Positions 1 to 64,000 of a stretch of 64,000 bases of DNA are shown piece after piece. Each line of letters opens with the position of its first letter. Position 1 is the first letter of the stretch. Both the position numbers and the translations under genes were made by a program. Source of the stretch: Polytrichum commune (Eukaryota; Streptophyta; Polytrichopsida; Polytrichales; Polytrichaceae); assembly GCA_950295325.1 (NCBI GenBank), contig OX485803.1:73051554-73115553 (forward strand), in the 5' to 3' direction. The notes below the pieces were generated by a model. That model was given only the letters and a program-made list of their open reading frames with translations, had not been told where the DNA came from and made no database searches.

Positions 1-790
1 TTTTGGCTCCTTTTGGAGACCACTTATATCAATAGTCACTTGTAAGTGGACTTGACTCAGAGAATGAGTTACTAACATCATATGTATTCGGTTCTATAGG
101 TTGTCAAACTTTGGTCCATTTTAGAGACCACATGGCAAAGCCAATAAACACCCCCTAACAACTAGCCCCACTAGTAAAAGTACTAAAAGAAACATAAAAA
201 ATCATGCATTGTTGTGTTAACAACCTAGTTCTCATTCAATGGATTTTGTTGGTCTTTAACAACGAGGACTATTTATTTAAGTATTTGGGTAGCACCATCT
301 AATCTTCAACAAGGAGAAAATTATCGCATTATCTATGTGCATGTTCATGCTGCTTGGGTGAAGGGGATGGGAGGGTCACAATCGATTGCTAGTTATCTAT
401 AATTTGCTAATATCGGGAATGTCAAGGACAAATGTGCGTTTAAACTTGACATTGTCCATTCAAAGTTCAACCATGAATCCACATGTAAGGGTATATGCGG
501 AAAGCTATCTATGTACACCTGACAATGTGGTGGTGATGAGGCCATCACCTTGCCGTTCCCCACTAATCCTTGTGGTTCGCTACCATGCATTTCCAAAAAA
601 GGAGAAGGCCAGATGAAAAATATTATGAAGAAAAGAAAAACACATGATCAGTAAAGAGGAAACAAATGCATAATGATGAAGGAACCATGGGTGCACAAAA
701 GGTGAGATGCTTGGGGAAACTTGGGGGAGGTGGCGGCCATGGGTTGGATTAGGGGGGGGGGGGTATAGACATGGGCATATATGAGTTACC
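1..790. other. Intergenic, no gene seen
   Basis: AT-rich spacer without a convincing coding frame; the short open frames have no recognisable domain. A G-run lies near 750-762 just before the tandem repeat. Confidence 0.5.
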
Positions 791-796
791 TCCAAA

Positions 797-1073
797 ATGG
801 TAGCACATGGGTACCATATGGACATGAGGGCATATGGTTGCATGGGCTTAGGGGGGTTGGGGTGGCCCCAAATATTAGTTCACGTGCACAGGGGCAATGG
901 GCTAGGACAATACATTGGTTATGAACTTGGGCATGCTTCCATATGGTGGCCCATGAGTACCATGTGGACATGGGAAATATGATTGGAAGGGTTTTGGAGG
1001 GTTGGGGCGGCCCAAGATATTAGTTCATATGCATGGGGGCAACATGCCAAGACGGCACACCAAGTTCAAACTA
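797..1073. repeat. Imperfect tandem repeat, period about 145 bp
   Basis: Two diverged copies sit side by side. The block with GGTTGGGGTGGCCCC and AATATTAGTTCA near 855 recurs as GGTTGGGGCGGCCC and GATATTAGTTCA near 1000. The upstream part (TGGTAGCACATGGGTACCAT at 797) recurs near 944. The short frames inside are low-complexity translations of the repeat and are not called as genes. Confidence 0.6.
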
Positions 1074-1325
1074 CACTAGAAGAAAACTTGTCCATTGCAA
1101 TGGTTTGTTGCAACTTGACTTTGCAACACATGGCAAGAGAATGCATACATAGATTAGTTTGGTTGTCAACCAAAGGATTTTGGTTACACATTGTCCAAAA
1201 ATCACACCCAAAAACCTCCGGTTGGCAACCAAAATGATATATATATATATATATTTTTTTCTTGCCATGAGTTGCAATGACCGAGTCGCAATAATTGATT
1301 GTAATCGACAAGATTTCTTCAAGTG
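1074..1325. mobile_element. CACTA-type miniature transposon (252 bp)
   Basis: The left end reads CACTAGAAGAAAACTTGTCC and the reverse complement of the right end reads CACTTGAAGAAATCTTGTCG, so the ends form a terminal inverted repeat of about 28 bp. The flanks are CTA at 1071-1073 and CTA at 1326-1328, a 3-bp target duplication. Ends beginning CACTA plus a 3-bp duplication are the hallmark of the CACTA/EnSpm superfamily. The interior is non-coding, with a (TA)n run near 1236-1253 and a GGTTG/CAACC hairpin. It must have been mobilised by a transposase encoded elsewhere. Confidence 0.75.
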
Positions 1326-1569
1326 CTAGTATCGGAACAAAGCTTGAATTATTCTTGTACCCACATAACTTCTAAGGAGGGCTTAGTAGTGTTATATGAG
1401 AGTCCTTTCACATGTAAGCACAAGAACCCGAAGAGTTCTCACATGTGAAACACACTAAGGCATACTCTATGACAGTGGGTAATGCATTCATACCCATGCT
1501 ATATGTGTAATAGAGTGCCCATGCACATTTAATTAAATCTTACACAAGAGTGCTTCTAAGTAGGCGTGT

Positions 1570-1900
1570 TTAATTTGGTTACTTCTCTTAATTGGACACC
1601 TATATTTGAGTGGGTGTGTGGTTAGATGTGCCTCCAACAATGGATTCCCAACAAACATGTATTTAAAAGAGATTGGACTACAAGCTCAAAATACACTAAC
1701 CATTCTAGGCTCAGTAGTCAACATAATTGACAAGGACCTTTGTGACCACTTAATGAGCACAAGAATCTTCAATTTGATTATGAATAAGATATTCATACAA
1801 CCTCCGAGAATTATGAGGGAAGCGGCTATGGCCTCGATGTGGATTTGCTAAGCATCTTGTGCTAATTGTGTGTTTCATATCCTAGGAGAAGTGGGCTACT
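1570..1900. repeat. Dispersed repeat, copy 1
   Basis: Phrases such as TAGTCAACATAATT, AAGATATTCAT and TGTGTTTCATATC recur in the same order at about 20460-20640, and TGGTTACTTCTCTTA recurs at 16961-16975. The second copy is split by the Harbinger element at 17017-20385. A frame of 81 codons runs through it (1606-1851) but matches no family I recognise. It may be a fragment of an older element. Confidence 0.5.
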
Positions 1901-3191
1901 TGGAAAAGTAACCATTTAAGACCCATATACCTTATGCAATGTAATTTGTAACCACCTCCCAAGTACGTGCGCTTCTCCATCTTCTTGTTCTTGGTAAGCT
2001 TAATTGGCTGTCTGCTCCATCGCTACCTAGCGTCACTGCATCGACGCAGCTGCAGTTAAAATTGCTGGACAAATCGATTCCTAAACCGTCTCCGTTCAGT
2101 TTAAGGTATGTGCTACAGCCATCGTGCAGGCATTTTGGTGTCACTGATGCTGTCGTGATGATCATTGGTGCTCTCAGTAGGTTGCATTGGTACAATTTGT
2201 GTATTGCTTTCATCCTGACGAGATCCGCGGCCGAGGCTGTCTTGGTTTCTTGCCAAGGTCAATTTGAAACCCACGGTGCTCTCAGCCATGTACGAATTAG
2301 GTCTTCGCACTTTTTTTCAAAGCTCTAATCAATGATCAATTTCAAACCGGGCTATGTGTTGCGAATCAAATGTGAGTATTAATATGGATACATCTTACTT
2401 ATGATTCGTTGGTGGCTTGGGCACATCGTTACATTGTTGACGTGTTCGGATACAGTTGAAGGTTGCCCTCGTCTCTTCAGCTCTTGAGAGATGGCCATCC
2501 TTCTTGAACTGTTTCCATTTCAATGTCTCATCATGCCACATCATACCCATAACCAAAAAAATCGTCTAAAACAACTCCGAGCGAGCAGTTTTGCTCTGCT
2601 GACCGTGAGCCTTATGAATGGTTCAGTGGGGTTAAAACCTCTCATGGTTTTGAGCGCAACCGTAAACCGCCTGTTGGAACTTCTTGGATTTTGTCTTGGC
2701 CATCTCAGTAAAAATTGAAGCCAGGAGGATCACGATCGAGTAGGGCTGCAGCTACTATAAATAAATTCGACCCAAACTTTGTATATATTTTATTCCTTGT
2801 CACGGAGGCTCATGATATATATTACGCATGGACACTTGTACTGGCGCGGGCAGCATGTAATCCCAAAGATATACTTGCAACGGGAGCATTTCTGAAGTTG
2901 ACTGTGATGATGCTCCTCTTCCTTAATGTTAGTGCAGGCTCAAAGTATTAGCTTATTTCCACCATCACCAAGCATTTCCATGTGGCTTGTACGATATCTT
3001 AAATATGCATATGCAAAGAAGGATCTCTGTCTGTGCGAGTATGGCCTGTTTATCGACTGCGCCATATTTCCTGAATGTATGGCAATTGGGAGTGCAGATC
3101 ATCGAAGCAGGCAGGAATATTGATAATCCTCACCACAGTGAGTGCAAGGTGGGAGCAGATTTTTTCTCAAAATTCCAGAAGAGTGAGAATC
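1901..3191. other. Spacer with gene-like composition, unassigned
   Basis: GC content is higher than in flanking repeats and there are splice-like sites (TTGGTAAGC near 1991, GTGCAGG near 2934). Open frames up to about 90 codons show no domain. It could be the 5' region or untranslated exons of the COX5C-like exon at 3192, but nothing in the sequence proves this. Confidence 0.25.
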
Positions 3192-3306
3192 ATGGTGATC
3201 TCACCTCGGAAGCTGGTGCAACACGCTGCGCATGCAGGCCACGACTTTGTGCACACCAAGATTGTTCCCAAGGAGCTCGTCTGCGGCACAATCTTAGGCA
3301 TCTTCT
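3192..3306 (+). pseudogene. Orphan COX5C-like first exon
   Basis: Translated from ATG at 3192 this exon gives 38 codons. They align with exon 1 of the COX5C gene at 6060: a K-L...H.A..A stretch, then VPKEL and a hydrophobic GTILGIF, against LVKEI and GIGLGIF in the intact gene. It ends at the same place in the protein, in the same phase (1), at a canonical GTAAGT donor. I searched downstream for the expected second exon (W-K-M-H-H motif) and found none up to the intact gene. Usable acceptors at 3414, 3452 and 3516 either give stops or unrelated residues. It is probably a partial duplicate or decayed paralogue, though an unseen exon is possible. Confidence 0.4.
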
Positions 3307-3543
3307 GTAAGTCATCCCATCATAGTTTATTTACAGCCCTTATACAAAATATCCTCTATAAGTATTTCCTCATCATCCTCCTCATGTATCATCATCATCA
3401 TGACATCCTGTGCAGAGTAGTTGTTCTTCTTCAGAAAACATCAAATTTCGCAGGCTTACTCCTTATACTTCTGGGACAATTGTACTCTGATGTAAATCAA
3501 CCAAAGGGAATTTGCAGTGTGCGTCTGTGTGACGATGCGAAGA

Positions 3544-3547
3544 TATT

Positions 3548-3582
<35 letters not shown>

Positions 3583-3583
3583 C
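3544..3583. repeat. (TTTC)n microsatellite
   Basis: About nine uninterrupted TTTC units. Confidence 0.9.
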
Positions 3584-3881
3584 CGAGACATGTTTAATTA
3601 TCAATCCACCGTGAGCCTCGGTGAAGAAAGAACGCCTTGTATTGAGAGATCGTGAAGAATAATGGTCTTTTTGATGAGCCTGCAAATGTGGGCATGAATC
3701 ACGCTGCTTCACATTCATCAGGCCAGGACTGATCAACCCGACCCAAATTTTCCATGATTAGATGAAGATATTAGTAATTATTCTAAGAAATTTGGGTAAT
3801 TTGACATTCCCCACCCACAATATATACTACAGTAGTTACTGGCAGAAAGGTATGTTGAGTTTTTGAGATAAAACAAGTTTT

Positions 3882-4437
3882 GGGGCTGTTTACACCATGG
3901 ACCATGAAGTTGTCCCAAGACCCTGTTTAATCTATGATTAGCTTTTGAACTCCTCTTGGGACTACTTTGGTTTTGACCAAGGAAAAAAATCTTAGAGTGA
4001 CCATGGAGTTCGAGGTCCCCATATTTTAAGACCTACATTATTCATTAGCATGGTCCAATGGGATTTGCGGTGGGAGAGGCAAAAGAGGTGCTTTAGTAGA
4101 AAAAGGCAAGGGGGGCCATGGCAGAGAAATGTTGTTATAATAAAATTTTAATGAAGTGAGAAGTGAAGAGAAGTGAAGACAAGAGAATGGCCAAACTTGA
4201 TTTTTTTTTACAAAACTCCCTTTTTTGGGCATTTATTAAAAAAATCAACACATTCATTTTTTGGTGCATGGTCATTCCTCTTGGTCCACATTCGGTTTAC
4301 ACCTAGTGAGGGGCCCAAAGGCTTTGTGTATTGACCTTTTAAGAAATCGGACCATGAAAGTTGGATCACGAGGCCAGGTCATGGAGAAAGGTCATCTTCC
4401 ATGATTTGACTTCATGGTCCATGGTGTAAACCGGCCC
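3882..4437. mobile_element. Harbinger-like MITE with GTTTACACC ends
   Basis: The left end GGGGCTGTTTACACCATGGA mirrors the reverse complement of the right end, GGGCCGGTTTACACCATGGA, and the match continues into CCATGAAG, giving a terminal inverted repeat of nearly 30 bp. The right flank is TTA and the left flank is TTT, so a PIF/Harbinger-type 3-bp duplication is plausible but imperfect. No coding sequence is retained. Related sequence occurs at 42655-43240 (split by a SINE) and about 51170-51455. Confidence 0.6.
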
Positions 4438-4532
4438 TTAGTCTAATCTTCAGAGGAGACATTGTCCCTTTCTGCCCATGTTTCCTTGGGTTGCAACCTT
4501 CTAATCTCACTACATTGTAGTGGAATATTATA

Positions 4533-4777
4533 GGGGATTGTTAAATCGACCACACATTGGTTAAAATGAATATAGACATGCATCATGTGGTCACATGACT
4601 TGTCAAATTTGAACAATTCTAGTTGTAAGTTGAAATGTAAAGAAAGAGGAAGAAAAGTTGATACCCTTGCTCCACTTCATGTGTGTGATGAAAAATCAGC
4701 TTTTGACAAGTCATGTGACCGCACAACACGTCTTTGTGGTCATTTTAACAAACTATGCAGTTGCTTCAACAATCCCC
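4533..4777. mobile_element. Foldback/hAT-like miniature element
   Basis: The sequence from GGGGATTGTTAAATCGACCA on the left folds on the right end, which finishes in AACAATCCCC. The imperfect arms run for roughly 75 bp and include TGTGGTCACATGACTTGTCAAA against TTTTGACAAGTCATGTGACC. Flanks are ATATTATA and ACATTATA, a 7-of-8 match that fits the 8-bp target duplication of hAT elements. The open frame at 4585-4902 crosses the loop and is not a gene. Confidence 0.5.
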
Positions 4778-5048
4778 ACATTATATTGTCAAAACATTCC
4801 ATGCTTAATATTCATGCATATAATATTACACACATAACATTAAGTGTAGAATACTATATTCACGATATGCAATGTGAAAATAAGCTCAACAATGCGTGCT
4901 AATTAGAGGTCCACAATCATGTTAGTTTACAATATTGTTGATGAATTGAACATGGTATTCATTTGAACAACTTCCAAGGTAGGGGGATAAGGTGTAATAT
5001 TTAAAAATGAGGGCTTGACAAATGTCATTATGGTTGCAAACGTTTTTC

Positions 5049-5612
5049 ATACGAACCCTACCCCACTAACTTCCCTCTACATTTGGGCGGGTTTGTCCTT
5101 ATTCACACTAAAATTTGGTGGGCGAGCAACCTACATGGAACCTCACCCTTAGTGTCATATGGTATTTAATGTCACTATGGTAACTTTTCGGATAACACCT
5201 CTTATGAACAAGTGAACAAATATTGTCATGGATGATGGATGAGTTCACCATTGGCCAAAACTCTACCTTCTCTTGTCAACAACTTGTGATTAAATATTGT
5301 CATGGATGATTAAAGTTTGGATGAAAAAATCACTTGGTAAGTGACAATAATCGCAACACTGTAAACATATAATCCCCCCAAAATTACAAGGAATGACAAA
5401 CAATGTTGGGTTAACATTTAGTGTTGGTGATACTATACTGCGGTTTACGATTAGTACTGAGCAAGACAATTAGAATCGGTGACACTAAATATCATATTTA
5501 GTGTAGTTTGGCACATACGAACTCTACCTTACCATATTTCCTCTACATTTGAACAGGTTTGTCCTTATCCACACTAGAATCTGGTGGGCGAACAACCTAC
5601 ATCACCCTTAAC
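5049..5612. repeat. ATTTAGTG-family element between direct repeats
   Basis: The core at about 5151-5515 starts AGTGTCATATGGTATTTAAT and ends ACACTAAATATCATATTTAG. It matches 53543-53913 along its whole length and is related to 41680-41925, 52970-53160 and 54385-54800. It is flanked by two copies of a roughly 100-bp sequence (5049-5150 and 5515-5612; shared CTCTACATTTG, GGTTTGTCCTTAT, GGTGGGCGA). The core plus one flank therefore looks like a tandem duplication or an unusual insertion product. No coding capacity was seen. Confidence 0.55.
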
Positions 5613-5899
5613 AATCCAACATCAATAGACCCCCTAGGTGACAGTAAAAGGCTCTTTCCTTTAAGACAACTTTGAAATTTTTTGTAGTTTGCAAATAAAT
5701 TTATTATTATTTATTATTTCTTTCTTTCTTCTGTAGACTCTGTGTAGATTTGCTAATATATGGGAAATTTTCTGAAGATTTTACAAGCTAATTAACCTTC
5801 CTGAAATAGCAAAGTGCCACTTTAAGGTCGCAGTGCCTTGACCACAAATGTATGGGGGCGTAGTGTTTCTAGACTCCTGTATTTGGGTAATAGCAGTGG

Positions 5900-5985
5900 T
5901 GGGCCCCAGATCAAAGAGGCCTAGAAAATAGTGGGAGCGTAGTGTCTTTGTGGAGAGGGAGGAAGAAACGAGGGTTTTAGGGTTT
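5900..5985 (+). promoter_or_regulatory. COX5C promoter motifs: site II and telo-box
   Basis: TGGGCC at 5900-5905 fits the plant site II element (TGGGCY). TTAGGGTTT at 5977-5985 is the complement of the telo-box AAACCCTAA. In plants this pair is known from promoters of ribosomal-protein and mitochondrial respiratory genes, including cytochrome c and COX subunits. Both lie within 160 bp upstream of the COX5C start, so shared growth-linked regulation is a reasonable inference. Confidence 0.5.
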
Positions 5986-6059
5986 GGGGCTCTCTTGGAG
6001 CAGATCGCATTGTATTGAATCGTGCAAGCGAGTGAGCGAGAAAGAGCAGATTAGAAGCG

Positions 6060-6384
6060 ATGGCAGGCACTCACAAACTTCCGGCGCACGTCGCGGCCGC
6101 TGCTTCCAAAGCCAGCCCTAGCTTGGTAAAGGAAATCTTCTACGGAATAGGCCTTGGCATCTTCGGTTCGCTCCTTGCCCTAACCCTGTCTCCAGGAACA
6201 ACACAAGACCGCCCCCTGTGATGTAGCACAAGATCCTCTTATGTGATGTAGAATCTGATTGGGGGATGATGTTGTGCCAGGTGCTTCGTTCTGGAAGATG
6301 CATCACTTGAATGAGCGTCGCAAGACCGAGGATTTCTACGCTAGGTTGGAGAAGGGAGAAATCACCGTTCTTGCTGAAGAATGA
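6060..6384 (+). CDS. COX5C: Cytochrome c oxidase subunit 5C
   Basis: This is a small accessory subunit of mitochondrial complex IV, embedded in the inner membrane. Exon 1 is 6060-6165 and exon 2 is 6281-6384, giving 69 residues, close to the 63-64 usual for plant COX5C but with a slightly longer N-terminus. Seen in order: a short basic/alanine-rich N-terminus, the family motif S-L-V-K-E, one hydrophobic segment (about residues 26-38, GIGLGIFG), then W-K-M-H-H, N-E-R-R-K-T, F-Y and L-E-K-G-E-I, ending A-E-E. The spacing between V-K-E and W-K-M-H-H is the same as I recall for the plant family, which fixes the intron (phase 1, 115 bp). The donor GTTCGC is weak while the acceptor GTGCCAG is good. 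The start is the first ATG after a pyrimidine-poor leader. The gene stands alone. Confidence 0.85.
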
Positions 6385-8560
6385 AAACCGAACCGCACTG
6401 ATCTTTGTAAGTATGAACCCTTTATTATTCAATGATGTTTGTGAGTCTGTTGGTTCTCTGTGGATCTTGTGACGATTGAGTAAGGCACACGTGTCTTATG
6501 TGGACACTTTTCTGAGATTGAAGCCTTCTCGTTGGAGATCTTCAACACTCAGATTCTTGAGGGACTTGCAAATGTATTTGTACGGAGGAGATAGCAAAAA
6601 TCCCATACCAACTCGGAGTTCGTGGGAATTTGCTAAATTATACATGTAGCCGGGCCCTAAATGGAAACCGCTTTTGTTGATTGAAGTACAATTCCATGTT
6701 GAGCCACATTATTTATGGCGTAGAAGATAAGCCAGTATCTTGGGTGCTCATTCACCTGAATTGAACCATGTGAGAAACACGTGCGATTGGTGGGTGCATC
6801 CACTTTTGAAATTATGGTACATGCCTTCATGACGTTAGTTTAGTTGCATGGTAGAGCTAATTCGGTCACATTCTAGGATGAATATTTTTTTGGAAGTCAA
6901 GCGACCACTTAATGATGATGACTGCCGCAAGTCAACCTTGAAGTAGGTGTTCCATTATTGGAGGTGTTGGATTAAGACATGTCCTCCACTGATCGGGGAG
7001 ATTTTTGGATTGAGATCCTAGTGTTTGCAAGTCCAACCGATTACATGTTGACATCCTTCGGTTTTTCTGTATTAATTTGATGTGTATTCCATAAATTCCT
7101 CTAAAGTGATCGGTAAATTTCCTGAAGTCTTGAACTTCTACCGGTTATTTCTCAAACTCAACCGGTTCATCTGTAACTAACTGCCGGTTCTCCCCGATCA
7201 TAGATGTCCACCTTAATTGGGTGAAGGTTCGGTCTGTGTCGGGTCGGGAGTGGAGGAGCACTAGAATTGATTTTCTACAGATTGACCAGGTTTGTGGAAC
7301 CATGTGGAAATCTGTTTCTTGTGAGTTGCAGCAAATGACGGGAATGGGAAAGTTTGTTGGGAGTTTTGCAGGTGACATGACTCTTACAAAAGGTTTTGTG
7401 AAGGGGATTGGCTGATGAAGTTTTAACAGCACCAAAATAATTTGTAGTGGACACTTGGAACAGTCGATATTGGCAGTGCAGATGAGTTGTTGTTGCTCGG
7501 AGTGTCTTTTCAGGTGTCTGTGAATTGTACATCTGGGGTTTTTATTCTTTTGTAAACCTTCTTATAAAGACTCATCCAGTTGCGTATAGGGTTTCTGCCT
7601 TGAGTCGTTTGCCCAGCATATGTTGCCAGGTGCATAGGACTAAAAGTGTGGTTCCAATATTGATGTGAAATCGAAACCACGGTGAAGGATCTTTGTCTTG
7701 TCATGTCAGGTGTCTCTGCTTTTTGCTATGATGTATTGTGTGATCTTTGTGATTTCTAATAGCGAGGACAGATTGTAGCATGTGGCAAAATCAGTTTTCA
7801 ATTCTTGTGGAATTCACTAATGCTCAGGGAAGACAGCATGCATAAGGAATGGTGAAGGTTAATACCCTGAATGGCAAATAATTCTATTGGACTCTTCAGT
7901 CATTGTCATGCAATTCTTAGTGAAGTGGACGAGTGGGCTCATGGTCCATGCACTAAATTCCATCAGTTTTAAAATATCTGGAACTTCACACAAAAAACAA
8001 TAGCTGGAGTAAATCTTCTGAAAACGAGGAGTGACAAAAAGTATGCGATTACTTCAAATTGATTTCTTGGGGGGCACTCTTGGTAATCTCCACTATTGAG
8101 GAATTCCAAATTGTACCTTCGATTGGGGATCTCAAAAGGATTACATAGTTGAAGTTTATGCTGTGACATGTTCAAATGCGAAAATCTACCCAGTACTGGA
8201 TGAAAGTAGCTGTCTGCTCAAGGGTAATGGCAGAATCCATTTTTCATGACACTGAAGATAGCAGAGTGCCTCTTGCCATTCATTGGATCATCCGATAATG
8301 GATCTTGGGAGGCAAGGCACAAGAAGATTGTGAAGCCCAAATCACGATGCATATCACTAATTTCTCATCGGATACAATCACTTCTCTTCTCAGCAGACCT
8401 TTTTCATGTGAACACATTTCTTTCACTATTGCAAAATCGTTAAATATATGCTCTGTGATGAACTTGTCCATCTGTCTCCACTGTTTGAAACATTTAGTGT
8501 ACTCGAAAACGTATAAGCTATATACTGTAATATGGAATGTTTCATAACCCAATATAGAAA
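6385..8560. other. COX5C 3' flank and spacer
   Basis: No coding frame with recognisable content on either strand. TTTGTAAGTATG at about 6404 resembles a splice donor, so a 3'-UTR intron of COX5C is conceivable. The remainder is unremarkable. Confidence 0.4.
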
Positions 8561-8776
8561 AATCTGATGCTCCCAAGATGATACATACAGTAGTACCGCG
8601 GAGTCAGTCAAGCCTGCCCTACCTCAGTCAGCATGGGCCTCGCTCAAGAGAATCAATCAGGGTACAGAACACAACTTACATAATGATTTCGCAACCACCA
8701 CCACCATCAATCACGGAAGACCAAAGCGTACCCAAAGAGTGGCTAGAAAAAGAGCAAACATACAGGACGCCAAACA

Positions 8777-8793
8777 CCCCCCCCCCCCCCCCC
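8777..8793. repeat. C17 homopolymer
   Basis: An uninterrupted run of 17 C lies upstream of the eIF2B delta gene. The short open frames crossing it are compositional. Confidence 0.9.
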
Positions 8794-9100
8794 TTAGTCA
8801 CAAAGCGCTCACAAAAGGCATGGCGAACATGAGCTGCTTTTAGCAGGCTCTTAAGTCCGCCAACCACTCACTGCCATATCAGCATCCAGTCACATGTCCA
8901 GACGCACCCACCACTCATGCCCCTCCACGTCATTTCCACATAAGCTCATTACACAAACTTCTCCTCCAAGGAAGGCCCGCCCGGGAACTCGACTCCCCGA
9001 ATTGCGAACCAAATTGTACCAAAACAGAGGAAACAGAAAGACTCAAGACAGAGAGTAGCGAGCAAGCGATGATGCGAGTTACTTAATTTTAGTGAAAGCC

Positions 9101-9247
9101 ATGATGTCGGAGGCGGATGTGGGAGTCGAAGAAGAAGAAGGTGTTGTGAATTAGGTCAACACAATAGGCAATTGTGCTACCGGTGTGAGGTTACCTCCAG
9201 CTCCATCGCATGAGCAACCTCCTTGCACAGAGGAGGAAGTTTCAGCG
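9101..9247 (+). promoter_or_regulatory. eIF2B delta leader: in-frame upstream ATGs or extra exon
   Basis: ATG codons at 9101 and 9104 open a 17-codon frame closed by TAG at 9152, in the same frame as the main coding sequence. A further ATG at 9210 starts a frame that overlaps the main start and stops at 9321. Removing 9141-9230 (donor GTGTTG, acceptor TTGCACAG) would delete the TAG and the 9210 ATG and join 9101-9140 to the main frame. This would add an acidic 19-residue N-terminus. So this is either a leader with upstream ORFs or a short first coding exon. The sequence alone does not decide. Confidence 0.4.
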
Positions 9248-12200
9248 ATGGACGCATCAGCAAGGGGGAGACGTCCAACAGGGGGAGTGTCTGATCCAAA
9301 GTTTCGTCAGGTTGGATTTGTGACACCGAACACCGATGTGCCAGAGATTGCTGCAAAGGAGAAGGATCCTGCTCCACCCACCAATTCACCGTTGCCTGTG
9401 ATCATCCCCCCATCTCGCACTCCAATTGTGGACATTCCACAGAAACTTGAGTCATTGGGGCTTACATCTCCTTCGTTCCAGCGTAGAGGGCAGAATGAAG
9501 GAGATAGCCCATCGGCTCCTCCGACCAGCAGCTATAACCCTGTTGATTCGGTGCTTGGTGGCGAGTCATTGCCATCCAGCAGAGGAGGTGGGTGGAACTA
9601 CTTCGTCTTCTTCTTGTCATAGCTGGATGTGAATCAGGAAATTGTATCACCGAATTGCCGATCCTGTCTGTGAATTTCCATCAATCGAGAATCTCCAACT
9701 GGGGAGTTGTCACTGTGAGGGTTAACGAAGGAATGGCATGATATGATCCATACAGGGAGAATTCAGGTTCTCTCTGTTTGATTACATGTGTATATGGGGG
9801 TGGCTGCATGAGGTGTTTTGTTGTAGGTGTAGAGCGGTTTTGTTGTCGGTATGAGTAATTGGGTGTGTAATTTGGAAGCTTTTATCAAGCTTGGGCACCA
9901 TCGTTGTTCAGGGTGTAACAATAATGGAGGTGGTAGTGATGGGATTTTTTATCAAAGGTTATGTTCGCGGGGAATTTCCCTGCTGCAGTTTTTGTTTGAC
10001 ATGTTTTGTGGGACATAGGCTCGACATCTATGGGATGTTTGGCAATCCACTCTTTAGCAGCTGTTAGGTCACCTGAAATAGCTGGAAATTTTTGCCGGGT
10101 AGAGCGAAGAGTATGAATGTGTTCTAGAAGTGTAGGATGCTTCCGTTGTCGGTATGAGTAATTGGGTGTCTGGAAGCGTTTGACAAGCAGCTATGTCATC
10201 ATCTTTGTGCAGGGAGTAATAATAATGGAGGTGGTAGTGGTGCATCGGACACCGTGGCAGATTTCTCACCGTTGGGTCGGCCAACTGGGAGCACAGTTGC
10301 AGGTTTCTCCGAGAGGTTTAGGCAGAAGACATCAGACGCAGCCGCAGCAGCTGCTTTGGTTTCTACAGAAAGTGCTGGACTGGAGAGTAAAGGGCCTGGG
10401 AAAGGGCCGGCAGCTTACTCTCAAGGTTTGCAGCCCTTGGCGGGCAGAATTGGTGCAAAAGTAGCTGAGACGGAGGCTCCGGCATCGTCGAGTGGTATGA
10501 TGCATTGCCGAATTCTCGAACAGTTTCAAATTCAGTGGAGTTTTGATCAGCCGATCCTTTTCTGAAGTGGGGTGAATTGATTGTACGCTGATGAATTCCT
10601 CCTCCTGAGAGAAATTAGACTAGGTTCCTGAAGCCTGTGTTTTGTTTTGTAAGCACAGGAACTAAAGCGTTGAAGGACAAAACATCTAAAGCAGAGAGGA
10701 GAGCTAAACAGGAGGCTGAGCGAGCAGCCAAGCTGGCAATGAAAGAAGTTGGTGAGAATTTGAAACACCGCATGTACGTAAGTACGTACGTTTGTGTGAC
10801 AGCGAATGTCGAAGACCTGAAATGATTGAGCACACGGTCATGTTAAAAAAAAAGTAATACTCGAAAACATTTTGATGCCACAAAGACGAAGGGCATGTGT
10901 TATCCTGAGTCAGAGGAGGTGCTGATGTAGCGGCTCTTTCTTTCTTCTCTCTTTTTCTCTAGAGGCTCATGTACATTCCTTACATCATAACAGGAATTGC
11001 ATGCCTATTTTAAGAACTTTACACTGTGGCCGAGAACGATTTTTTCCTTTTTGTAAAAATATGGGTATTTTGGTTATTATGGTACGGTGAGGGTATCTGA
11101 ATAAGTTCATTTTGAATCGTGGAAGTCTTCCCATGGATGATTTTATGTGGGTGCAAAGTTGTGGGGAGAATCTCGTATTTCAATGTGTCTTCTCTGCGGT
11201 TGTAATCGTTATACAAATGCTAGGATATTGAGGGGTCAGTCCGTTTTTACTAAATGTAGATTATTCATTGAAGGTGGAGGTCCAAGTTAGTTACAGATAC
11301 ACATGTTTGTGTTTAATACTGGTTGTATTTTTAAGGCTTCTCACCGTAGCTCTTTTCGGTTGATGGCAGGAGTGAAAGGGATGGCAGGAGAAAATAGTCA
11401 AAGTGGTGCCTCTAAGAATACAAAAGCACGGAAAGACAATGCACTAGAGAAAAAGAGCTCACAAACACTTGAAAAGAGAGGGTCAGAGAAGGTGACTGAG
11501 AAGGAGAAGAAGAAGGACGTTCCAGCTCCCCGTCTTCAATTTGATGATGAACAACGAGTGGCAAAGGCTAAAAGACGGTCGTTAGTGGAACAAACTGAAA
11601 CAAAGAATCGTGTTGAGCTTTTCAGGCACCTGCCTCAATTTGTTCACGGGACACAACTACCGTCTTTGGAGGCAAAATTCTTCCAAGATGATGCGACACA
11701 TCCTCATCCAGCTGTGTATCAGGTACTGCTATATATCACTTTAAAAAAACTCTAATTGCAACGTATTCGAGGGATCAGCTGAGACCTATTTGTTCAGGAT
11801 GTAACATATGACTACCAGTTTCTGGTCAGTGTGCATAATACCTTATGCCTAAACAGATGATTGGTGCATCAGTTGCTTTTGTAGTGGTTGTGCTTCCAGG
11901 GACAAAGCAGAACAAAGTTTATCAAATATTGTCTATGTTTCACTCTCAAACTCTTAAGTTCCTCTATATTCAAAGACAGTAATCCTGCGACGCTATATTT
12001 GCATCAAAGCTATGATAAAGGAAGACTCGATGGTTTTTACAAGCAGAGTGTAAGAGGCCTGCAAAGAACTGACATGGGCTAACTACTTTTCCCTTAACAT
12101 ATGCCAACTATATACCCTACAGCAATAAGATAAAGTAAAACAAATCCCAAGTTGAAAGGCTGATTATGGAGTGAGGATCTTCATTAGGTATGTCTCTAGA

Positions 12201-14929
12201 ATCGCAAAGCCTGAGTGATGATCGATCTGTCAAGTTGGTACTGGAGTGCCAAGGCTACCTGATGTTATTACAACTAATATATTTCTGTAGTCACAGTCAA
12301 TCCGGTGGTCAAACTTTTCAGTTATTTTTTGCAATGTTTTGAGGTTTTTGGTTCATAAAGTATGTTTACTGTCATCTACATCAGTAAGGAGAAATACGTG
12401 CATGCTCGTGCATCTATACTGTATCTGATTTTAGAATAAATGGATATCAACTGGGAAGTGATGCTGACTTCTTTGAGAAATGGATGTGTTGTGCTTCTAA
12501 TATTTCTTGATTTGTAGATGGAATGTTAACAATATGCTATGAATTTGTTATCATAATAGAGGTTGTACCATGAGCTTCATCACTTCCATCTGTTTATCTA
12601 CAGATCTCTAGTAGTGACATGTCCTTTCCCTATGTTCGCTAAAACAAATGGGTCTGCTGCAGGTTGGTCTACAATACCTGACTGGAGAAATAGTGGGAGG
12701 AAATGCGCGTTGTGTGGCCATGCTGATGGCTCTTCGCAGCATGATTTTAGATTACAATACACCCTCAGAAAAAACTTTACCTCGTGACTTGGTGTCCAGG
12801 ACGAACAACAATGTCAACTTTCTCAATACTTGCAGGTAATTATATGAGCTGAACATATACATGTACTCAAATTCACGGGACACTTTCAATCGAGTACATA
12901 AATATGTAGTGAAGGAATGTGAGATTGAAAATTGCTGATCGAAGCTATTTTCTGGCCTATCTGATGGTCTTTGAATTTCACACTACATGTTTTGAGCACA
13001 TGTTACGTGCTTTGCAGGTGCATGAAAGGGTTACTAATAAATCACAAAATATATAGTGTTGGATTTTGTGATAGATAAACCTAATGAGGGTGACCCCTGG
13101 TCTCTTCCTTACAGTTGGGCATATACATTGATTAGATTGATGAAATTGTCAATTTGTCTATGCAGACCTCTTTCCATTAGCATGGGCAATGCAATCCGCT
13201 TTTTGAAAACACGAATTGCGAAGGTGCCTGTGACTCTTCCTGAGGCAGAAGCTAAAACCAGTTTGGTTGCACAGATTGACACGTTTGTGCAAGACAAGAT
13301 ATTTTTTGCAGACAAGGAGATTGTAAAACATGCAGTGACGAAAATTAGAGATGGGGATGTGCTTCTTACACATGGGTGCTCCTGTGTTGTGGAAATGATC
13401 TTGCTGCGGGCAAAAGAGTTGGGCAAAAGATTTCGGGTTGTGATTGTCGACTCTCGGCCAAAACTTGAAGGGACGGGTCTTCTTCGCCGCCTTTTGAGTA
13501 AAAATATTAATTGTACTTATACCCATGTGAATGCTACCCCTTATATTATGCACGAGGTGACACGTGTCTTCCTTGGGGCTGCCTCCGTGTTGGCAAATGG
13601 GACCGTTTACTCAAGAGTTGGAACAGCTTGTGTGGCCATGGTGGCTCATGCACAGAGTGTGCCAGTTATGATTTGTTGCGAAACATACAAATTTCACGAG
13701 CGCGTGCAGCTTGATTCAATTACCTTCAATGAGCTTGGTAATTTCTTCTTGTCGGTGTTCAATTCAACTTACACTTTCCTGTCAAATACCACATCTAGAG
13801 ATATTTCACCTGACAGAAGAGGTTCCTGAGTATTTTTCCTTCAATTCCTTTAATGACCAAATGCAAGCAAGTCCTGGCTGATGTGATACAGAATGTGAGA
13901 TTGTTTGTTGGTTTGAAATGTGCTTATCTATCATTACAATTTGTACATACTTAGAATTTGGGAGATATAAGTCCTATTCTGTTGTTTAAAGATGGGATTA
14001 TCCTTGAAAGTGATTAGATTTTGCTGCAAAGATCATTACTCAAGGTCAAGACTGTCATGGTTTATATCTGTTGATCCACTCTTACTACTGTTTCAGGTAG
14101 TTGATGAGGTTATTGGCTTGGTTGATAGGGGACCCTGATGCACTGGTGAAGGTGGCTGGGCTCAATGAAAGCACTCTCGAAGGCTGGGCTGACAATTCTA
14201 ATCTTCAACTCTTAAATCTTACGTATGACCTCCAACATGAAAACCTTGTGAATAGCCATCAACCAATTAAAACTAGTAAATATCTTGTATCTGTATAAAC
14301 AAGAAAGCTGAATTTTTGCATTGCTTTGTTAATTGGATATCTTGTCATTAGCTTGTAGTTGATTCATTATATTGGCCATGTGCAGTATTGAGAGTTAACT
14401 CTCTTTTTTACTTGGTATGGTGCAGATACGATGCAACACCCGCTGATTATGTATCAATGATTATCACAGAGCTTGGCATGGTAAGCAGGCAATCAATCCT
14501 TCCTATCATCTAGGACTCATTGACTGGAGCCCCTTAGTTAATTTTTTATGGTTGATTTATTTATTGATGCATAATTCACAATGACCAGAAGATAGTAAAT
14601 TTTCTCATATATCTTTCAAGGAGATACTCCTTAGGCTAGGCTTAATTGTTCCAGACTATTACTGGTTGAGCTACTACGCCTGCTCTAATGTCGTAAAAAA
14701 ATTCCTCTTCATCACAATGCTCCTTACTAGAGTAAGAAGAGGACGTTGATAACTTTCCTGTTTAGACACCCAAAGCTGTAAAGTTGTCATGACACAATTT
14801 ATTTCTGAACAACATATGCTCTTTGAAAATTCTGATGGAAGTGGGGTGTTGTTTGCTTCTGGGTTGCAGGTTCCGCCAACTAGCGTGCCTGTTATACTAA
14901 GAGAATACAGAAAGGAACCAACAATATGA
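9248..14929 (+). CDS. EIF2B4: Translation initiation factor eIF2B subunit delta
   Basis: Regulatory subunit of the cytosolic guanine-nucleotide exchange factor that recharges eIF2 with GTP. Nine exons: 9248-9587, 10213-10494, 10659-10751, 11370-11722, 12663-12835, 13166-13737, 14129-14222, 14426-14480 and 14870-14929. All junctions are GT-AG and the phases fit, giving 2022 nt or 673 residues with no internal stop, near plant family length. The first ~280 residues are low-complexity and charged, starting M-D-A-S and D-P-K-F-R-Q-V-G-F as in plant homologues, with a basic KAERRAKQEAERAAK stretch from exon 3. The conserved C-terminal half starts in exon 4-5 (LQYLTGEIVGGNARC) and has RPLSISMGNAIR, VTKIRDGDVLLT, VDSRPKLEG, NGTVYSRVGTA and YKFHERVQLDS, ending VPPTSVPV and REYR. 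Exon 4 has a second in-frame acceptor 18 nt further on. Some exon limits in the variable N-terminal half are inferred from frame and splice sites. Confidence 0.88.
9840..10245 (+). repeat. Duplicated exon 2 acceptor region in intron 1 of eIF2B delta
   Basis: The stretch near 9842-9945 and the exon 2 boundary near 10146-10240 are diverged copies about 300 bp apart. Both have GTTGTCGGTATGAGTAATTG, then an acceptor (TTCAG at ~9911, TGCAG at 10212), then a run encoding N-N-G-G-G-S. Using the first acceptor stays open in the same phase for about 30 codons and then meets a stop. It is either a decoy or cassette exon, or the relic of a local duplication. Confidence 0.6.
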
Positions 14930-16727
14930 CAATGCTCTTACTCATAGCACACAATTGTTTTAGATTTTTGGGGGGTTAAACCAGTAAATGGGACCACGAA
15001 GTCATGGTGACTTTAATTGAGGGGGATGATTACATACGGGAAGATGACCTGGCCAACAAGGCAAACAGTTTTTTGAAGAGATTTAGAAGGCTTTTTTGGG
15101 GGTCAAAACAGATTCAATAAACTGGAGTCTGATCTGTTGAAACAATCAAGTAAACCATTATTGGTGCTTGATTATTGATCGACTATTATTTTTGAGGTAT
15201 GTTGAAATTGGATTTTCTAGACCTATGTCTGGTGATTCAAGAGAAGGGGAAGGGGTTTTATAAATCTGATTTTCTAGATAAGTCTTCGGAGATAAATTTT
15301 CAAGATAAGTCTTTGAAGTGAAGCATCCACAGTCTGAAGAATCTACTGCACTTCATTTGATTCGAAGTATTTGTTCAATTGTCAACTGAGCTTTTCTCCT
15401 AACCGTAGATTTATTTGATCATCCATAGGTTTTCCCAACAACCACAACAAGACCACAAAGGAATAGGTTCTCAATCTTGAGTGTCTGTGCTTCAATTAGT
15501 AAATCTTATCTTTTACAATCTGGCCATTCCAATTTTCCTGGAAATTTAATGAGATCAGACTCTAGAAGCTTGAGTTTAGGTCTAGGAGTCCGCATGATCA
15601 TTTTGCCCAGATGATGGCAAGCACTTGTTGAATACTCCTAAGAACCAATTTAATTGAACCTTTGAGGTGCTGCTTGTTGATAACACTACCAGGATAAGTC
15701 CCGAGATCTAGCATGATTTGGGATTTCTAGAGTTGTGCAAGATGTGTGTTCTAGGACTCATATGGTTGCGGAAGTGACACTTTGAGACCTTTAGGCATCT
15801 AGTTTAGGCCCTTTGCAAATAGTGTACATGACACTAATTATCATAACCGTGTAGTGAGATGAGATTGGGATGAATTTAGTCATAAATCTACATGGGGTAG
15901 GTTTTACCAGATCCCCCTAACATGGATTGCCACAAATCCTTAAGTCCATTGTAGTCCTTTAAGACCAAGGTATATTTGTATGAGGTACATGACAACTTGT
16001 AGAACAACTATTGTAACAAGATTCTTGGATTATCATATTAAATCTATATTATCCACAACCTATTAGAAAGAGAGTGAAAAGATAGTCACATGCGATATGT
16101 TCATTAGATTTATGTGGTATATGAGGCCAAGTCTCCAGGTAATTTATTCTAAGAATGTGTATTCCTTGACTGAAAGAATGGATTGATTAACATTTGATTA
16201 ACAATAAGAAAATTTCAAAAAGCCACTCTTAGCATTTTGACATTGACATATCAATAAATAACCTTTAAACTCCTATGTACAATGCCTTTAAGCCCACAAT
16301 GCATATTTTTGGCCAATGATTTTTATGTCACTCCATTGTTTATAATATTTAGTGTCACATATACCATTTGCAAAGAGTTACACTACATTGTTTAATGCCC
16401 TAATAATGTCAAATTTTGTAAATTTAGCAATTTAGCAATTCTAGATATTTTGACTTTTAGTAGGAAAAATGAGAAATGAGGAGTGAAGTAAGCTTAGGAG
16501 TTAGGTGTCAAGCTAAGGTTGGTCCAAAATGTGTGGGATAGTACAACCTCATGTTCGTATCTAATATAAAAATATCAATTTTCCTAAAATATTATTTCAA
16601 TTAAGTGATAATTACAAATTGATGAAATGTTATTGAGAGGTATGCTTTATGCCTTGAATCTTATTTGGCAGTCCACTACCTAAATCTCATTTTATTTTTT
16701 AGGCATTGACATTAGGGTTCAAAAGTT
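14930..16727. other. Spacer downstream of eIF2B delta
   Basis: AT-rich with no long frames and no recognisable element ends. The first few hundred bases are presumably the eIF2B delta 3' UTR. Confidence 0.5.
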
Positions 16728-16730
16728 TCA

Positions 16731-16925
16731 GGGATGGTTCACATGGGTCCCAAGTCCTAAGTCACTTGAGGTCAATCCGTGCAGTCTCAACCGTTGAGAG
16801 CATGAAAGTTGAGACTTTGCCTCCATGTTTGGGACTTGCTAACATGAAGGCAAACATGTTTTGGGCAAACTTTGCCTCCATGTTTGGGACTTGCTAACAT
16901 GTTTGGGACCCCATGTGAACCGGCC
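16731..16925. mobile_element. Small MITE (195 bp) with GGTTCACATGGG ends
   Basis: The left end GGGATGGTTCACATGGGTCC mirrors the reverse complement of the right end, GGGCCGGTTCACATGGGGTC. The flanks are TCA at 16728-16730 and TCA at 16926-16928, a 3-bp duplication of PIF/Harbinger size. The interior holds a direct repeat of about 33 bp (CTTTGCCTCCATGTTTGGGA, starting near 16816 and 16869). Non-coding. Confidence 0.65.
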
Positions 16926-17184
16926 CTCATGTCTCAAATTTTATAAGGTATGGAGACCTTACTTGGTTACTTCTCTTACTCGGAGCCCTATATTTGAGTA
17001 GTAGGTGTGGATCTAAGGGCCACTTCACACACAAGGCTGAAGGCCCATGACCACGGCAAAGGAAGAGCCGGGGACCGTCCAAGTTGACTTCACACTAGGA
17101 GGTGGAGGCCTAAAGGACCAAAGAAAAGTTTGTGGATGAAAAGTCTACATGGAGTCCTACATGGCAGGCAGTGGATAAGGGTGT

Positions 17185-17253
17185 ATGGTTTGCCGGAATT
17201 TGCGTCAGGCCCACCTCCAAGAGGTAGCCTTGACGCAAATTCCGGCAAACCAT
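17185..17253. repeat. Perfect 23-bp hairpin in the Harbinger left end
   Basis: ATGGTTTGCCGGAATTTGCG at 17185 continues into TCA and pairs perfectly with TGACGCAAATTCCGGCAAAC plus CAT ending at 17253, with a 23-nt loop. A decayed form persists in the MITE at about 28880-28935 and traces remain near 51705-51770. A conserved subterminal hairpin could be a transposase-binding or structural feature; that is inference. Confidence 0.75.
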
Positions 17254-17450
17254 GGCAGTGAAACAGCGGCAAATGGTTGTCATCATTATTTTAATATTTT
17301 TTCCAACATTAACTTTTCCAGGACATAGTTGATAAAAGGAGGCATATGGCCGTTTATCCTACATGCCCAGAAGTTCAAGTGGTTAGAGTTTGTTGTATGT
17401 GCAATTGAATTTTTTTTAGCGAAATTTTTTTGGCAATTTTTTTTTCTTCA

Positions 17451-18703
17451 ATGGCAGGATTTTCGCAAGATGTGAGTGGATCCGAAACCCAACAATGGAG
17501 CCAAAATTCTCCTTGGATGTCGTGGAATCAACCACAATTTGGATTGCACGGACCCTTATTAGGAAGTAAAAATTTCAACAATTTTCAATTGTTTGCTGAT
17601 GAAGATGTAGAGTTGATTGGTACACAAATGCCGCAAAATGTAGAGAATAGTAGAGATGTGAGCATTAGAGGAGAAACAAAAGATACTTCTAGGAAAGATG
17701 ATGATATTGGCAAGAAGAAGAGAGGTAGGGCAGTAGCTACAAAATCAAAAGGAGCAAAAAAAAAAAGCAAAACTGGATGAAGTGGATTTGGGAGATTCGG
17801 AAGGTGTAGAAAGGGCTCCAATTAAATGACGAGATTATGAGATTGAAACTCTCATAGCTATTCGCGGTGAGATGGAAGAAGAATTCGCCAAATCTGCAAA
17901 ACAACAAGGTATGTATGTGTATACTAGATTAATTATTGTTAATTTCAAAAGCATAAATTGAATGAAAATATAAAAGTTCAGATACAGATTGGGCCAATTG
18001 GGCCTTTTTAAAGGCCTTCGCCTTTGCCCCGGGCCCCCTTTCCACTTATTAAGGACTTAGAAGAGTCGATGGCGACGGGCTTTGAACCCGGGACCTCCTC
18101 GCTATGGATGAAGTCCTTAGTAGGTGGCATAGACGTACTTGTCCCTCTCTTCTAGTTGATAGAGTTTCTAGCATATTGACCTCATTCCCATTACCTTGTA
18201 TTCTATTGTATCCCATTATACTGATTTTTATTGTTGATGTAATATGGAACATGAATGAATGCTTGAATTAAACTGCATGCTCGTATGGTATCCACTCTGC
18301 GTAATTTTGAAAGAACATGTTTAACATGTAAGAAAAAATACAAGGTCTTGCTTATAGAATACAAAAATGATAAACGCTCTAATGAAATTTCAGGACATGA
18401 TAAACGAGAGTGTCAGTATTATGAGCAGATAGACATGTGAAATAGACAGCGTGCAAGTGTAGTCAATCAGATGCCAACAAATACTCAAGAGGATGACGAC
18501 CATCACTGTATGCAGACCACACAACAAAATTCACCGGCAAGCGCTACAAAAGACTAGAAGAAGAAATTTCAAGACAAAATGGAAGGGTTTTTAGAACAGA
18601 TAGTTAGTAATTCTTCAAATTTGATTGCATCTTTTCAAGCAACAACAGATTTACTGACAAATATGGATGCTTATATGGCAGCCTTAGTACAAAAGTTATA
18701 GTT
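17451..18703 (+). pseudogene. Harbinger accessory protein (Myb/SANT-like), broken
   Basis: The open frame starts at ATG 17451 (M-A-G-F-S-Q-D) with a polar N-terminus and a lysine-rich patch. It shifts frame at an A-run near 17757-17766. After a stop where a Trp is expected (TGA at about 17830), the frame reads R-D-Y-E-I-E-T-L-I-A-I-R-G-E-M-E-E-E-F, typical of the trihelix/Myb-like DNA-binding partner of plant Harbinger transposases. A splice-like donor (AGGTATGT near 17908) and a SINE-like insertion follow. Coding similarity resumes near 18320 (C-K-K-K-Y-K...R-E-C-Q-Y-Y-E-Q). In known systems this protein binds the element ends and helps import the transposase. Several breaks make this copy non-functional. 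Confidence 0.6.
17975..18135 (-). mobile_element. tRNA-related SINE fragment
   Basis: Read on the minus strand it contains GAGGTCCCGGGTTCAAAGCC, a T-arm/B-box-like sequence, followed downstream by AAGGCGAAGGCCTTTAAAAA. A similar arrangement occurs at about 43985-44130 on the minus strand. I could not fix exact ends or a duplication. A simple GC-rich insertion is the alternative. Confidence 0.35.
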
Positions 18704-20105
18704 ATAGGCTTATATTAGAATCTGTATTCATATCCTGAAATTTCAAATTAGAATTTTTCTGAAGTTTGATTTGCCATAAAGATTTAGCTATTACTATATG
18801 CATATTTGTAGCTTCTATCAATAAATCTTCATTTTTTTCGTTTTCTTTTATCAAGAAAATTTTAGTGTCTCTATCAATTACTTCTGTTCTTTTTCTATCA
18901 TTTTCTATGATATTAATATTTCTGACCTCACCTATAGCTGCTAGTTCAGCCCTCATTTCTTGTCCTTCTCTCAATGATCTATTATCTATACATCTACTCT
19001 ATTCTCTTTCAGCTTCTTCTATTCATTCTATATCAAATTTGTCTTTTCCAATAGTACATATATTGTGTAGTACAATACATGTAGCCACTACATCAGCCAT
19101 ATGCCATAATGGTATATCAGATCTTCTTATAATGATTCTTCATCTTTCTTTCAAGATTCCGAAAACACGTTCTACACATATGCGGGTGGAACTTTGAATA
19201 AAATTCCAATTTTCTTTGTAACCTTCTAATTCTTTTGCACACCCTTTGAATGGACTGTAAATCCACGGTCGCACTAGATATGCGCAATCTCCAATCAGCT
19301 TGTAAGGTAAGAATTTACCTTTAATGCAATCTCTTCCAACTTTTGTTAATTGAAACAATGTCCAATCATGCATACTTCCTGCCCATCCAAATTCGTAATC
19401 CCAAAATACACATTTTGTATCTACTATACCTTACAATAAAGCCGAATGAAATGATTTTCTGCAATAATAATCCTCTCCCCCAATTAGAGGTGCAAGAATT
19501 GGAATATGAGACCCATCGATTGCTCCTATAATGTGAGGAATTCCATGAAAAGCCTCAAATTCCTGGGCTAGAACCCTAAACCAAGCTGGACTTGGAAATT
19601 GCACAGAAGTCCCTTGCAAATGAACTCTAACCAATCTACAAAAATTTCGAACTATTTCTGAAATTGTACTTTCGGCCACCCCATATACCTCTCCTACGGT
19701 ACACAAGGTATTTCCAGTCCCAAGCCTTTGTAATGACATTGCAATTCTATTCTCAACTAAAATTGTCTCTCTCATTTGTATATTCTTCCTTTGCAAATAT
19801 AGACCTAACCTCTCACAAAGAAACTTGAATGTATTGTGACATACACGAGTTCTTTGTTTAAACATTTTTTCCGTGAATGAACCCAATAACAACCTATCTG
19901 TAAACCCTACATTTCTCTCAAATGCCCATACACTACGATCGCTCATCTTCATACCCTCAAAGCAAATGCTCAAAATCAGGGCATTTTCCCATTCTCCATT
20001 GAGTGCCAATGCTTGCATATCAAGTACATGTTGCACAATCATGTGCAAACACCAATATAAAGCTAATGCAACAAGAATCCTTCTTCTTCTCTCAATGTGA
20101 TCCAT
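18702..20105 (-). pseudogene. PIF/Harbinger (HARBI1-like) DDE transposase, broken
   Basis: One minus-strand frame runs from ATG at 20105 to 18702, about 468 codons, interrupted by four stops but with no frameshift that I could see. N-terminal region: FKFLCERLGLYLQ and a helix-turn-helix-like GVAESTISEIVRNF. The nuclease fold follows, with first Asp in GAIDGSHIPI, second Asp in GSMHDWTLF and the catalytic Glu in CVERVFGILK, then VLHNIC. So all three DDE residues are present. The stops (about 19430, 19138, 19040 and 19010) each fall where Gln or Trp fits the context, consistent with C-to-T or G-to-A change. It would cut and paste the element at TWA targets; this copy is inactive. Confidence 0.8.
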
Positions 20106-20388
20106 CGTGCTCTCTTTCCTTCCTCACCGATGTAAAACTCGAAAAAGAAAGTGAGAAAAGAAAGAATGAAGATATGTAACTAGTGAGGTAGGGTTGCCCC
20201 TCTTTTCTCACTAATAAAATATGCAACGGTCCCTCAACATGGTCCATTCTCACTTCACACTATGTTTGAGGACCTGACCCCACACAAAGTGGGTAGCCCA
20301 TCACCCTTGGTACGGCCTTTGGATGATAGTCAAGGGTCCTCACCATTCCGTGGTCATGGCCTTTGGTTCGTGTGTGAAGTGGCCCTAA

Positions 20389-20655
20389 GACTAGATCCCC
20401 AAAAGACATGTGTCTATCTATAGACATTGAACTACATGCTTAAAACATGTTACTCATTCTAGGTTTAGTAGTCAACATAATTTGGGGGACTGATGTCACC
20501 ATTCGATGAGCTCAATTTTTTTTGATAATGAAGAAGATATTCATTCAAGCCTTGAATAATATGCAAAAAACAGTGCCTACGGCCATAATTTGGATTTGTC
20601 AATCATCACACACTAATTGCGTGTTTCATATCTTACAATAAGCAGGTGCATATCT
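20389..20655. repeat. Dispersed repeat, copy 2 (right part)
   Basis: Continuation of the repeat whose left part ends at the Harbinger insertion (about 16955-17013). It shares TAGTCAACATAATT, AAGATATTCAT and GTGTTTCATATC with 1570-1900 in the same order. Confidence 0.5.
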
Positions 20656-21289
20656 AAAAGTATTCATTTGAGCCTTGTTGAACTTGTTAATTTGGACAAC
20701 AAATTCAAATGAACAATGTGGAAGCAAGTTAGTGTTATTGATTTTATAAATATCTTGGTCAACATTAATTTTGAAATGGGATGCTCTGATTTAGTGTGAT
20801 CCACACTATTCAAGATAAATGTTTTTGCTATATGTAACATTTACGACTTGATATGCAGAGATTTGTTGTTAAGTCATTTGAAGCAAACCTTTGGTAGGTT
20901 AAATCATGGTTATGATAAAAAAAACGGCATAAGTTATGGTAAATGTAATGGGCTACATTATTGCGCTTACTTCCAAAGTAAGAACATCGGGGGTAGTATA
21001 GAAGGAGCACACTACTAACTAACTCATAATCATAGGTCGACTTTGTACGTTAAATTATATTTGTTGGATTGAACATAATCTACATCTTGAAATATTTCCA
21101 ACCTAATAAAAGGAAGTGGATATATCATAGGGACATGACAAGTGTAACCAAAGTTGTATACTATCTTCTTATGTGATGATATATAGTTAGGACCACACTA
21201 AAGGTTGCCCATGGTAAGGGCATGTTTCCATGAAAGCCATTAGGCCGTGGCTCTTGAGAATCATTGAAATCTCACTGGTTGAGAGTGTC
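20656..21289. other. AT-rich spacer
   Basis: Nothing recognisable on either strand. Confidence 0.5.
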
Positions 21290-21293
21290 ACGG

Positions 21294-21855
21294 TGTCGTG
21301 AAGCAAAAAATTTCATGTCATGAAGTAAACTTTTACAAAATAAATAAATATATATATATATATATATTTCTTTTTGTTTGATTTCATAGAATAGATAGTA
21401 TAAAGGAAGGTTAAGAGTGATCACCTAGTTGTCTTGAGATAGTCGATTGTGTAAAGTTAGATAGTCGATAGTTATTCATAGAAAGTTTCTTAGAAAATAG
21501 AGAGTTGTCTTAAGTTAATAATTATAAGTTGATTGGTAGTTATCCATAGAAAGGTTCTTAGAAGATAGTGAGTTATCTTAAGTTAGTAGTTAAGAGTTAG
21601 ATAGTTGAGAGTTATCTATAGGAAGTTGCTAAAGAAAAGGGGAGTTGTCTTAAGTTAGGAATATGGATGCCTAAAATGCGAATGGATATATAAAGATGGG
21701 AAAGAGGAAGTCTTCTCTCTCCTTGAACAGTTTTCCACACTCTCATGTTTTCATCAAGTTTTTCAAGTTTTTGAGTTGGATTTTCTCGTCCTTAATTTGA
21801 TCTAGTTGCAGCTAAGAGCCCGGTGTTTTCCCTTAGCCTAACTCTTTACATGACA
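21294..21855 (+). repeat. 5' LTR of the Ty3/gypsy element (562 bp)
   Basis: Begins TGTCGTGAAGC and ends TTTACATGACA, with inverted TGTC/GACA tips. The flank ACGG at 21290-21293 equals ACGG at 28263-28266 after the 3' LTR. A TATATAA box lies near 21688. It is 251 bp longer than the 3' LTR because it holds a (TA)n run (about 21343-21366) and three copies of a unit of about 75 bp (GTTAGATAGT...TTATCTATAG...TTGTCTTAAGTTA) where the 3' LTR has one. Confidence 0.85.
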
Positions 21856-21909
21856 TTTTTGGTGCTTCCACTGAGAGTCGCTTTGGGGCAACTAGATTGT
21901 TAGGGCGTA

Positions 21910-22803
21910 ATGGGGGAGAATGAAGACAATAGGGGAGGGAGACAAAACATGGAAGATGTTTTAGGAGTACTGGCCATGTTTATGGAGCAGAATAGAAGAA
22001 GTTCTGGGAGTCATGAGGCTACAAAAGCCCTCAAAGGTGTTGTTGATAAAGTTGGTAGATTTGAGGGGAAAAATATTACAAGTTTCTTGAGGGCATATGT
22101 ATGTGAGTTTGAGGTGCATCAAGTAGAAGAGGGTCGTATGATGCAGACCTTTGACTTAGCCGTGGTTCCCGAAATTCGTGAGAGAATCCAAGAGATTCGA
22201 GAGGATGCTAATATGACATCTTGGGCTACATTTGAAGAGCGTTTGAGAGATGAATATTTTGATGAAGATTCTGAAAGGATGAGTAAAAAGTATTTTCTTG
22301 ATTGGGTGGAGCAGCAGCCAGGGAGTGAGATGGGTCCAAGTGAGTTGTTAAGAGAATTTGAGAGAAAATACACACAGTTGCCGTTGGCAGAGAGGCGTCT
22401 TCTTGAGACAAGAAAGGCGGAGCTATTTTTGCAAGCGACTGATAGTGCACTACAAGATAGGCTTCTTTTGCTTCTAGGGGATAGAAGCACTGAAGGTGGG
22501 TTTACAAATGATTGGAAGAGGGTCGAGGAGACGGTGACTCTCATGGCCAAACAACAAAGGGTAAAAACTAGAGGATTAGGGGGAAGAATGGAACCAACGT
22601 CAAGAATCGATGTGAAGGCTCCTGCGACGACTTTGCCGCCCTCTAGTCCGTCAACATCTTCGAAGGGTAAAACCTTAGATGAAGGCACCCTCGAGGAGTT
22701 AATGAGAGGCATGAGAGAGCTGAAGGTGGAGATGGGTGTTTTGGCAAAAGGCGTGCAAAGTCATACTCTTCACGACCCAGTGAAGGCTCAAAGGGATTTG
22801 TGA
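21910..22803 (+). pseudogene. Gypsy gag, N-terminal part
   Basis: 297 codons from the first ATG after the 5' LTR. Acidic and helical, with an N-terminal G-x-F-x-G-x-N-I-x-x-F-L-R-A-Y and a tract resembling the retrotransposon gag fold (E-E-R-L-R-D-E-Y-F). It ends one frame away from the zinc-knuckle segment that begins at 22803, so a single-base change separates the two. In the living element it would form the particle coat around the RNA. Confidence 0.7.
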
Positions 22804-23618
22804 TGCGATGTATTTGGTGTGATGATCCTAATCACAAACGAGGCGATTGTGGGTTGTATGCTGATGCCATAAAGAGCGGTATTGTTACCTTTAAAGAAGG
22901 TAGAATCAGAGATGCTGCAACAGATGAGCCTCTAGACACTAACTTTGGGAGAGGAGGCATGAGGAAATTGATGGATGATAAATTGAGAAATTTATCACGT
23001 GGAAAGGAGGTTGAATCTTATACAATTGGGGCTGAGAACAAAATGGAAGCAGCTACGCATGTCTCTAGAGAAGTGATGGTGAGAGGAGCACAAACCATAA
23101 GGAGTTTGACTGGGTGGGATGATCCAGTTGATGCGAGCACCATCAAAGCATATTTGATGAGTGAGCATGGAGAGAAAAACCCTTTTGATGCATCAGTGGA
23201 GGTCAAAAGGGGAAGAAGTGGAGAAGAAGAAGAGGGACACGAACCATCTAACAAAAGAAAGTCTCTAAGAGATGGGAAAATTACTCTAGAAGATGGACCT
23301 GCTAACAACACAAGGCAGAGGCATGCACCAAAACCTACTACACGACAAGGAGCTGATGTTTCATTACCAAAGGAGAAGTGGGAGGAGAGGATGAGTAGTA
23401 GCAAAGGAACTAAGGAGGGAGACAATACCAAGGGAAAGGGTAAGGCACCGGCCTACAAACTCAAATCTGATATTGAATCTTCAGTTGATTTGAAGGGCAT
23501 TTTGGAGGAGAAGATTTTAGATGCCAAGATTGAATTTACCTTGAGAGAAGTTCTTGGTATTGCCAAGAAAGGATTTCATGAGCTTATCATTGATGTGATA
23601 AAAAAAAAAGGCAAATGA
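22803..23618 (+). pseudogene. Gypsy gag C-terminus with zinc knuckle
   Basis: Starts M-R-C-I-W-C-D-D-P-N-H-K-R-G-D-C, an exact C-x2-C-x4-H-x4-C knuckle for RNA binding, then a long polar, charged linker. It leaves frame at an A-run near 23600-23609, after which the protease frame begins. The knuckle placed right after gag supports reading the two pieces as one broken protein. Confidence 0.7.
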
Positions 23619-24373
23619 CAGCAGAAACAGTGATGGTGGAGGCATTGAATAGTGTAGTGACGAAAGAAGAAGATGATGAGATTGGGCAGATGTTTGCTTT
23701 AAGATGTGATAGTAAGGGTAGTAGTGACAAAATCAATGAACGAGAGGTCATTTCTTTGAAAAACAACGAGGAGGAAGAAAACACCGATGAGAGCCAAACA
23801 AATGAGGTTGTAATGGAGGTACAAGTAACACAATGTGGAATTGATACAAATTGGAGGAATGATGGTGATGTGAGGACAATTTATACTCATCCATTTTGGG
23901 CAAGAGCTACTTCCGAAGTACGTGTAAAAATTGGAGGTCTTGGAGAGCCAATCTTAGCATTGATCGATCATGGCTCTGAGATCAATATCGTATCCAAAAA
24001 TATTTATGAGAAATGCAAATGGCCAATTGATACCAACCATGGATGGGTGTTGAGAGCTACCAACGATGGAAGAGATAGCCTTTATGGAGCATGTCCAGCA
24101 GTGAGGATCAAAATTGGAGACGTAGAGGTGGAGCAAAATTTCTTTGTGCAAAATCAAGGAAGTTATCAAACCATCTTGGGACAACCATACATCACTGCAA
24201 CAAGGATGGAGACCAAGGTACTTGATGATGGTTCACAGTATGCCAAGATTCGTAGTCTTGATGGAAGAAGGTCAATTCAATTTCTCACCGTGAGGCCAGA
24301 TCATGAGAGGCATAGGGATCAACTTAGAGATACTCCTATGGTCTTTAAGCATGATGATTTTTTGGATTTTTAG
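23615..24373 (+). pseudogene. Gypsy aspartic protease segment
   Basis: About 252 codons. An acidic linker is followed by a retropepsin-like core: V-R-V-K-I-G-G-L...I-L-A-L-I-D-H-G-S-E-I-N-I-V-S. The catalytic Asp is present, but the usual Thr/Ser of D-T/S-G is His here. Further on I see L-G-Q-P-Y-I. The segment closes at TAG 24371, two stops before the next segment. Confidence 0.65.
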
Positions 24374-24486
24374 ATTGCACACGTGGAGGATGGGGTACCA
24401 CAGGTGCAAAGGAATTTTCCAATATAACAAAACCCAATGTATAAAGAAGTAGTTATAGTATTTGGAATGTAAGAGAGGAAGGGTTT

Positions 24487-27400
24487 GTGAGTTTTCAAAA
24501 GGTAGAGAATTTGGATTCTACATATAGAAGATCCATCAAAAAAATCGAAAAGAAACTAAAAAAAGTTGGGGTAATTTTGAATGATGAGTGTATTTATGGA
24601 ATTATTAGAGAAGAAGGATTTTCAGATGATGTTTTACGTGGTTTAGAGACTTTGCAAGGAGAGGTCACATCGTGTGCCCAATTAGTGGTAGAGATTCATT
24701 CAATTGGGTTGTATGAAGAAATTTTGAAATTTGGTACGGAAGCAAAGATGGTTGGAAGTTATGGCTTGAATACTGAGGCAATGGTGAATACTAAGTATAA
24801 AACCGTGGCTAAGAAGGTAAAGCCAGTGGCAACACAACTCCCAACAGACTCTGAAGATCATATCAAGAAGGCTGAAGAAGAACCTAGATTGAGGGGGATA
24901 AGACATATTGGGCATAAGTTTACAGAAGAAACTTTGGCCAAACTGAAGATCGGAGGGGATGAGGTTTTGAATGTAGCTGAGAAGAAAAAGTTCTAGGAAA
25001 TGATCTTCAGGTATGGTAAGGCTTTTGCTTCTTCACCGGATGAAATTGGATGTGTTAATCCAAAGATTGTTGTTCCAATGGTTATTTTCACTGTTCCACA
25101 TGTGCCTTGGGATTTAAAGCCAATTCCTGTACCGAGAGCCTTGCTACCTAAATTGGTGAATCTGTTAAAGGAGAAGCTGCAGATGGGAATATTGGAACCA
25201 TTTATGGCCCCATATTCCAATCGTTGGTTCACAGTGCCAAAGAAGTCTGGAGCTTTGAGATTTATCCAAGACATGCAACCAGCCAACAAGGTGACAATTA
25301 GAAATAAAGGATTAAGACCGATTGTAGATGAGATTGCTGAGGCGTTTGCGGGACATGCAATCTATTCCATTGGAGATCTCTACTCAAGTTATGATTAATT
25401 TTAGCTTGCATCGGAGAGTAGGGATTTGACAACCATGAAGACACCATTGGAACTTATGAGAATGTGTACTTTACCTCAAGGTGCTACTAACTCAGTGGCT
25501 CATATGCAAAGTGCCATGAACAGAATCATGAGGGAATTTGTACCTGAGAAGACCATTCCTTTTGTGGATGATATACCTATCAAAGGTTGCAAAGAGGAGA
25601 TCAAAGACTCTACATTGGATGCGGATGGATGTAGAAGAATTGTGAAGAATCATATTGAAGATGTGGAGAAGATTTTGAAAAGGCTTGAGGAGGTGGATCT
25701 AACATTATCCATTGACAAGTCCAAATTTGGAGTTGATGAGATTTTGGTGGTTGGACATTTGTGTGGGAGGTATGGATGAAAATCCAACCCTCAAAAGGTT
25801 GATGTTATTACTAGGATGAAGGCATATAGTAGCATTACTGAAGTGAGAAGGTTTCTGGGAGCTTGTGTATTCTATCAAATTTGGATTCCACACTTTGCCC
25901 ACGTAGCTGAACCACTTTATAATCTCTTGAGAAAAAGAACCAAGTTTAGATGGGGGCAAAAAAAAAAGCTAGCTATGAAGAGTTTGAAAGAGGTTTTGAA
26001 GTTACCACCGATCTTGAGGCAAGTCAACTATGAGTGCGATAGACCGATAGTTGTTACTGTTGATACAAGCCCAATTGCTATTGGTTGGGCTATTGGTCAA
26101 GATGATGTCGAAGGGCGAAGGTTTGCCGTCAGGTTTGGAGCAAGAATTCTCACAGGTAGACAAAGAAGATATCCGCAAGTGAAAAGGGAACTTTTGGGAG
26201 CACTTACAGCTATCAAAGCATATAGAAATTATTTGATCAGAGCCAATGTAGTATTGGAGACTGATTGCTTACCATTGTTAGGAATGATTGCCAATTGTTC
26301 TACTCCTGATATTGCCATGTTGAGGTGGATTGCCTACATTAGATCAGTCAATCCTGTTTTGAGGCATATTTCTGGGAAAAGAAATTATGTGGCGGATATG
26401 CTATCAAGAGCTAGATATGATTGTGAAGAAGAAATGGAAACAGTAGAAGTTGGGGAAGATGATGAGGATGAAGAATATGGCTATGTGCATGCCACTAATG
26501 GAACAACTTCAAGTTTAGATGATCAGTCTTTTAGAGAAGATCTTTATGTAGGCAAATTGAGAGATATTGGTATTTATTTGAATACCATGGAGAGACAAGA
26601 GAATTGGTCGAACAAAGCTTTTAAAGAGATTAGACATCAATCCTACGGCTATTTGCTAAAAGATGGATTATTGTGGAAACGACCAAAAAGAAAAGACGGA
26701 GTGCCATTAAGAGTGGTAGATGATGTGGAGACCAAGAATCAAGTTCTCAAGGAGTTTCATGATACACTTTGGGCTGGGCACAGAGGAGTTTGGGCCACGT
26801 ACCATAAGATCAAAGAACGGTATTGGTGGAAGGGTCTCTATAAAGATATAGAGGAATTTGTGGCTTCTTGCACTGAATGTCAATTACAGTCTAAAGTCAG
26901 ATACAGAGACGAGTTGCATCCTACTTATCCACTAAGTATGCATTTCCAGTGGATGATCGATTTAGTAGCTATGCCTTTGGGGTTATGGGGCATGAAGTAT
27001 CTTGTTTTGGCAAGGGAAGAACTCTCAAACTATGTTGAAGGTAGAGCTTTGAGAACTAAAACTACAGAAGGTGTTTGTAGATTCATTTTGGAAGATATAT
27101 TTAGCAGATATGGTAGCATTGGTAGAATGAGGGCTGATCGAGGAGAATTATCTGCAACCGAGGCTAGAGTTTTTTTTGAAAGATATGGTGTAAAGTTGAA
27201 GTTGACAACTGCTTACAATCCTGAGGCAAATGGCAAGAGTGAGAGAGGACATCCTCCCATTGTAAATGCTCTTGTCAAGGCTTGTAGAGGTAAACCTAAA
27301 CATTGGCCAAGACTTCTACCATTTTCTTTATGGGCAGATAGAACCACTCATAGCACTATTACTGGATATATGCCTAGTGAGTTGATGTTAGGCCAGAAAC

Positions 27401-27909
27401 CCATTATGCCTATAGAGGATTCTGTACCTACATGGTTAGTGTTGGATTGGGAGGATGGTATTACAAGAGAGAGATTATTGGAGCTCCGAATTCAACAACT
27501 TGAAAGGTTGCCTGAAGATCAAGAGATTGCATTGGAGAAGTTGAAGGCTGCCAGGTTGCACAACAAAGAGAGGTTTGACAAGACTCACCATTTGAGATCC
27601 AAACCAATTAATGTTGGAGATTGGGTGTTAGTATTTGATAGCAGTTTGGAGCATCAACATAGCACTTTAAAAAAATTTGCTCGAAAATGGTTTGGTCCAT
27701 ATGTGGTGATTGCAGTACATGACAATGGCACCTACTCTCTTCGTGAGTTGGATGGAACAAGATTGAAGATACCTGTGGCTGGGAAACGGGTAAAAACATT
27801 TAGGAGGAGAGATAGCAGGTTTACTTCAAATGATCTTGCAAGTGTTGTGGATTTTGACTTGGACGAACAAAAAGATTCGGAGATATGTGAGTCTGATGAA
27901 GATATTTAG
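24487..27909 (+). pseudogene. Gypsy RT, RNase H and integrase
   Basis: One frame with in-frame stops at 24994, 25396, 25402 and 25777. RT: S-I-G-D-L-Y-S-S-Y-D, L-P-Q-G-A-T-N-S and the catalytic F-V-D-D at 25561-25572. RNase H: V-T-V-D-T-S with E-L-L-G-A-L and L-E-T-D-C. Integrase: an H-x-H / C-x2-C zinc domain near 26758-26882 (H-D-T-L-W-A-G-H ... C-T-E-C), core Asp in W-M-I-D-L, second Asp in R-A-D-R-G and Glu in K-S-E-R-G. C-terminal GPY/F module K-W-F-G-P-Y-V-V then D-N-G-T-Y. No chromodomain was seen. The 25396 and 25402 stops fall on Gln positions and 25777 on an Arg position, all C-to-T compatible. Confidence 0.85.
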
Positions 27910-27951
27910 TTTGGCACATACCAGAGGATGTGCAGGTTTGGAGGGGGTGAA

Positions 27952-28262
27952 TGTCGTGAAGCAAAAAATTTCATGTCATGAAGTAAACTTTTAGTAGTTA
28001 AGAGTTAGATAGTTGAGAGTTATCTATAGGAAGTTGCTAAAGAAAAGGGGAGTTGTCTTAAGTTAGGAATATGGATGCCTAAAATGCGAATGGATATATA
28101 AAGATGGGAAAGAGGAAGTCTTCTCTCTCCTTGAATAGTTTTCCACACTCTCATGTTTTCATCAAGTTTTTCAAGTTTTTGAGTTGGATTTTCTCGTCCT
28201 TAATTTGATCTAGTGCAGCTAAGAGCCCGGTGTTTTCCCTTAGCATAACTCTTTACATGACA
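27952..28262 (+). repeat. 3' LTR of the Ty3/gypsy element (311 bp)
   Basis: Same tips as the 5' LTR (TGTCGTGAAGC ... TTTACATGACA). It has one copy of the internal unit of about 75 bp, so either the 5' copy expanded or this one contracted by recombination between units. Confidence 0.85.
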
Positions 28263-28779
28263 ACGGTCCGCCTCCACTTTAGGTTTACATGAGGATAGTT
28301 TTGGACTTTAAACCCTAACACTTTTAGTGCATGGCATCCCTCATGGCAGGTATGGATAATATTGGCCAGGATAGTAGGGGTTTTCTTCATAACATCTCTT
28401 GAAGGCAAGCTGGGAAAAATGTGCGGCATGCCCTGGGGGACAACCCATGAAAATTCATTAAAAATACATAATCAAATATTGTCTATGTTTATTTGAAATT
28501 ATGAATATTGGAGCTATTTGAGTGCTCTGAATTGTTGAATTAATTTATACAAACACCAATATCTTGTATACAAAGTTACAAACACTTGTGTTTCTTCTCT
28601 TGTTCTAATTAAAATATAATGAGGTATGTTTTAAAACCCCATTTGGGTTTCTACTAAGGATTTGTGACCTCAAAAGACTTTGGGCTATAGTCCATGCACT
28701 TTTCTATCCTCTCATCCAAAAAGTGGAGTATCATGGTCATTTATGAGCCATGGCCTAATGCCTTAAATGTAAACAAGCC
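28263..28779. other. Spacer
   Basis: Gypsy flank to MITE; no coding content seen. Confidence 0.4.
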
Positions 28780-28782
28780 TAA

Positions 28783-29120
28783 GAGTCACTTCACACACAA
28801 GCCAAGGGCCATGACCATGTAGTTGTGAGGACCCTTGATTCTCATTCAAAAGCCATACCACTAACTTGGTCTACTAGAATTTGCGTCAAGCCTACCTATT
28901 GGAGATGGGCATGGTGCAAATTCCAACAGACCATGAAATTTATTTCTAGTACGCCATGTAGGAATCCATGTAGACTTTTCATCCATGATAATTTCCTTTG
29001 GGCCCTTAGGCATTCACCTTCTAGTGTTAAGTGAACATGGATGGTTTTGGCCATTTTACCTAATGAAAGGTCTTAGAATGCAATGGTCATGGGCCTTTAG
29101 TCTCATGTGTGGAGTGGCCC
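28783..29120. mobile_element. MITE derived from the Harbinger element at 17017
   Basis: Ends GAGTCACTTCACACACAAGC and, on the reverse complement, GGGCCACTCCACACATGAGA. TAA at 28780-28782 and 29121-29123. Its left 90 bp match the reverse complement of the right end of the 17017-20385 element (shared GTGAGGACCCTTGA and GCCATACCA-type blocks). The interior keeps a decayed version of the 23-bp hairpin. No genes remain, so it depended on a transposase in trans. Confidence 0.8.
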
Positions 29121-29152
29121 TAAGTCACACTTTCATTGCCTACACTATTTAC

Positions 29153-29165
29153 TATAATCAATGCA
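29153..29165. repeat. LINE target-site duplication, left copy
   Basis: TATAATCAATGCA, identical to 41261-41273. Confidence 0.85.
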
Positions 29166-31095
29166 CAAACAGTATAAAAGATGTGAAGGCCTTTGGGAGG
29201 CCGGAAGGCTGCAAGAGGTCAGGGGAGAGAGGTAAGGTTGAAGTGTCAGCTGCGAGATGCTCCTCGAAACTCTCCCCTCTCCACCCACCTTCCGGGCCCT
29301 GAAAGGCCGCTCAAAACGGCTACCTCAACAACCCAGGGAAGATACATAACACCACTCCGGTAGTGCATACCACTCATCTCTCCAAACGCGATATTCTCAA
29401 CGCTCACTCCTCACGCCGTTATATCAGATCCCGCATGCTCTTTGCACTTCTGCTTCGTAGATCTGCACATTGCTTCCGCTCCTCACCTGCCTACGCTGCT
29501 CCAAGAATCTTCTTTGCGCACACTGCCGCTGCTCTTCAAATCTCCACATCATCTTCGCCCATACCTGCTCACGCCGCTCCTGTCGATCCTATTGCTACCA
29601 ACGGTGAAGCCCTGCTGCCGCTGAAGATGCCCAAGATCCATCTGCTGCAAGAACTATCCGACTGACGCCCAAGTCCTACCTGCTGGTGCCCAAGACCCTA
29701 CCTGCTGTTGCTGCCGAAGCTGCGAAGCTATGGGAGAAAGTTCGAATCTGAGAGAAGTCGGTGCCATCGAAAAACCCAGCTTCGAGGAGTGCTGATCGAA
29801 GTTCTACCACCGAAGTCGGCACCGAAACTGTGAATTTTTGAAACTCAGATCCAACACCGAAACTAGCAAAGACAATTTGGACACCTACACACTTCCCCGA
29901 AACTCTCCTAGATCAAATACTTCATAGATTGTTGTTAGACTTATAAATCAACGATAACCTGATCACTTACAGATAGCCATACTCTTACATACACAAATCG
30001 TTCCATAGTCACATCCATTCATTAGAACTTGCTTAGTGAAAATATCTCTCTCTCACTTCTTGAAAATCGCCTCAAACTCTCTCCCTTGTTACTCCCACTA
30101 TCGCCGAAACTCCCACTGTCGCCGAAACATCACTGAGATCATTGCTGTCCAAACATCGCCGAGATCACTACTGTGAGTTTTTGAGAGACCCTTACTAAGA
30201 GAACGGTGCTGCAGTAAACTGAGTGATCGTCAATCTTAGCTGCAAAAAGAAATCCAGATCTGATAGGCATATTCACTAGATCACCTTTAGATCTGCTAGA
30301 TACACCCATCTCATCACTCTACTAGATTCCCAACACAGACTACTGCTTATCAAAAAGAAGAGATCACCAAGAGTCTGTTAAGTTCTGCCTAAAGTCGGTT
30401 ACAAGCTTGCCTAATCTTTTAGAGGATTCCCGAGGTGCACCGAGAATATCTGCTGCAGACAGACCCAACTAAGTCCCTGTCGAAATCCTGCCGAGGTCTA
30501 TTGGAAGCTGCTGTCTCGAAGGATTTAGCTGCTGGCTCGAAGGAGTTAGCTACTGTCTCGAAGGACTTAACGTGCGGAGCCGCTACCCACCGGAGTTTGC
30601 TGTCGGAGAAGTAGCTGGAAAGAAGCTGCTGGAAGGCCACTTTGTAAACACAAAATACTTGGTGCTGCTTGCTGGGTGCTTACTCTTGTTGCTATCACTT
30701 CAACAAACTCGAATTGATTGCTACCGACACTATTTGCTGCCGAACATCACTGCTGACAAACGTTGTTGTTGTCGAATTCTCACCTTCCCGCTTGCAGCCC
30801 GAAGAAGATCTCTAAGGTAAAACTCTAACCACCCATCAATTCTAAGTGTGAATAGACAAGTAGGCTAAAGGACAAAAGTGCTCACTTAGAAAAATAGACA
30901 CTCATATCAGGATAGCTCTTACATAGATCACACTCACTATAAACCCACAAATAAAATTTCATTGTGTTGTAGTACTTCTCATTAGAGTGCACACACTAGC
31001 AAGCAGACACACACACATAGCATTAGGCACATAGAATTGTTAGACTTTAGAATTGTTAGACTTTAGAAATTGTTAAACTTTGTTAGGATAGGAGC
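29166..31095 (+). promoter_or_regulatory. 5' UTR of the LINE (about 1.9 kb)
   Basis: From the left duplication to the first ATG of ORF1. It is GC-richer than the host spacer and contains short direct repeats: GCCGAAACT-type blocks near 30111-30170 and CTCGAAGGA(G/T)TTAGC blocks near 30515-30570. LINEs of this type carry internal promoters here; no specific promoter motif can be assigned. Confidence 0.5.
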
Positions 31096-33180
31096 ATGAA
31101 TATTACATGGATAATCAGCCTTGTCTTCACTCTTTGGCTATCACTAGCCACCCCATATTGGAGAAACTCTCACATTGTCTACTCTCACAACCCTTGGGAA
31201 TGCTTTGAACGAACTTGTTTTAAAAACACACAAGAAAAACTGTCTTTGTATATTTGGCATAATAAGATAAAAGATGTTTGCAAAACCATCAAAAACACCG
31301 AAACTAACAAGGTGCACTTTTGCCTCAAAACCAAAAGTACACATGTCTTAACTAGGAAAACCAACATAAGTACAAAGATTTGTCTCTTTATGTCATATCA
31401 CTTCTTCTCTAAAGACAAATACCAATCAGGCCCATCAATTAAGTGGTGGGAAGGTATTTGCCTTGAGAAACAAAGAAGTAACATCTTGAAAAATGCTACA
31501 AAAATCTATGGAAATGCTTTAGTATTATGTCTTTCTAAAAAATATACTCCTTATGATGTTATATACAGGACAACAATGGCCGAAGCTAGCTCTACAAAAA
31601 ACATGGATGCTTGTGTGATCGATGAAAATGATATAATCAACACCTCCCAAAAAAGAACAACTTCTACCATAGTAACCACCACCCAAAAGAAAGCCAAAAA
31701 CAAAAAAATCGTAGGGTCAAAATACTCCTCTCTATGGTTAAGATTTCACGCTTTAAATCATATAAACAAACAAAAAGAACAACCAATGGAAAGTGGAGAA
31801 ACTACAAGGGAGTTAATGAAAAGAAAAATTGACTTCGATGAAGCTAAAGAGATGCAGAATGCGCGACCTTCTTTCCCATATGTCCCTTAAAGAGAATGGC
31901 CATCTAAGAGGGAAGATGGGAAAGAATGACAACATTACAACCTAACCCAACTTCCATTCGACGTGGAAGTTGATGAGTACGGATTTTCTTTTGATTACCA
32001 AGTCTCAATTCACTTTGAACTTGGTGAACAAAAATGGGAAAGAGATGTGATTATGCAAAAAGTCAAAGAAATGTTAATAAAAATGAACATAGAACTTGGG
32101 GACCTAATTGGAGAACCCATAACAATTTTATGTTTTCACAAGTCTACTACATGGAGCGGAAGCATTAAACTTCATCTTAAAAACCCACTCCTTGATGCTA
32201 AAAGCCTCCTACAAGGAACAAAGGCATTTATCATCACATTAGAAGATGGGAAACCATGGAGAGGTAAAATATGTAAATCTTACGATACACTAGCTCTCAA
32301 TAACCTCCTCTAAGTAAAAATTACAAGCGACACACTAATCGGCAAAGAATGGTACAATATTTTAGAAGAGATAGTACACGAAGGATTTAAACATATATAC
32401 GACTATGAAATCACTAATGTCCAGAAAAAGAAAGAAATAGAATTTGCGTGGGTAGTAGCAACTTCACCCGAGCAAGCGAAAAAAATAAATATTTATAAAA
32501 TTTCACTTGACAATGAAATCTTCGAAGACAAATTCACCTCGAGGGATAAATTAACCGAAGATGAAAAAGCTAGAAAAAATGCTCTAATCTTAATAGTAAA
32601 AAACTTGACCAAAGAAAAAGATACAGAGGTAATTGAACATGAATTGAAAAAATACATGGGAGAAAGAAATGTGGTAAATATCTTCTTCAAAATTGAGAAT
32701 GAGAAGCATGTAGGGAGTTGTAACGTACAATGTCTTAACGCAGCTGTATACAAAAAAATTGTTAAGAAAAATACCAAACTCCTTGGAAAATATATAGAAT
32801 TTACCCCACATCCAAAAAACTTGGATGGTATAAACGCACCTTCCCAAGAGGAATTAAATAGACTAAGGTTCTCTGATGTGAACACAACACTCGCAAACAC
32901 TGTGAAAGCCTTGGAGAATGCACCAATCAAAGGCCTAACAAGACAAGAGGTGAAAACAATGATGGAAGGAGAAACCTCTAAATTACGCAAAGAGTTGGCA
33001 GAAAGAGAAGAGATTATGTACCGTAGAGCAACTACATACACCGACAAATCAATGAAATCTATATCGGCCCAACTTACAATATTCAAGCAGCAACTACTAA
33101 CAACAATGAACTACATCGAGAGCGTGACAAAAGACTCGGAAGGTGGACCAGATGAAGAAAATATGGACATGAGAAACTAG
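31096..33180 (+). pseudogene. LINE ORF1 (RRM-like RNA-binding protein)
   Basis: One frame of 695 codons, interrupted only by stops at 31888, 31927 and 32311, each explicable as C-to-T in CAA or CGA. A basic, Lys-rich tract lies near residues 190-210. Residues about 495-580 (near 32580-32830) read A-L-I-L-I-V-K-N-L-T ... G-S-C-N-V-Q-C-L-N ... Y-I-E-F-T-P-H-P, the beta-strand pattern of an RRM. A charged, probably coiled segment ends the protein. ORF1 proteins of plant LINEs coat the RNA and often carry an RRM. ATG at 31096 is the earliest start; 31576 (M-A-E-A-S-S) is an alternative that avoids the odd hydrophobic N-terminus. Confidence 0.65.
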
Positions 33181-34170
33181 GTAAGGTAAAAAACGACCCG
33201 GTAACACTTAATAAATACACAAAATTTATTTTAATACTAAAAACATAAAAAACAATAAGGTATTTATAAGTATCACCAACCCAATAGAAAAATTGGACTC
33301 CAAAAAATAAATAATTAAATTTAAAACAAAATATAATCAACCCGAAACTAAAGAAACTTATCAATTCAAAATCACCAACTACCAAAACCTCAAAACACAA
33401 AAAGCCAACAAAATATATAATATCATTATAACCAAAACACACTCAAATACAACAACCAATAAAATACAACATAAATATTATAAAATAATACTTAATATCA
33501 TACAAAAAATACATGAAAATGAAACAAACACAATATTCAATAACACTCCAATAAAAACACAAAAAACCAACATACAAACAAAAACCAAAACAAAACCACG
33601 TACCAAGTACGTCAAAAAGAACCACCAAACAAACATCACAACCATTAACAAACATACAAAATATCACCAACGAACGCATTACACACCTGATAATGATAGA
33701 ATGACTACACGTACAAACAATATAACGGCCTCGGCCTCCCGGCCTCCCGGCCTCGCCACAAACCTAAAAATAAATACCAACTCACAAACAACTGGACACC
33801 TAACACAATAACAAATCAACATAACCAAAAACAAAATCAATATACATTCCAACACCAACATCAATACCGAATTCAACACCAAAAAACAATTACAAAGTCC
33901 TTCTCAATTATTAGGGTCAAAATCCAAAACATTATACCAAAACAAGGTCTCCAACATAAAACAGGCTCGGCCTTCCGGCCTGGCCACCAAACTAGAAACA
34001 TATACCTATTCACAAACAACTGGGCACCTAGAAAAATAACAACTCACACACCTAGAAACAACTCAGATACCCACTTCTCAACTAAACAGCTAACAAATAA
34101 AATACCAGCTTTACCTAACCTTTTTACTACAACCAAATTCACACTTACAAAATATTTAAAATTAAATAAA
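33181..34170 (+). other. LINE inter-ORF region with a direct repeat
   Basis: Four consecutive stop codons, TGATAATGATAG (33688-33699), close the ORF1 frame. After them the same frame is open to the TGA at 34171, just upstream of the 2A motif. Two imperfect copies of about 90 bp start at about 33727 and 33964. Each begins with a CGGCCT-rich hairpin-prone stretch and continues CACAAACAACTGG(A/G)CACCTA. The region may encode an N-terminal leader of ORF2 or be a structured RNA spacer. Confidence 0.4.
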
Positions 34171-34221
34171 TGAAAACAAAAAACAATCCAAACCCACGGA
34201 TATTACTTCATTAATAAGCTA

Positions 34222-34263
34222 GCATTATTACAATGTGGAGATATAGAACCTAACCCAGGACCA
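34222..34263 (+). other. 2A-like ribosome-skipping motif
   Basis: In frame with the APE segment, the codons read A-L-L-Q-C-G-D-I-E-P-N-P-G-P, an exact fit to the D-(V/I)-E-x-N-P-G-P consensus at which ribosomes skip a peptide bond before the final Pro. 2A-like motifs are known from the N-terminal part of ORF2 in several APE-type LINEs, where they can release an N-terminal peptide. Here a TGA at 34171 separates it from the open frame further upstream. Confidence 0.8.
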
Positions 34264-35736
34264 ATGCCCAACATTCTACGCACACACCCCGCTTCACATA
34301 AAAAGAGAGCCAAAACATATTTTATTCCCAACACGATAAAACTACAATCCGATTACCAACACATAGCAAGTTCATTCGCACCTATACTAGAAACTAATCA
34401 CCCACTACATCACCAAACAAACACTAAGTATCCATACTTACATCGATATATCCAAACACAGAATCATTCTCCATCAACACACATACTATATGCTCTAATC
34501 ATTACTATAAACCCCTCCATAGACACATGCAATAACATACTAGCACAACCCCACACTTACGACTTTAACGATATTTGGACCAACACACTAATCATTAGAC
34601 TAGCCAACCTTAACAACCCCCCCGAACGGCACATCTTAACACAATACCCATATACAACATTTGTAAAAGATAACCAAGATATAATAAACCCCAAAAATTC
34701 TATACATACTGAATTATATAAATTTATACATAACCAAGAGACTCCACCTACTCCAATTATTTTCCAAAGAAAATTTCCCTTTCTTCCTAAAAAACTAATT
34801 ACTGAATCACTCCGCTGCCTCGAAAACATAACTGAATACTCACACCCTCCCCCACTCCCAAACATCCCGACAACCACCCCTAGTATCATATCACACACCA
34901 ACCACGAAACAAACATAATAACTTGGAATGCCTCATCGCTTAACACAGCCTTACCAAATTTACAAAGTTTAATAAATCACTCCCATAGGAACACAGCAAT
35001 TATAAATATCCAAGAAACCAAACTTACAGCAACCAAATCCACAAAATACATACAGAACCTATTCCCTGAATACAAGCTTATTTTTAATAATACACACGCC
35101 CTCACAAGATGCATACAACAAAGAATGCCTTACACCCCCGGGAGAGGTGGCCTACTCACGCTCATTCATAACAAATACGCATTTACTGGAAACGATACCA
35201 AGATCCCTACGCCATCAAATATCTCCCCATATTTGCAAATAATAAAAATAAACAACCACCCACTCTTGCCCTGGTTAATAATACACATATATATGCCCAC
35301 ACACTTAGAAGACACCCACCTCATTCCCTTCCTAAAAAATGAAATCACTAACCAAACAACCATACACCCTAACCACATACACATCCTATGCGGCGACTTC
35401 AACCGAGACATTGCACTCACTGGAAGACAAAACAACAATAATAATACGCCACCACATGAAGAAGACATTCAATGGAAAAACTTCACTACAACCCTTAATC
35501 TTGAATATATCCCAATAAATACTAATATCACAAGACAAGGAGGCTATAATTACACATCAACTAGCCTTATAGACGGTTTTTATATCAACTCACCAGACAA
35601 TAGCAGATTTACCTCTACAACAAACACAAATATGAACCTAAACTCCGACCACTACCCAGTCACCTTACACATACCCCAAAACATACTCATAGCTAGACCC
35701 CCCCCCCCACAAATATTACACCAACTAGAATATTAA
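34264..35736 (+). pseudogene. LINE ORF2: APE endonuclease segment
   Basis: 490 codons, open. The first ~215 residues are a basic, low-complexity lead-in. The endonuclease/exonuclease/phosphatase fold follows: T-W-N-A-S-S-L (34921), N-I-Q-E-T-K-L with the catalytic Glu (about 35007), R-G-G-L-L-T-L-I, H-I-Y-M-P-T, C-G-D-F-N (35389-35403), S-L-I-D-G-F-Y and N-S-D-H-Y-P-V (35641-35661). All key metal-binding and catalytic motifs are present. It would nick target DNA for target-primed reverse transcription. The frame leaves the polyprotein at the C11 run 35698-35708. Confidence 0.8.
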
Positions 35737-38550
35737 ATCCAATCCCACCGGAAAACTTAGAAAATTTTAATATAGAATTCTTTGAAGCAAACTCCACACA
35801 ACTAAACGAACTAACCCGCTTACTAGAGAATCACAATCACCTCAACCCTGACCAATGGCATGAAGCCTGTATAACATTAGACAATATTGTCGAAAAAATC
35901 TCAGATACCATTGAAAAAACATGCAAAGCAACCCCAATACAAAACCTTACGAACAGAACAGCACAACAAGGTGGATTCCTACCACGTAAACTATCCAAAG
36001 AATGGAAAAAACACCTAGACACATACCACCTCATTAGGAAAACTATATATATCGCAAAGAACAACCCACAATGGCAAACTCACCCCATCCTAAATGTGAT
36101 CCGTAACCACCAACATGTTCAAATTTCACATCCACCTACAACAACCACCCCCCCCCCCAAATGAATGGATTGATACCATTGCTGCTATCGCAAAAACCGC
36201 TAATAAAGAAGCCAGAAAAATCACCACAAAATATACCAAAAATTGTATTCTAAAAGCTATATCAAAATACCGTCAAATGTACGAAAAAAATCCTAAAAAA
36301 ATAAGTAGAAAAGTCTTTAAACACTCCGAAACTTCACCCCTCGACTCCATAATGGATAGACAAAATAACATCCTAACTAATCTTGAAGATATAACAAAAG
36401 AAATACACATTCAACAATATTCAATCCTAAAAATATGTCACCACGCTTCCACAAATTACTCTTTCTATTCTTTAAACATTGCTACAAACAAAAACAAATC
36501 CTTTCATCGTGGAAAACTAGTCTAACAGTTTTACTATATAATAAAGGTGATCCGTCACAACTCACTAGCCATAGATCTATCGCACTAGCTAACACTATAT
36601 ACAAACTATACACAAGCACATTAACCTCTATTCTTTCCACTTATGGGGAAAGATACCAAATTCTGCACGATAGCCAAGAAGGCTTCAGAGTTGAAAGAGG
36701 AACATCCAGACAACTCCAACTCCTCATCGCAGCATTAGAAGACACAAGATTGACAAACCTAGACATATATATACTCTACATTGACTTAAAAAACGCCTTT
36801 GGCTCCATTGACCATGCTAGACTCTTAGCCATAATGAAGGATCTTGGATATCCAACCGACGCCATAAGCCTCATCGGCAACATATACTGACAAGCCTCTA
36901 CAATATACTGTGGCGAATACTTTGGTAAAACACTACCGATTCCCATTCAAAGAGGTACAATACAGGGAGACACTCTAAACCCATACCTATTCTTAATATT
37001 TTTAGAACCCCTCGTTAGATGGTTACAACAAGGAAATAACGGATACACCTTCGGAACATCCAAAGTTAAAATCTCATTTGCAGCATATGCCGATGACTTA
37101 GCAACAATGGCTAACAAATTAAAATCATTACAAATACAACTAAATAAATTAGACAAATTCTGCGAATGGGCAGGAATGGACCTCGGAATACCCAAATGTG
37201 CAGTGACTGGATGCCCTAATAAATCTAAAATGAATCCCACAATATTCAAAGCCCTAATCCAGTCTACTAATATAAACTATAGAAACCAACCATTACCAGT
37301 CTTAAACCAACACGAACCATACACTTATCTGGGAATCAATATCGCACCATCACTTAAATGAAAAACACAAATTAATACAACTACAGCTAAAGTTATCAAA
37401 CAATGTCAAGCCCGGGTAGCAAGCCCGGGTAGCAAGCCCAGCCACCATGAAACAAAAATCAACATGACAGATACAGTCATACATGTTGGTATAGCCTATA
37501 GCTTTTACGCAGTACCATACTCTATCCCGGCTATCAAAAAACTCGATAAGAAGATTATAGCACTACATAAAACAATATGCGGATTACCAAAAAGCACATC
37601 TAATATCGCTACACAGCTCCCACACGACCTATTCGGAATTGAAGCATTCTCATTACAAAATGCCTATTTGCGTTGCATCGGAGAACAACTACAAAATACC
37701 CTCAATGACAAAGGTAGACTCAGTAAAATCTATTATGGTTTAATACAATTTATACTTGCAAAATTTGGAGGTTCCAAAGAAAAAACCCGCATTAAATACC
37801 ATCACTGCGTTAGATCACCTGTTACTAGAACGCTATTCCTAATCAAACATGAAGCCGGAGTCCATCTAAAAAGTACAATTGATAGCTTCCTATTAAATCC
37901 ATCCCCACTTGAAACTGCATGGTTGAAAGAAACATAAAATGTACAGGGCCTAAACCCCAGCACTTCACTCAAATTATTACAAAAACTCCTACTGCATAAT
38001 ATAATAAGATTAGAACAAATAATCATGCCTAATGGCACCACCTTAATGAGCCCGGATGACTTTAAAATATACCACTCCAATCCTACAAAACTCATCAAGA
38101 GTGCATTAAACATCGCGAACCAGCTATTTTGTCACCCTTCCTGTTACCAAGAATGTCACCTACCATGCCCATACCACTACCCCCCACGAATCCTAAAGAA
38201 TGATTAGACAATAATAAATCATACCATCCTCCCTCATTACCCAACACCCCCTATACACCCTCCGAACCCCCCTAACCCTCACCTACCACCACCTCCGAAC
38301 ACTATGCTTAACAATCCCCGTCATTTTCCCATACACACAATACTTGACCACAAACAACGACAACTCACAGATTCTAATGGGATACAAAGAAAAGACACAT
38401 CATATCTATGCCAATGGATTACTCCAAATAATAATATATACAACAAATGACGCACCCAAAGAGATTTATTCCCCTATTGTGACGCATATACTAGTCGACA
38501 CAATACCGAACTACTTACCCAATATTATACGAAAAGACAACACAAACACT
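35709..38550 (+). pseudogene. LINE ORF2: reverse transcriptase segment
   Basis: Frame 0 from the C11 run (35698-35708) to a second C11 run (36148-36158), frame 1 to about 36430, then frame 0 again. RT motifs: S-H-R-S-I-A-L-A-N-T-I-Y-K, E-G-F-R-V-E-R-G, Y-I-D-L-K-N-A-F-G-S-I, G-T-I-Q-G-D-T-L-N-P-Y-L-F, the catalytic A-Y-A-D-D (37084-37098), G-I-P-K-C and Y-T-Y-L-G-I. Stops at 36888 and 37359 are TGA where Trp would fit. A 13-bp tandem duplication (GCCCGGGTAGCAA) lies near 37409. After about 37900 similarity is no longer recognisable and stops are more frequent. Confidence 0.78.
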
Positions 38551-38552
38551 TT

Positions 38553-40290
38553 TTGAACATCATCAATGCACACTTCTCCATAGAACAACAACGAGACACT
38601 AGATACATTATCCCTGCCACAATTATTCCATTGGCATATATCTCCATTAATGAATGCAACCCAGAGAGTGACATTGAAATAAATACTAACACTATCCAAA
38701 CACAATTCGACGTCACTCACATATATGAAGACAACGGTCGGCACCTCATTACCATCCCAAAAACTAGATTATTGTGGTTATGGAAACAATACCATCAAGC
38801 GAAAGACACCCCACATGGTCTAGAACCACCTACCCAATCATTTGAAACAGAAATCGTATGGCTATACCAAAGATATAAATACCGTATTCCAAAAAATGAC
38901 CCACTTAAACGTGCCCAATATACAATACCAACTCCTATACTAGATTTCCTAATTACAACATTCAATATCAACCATTCATACTTCTCATCCCCAGTTACTT
39001 GTCCCACACAATTCACCCAATTCCACTCACCATTATCTAGGGATAGAATATTTGGATCCCTAGGGAAAGCGTTTGATAAAAAATGGAAGGAAATTGGTTA
39101 CGCCCACCCCCATAAAGCAACACACTTACAACAAGCCATCCATTGGGCCCGCATTGCAGCCAAACACGACCCAAATACAATCACTATACTTATTTCAAAA
39201 GATATGGATTGGTACCATAACTTTAACCCATACACCAGCCCATTCTTGGACACACACATCATTGCCCACTTTGCAGCAGACACCATCACATACAAAGAAC
39301 CCACAATTCCCCCCGAACTCAATATCACGAGGAAAGAATTATCAACACTACGAATATTCTGTAACCACCACCAAAACAATCACATAGGTACCTACGAACA
39401 AATGAATCAACTCACCAACATAGCAAATAACCTCCAAATATTACAAATTCACACACAAATTGCTCCACCCACCCCCTTAAATACCGCCGTTAACCCTAGC
39501 AAAAAATGGGCTAAATCTAACTATCCAAACACATCCGATAACAATATCATACCTATTCCACAACTCCCTAATTATCAAACTAACTTACCATTAAAATTTC
39601 ATCCACAATTCATCTACTATACAGACGGTTCTTTTATGAAACCCAAAGAAATTAACCCTGGAGTATGGAGAAGAGAAAGAGTTGGCTATGGAATTTATAG
39701 CCCAAAGGGCCTTAACATCTCCAAAAGACTACATGGACTCCAAAACATACTAAGAGCATAAATGATAGCCATACATGAAACACTAACAATCATTAATACG
39801 CTATATCCAAACGAACCCGCATACATATTTACCAACAGTCTCAATGTATTATACTTACTTAACACACAAATTAAACACCCCACACTTCACAATAGCCACC
39901 CCGACCAAATCACCCTCGCCACCATGGTACAACTACTTCAAAACCGGACACAACCAATCGCACTATACAAAGTCATAGCACACGTCAACATTTACGGCAA
40001 CGAACAAGCAGACAAATTGGCAAAAGAAGGGCTAGAACTAGAGCACATAATTGCCATTCACCCACATGAGCATGCCCATGCTACCCCATACTACTACCAA
40101 AAGGACATCTGGGCCTCAATGGAGGACGTCCCTGACAAAGGCCCCGTTAGATTCTTAGAAAAGCAAATTATAAAATATGATAGAGAAAATAACTTGGAAA
40201 ACATGGCCACACAAACTCCTAACATGTACAAATGGACAGGGAACACAGAAATAGACAAAGAATTATCTAATGAATTTTGGGAAAACCCAT
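38553..40290 (+). pseudogene. LINE ORF2: unassigned segment and RNase H
   Basis: About 350 codons (38553-39600) match no domain I can name; W-A-R-I-A-A-K...I-T-I-L-I-S and D-W-Y-H-N look like a Rossmann-type alpha/beta fold. RNase H follows: Y-Y-T-D-G-S-F (about 39615), a stop at 39759 exactly where the catalytic Glu is expected (R-A-*-M-I-A-I-H-E), I-F-T-N-S-L-N where the third acidic residue is Asn, and H-V-N-I-Y-G-N-E-Q-A-D-K-L-A. So the fold is clear but two acidic positions are lost. RNase H inside the LINE would remove the RNA strand after first-strand synthesis. Confidence 0.7.
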
Positions 40291-40292
40291 AA

Positions 40293-41075
40293 ATCTCAGA
40301 TAAACAAAAATCATGCCTCATCAAATTCCGAACCGGAACTTATATGGGAAATGCTCGAAAACAATTGTTCTTCGGTAGACAAACATATCCATCTATCATA
40401 TGCCCCATCTGCAATTCATGCGAGCCGGATACATGGTTACATGTACTACTTACGTGTAAACAACAACACATACATTCACTCCACGTCAACAGACACAACA
40501 AAGCAGTATGGGAAATTAGGAAACTACTAATCTCATCCGAAAAATCCCGATGTTATATTCTCATGAATGTTGGCACCTTCAATAACACACCCCAAGAAAA
40601 CACTGTTCCCAATTGGCTACTCCCTTGCACATGCGGTACTCAAAGATGCCATTGTAACTCCAGATTTAGACCTGACATCCTTTGTGTTAGAGGATTACCA
40701 TACCAAAACGACCCCCCCACAGACATAGACCCCAACCTCACCATACAATTCATCGAATTCACATATTGTAATGATAGATTCTCACCAGAAACACTCGAAG
40801 CAAAAAATAACAAACACAGACCATTAATCGATAGTATCGCTGCTAGAGGATGGAAAACCGACCCCCTTATTATAATCATTGCAGGCGCCAGAGCCACTAC
40901 CCACATTCCATCAATGAAGTCACTCGAAAATAAATTTAAAATACCTATGCCTACCATTAAAAATACCTTCAAAAACATCAATACTATCGCTATAAAATAT
41001 GTCATGTCTATCCTCCTCCACAAAAGAAGAATAGAAAACCACCAACCGCTACCCCAAACACTAGACCCCCCATAG
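40293..41075 (+). pseudogene. LINE ORF2: CCHC finger and restriction-like endonuclease
   Basis: The frame continues after a stop at 40290. I see M-G-N-A-R-K-Q-L-F-F-G, then C-x2-C-x9-H-x4-C (40401-40457), the finger seen before the endonuclease of R2-like LINEs. It is followed by a C-x-C...C-x-C patch and then R-P-D-I-L (40668-40682), F-I-E-F-T-Y (from 40749) and E-A-K-N-N-K-H-R-P-L-I, which fit the R/K-P-D, (D/E)-x-T and K-x2-K-(Y/H) signatures of the PD-(D/E)xK-type RLE. The region ends with a basic tail at a TAG (41073). This second, unrelated nuclease is what makes the element Dualen-like. Confidence 0.75.
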
Positions 41076-41260
41076 ATAAAACCATTAAAACCAACCATTA
41101 TGGTCCTTGTTACTGGTGACTAGTGACTATAGTGTCTACTCTCGAAAGGGAGGAGTAGATCTGTACTTCCATACCTTTGTCCTGAGGGCATCGGATTGGG
41201 GCTGGATCGAACAGACACTTAATTCACGTCAGTCTCCTCCGGAGACCGAAGTTTTTCTTC
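41076..41260 (+). other. LINE 3' UTR / RT-recognition tail
   Basis: Contains GACTATAGTGTCTACTCTCG, AAAGGGAGGAGTAG, GGGCATCGG and CAGACACTTAATTCA, closing with a GC stem (CTCCTCCGGAGACC) and GTTTTTCTTC. The same succession of blocks forms the tail of the SINE at 42808-43110. In known pairs this tail is what the LINE reverse transcriptase recognises. Confidence 0.65.
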
Positions 41261-41273
41261 TATAATCAATGCA
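41261..41273. repeat. LINE target-site duplication, right copy
   Basis: TATAATCAATGCA, identical to 29153-29165. Confidence 0.85.
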
Positions 41274-41679
41274 TTTTAGCCGCATCCACCAAATCTCTAA
41301 AAAAGGTGGGCCTTTGAAGGGGAGGCTGCACACGTTCACAAATGTTGATTTGAAAAAGAGTTTGATAAGCGAAGGTAAAAGTTCCAACTCCAATCAGAAA
41401 CGGAGGTTCCTTGCAAAACCTCCATGTTGGATCAAAGTTGAAAACAAATAATTCAACCCAATAAAAGAGGGACCAACCTTGAAACCAAACTCCTCGAAGT
41501 TAGGCACATGTCAAGGCCAACATTCTTTTATTGTGGTTACCAAACTCCGTTTCAAAACCAACCATTTCAAACGTGTGCGACCTCAAAAGGAGTAGAAAAA
41601 TATACAATCCACCCTCAATATGCATTACCCTAGTAAGTGTTAAAATTGTGTATGTGTTAAGGAAAAATTTCCATCCTTA

Positions 41680-42120
41680 CAACTCTGTGATGAGATATTG
41701 TTATGGATGATTGAACTTTGAATGAAAAATCACTTAGTAGGTGACAATACTTGCAACACTGTAAATGTATATAATGCCCAAACCTTATTACAAGGAATGA
41801 CACTTACTGTTAGGTTAATATTTAGTGTTGGTGACACTACACTGCGGTTTACAATTAATATTGAGCATGTCAATTGAACATTTAGTATTGGCGACACTAA
41901 ATAACATATTTAGTGTAGTTGTTGCGGTTAGGTAGTAGGGTTTAAGGATTAGGGTTTCTGTCAACTTTGGCAATAATTGGGACCCTAATAATTGGCATTT
42001 GGATGAACTTAAAGTAAGTTGGGATGACAATATTTGTAAACCTATTCATAGAAGTGTCATTAAAAACATTACACAATGACATAATGCTATAAGACACTAA
42101 ATATCATAATCTAGTGTAGC
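41680..42120. repeat. ATTTAGTG-family copy, rearranged
   Basis: 41680-41925 matches the right two-thirds of the 5151-5515 element (TGTTATGGATGATTGAA, GTAGGTGACAATA, TTACAAGGAATGACA, ending ACTAAATAACATATTTAGTG). A second terminal-like piece (GACACTAAATATCATAATCT) ends near 42118. Confidence 0.5.
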
Positions 42121-42154
42121 ACTTGAATTTGCAAAGAGTGAAACATGACCCATT

Positions 42155-42406
42155 ATGAATGCACATAAGCTCATTAATTATGAGCTAGAATTTGATCTCA
42201 AAAATCCCTACATACTTATTGAGGAGGGAATCATAGGTATGTTTGATGAAAGAGATGGTGCAATTTACAATGAACCCATTAAAGAAATTGACAGTTTGCA
42301 AGTTGGTGATGTGGTGGTAGATAGAGTAGGATTCAAGAATGTTGAAAGTGCATTAGTGGCCTTGAAACAATTTTTAGAACAAAGAACTATAACACATGTA
42401 TTCTAA
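42155..42406 (+). CDS. Hypothetical 83-codon ORF
   Basis: Starts M-N-A-H-K-L and has an acidic, soluble composition (E-E-G-I-I-G-M-F-D-E-R-D-G...V-G-D-V-V-V-D-R-V-G-F). There are no repeats, signal peptide or membrane segment, and I recognise no family. It sits between two repeat relics, so it may be a chance frame or the last exon of something older. Confidence 0.2.
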   Translation: MNAHKLINYELEFDLKNPYILIEEGIIGMFDERDGAIYNEPIKEIDSLQVGDVVVDRVGFKNVESALVALKQFLEQRTITHVF

Positions 42407-42654
42407 AGCATTCGAACACTTCAAAGGAAATAGGACCTTGACGTGCACAAGAATCTCATTATACTATTATAGATTCGTTCTTTCATTACACTTAGATGTG
42501 TGATGACATTCATATCTTATGTGTTTTCATCAAGTATTTATATAAGTGTTACTATTTTTAATTCCAAAATCACACAATTGTTATTCATGTAAGTGTTACA
42601 AATTGCGTATGCTACCCCCGATAAGTGCTAAAATATTGTTAACACCACATTAGG

Positions 42655-43240
42655 GGTTGTTTACATCATGGACCATGAAGCCGTCCCAAGGCCCTTTAAA
42701 GTCTATGATTGGCTATTGAACTTGTCCTAGGACCACCTTGGTTTACACCAAAAAAACAAATGGCAAAGAGATTGTGGAATTTGTGGTCCCCAAAAGACAT
42801 ATTTTAATGAGGAGGTTGTGGGTTCTATTCCCCATGCTGGCGTGGTGCTCACCACCTTAGTCCACCCAACTTGGACCTTGTTGTATGGGTACCTCAAAGC
42901 CCTTTGGGGGGATACCATGTCCGGTATCCTCAAGGCACTAGTGGCTAGCTAGGAACTTGTATAGTGTGTCACTATAGTGTCCATCCTCGAAAGGGGAGAG
43001 TAGTATTTGTCCCAATGTCCCCTTGTCCAGTGGGCATCGGGTCATTGGCATTACAAACGGACACTTTATTCATGCCGGCCCCTTGCTTGAAAGGGGTTGG
43101 AGTTTCTATCTATTTTAAAGCATACATTATTCACTGACATGATCCAACGACTTTTGCAGTGGGAGAGGCAGAAGAGGTGCTTTGGTAGAAAAAAACCATG
43201 GGTTGTTGGCAAAAAAATGTTGCAATAATGTAAATTTTAA
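42655..43240. mobile_element. Relic of the GTTTACACC Harbinger-like family, split by a SINE
   Basis: Left part GTTGTTTACATCATGGACCA and the part after the SINE (CATTATTCACTGACATGATC, GGGAGAGGCAGAAGAGGTGC) match 3882-4130 in order. Similarity stops near 43240, so the right end is missing or replaced. Confidence 0.55.
42808..43110 (+). mobile_element. tRNA-related SINE with a LINE-like tail
   Basis: About 303 bp between copies of TATTTTAA (42800-42807, 43111-43118). The head has GAGGTTGTGGGTTCTATTCC, a good tRNA T-arm/B-box, but no A-box, so the 5' end is probably truncated. The tail reads CACTATAGTGTCCATCCTCG, AAAGGGGAGAGTAG, GGGCATCGGG and CGGACACTTTATTCA and ends GAGTTTCTATC, parallel to the 3' end of the LINE at 41100-41260. 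It was therefore probably mobilised by that LINE family. The alignment to the interrupted host relic confirms the insertion. Confidence 0.7.
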
Positions 43241-43984
43241 TGATTTTCTTTGGGTGAGGCTATAGATACAATGGTGGTTTATTTTTATAACATACTACTG
43301 TTATACTTGAAACCATAGTAGAAAGGGCCATTGTTTGCAACATTATTTTATTTAGTTATGTCTTTATTTTGGCATGATTTGGACAGTAATGTGTCAAATT
43401 TGTTGTTCAAAATATTGAGGCATATTCTACTGATGAGGATTCGCGTAGAGAATCGTAAGGAAAATGGTCACATAATTCACAATGGATGCAAGAAATGGTA
43501 TTTCTAATTTTTAAATGTAACCAAACATTAATTTTCTCAAACGTTGCATAGTCCTAATTTGCTATCTTCTCCTTCTAGTGTATTTTGCTATCCTCCAATT
43601 ACAACCATGCTCAATTTTTGACAATGGTGACAATTAGAAAGTCCTCCTTCAACTATTGAACTTGGAATCTTGCAAGAAAATGAAGAAGCAATAGCAATAG
43701 TAGAAAAACAACTCATTGGAAAGAAAAGAAGGCGTTGAACAAAAGAAAGAGCAAAGAATATAAATAAAATTGACAAGAAGAATGTGATTGAAGTTGACAA
43801 ATTTGATTAAAAAAATATGACACAACAAGAATCAAGTTGAATTTTTTTGAAGTGTATCATTAAATGGCTATTCAAGGCAAGATAGACAAGAATTTACGAT
43901 TTTTTTTTACGGAAATAACAAAAAATAAGAAAAATAATTCAAAACGTGAGGCAATATAAAAAATGAACGTGATAAACGAGGTTG

Positions 43985-44130
43985 TATATACACTATATGA
44001 TGAGGCCGTATAAAGCCTTGGCCTTAGCCATATGTCCCCCCACCTCCCCCCAAATGGCGTTCGGTTAATATTAAGTTTTTTTCTGCTTGCAAGAGGATTT
44101 GAATCCTCCATTATCTCGGGGGGGACACTT
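43985..44130 (-). mobile_element. Possible SINE relic, minus strand
   Basis: The minus strand reads GGAGGATTCAAATCCTCTTG (B-box-like), then GGGGGGACATATGGCTAAGG and CCAAGGCTTTATACGGCC. This parallels the arrangement at 17975-18135. Ends not defined. Confidence 0.35.
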
Positions 44131-47100
44131 CATTATACTTTGTGTGAACACGTGCGTTAAAGGGGTATTTAATGTAGAGGTATTATGTTTAGATGTTAGA
44201 TTTGAACACACTGTTTAATTATATAATTCCCTAATATGGTATATTATTATGATGTCTTACTATAGTTATAACTCACATAAGATTTTTTTCTCAACCCTAT
44301 GTTCATTAGAAAAAATTAGCTCACCCTATTTTGTGTTTAAGGATTGCCGATGTTCATTACAAAATTCATTTGACATGCAATGAGAACTAGCATGAACAAG
44401 CATCTTCACAAATCAATAACAATGCAAACAATCATCACCACCATGAGAATCAATGAACTATGAACTTAAATTACTAGCATGAACTACAACAATATTTGTG
44501 TTTGAAAACACAAGTCTGTGCACTGCAGTCACAAGCAGACCAACAAATTTAGAACTTTAGGGTTCAAGGTTTAGGGTGAACAGAAGTTGGCTGCAATCTA
44601 CTGCTGAGAAAACAGAGTCTAAGCAACATTGTTGTTTTCCAAAATCAACACTTTAGTCTGTTGCACACAAGTGGAAGGAAGAACTTCATAAACAAACTAC
44701 ACAACCTCAACATCAAGGACAATCAGGCATGTTTAGTTAGCGAGACGGTCAGCGGGAGTGAGCCAAACATGAGGCCAACATTATCTCGTGCTTCATCTCG
44801 TGTCATGAGCGAATACAACCCTGCATCTTCAAGAATAGGTATATGTCATGTCCAAGAACTCTTTTATAAATCAACACATCGATAAATTGGATTTTGACTG
44901 CTCTTTTATATGTTGGTTCACTGTGGTACCATTTTTTGGGACAAAATGCCTAAATTTTAGTCTTGAAATGTAAATGAATGATAAATTTTACTCAAGACTA
45001 GTAAAATTGTGAAGCATTAGGCACTTAGTTGCTTTGAAATGAAAACAGGCAAGTAAGTCAGAATTTTCCTTGTTGCCCATAGTCTAGAAGATATCAGGAG
45101 GCAGGAAATTCACATGTGACAATTAGATGAAGCACTTGGTATCCGGGCTAGAGTCAGTCACCACCTTTCGAGACAGGAAGATAAGAAGGAGGAGGAAGAG
45201 GACAGAAGAGAGAGAGATTTTTGAGTTTTGGACCTTCCTCTCGTGAAGAGAGCGATTTTGTAGTCTCTTCCAATTACTGGGTGTGAAACCCTTAAGTTTC
45301 ATCGTAAATCATATTTTTTGAATATATCAGATTGTAAATTCAGCTATATGCATTGTGTATAAGTTGTTTGTGGAAGTGGGAAGTGCGATCAGTGTTGTCG
45401 ATGTGGAATTTGATTCAGGAGTGTGAAACTCTTGAAGGGAGTGATACATGTTTCATGTTTGTATCGTAAACAGACTGGTCCGGAATTTCTTGGACAATCT
45501 CTTAAGGTTCGGGATTCCAAAGATGAAGTTGATGTGTGGGCCGTGAAAGTCCCTAGTTCGGAGTAAGTTTAGAGAGAATCCATAATGCCTTGCTCCGGTG
45601 TAGGGAGCAGGTATGTGTTGTGTGACTCTAAACTCATGTGAAGAAACCAGTGACAAACAAGGGAGTGAGAAACTCTCAGTTGCATGATAAGCCTTTAAGA
45701 AATTGCACCCCCATAACAGTCCGTGCCATTTTAATTCCTTAAGTGTGTATTACTGATGGAAGTGTGTGATCAGAGTGCAATTGATCGAAACAGATAAAGG
45801 ATCTCAAATCCGATATTAGTATTCCTGACCATATCTCACAAGGGGAATGTGAAATTCCATTGTGATTGAGGACATAATTCAATATTAACGACACCGTAAT
45901 AGAAATGGTAATAATCCTCTCGGGAAGAGAGTGTATTTCCTGCATTCATAAATTACTGTGTAAGAATAGGACTAGCGTGAAGCATTTGTTCTGTGTAATC
46001 AGTGCGTGCTCCCTAAACACCAGCATCCTGAAGTTTTAATTCATTATCTTGGTCGCTGGTAATTTCTCTGGAGGGAAGAGTGGAAATATTGTGGGTGTGA
46101 AACCCGGGTGGCAGAATGTGAATTCTACATAAGTGAGAATATATTCCCCAGTCTCCATAATTCCCTTTGTGAGTTCAACTATGGTTTTCTGACTATGACA
46201 CTCTCAGTGAATTTGATGTGATTTCGGGGCTTGAACTAAGCTGACTTATTCATGTTTTCAGTAACTAACCTCATGGTTTTACTCATCACCATTAGTTGAA
46301 GCAGTCAGGTGAATGAAGAACCTATAGTTCCCTCTGGTGTCTTTGGAGGGAGATTGTCCGATTTCCTTCGAGATTTTCTGTTGTAAGCGAAAAGCTTCCA
46401 TGAATGCGTGAAATCAGTTTATGGCGTAATTAATTCCCTCTACGAATCTTCAAACCAGCCACAACATCAATACTTGCTATACTGATGGAAAGAATATCTG
46501 AATTACCCGTGTGTAGAATCTCACAGTGTGGATATGGGGATGGAAAGAGCGAATCTTTCGATTCCTAAATTCACCCCGAAGTGTCAATATTGAGAATTAA
46601 GTAGAACTCTTCTGGGGTTCATCATAAGCAATGAGAGGAATTCTAAATGCACCAGTCAAAGCCAGCCCAGTACTCCCTCGCAATTGAGCAGGAGACTACG
46701 TTCTTCGAAGAGGATTGAGCCACCATTTTCTTCTGTCGGATTATCACCTTCTAGAAAGTAATTTCCCTGTACCGGTTCCTAGAAGAAGATATAGGTAATC
46801 ACTTTTCCTCAAAACTTCTATTCGTTCAATGAGCAGGAGTCGATTGAACCACAATGGCTGGGAGATTTGATTGTGCTCTGAACTTACCCAAATTGAAAGT
46901 TTGCAAGGAATGAAGAATGCTCTTCTTCCTTGGAAATCTGTGACCCCTGTTACGTGCCAAGCATGGTGTGAATTATCTCTAATCTGTGAATATGATGGAT
47001 GCTTCCGAAGACAGATCTCAGGTAAAGCGGTCGCGAGGAGGATTGTGTTGCACGTCGTGGGGCAACCGCTGTAGAAGCGAACGCGGGAGATCCTGAAGGA

Positions 47101-48024
47101 AGAGCTGTGAAGAGCGGGAGCCGAGCGCCCCTTTATCCCATATTGATGGGGAGAACCACCTAGTGCAGGTATAAAGCCTAACTCACTTGGATGGCTAATG
47201 TTTCCAGACGCTTCTCATGACACAAGACTCGCTACGGGTTACTTGTGACTAGACTCGTTACTTGGAACTAAGATTGTCTACTTGGCACTGGTGACTAGGC
47301 TGTCTACTTGAGACTTTTGTTCCGGACTCTAGACTCTTGGCTCTTGATTCGATACTAGACTTGTGTTACTATCCTAGGCCGGTTTGCACGCTTAAGACTC
47401 GTTCGCTTAGACTCGGTTCCCGTCACTCATTACTAGACTTTTGTTGGCTCTGTCTGTAGGACAGAGACTATGCATCAACTTCTTCGTTTCAAGAGCAAAT
47501 TTCCTAACCACTTTGTGTTCACACTTGGACGTTACTTGTTCTTGTTATTTTTGGTCCACTTTATGTAATGTGGATGTTATCTATAGTTTATATATATAAA
47601 AGTGCTCCCTAAAATGCATTGAAAGAAATCTAGTTAACTATAGTTATTTCAGCAATTCCTGATTATTTATTTTTAAAAATTTGGGTGATAAATGAGTAGC
47701 TTTAAATCTTGACCCGTATTTGAGAAGAAGGTGCACAAAATCCAAGAAAGGTTTGGTATAGTGAATAACCATGAATTGGCATGAGCAAAGTGGACAACTA
47801 CAATTATAGTCTTTCATAATAAAGAACAGAGCCTCACGGTTCTACCGTTTTCTTGTTAAACATGATAATTTATTTATGAGCACTAAGAGTCTTTGCCAAT
47901 GTTCATGAGATATAAAATTGTGGTTGAGTAATTTACCCCTTATAACCAAGTGCAAATGAGGGAGTAAATCTTAAGTTAATTGACTGTCAAAAGCATACCA
48001 TAAATGTTTTAACCTATCAATTAA
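44131..48024. other. Long stretch without a recognised gene
   Basis: 44131-44560 is AT-rich. 44560-47460 has a more balanced base composition with scattered phrases such as GTGTGAAACCC and GAGTGTGAAACTC, and a low-complexity block built on ACTAGACT/GACTC near 47220-47430. It may be the non-coding part of an old retroelement. I found no coding domain, LTR pair or RNA gene. Confidence 0.4.
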
Positions 48025-48435
48025 CCTTATCGTGACAAACTAGAGATACATCTGACACTCATTTGGTCTTCCCTAGGGTTTTCAGAGTTTGAACCCAATC
48101 CTAAAAACCTAACTACATTCACTAAAGGACATCCCAAAGGAGGTGAATTTGGAGTTTTTCAACATTATATGAAACTCCAAAATAACAACGGGGTTGGTAT
48201 ATTTGTATTGAACAAATATATCAGCCATGGAACGTTACAATTTGATTCCAATTCATTATCAGATACTGATTTCAAGATTGGATGTGCCTTGATTAATAAA
48301 GTAGTAATTTGTACAAGACTTGAAAATCAACTTCAAAGTGAAAATCCTGTCACTTGGAAAGATATCAAGTATATAGATTATATTGATTATGGAGATTGCG
48401 TGAGTGAGGATGTAAATGAAAATGAGGAATCGTAA
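48025..48435 (+). CDS. Hypothetical exon-like ORF
   Basis: Open from 48025; a good acceptor (TCTTCCCTAG, ending at 48076) could begin an exon encoding F-S-E-F-E-P-N-P-K-N...G-E-F-G-V-F-Q-H-Y and, from ATG 48169, 88 more codons ending in an acidic tail (E-D-V-N-E-N-E-E-S). The composition is protein-like with even hydrophobic spacing (V-G-I-F-V-L-N-K-Y-I; I-G-C-A-L-I-N-K-V-V-I-C). No family recognised and no partner exon found. It could be a terminal exon or a transposon-gene remnant. Confidence 0.3.
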   Translation, partial: PYRDKLEIHLTLIWSSLGFSEFEPNPKNLTTFTKGHPKGGEFGVFQHYMKLQNNNGVGIFVLNKYISHGTLQFDSNSLSDTDFKIGCALINKVVICTRLENQLQSENPVTWKDIKYIDYIDYGDCVSEDVNENEES

Positions 48436-50040
48436 ATTTCTTACAATTACTTGATTTGAATGTAAAGTAATTGATTTGTAATGTGAATTTTTGAAAAATA
48501 ATATAAAAACCCCCTGTCCTTTAAGGGCTAATTTTCCACTTATAAATGTTAACCTACGAAATACATCCAATATTGTATGATGACATCCATTACATTGAGT
48601 GGAAATTGAAAAGCATTTGAAGATTGTAAATGCTTCATAATCAATCCAAAGGACTATAGATTCTTATTTTGTTTCATAAAAATAAAAGATTGATTTATAT
48701 ACACATATTTTATATATATGATAATTTTGCAAAACTCTCCCTCCATAATTATAATGAATTTATATTTGTTAAGCATTCAAAAAACTCCCTTCATAACTGT
48801 TACAATGTTAACTCACTATAAATTTTAGGAAAATTTTACTCCAACGCCTAACATTTATAGAAGGTGGACTATAATATTATATTTCATTCTATCAAAATCC
48901 CTATGCTATATTATATCTAAAACCTTGATAAATTTCAATACTTAGTATACCCCAATATTATTTATAATATGGATTTTCAATTTAAATAGCCCATAGTTAT
49001 ATCCAATAATTTTCTAAATTTTATTGCTCATGAATAAAACACACCCTATATTTTAACGCACCATGTTTACTAATTTCCCTAAGTGTCCCCCCCGAGTCCA
49101 TTATCCATTTAAAGTCCTCACTCTCTCTCTAATCACTAGTCCATCTCGCATTTCTCATTCTTACCTATTGATATTGCTTTCATATATAACATGCTCTTTT
49201 ATTTTATTTTATACTCATTTTTCTTTATATTCAACAATTCTAAGCCATTCTTGCTCGTTTTTGGATTTTCACTATGTTTCCTTAATGTTTTATACAAGTG
49301 TTAAGTCGTGAAAAAAATTATAGATTCAATTGGTGGCTTCAATGAAGTGTTTCAACCATTTTTTGATATTATGCAAAAAGAAATACAAGTCCATTCTTAA
49401 AATAAATAAATAACTAAAAAGAAAGCTAGTAAAATTTCATAAATTCATAAGAAACAAGAATGTAGGTGGTATAATGAAATAAATGAGTGGCATTCCAACA
49501 TGACAAGTTTGCACAGCCAATCCCTACAAGTATCACAAAATCGGAGGAAAAAGATGTCATTCCATTTACACGTAGTTTATATCAAGAGCCACTACTACAC
49601 CACCTATTGTCACACCATCAATTGTTGTAACACAAGAAAAGGACCAAAAATAAAATTGAAATTGAAATTTTCTTAGAAACATTTTTTTGGTAATTATGGG
49701 TTTTTTTGCATCATTCAATGAATATGCAATCTCTTTTTAAAAAGAATAAACATTTCAATTCTCTCCCTTATTAATTCTAATTACTCTTTTATTGTATATG
49801 TTTCATTGTCACTATATGTTTATGTGATGGTAGGATTTTTTCATAGCTTGTATTATCATAAATTTTCAATCTATAATTCATGCATTACCATAATTTCATC
49901 AAAAATATCATTTTTATCTTCTTATAATCTCTTAGTAAAAAAATATGTTTGTATATCATTTACTTCATTTGCAAATATAAAACATCTTGCATAGGTAGAA
50001 ATTTATTTTTACTTCAGCAAGTCAATTGTATTCCCCTATA
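48436..50040. other. AT-rich spacer
   Basis: Very AT-rich with no supported gene. Around 49320-49620 the sequence loosely recalls the accessory ORF of a Harbinger element (TTCAATTGGTGGCTTCAATG), which would fit the transposase relic that follows, but this is weak. Confidence 0.35.
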
Positions 50041-51110
50041 ATTCATTGCTCTCTCATAATTCTTCTCACTAACTCTTCTAGCTAATCCATCATATGTTTT
50101 AATCCCTTTTTTTTTATTTAGAATGCATAATTTGTACAATACTATGCAAGTTATCACAAATATCGGGCATATTCCTAAAAGGTATTGTAGATAACTTCAT
50201 TATCAATCTTCATCTATCCTTCAAAGTTCCAAATGTCTTTTGTACACACATCCTAGTTGACCACTTTAAAAAATTATAATTTGATTCCTACCCAAATTAT
50301 TCAACCTTTCCATCCTTAAAAGAATAATACATCTAAGGCCTCGTTGGATAAATAATGTCTCCTATAAATTTATACGATTGAAATTTACATTCTATGCATC
50401 CATGTTCAATTCTTGTAACTTAAAAAAAATTCAATTGTAAAGACTCCTTATCCAACCAAACTCATAATCCCATAACATATAGTTTGGCCAATAATTTAAT
50501 GTAAAATTTCTAGATGAAAAAAATTTATGCAGTTACAAGAGTTGAAATAAAAATATGTGACCCATTTATTGCCCCTATGATATAACGTATGTCAATCAAC
50601 TATTCAAACATTGAAGCTAAAATCCTAAACTGCGATTTATTTGGATTTTGCATAATACTAGTTGTGGATGGTTTCTAATAGTTCTATAAAAATACCTTAC
50701 TATTTCTGACAACGTATTCTTGTGAACTCCATACAAATCTCCTATGCTTTGCAGTCCATCACCACTACCCAACTTATACAATGACATTGTTATCATCTCT
50801 TGCATCAACACAATAATCCTAAAACATGTATCATCTTTCTTCAAATAGGGGCCCAACCTCTTACACACAAATATGAATGTAATGTATTTCACTCAAGTCC
50901 GCTTCCTAAATTCTTTCTTTGTCCACAAACCCAACAACAAGTGGTCTACAAAACCATACATTTGTTCTTGACTCTATATGCTACTCACTATGTCCCATAC
51001 TCACATGAACCAAGTTTAAAGTTGCAAACTATCTTATTCTCCTTGCAAAATCATTGCTTGAATTCACAACATGCTTCATAAACATGTACAAAAACATGTA
51101 TAATCATGAG
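50040..51110 (-). pseudogene. Harbinger transposase relic
   Basis: On the minus strand, 50892-50617 reads C-K-R-L-G-P-Y-L-K-K-D-D-T ... L-G-S-G-D-G-L-Q-S-I-G-D-L-Y-G-V-H-K-N-T-L-S-E-I-V-R-Y-F. It parallels the N-terminal region of the intact-frame transposase at 20105-18702 (C-E-R-L-G-L-Y-L-Q; G-V-A-E-S-T-I-S-E-I-V-R-N-F). Weaker matches extend both ways with many stops. It belongs to a different, older family whose right end is probably the one at 51455. Confidence 0.6.
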
Positions 51111-51167
51111 AGCAAAACAAGTCTCCTTTTCTCTTTCATTGCAGCCATGCTTGCTGTAATTCAAAGT

Positions 51168-51455
51168 GAAATCAAGCAAAAACAACAAGATAGGAGAAGT
51201 GAAGCCACGAGAAGATAAGAAAATGGTCAAAATTAAATTTATTTCAGAACTTCCATTTTTGGACATATATTTAAAAAAATCGAAACATTCATTTTTTGAT
51301 GCATGGTCATTCCTCTTGGTTCACACTCGGTTTACACCTAATGAAGGTCCCAAAGGCTTTGTAAATTGATTTTTTTTCTAAGACATCGGATCATGAAAGT
51401 TGGATCGTGAAGTTGGACCATAGAAAAGACCATCTTCCATGGTGTGAAGTGGCCC
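51168..51455. mobile_element. Right end of an old Harbinger-type element
   Basis: Matches 4150-4437 of the MITE at 3882 (GTGAAG...GACAAGA, TTCATTTTTT-GCATGGTCATTCC, GGTTTACACC, CATCTTCCATGG). It closes GTGTGAAGTGGCCC followed by TAA at 51456. Probably the terminus of the element that held the transposase relic upstream. Confidence 0.5.
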
Positions 51456-51458
51456 TAA

Positions 51459-51965
51459 GGGCCACTTCACACACGAGCCAAGAGCCGTGACCACGAAATT
51501 GTGACAGCCCAAAAGAACGTGTCCAAAGGCCGTCCCAACACACCTCCAAAGGTCATGCAGTGTGGTCACAATCCCTCAAGTGTAGTACGAAGTCATATGT
51601 GACCGGGCTCTCAACCCAATGCTAATTCAACGAATTCCTACTCACGTAGATCCTCAACCATGATAAAATAGAACAAACCAACTATCGTGAGGTCTCAGAG
51701 TGCCGCGGTCTCCCGGTTTTGTGTTATGCCTACCTCCAAAGGGTGGTTCATGAATATAGTCCCAGTGACCATGAAACATGATCCATTCGATGCCATGTAG
51801 GCATCCACGTAGACGTTACATCCATCTCGCATTCACATACTCCATTGGTTCCTCGAGCGTACCAAGTGTGAAGCATCGAACTTGGACCGGCTCCGCCTTT
51901 TCCACCGATGAGAGTGCTTGAAGCGTAATGGTCACGGGCACTCACTCTCACTCGCGAAGTGGCCC
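51459..51965. mobile_element. Harbinger-type MITE (507 bp)
   Basis: Left end GGGCCACTTCACACACGAGC; right end closes CTCGCGAAGTGGCCC. TAA at 51456-51458 and 51966-51968. The left end is nearly identical to those of the 17017 element and of the MITE at 28783, and traces of the internal hairpin remain (about 51705-51770). Confidence 0.75.
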
Positions 51966-51968
51966 TAA

Positions 51969-52521
51969 GGTCCACTTTATATTAGGGCCCATTTGGAGTT
52001 GAGCCCACTTGGACTTGAAGTGGGCCTTAACTTTAGCCCTACTATACAAAGTGGGCCGTTGAGTGGGCCTTGCAATTTAAAGTCCAAAGACCCACTTGTA
52101 GGGCCCAAATTGGAAATTTTACTTTAAAGTGGGCCTTCCAAATGGGCCTAGGGACTTTATATTGTAAGGCCCAATCCACGGTCCACTTGGGCTTAAATGA
52201 ATTATGCCCTTGCTTGAACTAAAGTCATAAAGTCATAAAGTCATAAATGATTATATGACGGAAGTTGGGTGAAGTGGGCTGTAGGTGCGAAGTGGGTCTC
52301 CATAAACCCTCGACCCATTTTTTTGCCTTCGGCCCAGTTTTTTCCCTCCAAAACGTCGCCATGTCACCCGCCACGCAAGCTTGAGGAGAAGTGGGCCGAC
52401 TCTCAATATAAAGCCCTTGGGCCCATATTAGGGCCCATTTGGACAATCTAAGCACTCTGATTGGTTGATGCCTAGGGTTTGGAAATGGGCCCTAGAAATG
52501 GCCCCTAATATAAAGTGCCCC
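51969..52521. mobile_element. Second Harbinger-type MITE (553 bp), GTCCACTTTATATTAG ends
   Basis: Left end GGTCCACTTTATATTAGGGC mirrors the reverse complement of the right end GGGGCACTTTATATTAGGGG. TAA at 51966-51968 (shared with the previous MITE) and at 52522-52524. The interior is rich in AAGTGGGCC / GGCCCACTT palindromes. Non-coding. Confidence 0.7.
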
Positions 52522-52524
52522 TAA

Positions 52525-52965
52525 TAAGTGTAATTTTACAAGTTGCCTTGCTCCGAAGTGTAGTTAGTGTTAACTTAACACATATCGAGGGGGCATATAT
52601 ACAAGGCATTTTGGTTGGACCTAGTCCCGGCACATGATACAGGTGTGGCCAGTGCCTCTTTGAAACACACTCCCGAATTAGCAAGCAGCTTCACAAGGTA
52701 CCACAACGTGACGCTATATATACTCCTCGCCCATTGGGCTTCAATAATGGGAAGCTCCAGATCCCAGCTCCTTATGAATTATTTCCAGTGCAACTTGCGA
52801 CTTTCCCTGCAGTCAGGCTCGAGGCTTAAGCAGTCGAGGGTGCAACTGCAGGAATAGCATTGCCGCTTGTACAGGCCTATATACTGTACTTAACTTACGT
52901 ATCCCTTTTCACTATTATGAACCATGAACATTAAAAAACAAAGCTTCACTAAATATGGTTACTCA
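52525..52965. other. Spacer
   Basis: Somewhat GC-richer, with a frame at 52615-52857 lacking ATG context or any domain; not called. Confidence 0.35.
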
Positions 52966-52969
52966 TTGT

Positions 52970-53160
52970 CACCGATTCGATTTGTCGTGGCTCGGGGCTG
53001 ATCGTAAAACCGCATGTGTAGTGTCACTTAGACTCATCGTAAACTGACCTTTATTTGTCATTCCTTGTAAAAGAAAACAAGTTTGGGCGTTATAGATTTA
53101 CAATGTTTGCAAATGTTGTCGCTTACTAATTGATTTTTTCATCCAGATTTGGATATTCCT
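52970..53160 (-). repeat. ATTTAGTG-family fragment, inverted
   Basis: Minus-strand match to the right part of the 5151-5515 element: TTGTCATTCCTTGTAA, TTACAATGTTTGCAA, AGTGTCACTTA. Confidence 0.5.
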
Positions 53161-53542
53161 TCACAAGCTTGCTCATGAAATAACGTTCTTCTTCACGTTC
53201 ATTCGTACATGGTATGAAGAGTCCTCCCCCTGCAGTCACCAGTCTTACCAAGAGCTAGGACTGGCTAAGAATGACATGATTGTTATCTAAAGAAGACTAA
53301 ATTTAGGCTCCAACCGTTAGTTGGGGATTGGTTGTGTTCAATTAACTTAAAAACTGCAACGGTACCTCATCAGGCTTACTTAGAACTAGCATTATCTAAG
53401 GATAACATACTAGTCGATGCCTTTCTAGCTTTCTTCCTCACCGTCCATGAGAGGACGAGTTACACTTAACTTGACGATAGTGGTTAGTTAGTTAGGTAGC
53501 TAGCAGCATGACCGCACAAATAAAAGTTGATAGCAGTACATT

Positions 53543-53915
53543 AAATATGATATTTAGTATCATATGGTATTTTATGTCACAATGTTGACTTTTCGGATGA
53601 CACTTTTTAGGGTAAGTTTACGAATACTGTCACGTGATGATGGATGGGTTCATCCATTGGCCCAAACCCTATCTTCTCTTGTCAGCAACTTGTGATGAAA
53701 TGTTGGCATGGGTGATTGAAATTTGGATGAGAAATCATTTGGTAAGTGATAGTAATTGTGACACTGTAGATCTATAATCCCCCAAAAAATTACAAGGAGT
53801 GACAAGTAATGTTAGGTTTACATTTAGTGTTGGTGTCATTATACCATGGGTTACAATTAGTATTGAGCAAGACAAATAGAATTGGTGACATTAAATATCA
53901 TATTTAGTGTGGTTA
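53543..53915 (+). repeat. ATTTAGTG-family element, full copy
   Basis: Same order of blocks as 5151-5515: ATCATATGGTATTTTATGTC, TTTTCGGATGACAC, TTCTCTTGTCAGCAACTTGT, TTACAAGGAGTGACA, ending GACATTAAATATCATATTTA. Inverted tips (AAATATGATATTTAGT and its mirror) suggest a DNA-transposon-like element. Non-coding. Confidence 0.6.
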
Positions 53916-54384
53916 ACCTTGAAAGGATGTGAGGTCTCAATATATGGCCATATACACAATTTATATGGGTTTCATCAAGTTCAAAAATCACATTTTACAT
54001 ATTTATGTGTTTGAAACCTTATTACATACATTGTCTTTTGTCAAAGAGAAAACAATTTTATACTCATATTAGACACTGGTAATCAAAGTACAACATATGT
54101 GTTTTCTCTAAGGTCACCTAGGTTGTGTATTTGAGCTTAAATCTTGCATAACATCAAAATCTTTAATTTATTCAAATAGTGTAATGTAGAATAAGTTGGT
54201 CCTAGATAGGGTCACTCTTGACATGATTAACTTAAAGTGAAAGTATGTAGCTCGAATACACTCTTTCTTGCTTGGAGAGGCACAATCTAGACCTTTTAGA
54301 CGATTAGGGGTTAGACTAACACCTCTGCAGATATAGCACTCCTTAGCATTGGTCGAAGATAACCAAAGGTGTGGCCATGTAAAT

Positions 54385-54800
54385 ACTATGCTAAATATTA
54401 TATATAGTGTCACCATTTCTATTTGTCTTGCTCAATACTATTAATAAATTACTTGTATAGTGTCACTAACACTAAATAAAAACCTATAATTATTTGTCAT
54501 TCCTTGAAAAAATAATTTGGGCATTGTAGATTTATAATGTTGCAATTACTATCACTTACTAAGTGAGTGTTTATGCAAATTTCAATAATACATGACAATA
54601 ATTCATTACATAAATGTTAATCGGATGAATAATGTACCAAACTATATATGGATGAACTACAAGTATGAAAGTTTAGATGAAAAATACTTGTATACTTATT
54701 CATAAGAAATGTCATTAGAAAGTTACCACAATGACATGCAACACCACCATATGATGCTAAATACTCATAATTACTTTGAACTTGCACACAAAATTTTGCT
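54385..54800 (-). repeat. ATTTAGTG-family element, inverted copy
   Basis: Starts GCTAAATATTATATATAGTG and includes TTGTCATTCCTTGAAA and TTATAATGTTGCAATTACTA. It ends GATGCTAAATACTCATAATT. Diverged from the other copies. Confidence 0.5.
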
Positions 54801-55520
54801 GGATCAAATATTATGAAGTTGGCATACAACATTTATGCTAATTGTTTTGGAGTTTAGACAGTTGCTAACTTAAATCATGCCACACTAGAGCCAACCGTTA
54901 CTCCTTCACGGCAAAGGAGTCCCTCTTGATATGGAAAGTTCATCTCTTTCTAAAACGTATTACTACTAATAAGATTTTTTTGTCCTACTCACATTACCCT
55001 CTGTAGATGTAATGTACTTCAATTTCGCCCATTCACTTCATTGCATACAAAATGGAAACTCTCCCACTTGCTATGGGCCACTCGCTAGTCCTAGTGTGGG
55101 CACTTGCCAAATCTTCAGACACCCTGTAAATCAATGAATGGGGAAGAACCCACAACTAGGTACAGGTGAACCAGTTGAGTTTTAGAAATAACCAGCTGAA
55201 GTTCAAGTGCTCAGGAGAATTACCGATCATCGTGAAGGAATCTATGGAAATATACCTCAAACTAGAAAAGAAAAAAACTGAAAGATCACAAGATGTAAAT
55301 GGTTGGGCTTAGAAACACTGGGAATTCGACCAATAACGCCCAACAATCTCCCTGGCCGAGTTGCAGTAAATGTTTCAGAGTGTGGAGAATCTAGAGATGA
55401 GCAACACGCACTGATTCAGATACGATCTGAGACTTTTTCCTAGAAATGAGACCTTGCAACTGACCTACATAGTTTAAGACTGCTTATTAATAACCTCACG
55501 TGAAGAGCCACTCGTTTATC
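54801..55520. other. Spacer
   Basis: No coding content or element ends recognised. Confidence 0.4.
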
Positions 55521-55760
55521 ATGACGATGACGACGACGTCGACGACGCCTCTGCTCGATGAAGGGGCTCACCAGGTGCGGCTGCGGCCTCTGCTGGGGAC
55601 ATATGTGTATGTGAACATACCAGTTGTTGCAGATCCTTTGGTCGGTGTCGATCCTTGTGGTTCCAACTGCTGGTCGGTGGACGAGCTTGGTGCCGGAGGA
55701 CGCATCAGGATTCAGGATTGCGGCTCACCAGTGATGACCGACCGCTGGATGCCGCAGTAG
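55521..55760 (+). CDS. Hypothetical small protein
   Basis: 79 codons from ATG 55521: a Thr-rich start (M-T-M-T-T-T-S-T-T-P), then R-L-R-P-L-L-G-T-Y-V-Y-V-N-I-P-V-V-A and three Cys in the C-terminal half. It lies in a GC-rich, CpG-containing island quite unlike its AT-rich surroundings and ends just before a (GCA)n run. No family recognised. It could be a real small gene, an exon, or a chance frame in a GC-rich island; both strands have alternative frames. Confidence 0.25.
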   Translation: MTMTTTSTTPLLDEGAHQVRLRPLLGTYVYVNIPVVADPLVGVDPCGSNCWSVDELGAGGRIRIQDCGSPVMTDRWMPQ

Positions 55761-55780
55761 TAGCAGCAGCAGCAGCAGCT
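55760..55780. repeat. (AGC)n microsatellite
   Basis: Six to seven consecutive AGC units. Confidence 0.85.
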
Positions 55781-56915
55781 TAAAGTGCGCAGACACAACC
55801 AGGACCACTCGATCATCATCCCAGCTCCTCCATCTCCACCATGGATGTATGTCGAAATCTGATCTCCTCGCGGGATCGGACCTCGATCGCTCGCTCTTGC
55901 TCCGACCTTCGATCAGTGGGCCCAGCATGAGCTGACAAAGAAACAAAAGTATTCCAGCCTGCTTTGCCCTGAGCACTTATAATTAGTAAGGAAGTTCGGG
56001 TTGCAGCTTGGCATATGCCATTCCTGGGGATCATCAATGAAATGTGACGCTTACCAATTATGACCGGTATGACACTGCTGTAAATGGCATTTTTGAGTGT
56101 CAACTTTCAAGACGCACTGCAACTGAGCTATAAGAGGTAAGAATCAAGATGTTGGATGTGGGCGACTGAGTCCTTGCATCGAATTTCTGAACTTTTGTCT
56201 AAATGGGTCCTTTCCTGGTCACTTAAGGTGGGTGCGTGTAATTAACATTAGGGTCCGAGACTAAAGACACTCCGAAATCCTATTGGTTGAGAGCTAAATA
56301 TTGGACGTAAGGAGTGGACACGATTTGTCCAGATCCAGTGTGAAAAAAAAAGGGATGCACTAATGTCTACATTCCTGCCAAATCTTAGCGGCCTCACTTA
56401 AGAAAACAATCCCTTTAGTTTGAGTAGCCAATCTTCAAGCTTGGGTCTAAAAGCAAGGTCCATTAGGAGGCGTATACGGATGTCAAGTGGGCGTCAAATT
56501 TTCAAGTTTTCTTGGACCCAGATCCTAATGTAAACCCACCTTTAGTAACCGAGTGAACCCCGATTGCAGAAATTCACATGACTTTGAAGCGCTATTTGCG
56601 CTGCAGGGGGAGGGAATTATTGCATACGAGCATACCTGTCATTCATCCAACATAAAAAACTTGAGAGAAGTGTTCAAGAGGTAACTCTCTGGCAAAGATT
56701 GAAGCCGTTGGAAGAGTTGCTTACATTACTGCAGGAACAGGCTCCAGATGGATCTGGTGTGTAAAAGTGGAACTGCAGCATTCCAACTTGTTCGCCATGA
56801 TCATCTTCAGCTACTATTCCCAGTGTAATTCCAATATCATCACAGCATTGACAAGCTGGAACCAGATGCCTGCAGGTTTCTAAGAAGTCATGATTGAATC
56901 GAGTGTTGTTTTGGT
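55781..56915. other. Spacer, partly GC-rich
   Basis: Continuation of the GC-rich island to about 55950, then mixed composition. No domain on either strand. Confidence 0.35.
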
Positions 56916-57355
56916 CCGAGATGACTTTGATCTACTGGATGATAGTGGAAAGGTACCCAAACCGAAGGGAGTGGATGGTTGTTATGGTCCGAGATGACTT
57001 TGATCTACCGGATGATACTGGAAAGGTACCTAAACCAAACGGAGTGGATGGCTCTTCTGATCCGTTATGACCTTGATCTACTGGATGGATGATAGTGGAA
57101 AGGTATCCAAACCGAACGGAGTGGATGGCTCTTCTGGTTCGATATGACCTTGATCTATTGGATGATAGTGGAAAGGTACCCAAACCAAAGGGAGTGGATG
57201 GCTCTTCTGGTTCAATATGACCTTGATCTACTGGATGATAGTGGAAAGGTACCCAAACCGAATGGAGTGGATGGCTATTCTAATCTAAGATGATCGTAAT
57301 GTACTTGTTGATAGTGGAAAGGTACCCAACCCGAACGGAGTGGACGGTAGTTCGA
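56916..57355. repeat. 73-bp minisatellite, about six copies
   Basis: The block GATAGTGGAAAGGTA recurs at 56941, 57014 (as GATACTGG), 57091, 57164, 57237 and 57310. The period is 73 bp apart from one unit with a 4-bp GGAT insertion. Each unit also has GGAGTGGATGG. Since 73 is not a multiple of three, the array cannot be a coding repeat in one frame. Confidence 0.9.
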
Positions 57356-58100
57356 TTCCTGGCCGTGAAACCATCTCTCTACTTGGCGGGAAACTAGCCA
57401 GGTGGTCAAGCACCTCTTGTGCTCCAAAAATAAGTAAACAAATCAAGTGTTGTTCTAGCTCTATCCGTAATGCTGGACTTCATCAATGGATTCATCATTT
57501 GGAGTATCCTGCTTTTTACTCCTTCACATGATCAATTAAGTCACACATAAAAAAATTGGAATATGAAATGGGCCCCCTTCAAAGACCAAAAAGCTTCGTC
57601 ATCAACGCGCTCCTACTACTGAATCAAGCTCATGACCACTTAATAGGAACATTATTTTATGAGGACATTTGGATGAAGATCATTCTTCACAAATTAAAGC
57701 TTTGATTTTGACAGCATTCTTGATCCTAATAGACACAATTTTATCTGAAATTGGGACTCTTTGACAACCAAAAGTGATTACCACATTGTGACCATTTTGA
57801 ATTTAGTGGTGTTTATGCTGATTAACTGCTAGTAGCACACGTCTGTATTGTGCAACCCTGATGTTCATAACTTTAACTTTTTATTTTAATTATAGAGTTT
57901 TTTTATTTTATCAAAGGAATTGTGGTTATCGATATATTTAAACTTCTGTTTCTGCATCTTTTAGTGCATTGTAATTATACAAGTTCAATTTTGGTATTGT
58001 ACAGGTGTTTACATTTTATAAGGTAAAAGTCCCATGTAAAAGAACAACAAAGTTGTTTAATAATTCTTCTTTGTAGTTCAGCAAAAAAATCTGACCTATA
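57356..58100. other. Spacer with tRNA-like motifs
   Basis: TAGTTCGATTCCTGGCC near 57353 resembles a B-box and TAGCCAGGTGGTCAAG near 57394 an A-box, but in the wrong order for one tRNA or SINE. No gene called. Confidence 0.3.
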
Positions 58101-59300
58101 AGAATTTTGGGTGTGAACGGTTTAGAGTATGGCTTTCAATAGTATGAAAAAAATATAAAAAATCTATTGATCACTATGAAGATATATTTTCAACATATAT
58201 TGATATTTTCATATTATGGATGACATGTTTATTTATTGGAGAGAAATTGTGGAGGAATAGGTTGCCCACAAGAAGGTGGTGGGTGTTTCTTATGTCTATT
58301 TATAGATGGGATGTGATGTATCAAAGAATGGACATGTAAGATGTCAAACTTTGCAACAACGAGTGGTATGTTGATTTTTGCATGACATATAGGACTTATA
58401 AAAAAATGATATTCTAAAACCGTACATAAAGCATAAAGATACAAATTGAAGAAAAACATTGTTAGTATATAAAGTAGTCGCATTGGAACTCCAGAAGCTA
58501 TAATTTGGCCAAAGCAATCGTAATGTTGAAATTAAGATTGGAGTGGAAAGAGCAACTATTTCAAATATACAAAATTGATTTGTAAGGCATTGGTTGACAA
58601 GGACAAATTGCATTCTTAATATATTAGTATCCCAAGTGATGCAAGATTACAACAAATAATGGAAGGTTTTTTTAATATCACCAAACTCCATCAAATGTGT
58701 GGTGCTATAGTTTTTTCTAATATCAAATTAGCATACAAATCTAAATGAGCATATATGCACATTTATGCTCATATATGATGCATATATGGTATTGTTACAA
58801 GGAATTTGTGATCATAATAAAAAGTTCATAATTGTGTGTATACTTGCACCGAAAGGCACTCATGACGCAACACATTTGAAAATAAGCCCCTTTTACAAGA
58901 AACTTATGGAAAACACTGTATTACAAGAATCTAGAATGTTGATTGAAGGAAGAGACCTAAAACCACTCCCAAAAGCATACAATACTCAAAGATCCAATAG
59001 GGGGGGGGTGAAGATGAATTTGATAAGTGTTTATGATGTGGAAGGGTTAAAATAGAGAATACATTTGGAAATTTTAAAGAACCGATGGATTCTACTAAAG
59101 ACATTAAATTACGATGTCTAACATGCAAGAACAATTACATTTGCATGTTGTATGTTACACAATTTTTGTAGATACAATAATGATAGAAGATTTGTTAATC
59201 CGGTCAAAAGCGGCATCACAATGTGCAAGAACATTGAATATAATTGCATTGTTTCAATATTGGTTAGATAATGTGAAGTCAAATGAGACAAGAGCTTAGA
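58100..59300 (+). pseudogene. Harbinger transposase relic, plus strand
   Basis: Helix-turn-helix-like I-G-V-E-R-A-T-I-S-N-I near 58530-58565, then (58765-59055) Y-M-V-L-L-Q-G-I-C-D-H-N-K-K-F-I-I-V ... G-T-H-D-A-T-H-L, which contains the second catalytic Asp context. A late segment resembling the H-N-x-C end of the domain follows (59114-59190). Many stops and a G-run frameshift near 59001. I could not identify element ends. Confidence 0.6.
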
Positions 59301-61480
59301 CTTGTAGATGTAGAGTATGTTTACATTTTTTGGGTGGACAAAGTAGATAAGTAATCCTAGTTGGTAAGAAGGAGTTGATTTTTTATCTTATATTCATCAT
59401 GGAATTTTTTGAAAACTATAATAAAAGTGGTTGCACCAATTTGTGCAAGCGGGTAGGCAACCCTAAACTCTCAACCACACCAGACTGGAGCAGTGGTTGA
59501 TGCCCTACCACACCGAGTTGGCCATGCCCGCTACCTCCCTAGCCCAACCAAACCTGGTGTGGCAATGCTATTAGGCAACCTTCACCGTATGTAATATTAA
59601 TTACCACCCAAAACTAATTAAGTTTATCCTATGTGAATTGAGTAAATTTCATTTCATCTAGCATTCATTTGTCATGTTTTTCACACATTACAACATTAAC
59701 GTCCAAATGAGATCAAGTAATTGCCATTTTTCTTTTTTCTTTTTTGGTTGGAACAAATGGACATAGTACCATTGCTTGAGTAAAAGTTTACAACCGGAAG
59801 GGAGAAGGAGTATTTCTACCTAACTTAATGTAATCAAGAAACCTATGGTTAAAGCCAACATAAAGAAAAGGATGAGCTATGACTAGTACGCAATCAATTT
59901 GTGTCAGTTAGACCCAAGAAAATTGCTTTTGAAAGGTAGTCGTTTGTTTTATCGGTCACTTGTCAATTTGATCACCCACAACATACTTGCAAAGGACATT
60001 ACAGTGGGCTCCCCAAAGTTTGTCAAATCCTTGAAGACCGTAGCATTCCTTTCTAATGGTTCGTTTAAGCTCTAACCTACCTAATATTAGAAATTTCTTA
60101 TGTTTAATGTGTATAGTGGAATTTTTTATAGGATGAGATTGTTGCTAGCGCGCCACACATTCTGTAATACAATACATAATTTTTTTAAGGCATACTTTAT
60201 TTTTACTTTCTAAATTATGAAAATCATGAAAAGTAGATTCTACGAACTCTAAAATCTATTTTTATGGATGTAAATTATGTAGTGTGCATAACTCTTCACT
60301 GTAACATCATGACCCACCATATTAATTATATATTCAATACGAATCATTATCATTTTTTAGATTATTTAATTAGGAAATATGGGTACTTGCCATTCCAAAT
60401 TGGCAAGGTAAGTTATAGTTGGTGTTCACTTTACCCTGCCAAGATGACACCTTCTTCTTCTTCTTCTTCACACTCATACAATTAAGAGTTTGCACTTTAC
60501 CCATATGACTAAGGAAAACTTCACATTTGTCATGACACAAATCCCTTGGTTTTGGGGCTTTTTCTCTTTCCTTTTGCTAAAACCTTTTGGCATGGGATTT
60601 GAAGCCGGGAGGGGGTGCTACACTAATTATTCTATCTAATGTCACTTATTATTTGGAATTACTAAATGTTGTATCCATTATTGTAACTTATATCGCATAA
60701 TTCACCAACGAATGTCAATTTTGTTGTTTGGACATTACAAAAGATTATTAACTCTACTTGAAAAATAATAACATAAGATTCAACATTGTGTAACTCCAAA
60801 TAGCACTAAGTGACACTACTTATGATAAAGTTTCGACAGAGAAATACGTGTCACAACACAACATGTATGGTACTTCGCATCGCTTACTATGGGAATTTAC
60901 ACATTTCTAAAACATTTCATTGTTAATGTAAATATTTACCAAGTCAAGATGCTACTGTTATATAGTGTCCAAACAACCAATTTGACGTTGTTGATAGAAA
61001 AATGAGATCCATGGTAAAAAGTTATAGCACAATGTAACTTCAGATAGTAAGTGACACTGAATACCATAAATCGGTGTAGTGACTCTATGAAAAATCATGT
61101 CGTTGAATCCAATCTTCATACATATATACAGACATAAGTAACATTCTGTATTGTCGGTGCTACGAGTCTCCCCGCGAGGGGGAAAATTCCAAGCCAACGG
61201 GAAGAAGCGGAATGGTGACACGCGTGAGCAGTAATCCGTTACTGGAAAGGCCGTTGCCGGTGGCACCCCGATCGATCGAAGTCGCTCCCATATATACTCA
61301 CATAACATCCCCACATTCATCACCAATGCGGCCACCATAATTATCCACTGCTTGCATCGTGTTCCTCTCAGCTTATCGGCCCATGATCATCAGCTGTCTG
61401 CCTGCAGTACTTCCAAATCTCCGGTTAGCGTACAGGCGTGACCGATCCCTCTAGCACAGCTAATACCATAGCTCCATATA
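59301..61480. other. Spacer with short repeats
   Basis: Mostly AT-rich. A (CTT)n run lies at 60448-60469. 60640-61080 contains AGTGACACT/TAGTGTCAC-type pieces that may be decayed members of the ATTTAGTG family. 61140-61330 is a GC-richer patch with no gene recognised. Confidence 0.4.
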
Positions 61481-61481
61481 C

Positions 61482-61490
61482 TTATATATC
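61482..61490 (+). promoter_or_regulatory. Candidate TATA box of the Pro/Ser-rich protein gene
   Basis: TTATATATC lies in a region of rising GC content about 510 bp before the start codon. A leader of this length, possibly with an intron, would be needed; a promoter nearer the ATG is the alternative. Confidence 0.3.
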
Positions 61491-62002
61491 CCTACTGACC
61501 ACATTCGGCGCGTTTTGCTTCAGTCCTCGTCGTAGGAGGCTAAGATTAGCCCTTCGTGCACTGGAGTTAGATTTCAAATATTTGACATATATCACACCGG
61601 GGTATGCCTGCTGATTAGTGCCAACAATTACTACGTTACAACAAGTCACATTCTGCTTAGACAGAATTTGTGATCGGTGTGCGTTGGTAGGACTGTCCTT
61701 CTCAATCGAGACAGCTTGTCTTCTCTATCTGGTATCCGTTGAATCAGCGAGACGTCATATTGGTGGAGACTGAAGGTCAACGAGGTCGATCTAGCTTGCA
61801 AGTTTTTGGTTGTTTATCTCTAGCGATTTGAGCTAGAGTGGGTAGCTGGTCGAAAATGTGTGGTAACCCCACATCTTCGAGACGTTCAGAGCGGTTTTGT
61901 TTAGGTCAATAGAATGTGGCTTAAGCACTTGGGGTGAGGTGAGGGTCTGTGGTGCAGATCAATATTAATCTTTTGCTGCATTGTTGTTCTTATACAGCAG
62001 AC

Positions 62003-64000
62003 ATGGGGACTCCGACGCTGCAGAGACGACCGGCCCTGGCGAGCTTGCGCTTCGTCATTTTGTTCACATGCCTTTTGCAAAGGTCAGTAAGACAATTTGC
62101 TACAGGACCTCAAGTGTCCTCAATTCGTGAATATTATGAGTTTTGATGATGATTCGCGTACTGGAAGTGAAGTAATAGATTTTGAGGTGCAGGATGTTGG
62201 ATTACACATTGTGCATTGTTGAATGTTGGAGCTGATATGAGCATCTTGCGGTGTGGTCGCAGTGGAAGATTGGCGTCCGCCCTGACTACAGATTTCTATC
62301 CAACATACGCTCCCCCTGCAGGGCCAACAACACCGCCTACTTCTTCAACTCCACCCACATCCTCTCCAACTCCTCCCAATTCTCAGCCGCCATCTGCATC
62401 AACAGTCCCACCACCTTCAACTGCAACTACACCACCACCTTCATCTCCCCCCAATTCTCAGCCGCCATCGGCCTCAACACCCCCGCCTTCAACCTCTACT
62501 CCTCCATCTAATTCTTCTCCTCCCTCATCATCACCCGCTCCTCCCAACTCTCAGCCACCATTGGCACCAACAACATCTCCAACTCCACCTTCACAATCAC
62601 CATCTGCTGGCACTCCCCCCAAATCCTCTCCTTCACCAGAAGGCAGTCCACCTGCATCCCCTCCAGCAAAGAGTACACCACCATCTTCTGCTCCTTCCAA
62701 CTCCCCACCTGCAGGAACACCACCATCTTCTGCACCAGGAATTGCCCCTATGGTTGCACCTCCCAGCAACTTGACCCCGGGTTCCTCACCATCATCATCA
62801 CCACCTGGTAGCGCACCTCCAGGTTCATCTCCTTCGAACTCCCCTCCCGGCGTCGTCTCTCCACCGGGTTCATCTCCATCTTCTCCCCCTGCAGGCTCTT
62901 CTGCCCCACCAAGTATGTCGCCATCTTCTTCCCCCAGTTCTCCCCCCAGTGCGGGTACACCGCCAGGCTCATCTCCCGCTTCATCTCCTTCCAATTCACC
63001 TCCCGGTATGGGAACCCCGCCAGCTGCATCTCCCGCATCCACATCCCCTTCAAGCTCCCCTCCAGGTTCGTCTCCAGCATCATCTCCCTCAAATTCTCCC
63101 CCCGGTGTAGCAACCCCACCAGCTTCATCACCCGCATCATCATCGCCTTCAACCTCCCCTCCAGGTTCATCTCCCACCAATTCTCCTCCCGGTGTGGGAG
63201 TTCCGCCAAGCAGTTCGTCCCCAATGTCACCTCCCTCAAACTCTCCTCCAGGGATGGGACCCCCACCAGCCTCTTCCCCAGCCACGACCTCTCCTGCGTC
63301 TTCTCCTTCGAGTTCCCCTCCTGGTGTTGTCTCTCCTCCAGGACAATCTCCATCCTCTCCCCCTGCAGGCTCTTCTGCCCCACCAATGATGTCACCCTCT
63401 TCTTCCCCCAATTCTCCTCCTGGTGCTGTTCCACCTTCAGGCTCTGCTCCAGCTGCTTCTCCCCCTGGCTCCTCAGCCACTCCTCCAAGCATGGCTCCCA
63501 TGAATGCTCCTCCATCACCTCCTACATCATCTCCTTCAAGTTCTCCTCCGTCATCGTCTCCACCAACCTCTAGCACTCCTCCACCAAGCTCCAGCACACC
63601 TCCCTCATCATCACCCCCAACCACTTCATCACCGCCTCCTTCATCACCTCCAACCAGTACACCTCCTCCTTCAAAATCCCCATCAAAATCTCCTTCACCA
63701 GCACCAAGGTCAATGGGCCCTCCCTCGTCTCCTCCATCATCATCAACAACGCCAGGGCTACGAAGTGGTGGTGCTCCAGCACCCTCCCCTGTACCACCAG
63801 CGGTAAGCTTACAGTTGTGTTTGCTTTATGCAAAGATCGATTTGAACTACTTTTGTTATCCAAATGTGTCTTTTGAGAGAAATCTTTGGAGTGCAATATT
63901 GCTGATATGTATGCTAAATTTCATAGTTTCCTCTAACAGGGTTCCGGCGCAGGACAGTTTCTGCCAGGCGCTGTCAGCACATTTGCTGTGGTGTTTGCTT
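62003..64000 (+). CDS. Secreted Pro/Ser-rich (arabinogalactan-type) protein, 3' end cut off
   Basis: Exons 62003-62082, 62263-63802 and 63940-64000 (continues past the window). The junctions (AAG|GTCAGT, GTCGCAG, GCG|GTAAGC, CTAACAG) keep one open frame: 540 codons before the last intron. The first ~33 residues form a signal peptide (basic start, F-V-I-L-F-T-C-L-L core, cleavage expected after L-A-S-A); splicing exactly through it supports the model. About 500 residues of S-P, T-P, A-P and S-P-P repeats with Gly follow, dense in arabinogalactan glycomodules, including near-repeats such as S-P-P-G and S-P-S-S-S-P. Exon 3 begins G-S-G-A-G-Q-F-L-P and turns hydrophobic (A-V-S-T-F-A-V-V-F-A), as in a GPI-anchor signal. 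It would act at the cell surface/wall. No fasciclin or lipid-transfer domain is present in the visible part. Confidence 0.78.

Follow-up and report, generated by a model that had tools for sequence, protein, structure and literature searches.

A decayed dual-endonuclease LINE in Polytrichum commune with a CAPAM-like, probably inactive methyltransferase-fold domain

Layout of the locus and state of the copy

The window, that is, the whole 64,000-nucleotide stretch of Polytrichum commune contig OX485803.1 that was analyzed, contains a degenerate LINE on the forward strand. The features of the element, in window coordinates, are as follows.

29152–29165, no strand: target-site duplication, 5' copy of the 14-bp direct repeat CTATAATCAATGCA, identical to 41260–41273
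29166–41259, + strand: decayed LINE copy of the dual-endonuclease type, recognized from the 14-bp repeats on either side and the internal domains
31930–33180, + strand: possible ORF1, two abutting open frames 5' of ORF2, the role being assigned by position
34174–35733, + strand: open frame with APE-type endonuclease (Pfam just below cut-off; motifs aligned with six relatives)
34225–34263, + strand: 2A-like peptide LLQCGDIEPNPGP, identical in the sibling P0261
36387–37358, + strand: reverse transcriptase (RT) with an internal stop at 36888 (Pfam RVT_1; RT tree; AYADD at 37083–37097)
38682–39428, + strand: CAPAM/PCIF1-like methyltransferase-fold domain (very probable), with NPPF replaced by AHPH at 39102–39113
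~39600–40040, + strand: RNase H, interrupted by the stop at 39759 (PF00075 on 39762–40289; translation)
40293–41072, + strand: C-terminal frame with zinc finger and R2-type restriction-like endonuclease (RLE; RPD at 40668, E of IEFT at 40755, first K of K-x2-K-H at 40803)
40401–40457, + strand: CCHC zinc finger, C-x2-C-x9-H-x4-C (four ligands kept in 36–39 of 40 rows)
41076–41259, + strand: 3' untranslated end, a terminal hairpin followed by a T-run (fold z-score −1.95)
41260–41273, no strand: target-site duplication, 3' copy of the 14-bp direct repeat CTATAATCAATGCA, identical to 29152–29165

The ORF2 product begins with a 2A-like leader, continues through APE and RT to a Cys-rich stretch, then to the CAPAM/PCIF1-like domain and RNase H, and closes with the CCHC finger and the R2-type RLE. 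The APE, RT, finger, and RLE motifs named in the original prediction are all present in the translation, each in its predicted place.

The 14-bp repeat is the longest exact match between positions 28000–34300 and 41050–42500, the runner-up being 11 bp. Duplications of 13 bp had been said to fix both ends of the element. An exact repeat does lie at both ends, with a length of 14 bp, and it supports rather than proves these ends, because other 14-mers recur at similar spacing. Three independent exact 14-mers, including the terminal repeat, recur 11–13.2 kb apart in the whole window, as against ~0.8 expected by chance from composition alone, and the repeat was not relied on as the only proof of the ends.

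The ORF2 frame contains seven in-frame stops (36888, 37359, 37935, 38205, 38448, 39759, and 40290) and is shifted once or more between ~35.7 and 36.4 kb. The copy at 29166–41259 is a decayed, non-intact LINE, and with its seven stops and frameshifts it does not provide the complete template for the family's architecture that had been proposed. The frames at 31930–33180 gave no Pfam match above cut-off. Folding of the 3' end has a slight advantage over shuffled sequences, which at this z-score is not strong. An Rfam scan of the window at the gathering threshold gave no match, and ARAGORN, run on the window with the bacterial code, gave no tRNA. Elsewhere in the window, an eIF2B-alpha-like exon and a gypsy-like element were seen among the open frames scanned.

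Two endonucleases and the unity of the element

The APE motifs are NIQETK (35005–35022), GDFN (35392–35403), and SDH (35644–35652). The Pfam matches to APE in the window, PF14529 (3.2e-5) and PF03372 (1e-4), are both slightly below the curated cut-off, and APE is above cut-off in the relatives P0250, P0252, P0254, and P0258. GDxN and SDH/TDH are present in each of the seven sequences aligned (window and six relatives). The 2A-like peptide is located upstream of APE, at the start of ORF2. LINE ORFs can begin with peptides of this kind, which have the consensus D-x-E-x-N-P-G-P. The window and P0261 both have GDIEPNPGP, which fits this consensus, and the carrier here is a dual-endonuclease LINE. 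Judged by its motif, the peptide may mediate ribosome skipping at the ORF2 start. We found no report in the open-access literature of 2A-like peptides in apurinic-type non-LTR retrotransposons.

Pfam RVT_1 matches both halves of the RT (1.3e-9 and 8.4e-13). The window is Cys-rich between the RT and the CAPAM-like domain. Four relatives have a PHD finger between these two domains, which passes the Pfam cut-off in P0251 and P0257 and falls just short of it in P0255 and P0258. RNase H in the window matches PF00075 at 2.5e-5, slightly below cut-off, and is present in 17 of the 54 members of alignment A3, many of which end upstream of it.

The 260-amino acid RLE region has 431 homologs in metagenomes at E<=1e-3, with identity up to 93%. 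Its residues are well kept across a 40-row alignment composed of the window and 39 of 120 listed homologs (D128 in 38 of 40, E155 in 39 of 40, and K171 in 40 of 40). The motifs thus go beyond chance resemblance. The predicted PD-(D/E)xK fold was borne out by fold comparison, in which seven R2 chains rank ahead of everything else. No Pfam model covers the RLE region, and a search of solved structures with the RLE alignment profile gave no R2 match, the best matches (0.038 and 0.43) being unrelated; kinship with R2 is therefore visible by fold comparison only. The match to an R2-type fold provides a structural demonstration of an unrelated second nuclease in an APE-bearing LINE family.

Because stops and frameshifts break up the window copy, unity is not proven by its own frame, and two LINEs, one of APE type and one of RLE type, could mimic a single element if they lay nested or adjacent. 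The last protein search provided 78 long relatives, to which domains were assigned with profiles built here. Three of these, P0247, P0250, and P0258, each combine in one chain an APE, an RT, a CAPAM-like domain, and an RLE, and they rule out nested or adjacent elements, a reading to which we give almost no weight. The close siblings P0261 and P0241 also speak against it: the former covers 2A-APE-RT and the latter CAPAM-RNase H-RLE, and the contig of each is 13,377 bases long, which makes it probable that they share one contig. We are nearly certain that the two endonucleases belong to one element. The claim that one LINE family has both APE and an R2-type RLE is upheld by motifs, fold match, and single-chain relatives.

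The CAPAM-like domain occurs in 15 of the 78 long relatives. The RLE is also present in 13 of these 15; the remaining two, P0252 and P0260, stop before its position. APE was detected in four of the 15; because several of the others begin near the RT, non-detection in them says little. The 63 proteins without the CAPAM-like domain include seven partial family or clade members (P0243–P0246, P0254, P0256, and P0261), which end before or inside the domain. The remaining 56 are LINE proteins outside the family, some possibly shortened, and the domain occurs in none of them; two, P0278 and P0282, have an RLE with no APE detected and no CAPAM-like domain.

A 73-row maximum-likelihood tree of the RT contains a single 18-row clade, with support 99/94, that is composed of the window, its siblings, all 11 CAPAM-bearing rows of the tree, P0254, and P0256. 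R2, L1, and APE-only LINEs fall outside this clade (the tree is unrooted and has several long rows). The window RT thus does not group with APE-only LINEs, and, with the R2 fold match of the RLE region, neither half of the refuting condition attached to the original prediction holds. Nine of the 78 proteins were omitted from the tree, their RT span not being clean (P0242, P0253, P0259, P0261, P0273, P0286, P0289, P0294, and P0313), and P0241 is outside it for want of an RT match; four of the 15 CAPAM-bearing proteins are lacking from the tree. The label CAPAM+RLE needs four changes on the tree, because the partial rows of the clade do not bear it. The P0254 RT, compared with solved structures, matches R2 best (1.7e-36) and L1 second (1.4e-21). 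While the RLE fold of the window LINE matches R2 chains, the RT of R2 (8gh6, 9nl3, and 9dou) lies in a different clade. R2 is not known to carry an APE, an RNase H, or a CAPAM-like domain.

The CAPAM-like domain and its catalytic loop

The domain at 38682–39428, between RT and RNase H, very probably has a CAPAM-like fold; both it and the 2A-like peptide were missed by the original prediction. The fold alignment covers CAPAM residues 417–668 only, which is the methyltransferase part, and the helical cap-binding domain was not detected. Against the assignment, comparison of plain sequence with solved CAPAM gave only 0.038 for the window domain and 0.026 for the family profile. Across 54 rows, the domain has six invariant and 39 nearly invariant columns. 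PF12237 is named for a WW domain in Pfam; this reading was rejected, as PF12237 is a CAPAM-like methyltransferase according to PMC7641849, with which the fold agrees. A Pfam search of 13 long proteins gave no true WW domain.

The LINE domain has the methyltransferase fold in common with CAPAM/PCIF1 (6irv and 6irz), and differs in being fused into a LINE protein and in its catalytic loop, with NPPF kept in none of the 15 long relatives. The m6A methyltransferase motif is [DNSH]PP[YFW] (PMC7927073), and this canonical pattern occurs in 0 of the 15. Four have NPEY (P0247, P0257, P0258, and P0262), and the others have NPKY, NPPN, MPDF, TPDF, FPGH, FPGT, HPGA, HPEP, HPNN, HPHS, and a gapped QG-M, once each. 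The second proline is gone in 14 of the 15, and P0252, which retains it, lacks the aromatic residue. The AHPH loop is well kept in the window's own family (H219 in 53, P220 in 51, and H221 in 45 of 54 rows). Among the matches listed, the loop pattern was readable in 88 of 120 close relatives and unreadable in 32, and none of the readable ones is canonical.

Inactive PCIF1 has been made by altering the N and F of NPPF (PMC10544176), and changing both prolines of METTL16 abolished methylation (PMC7927073). We predict that the CAPAM-like domain is catalytically dead, and consider this likely. That it is instead a working methyltransferase with an altered loop, acting for example on the cap-adjacent base of the element RNA, strikes us as unlikely. 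NPEY in four long relatives and NPKY in one would be compatible with activity on some substrate, and the FASPL/FSSPV and FGS/FGA blocks adjoining the catalytic site are common to PCIF1 and the LINE family. Set against these are the METTL16 result, the loss of the second proline or, in P0252, of the aromatic residue, and the variation of the loop among branches, as expected if catalysis was abandoned. The retention of the fold while the catalytic loop varies among branches suggests selection for binding rather than catalysis.

Relation to Dualen/RandI and a proposed role at the 5' end

Dualen/RandI elements are described as combining an APE with an RT, an RNase H, and an RLE of PD-(D/E)xK type (PMC3636483 and PMC4640811). 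The group is known from green algae (PMC4438587, PMC8226300), and Dualen is known from cryptophytes (PMC12747079); given the latter occurrence and the 431 metagenomic RLE homologs, the rarity outside green algae that had been claimed is not supported. All four of these components are shared by the window LINE, as compared by description only. The window family also has the methyltransferase-fold domain and the 2A-like peptide, neither of which is mentioned in the accessible portions of the Dualen descriptions. Of the original assignment as a complete Dualen/RandI-like copy, the two-endonuclease architecture fits the descriptions and the completeness and intactness do not hold. Membership of the window LINE in the dual-endonuclease group with Dualen/RandI architecture, as judged by that architecture, is partly supported.

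Searches for named full-length relatives found none in viral contigs (queries P0005, A1, and A2) or in genome contigs (query A1). A separate dual-endonuclease lineage, outside the named Dualen/RandI group, seems improbable to us. Kojima and Fujiwara are said to have described Dualen/RandI in 2005, with a cysteine protease as a part of Dualen; six frames of 29166–34300 have no NCG-type motif of such a protease, which favors a separate lineage, as does a comparison that draws on descriptions and a tree that has no named Dualen RT. Against a separate lineage, P0254, which is in the RT clade of the window, has an NCG motif upstream of APE that we take to be Ulp1-like. The architecture, moreover, equals that described for Dualen (PMC3636483 and PMC4640811).

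The dual-endonuclease LINE is real and of an already known kind, and the new part is probably the CAPAM-related, probably inactive domain common to the group. Among titles and abstract openings in the open-access literature, we found no report of a CAPAM/PCIF1-like domain in LINEs; an earlier description is possible, for example by Iyer et al. in 2016, a work reportedly on adenine methylation in eukaryotes.

On balance we lean toward explaining the whole as a decayed Dualen/RandI-type LINE with a dead CAPAM-like module acting at the cap or 5' end. R2 and L1 are established examples of target-primed reverse transcription, in which copying starts at a nick. By analogy, the ORF2 protein would bind its own capped mRNA, the RT would begin to copy this mRNA at its 3' end where either the RLE or the APE had nicked the DNA, and RNase H would take away the RNA. 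The CAPAM-like domain, its canonical methyl-transfer motif lost, would be a putative cap- or 5'-end-binding module that tethers the protein to capped RNA of full length or assists in resolving the 5' junction.

We propose such a module because the fold is retained, the loop is variable, and CAPAM itself binds the m7G cap, using both the helical and the methyltransferase domain (PMC10544176 and PMC7927073). This role for the domain is tentative. The alignment is limited to CAPAM 417–668, so that the full cap pocket lies beyond it. The same limit, with the helical cap-binding domain not detected, would also suit a linker that is structural or binds RNA in general and plays no part at the cap, a reading that we hold to be conceivable, with the odds somewhat against it. 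The invariant and nearly invariant columns argue against a mere linker, in that they suggest a specific surface, without indicating which one. Returning to the cap- or 5'-end-binding module, a still broader proposal would be that a CAPAM/PCIF1 domain was captured by the whole dual-endonuclease group before it split, lost its canonical motif everywhere sampled, and kept its fold as a 5'-cap reader; we offer this as a speculation, with the odds somewhat against it.

How a LINE recognizes its own RNA at the 5' end and completes the second junction is a long-standing question. The CAPAM-like domain is an extra domain common to the dual-endonuclease group (15 of 78 long relatives; all 11 CAPAM-bearing tree rows in one clade), and this conserved relative of an mRNA-cap-reading enzyme, placed between RT and RNase H, is a concrete and testable candidate for 5'-end recognition. 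If the broader proposal is true, a 5'-cap reader would constitute a dedicated cap sensor in a LINE replicase, so that target-primed reverse transcription would be coupled to the recognition of full-length capped RNA.

5' leader and base composition of the element

The coding frame of the element (ORF2) has a 2A-like peptide at its start:

34225-34263, plus strand, 2A-like peptide LLQCGDIEPNPGP

The 2A-like peptide LLQCGDIEPNPGP also occurs in P0261, a close sibling of the element. Two copies of a 79-nt unit, which are 82% alike, are located a short distance upstream of ORF2 (33740-33818 and 33968-34046). Over 32001-40000, the element's sense strand shows a strong excess of A and C, with GC skew as low as -0.54 and AT skew as high as +0.39 in 2-kb windows.

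Additional domains in related LINE proteins

In P0254, a related LINE protein belonging to the same RT clade as the window copy, the APE and RT are preceded by QNDSYNCGIWTL (residues 1-30), which is similar to the catalytic site found in cysteine proteases of the Ulp1 type. Four other related proteins (P0251, P0255, P0257, and P0258) have a PHD finger between the RT and the CAPAM-like domain; the matches are above the Pfam cut-off in two of these and slightly below it in the other two.

Other features of the window

Three further features occur in the window, the last of them in a region of high G+C content (0.545 at 62-64 kb).

13041-13826, open frame resembling an exon, eIF2B-alpha-type initiation factor (PF01008, 6e-54)
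21904-27906, Ty3/gypsy-like element (aspartyl protease, RNase H, and integrase matches)
62551-63825, minus strand, repetitive open frame rich in Gly, Glu, and Asp
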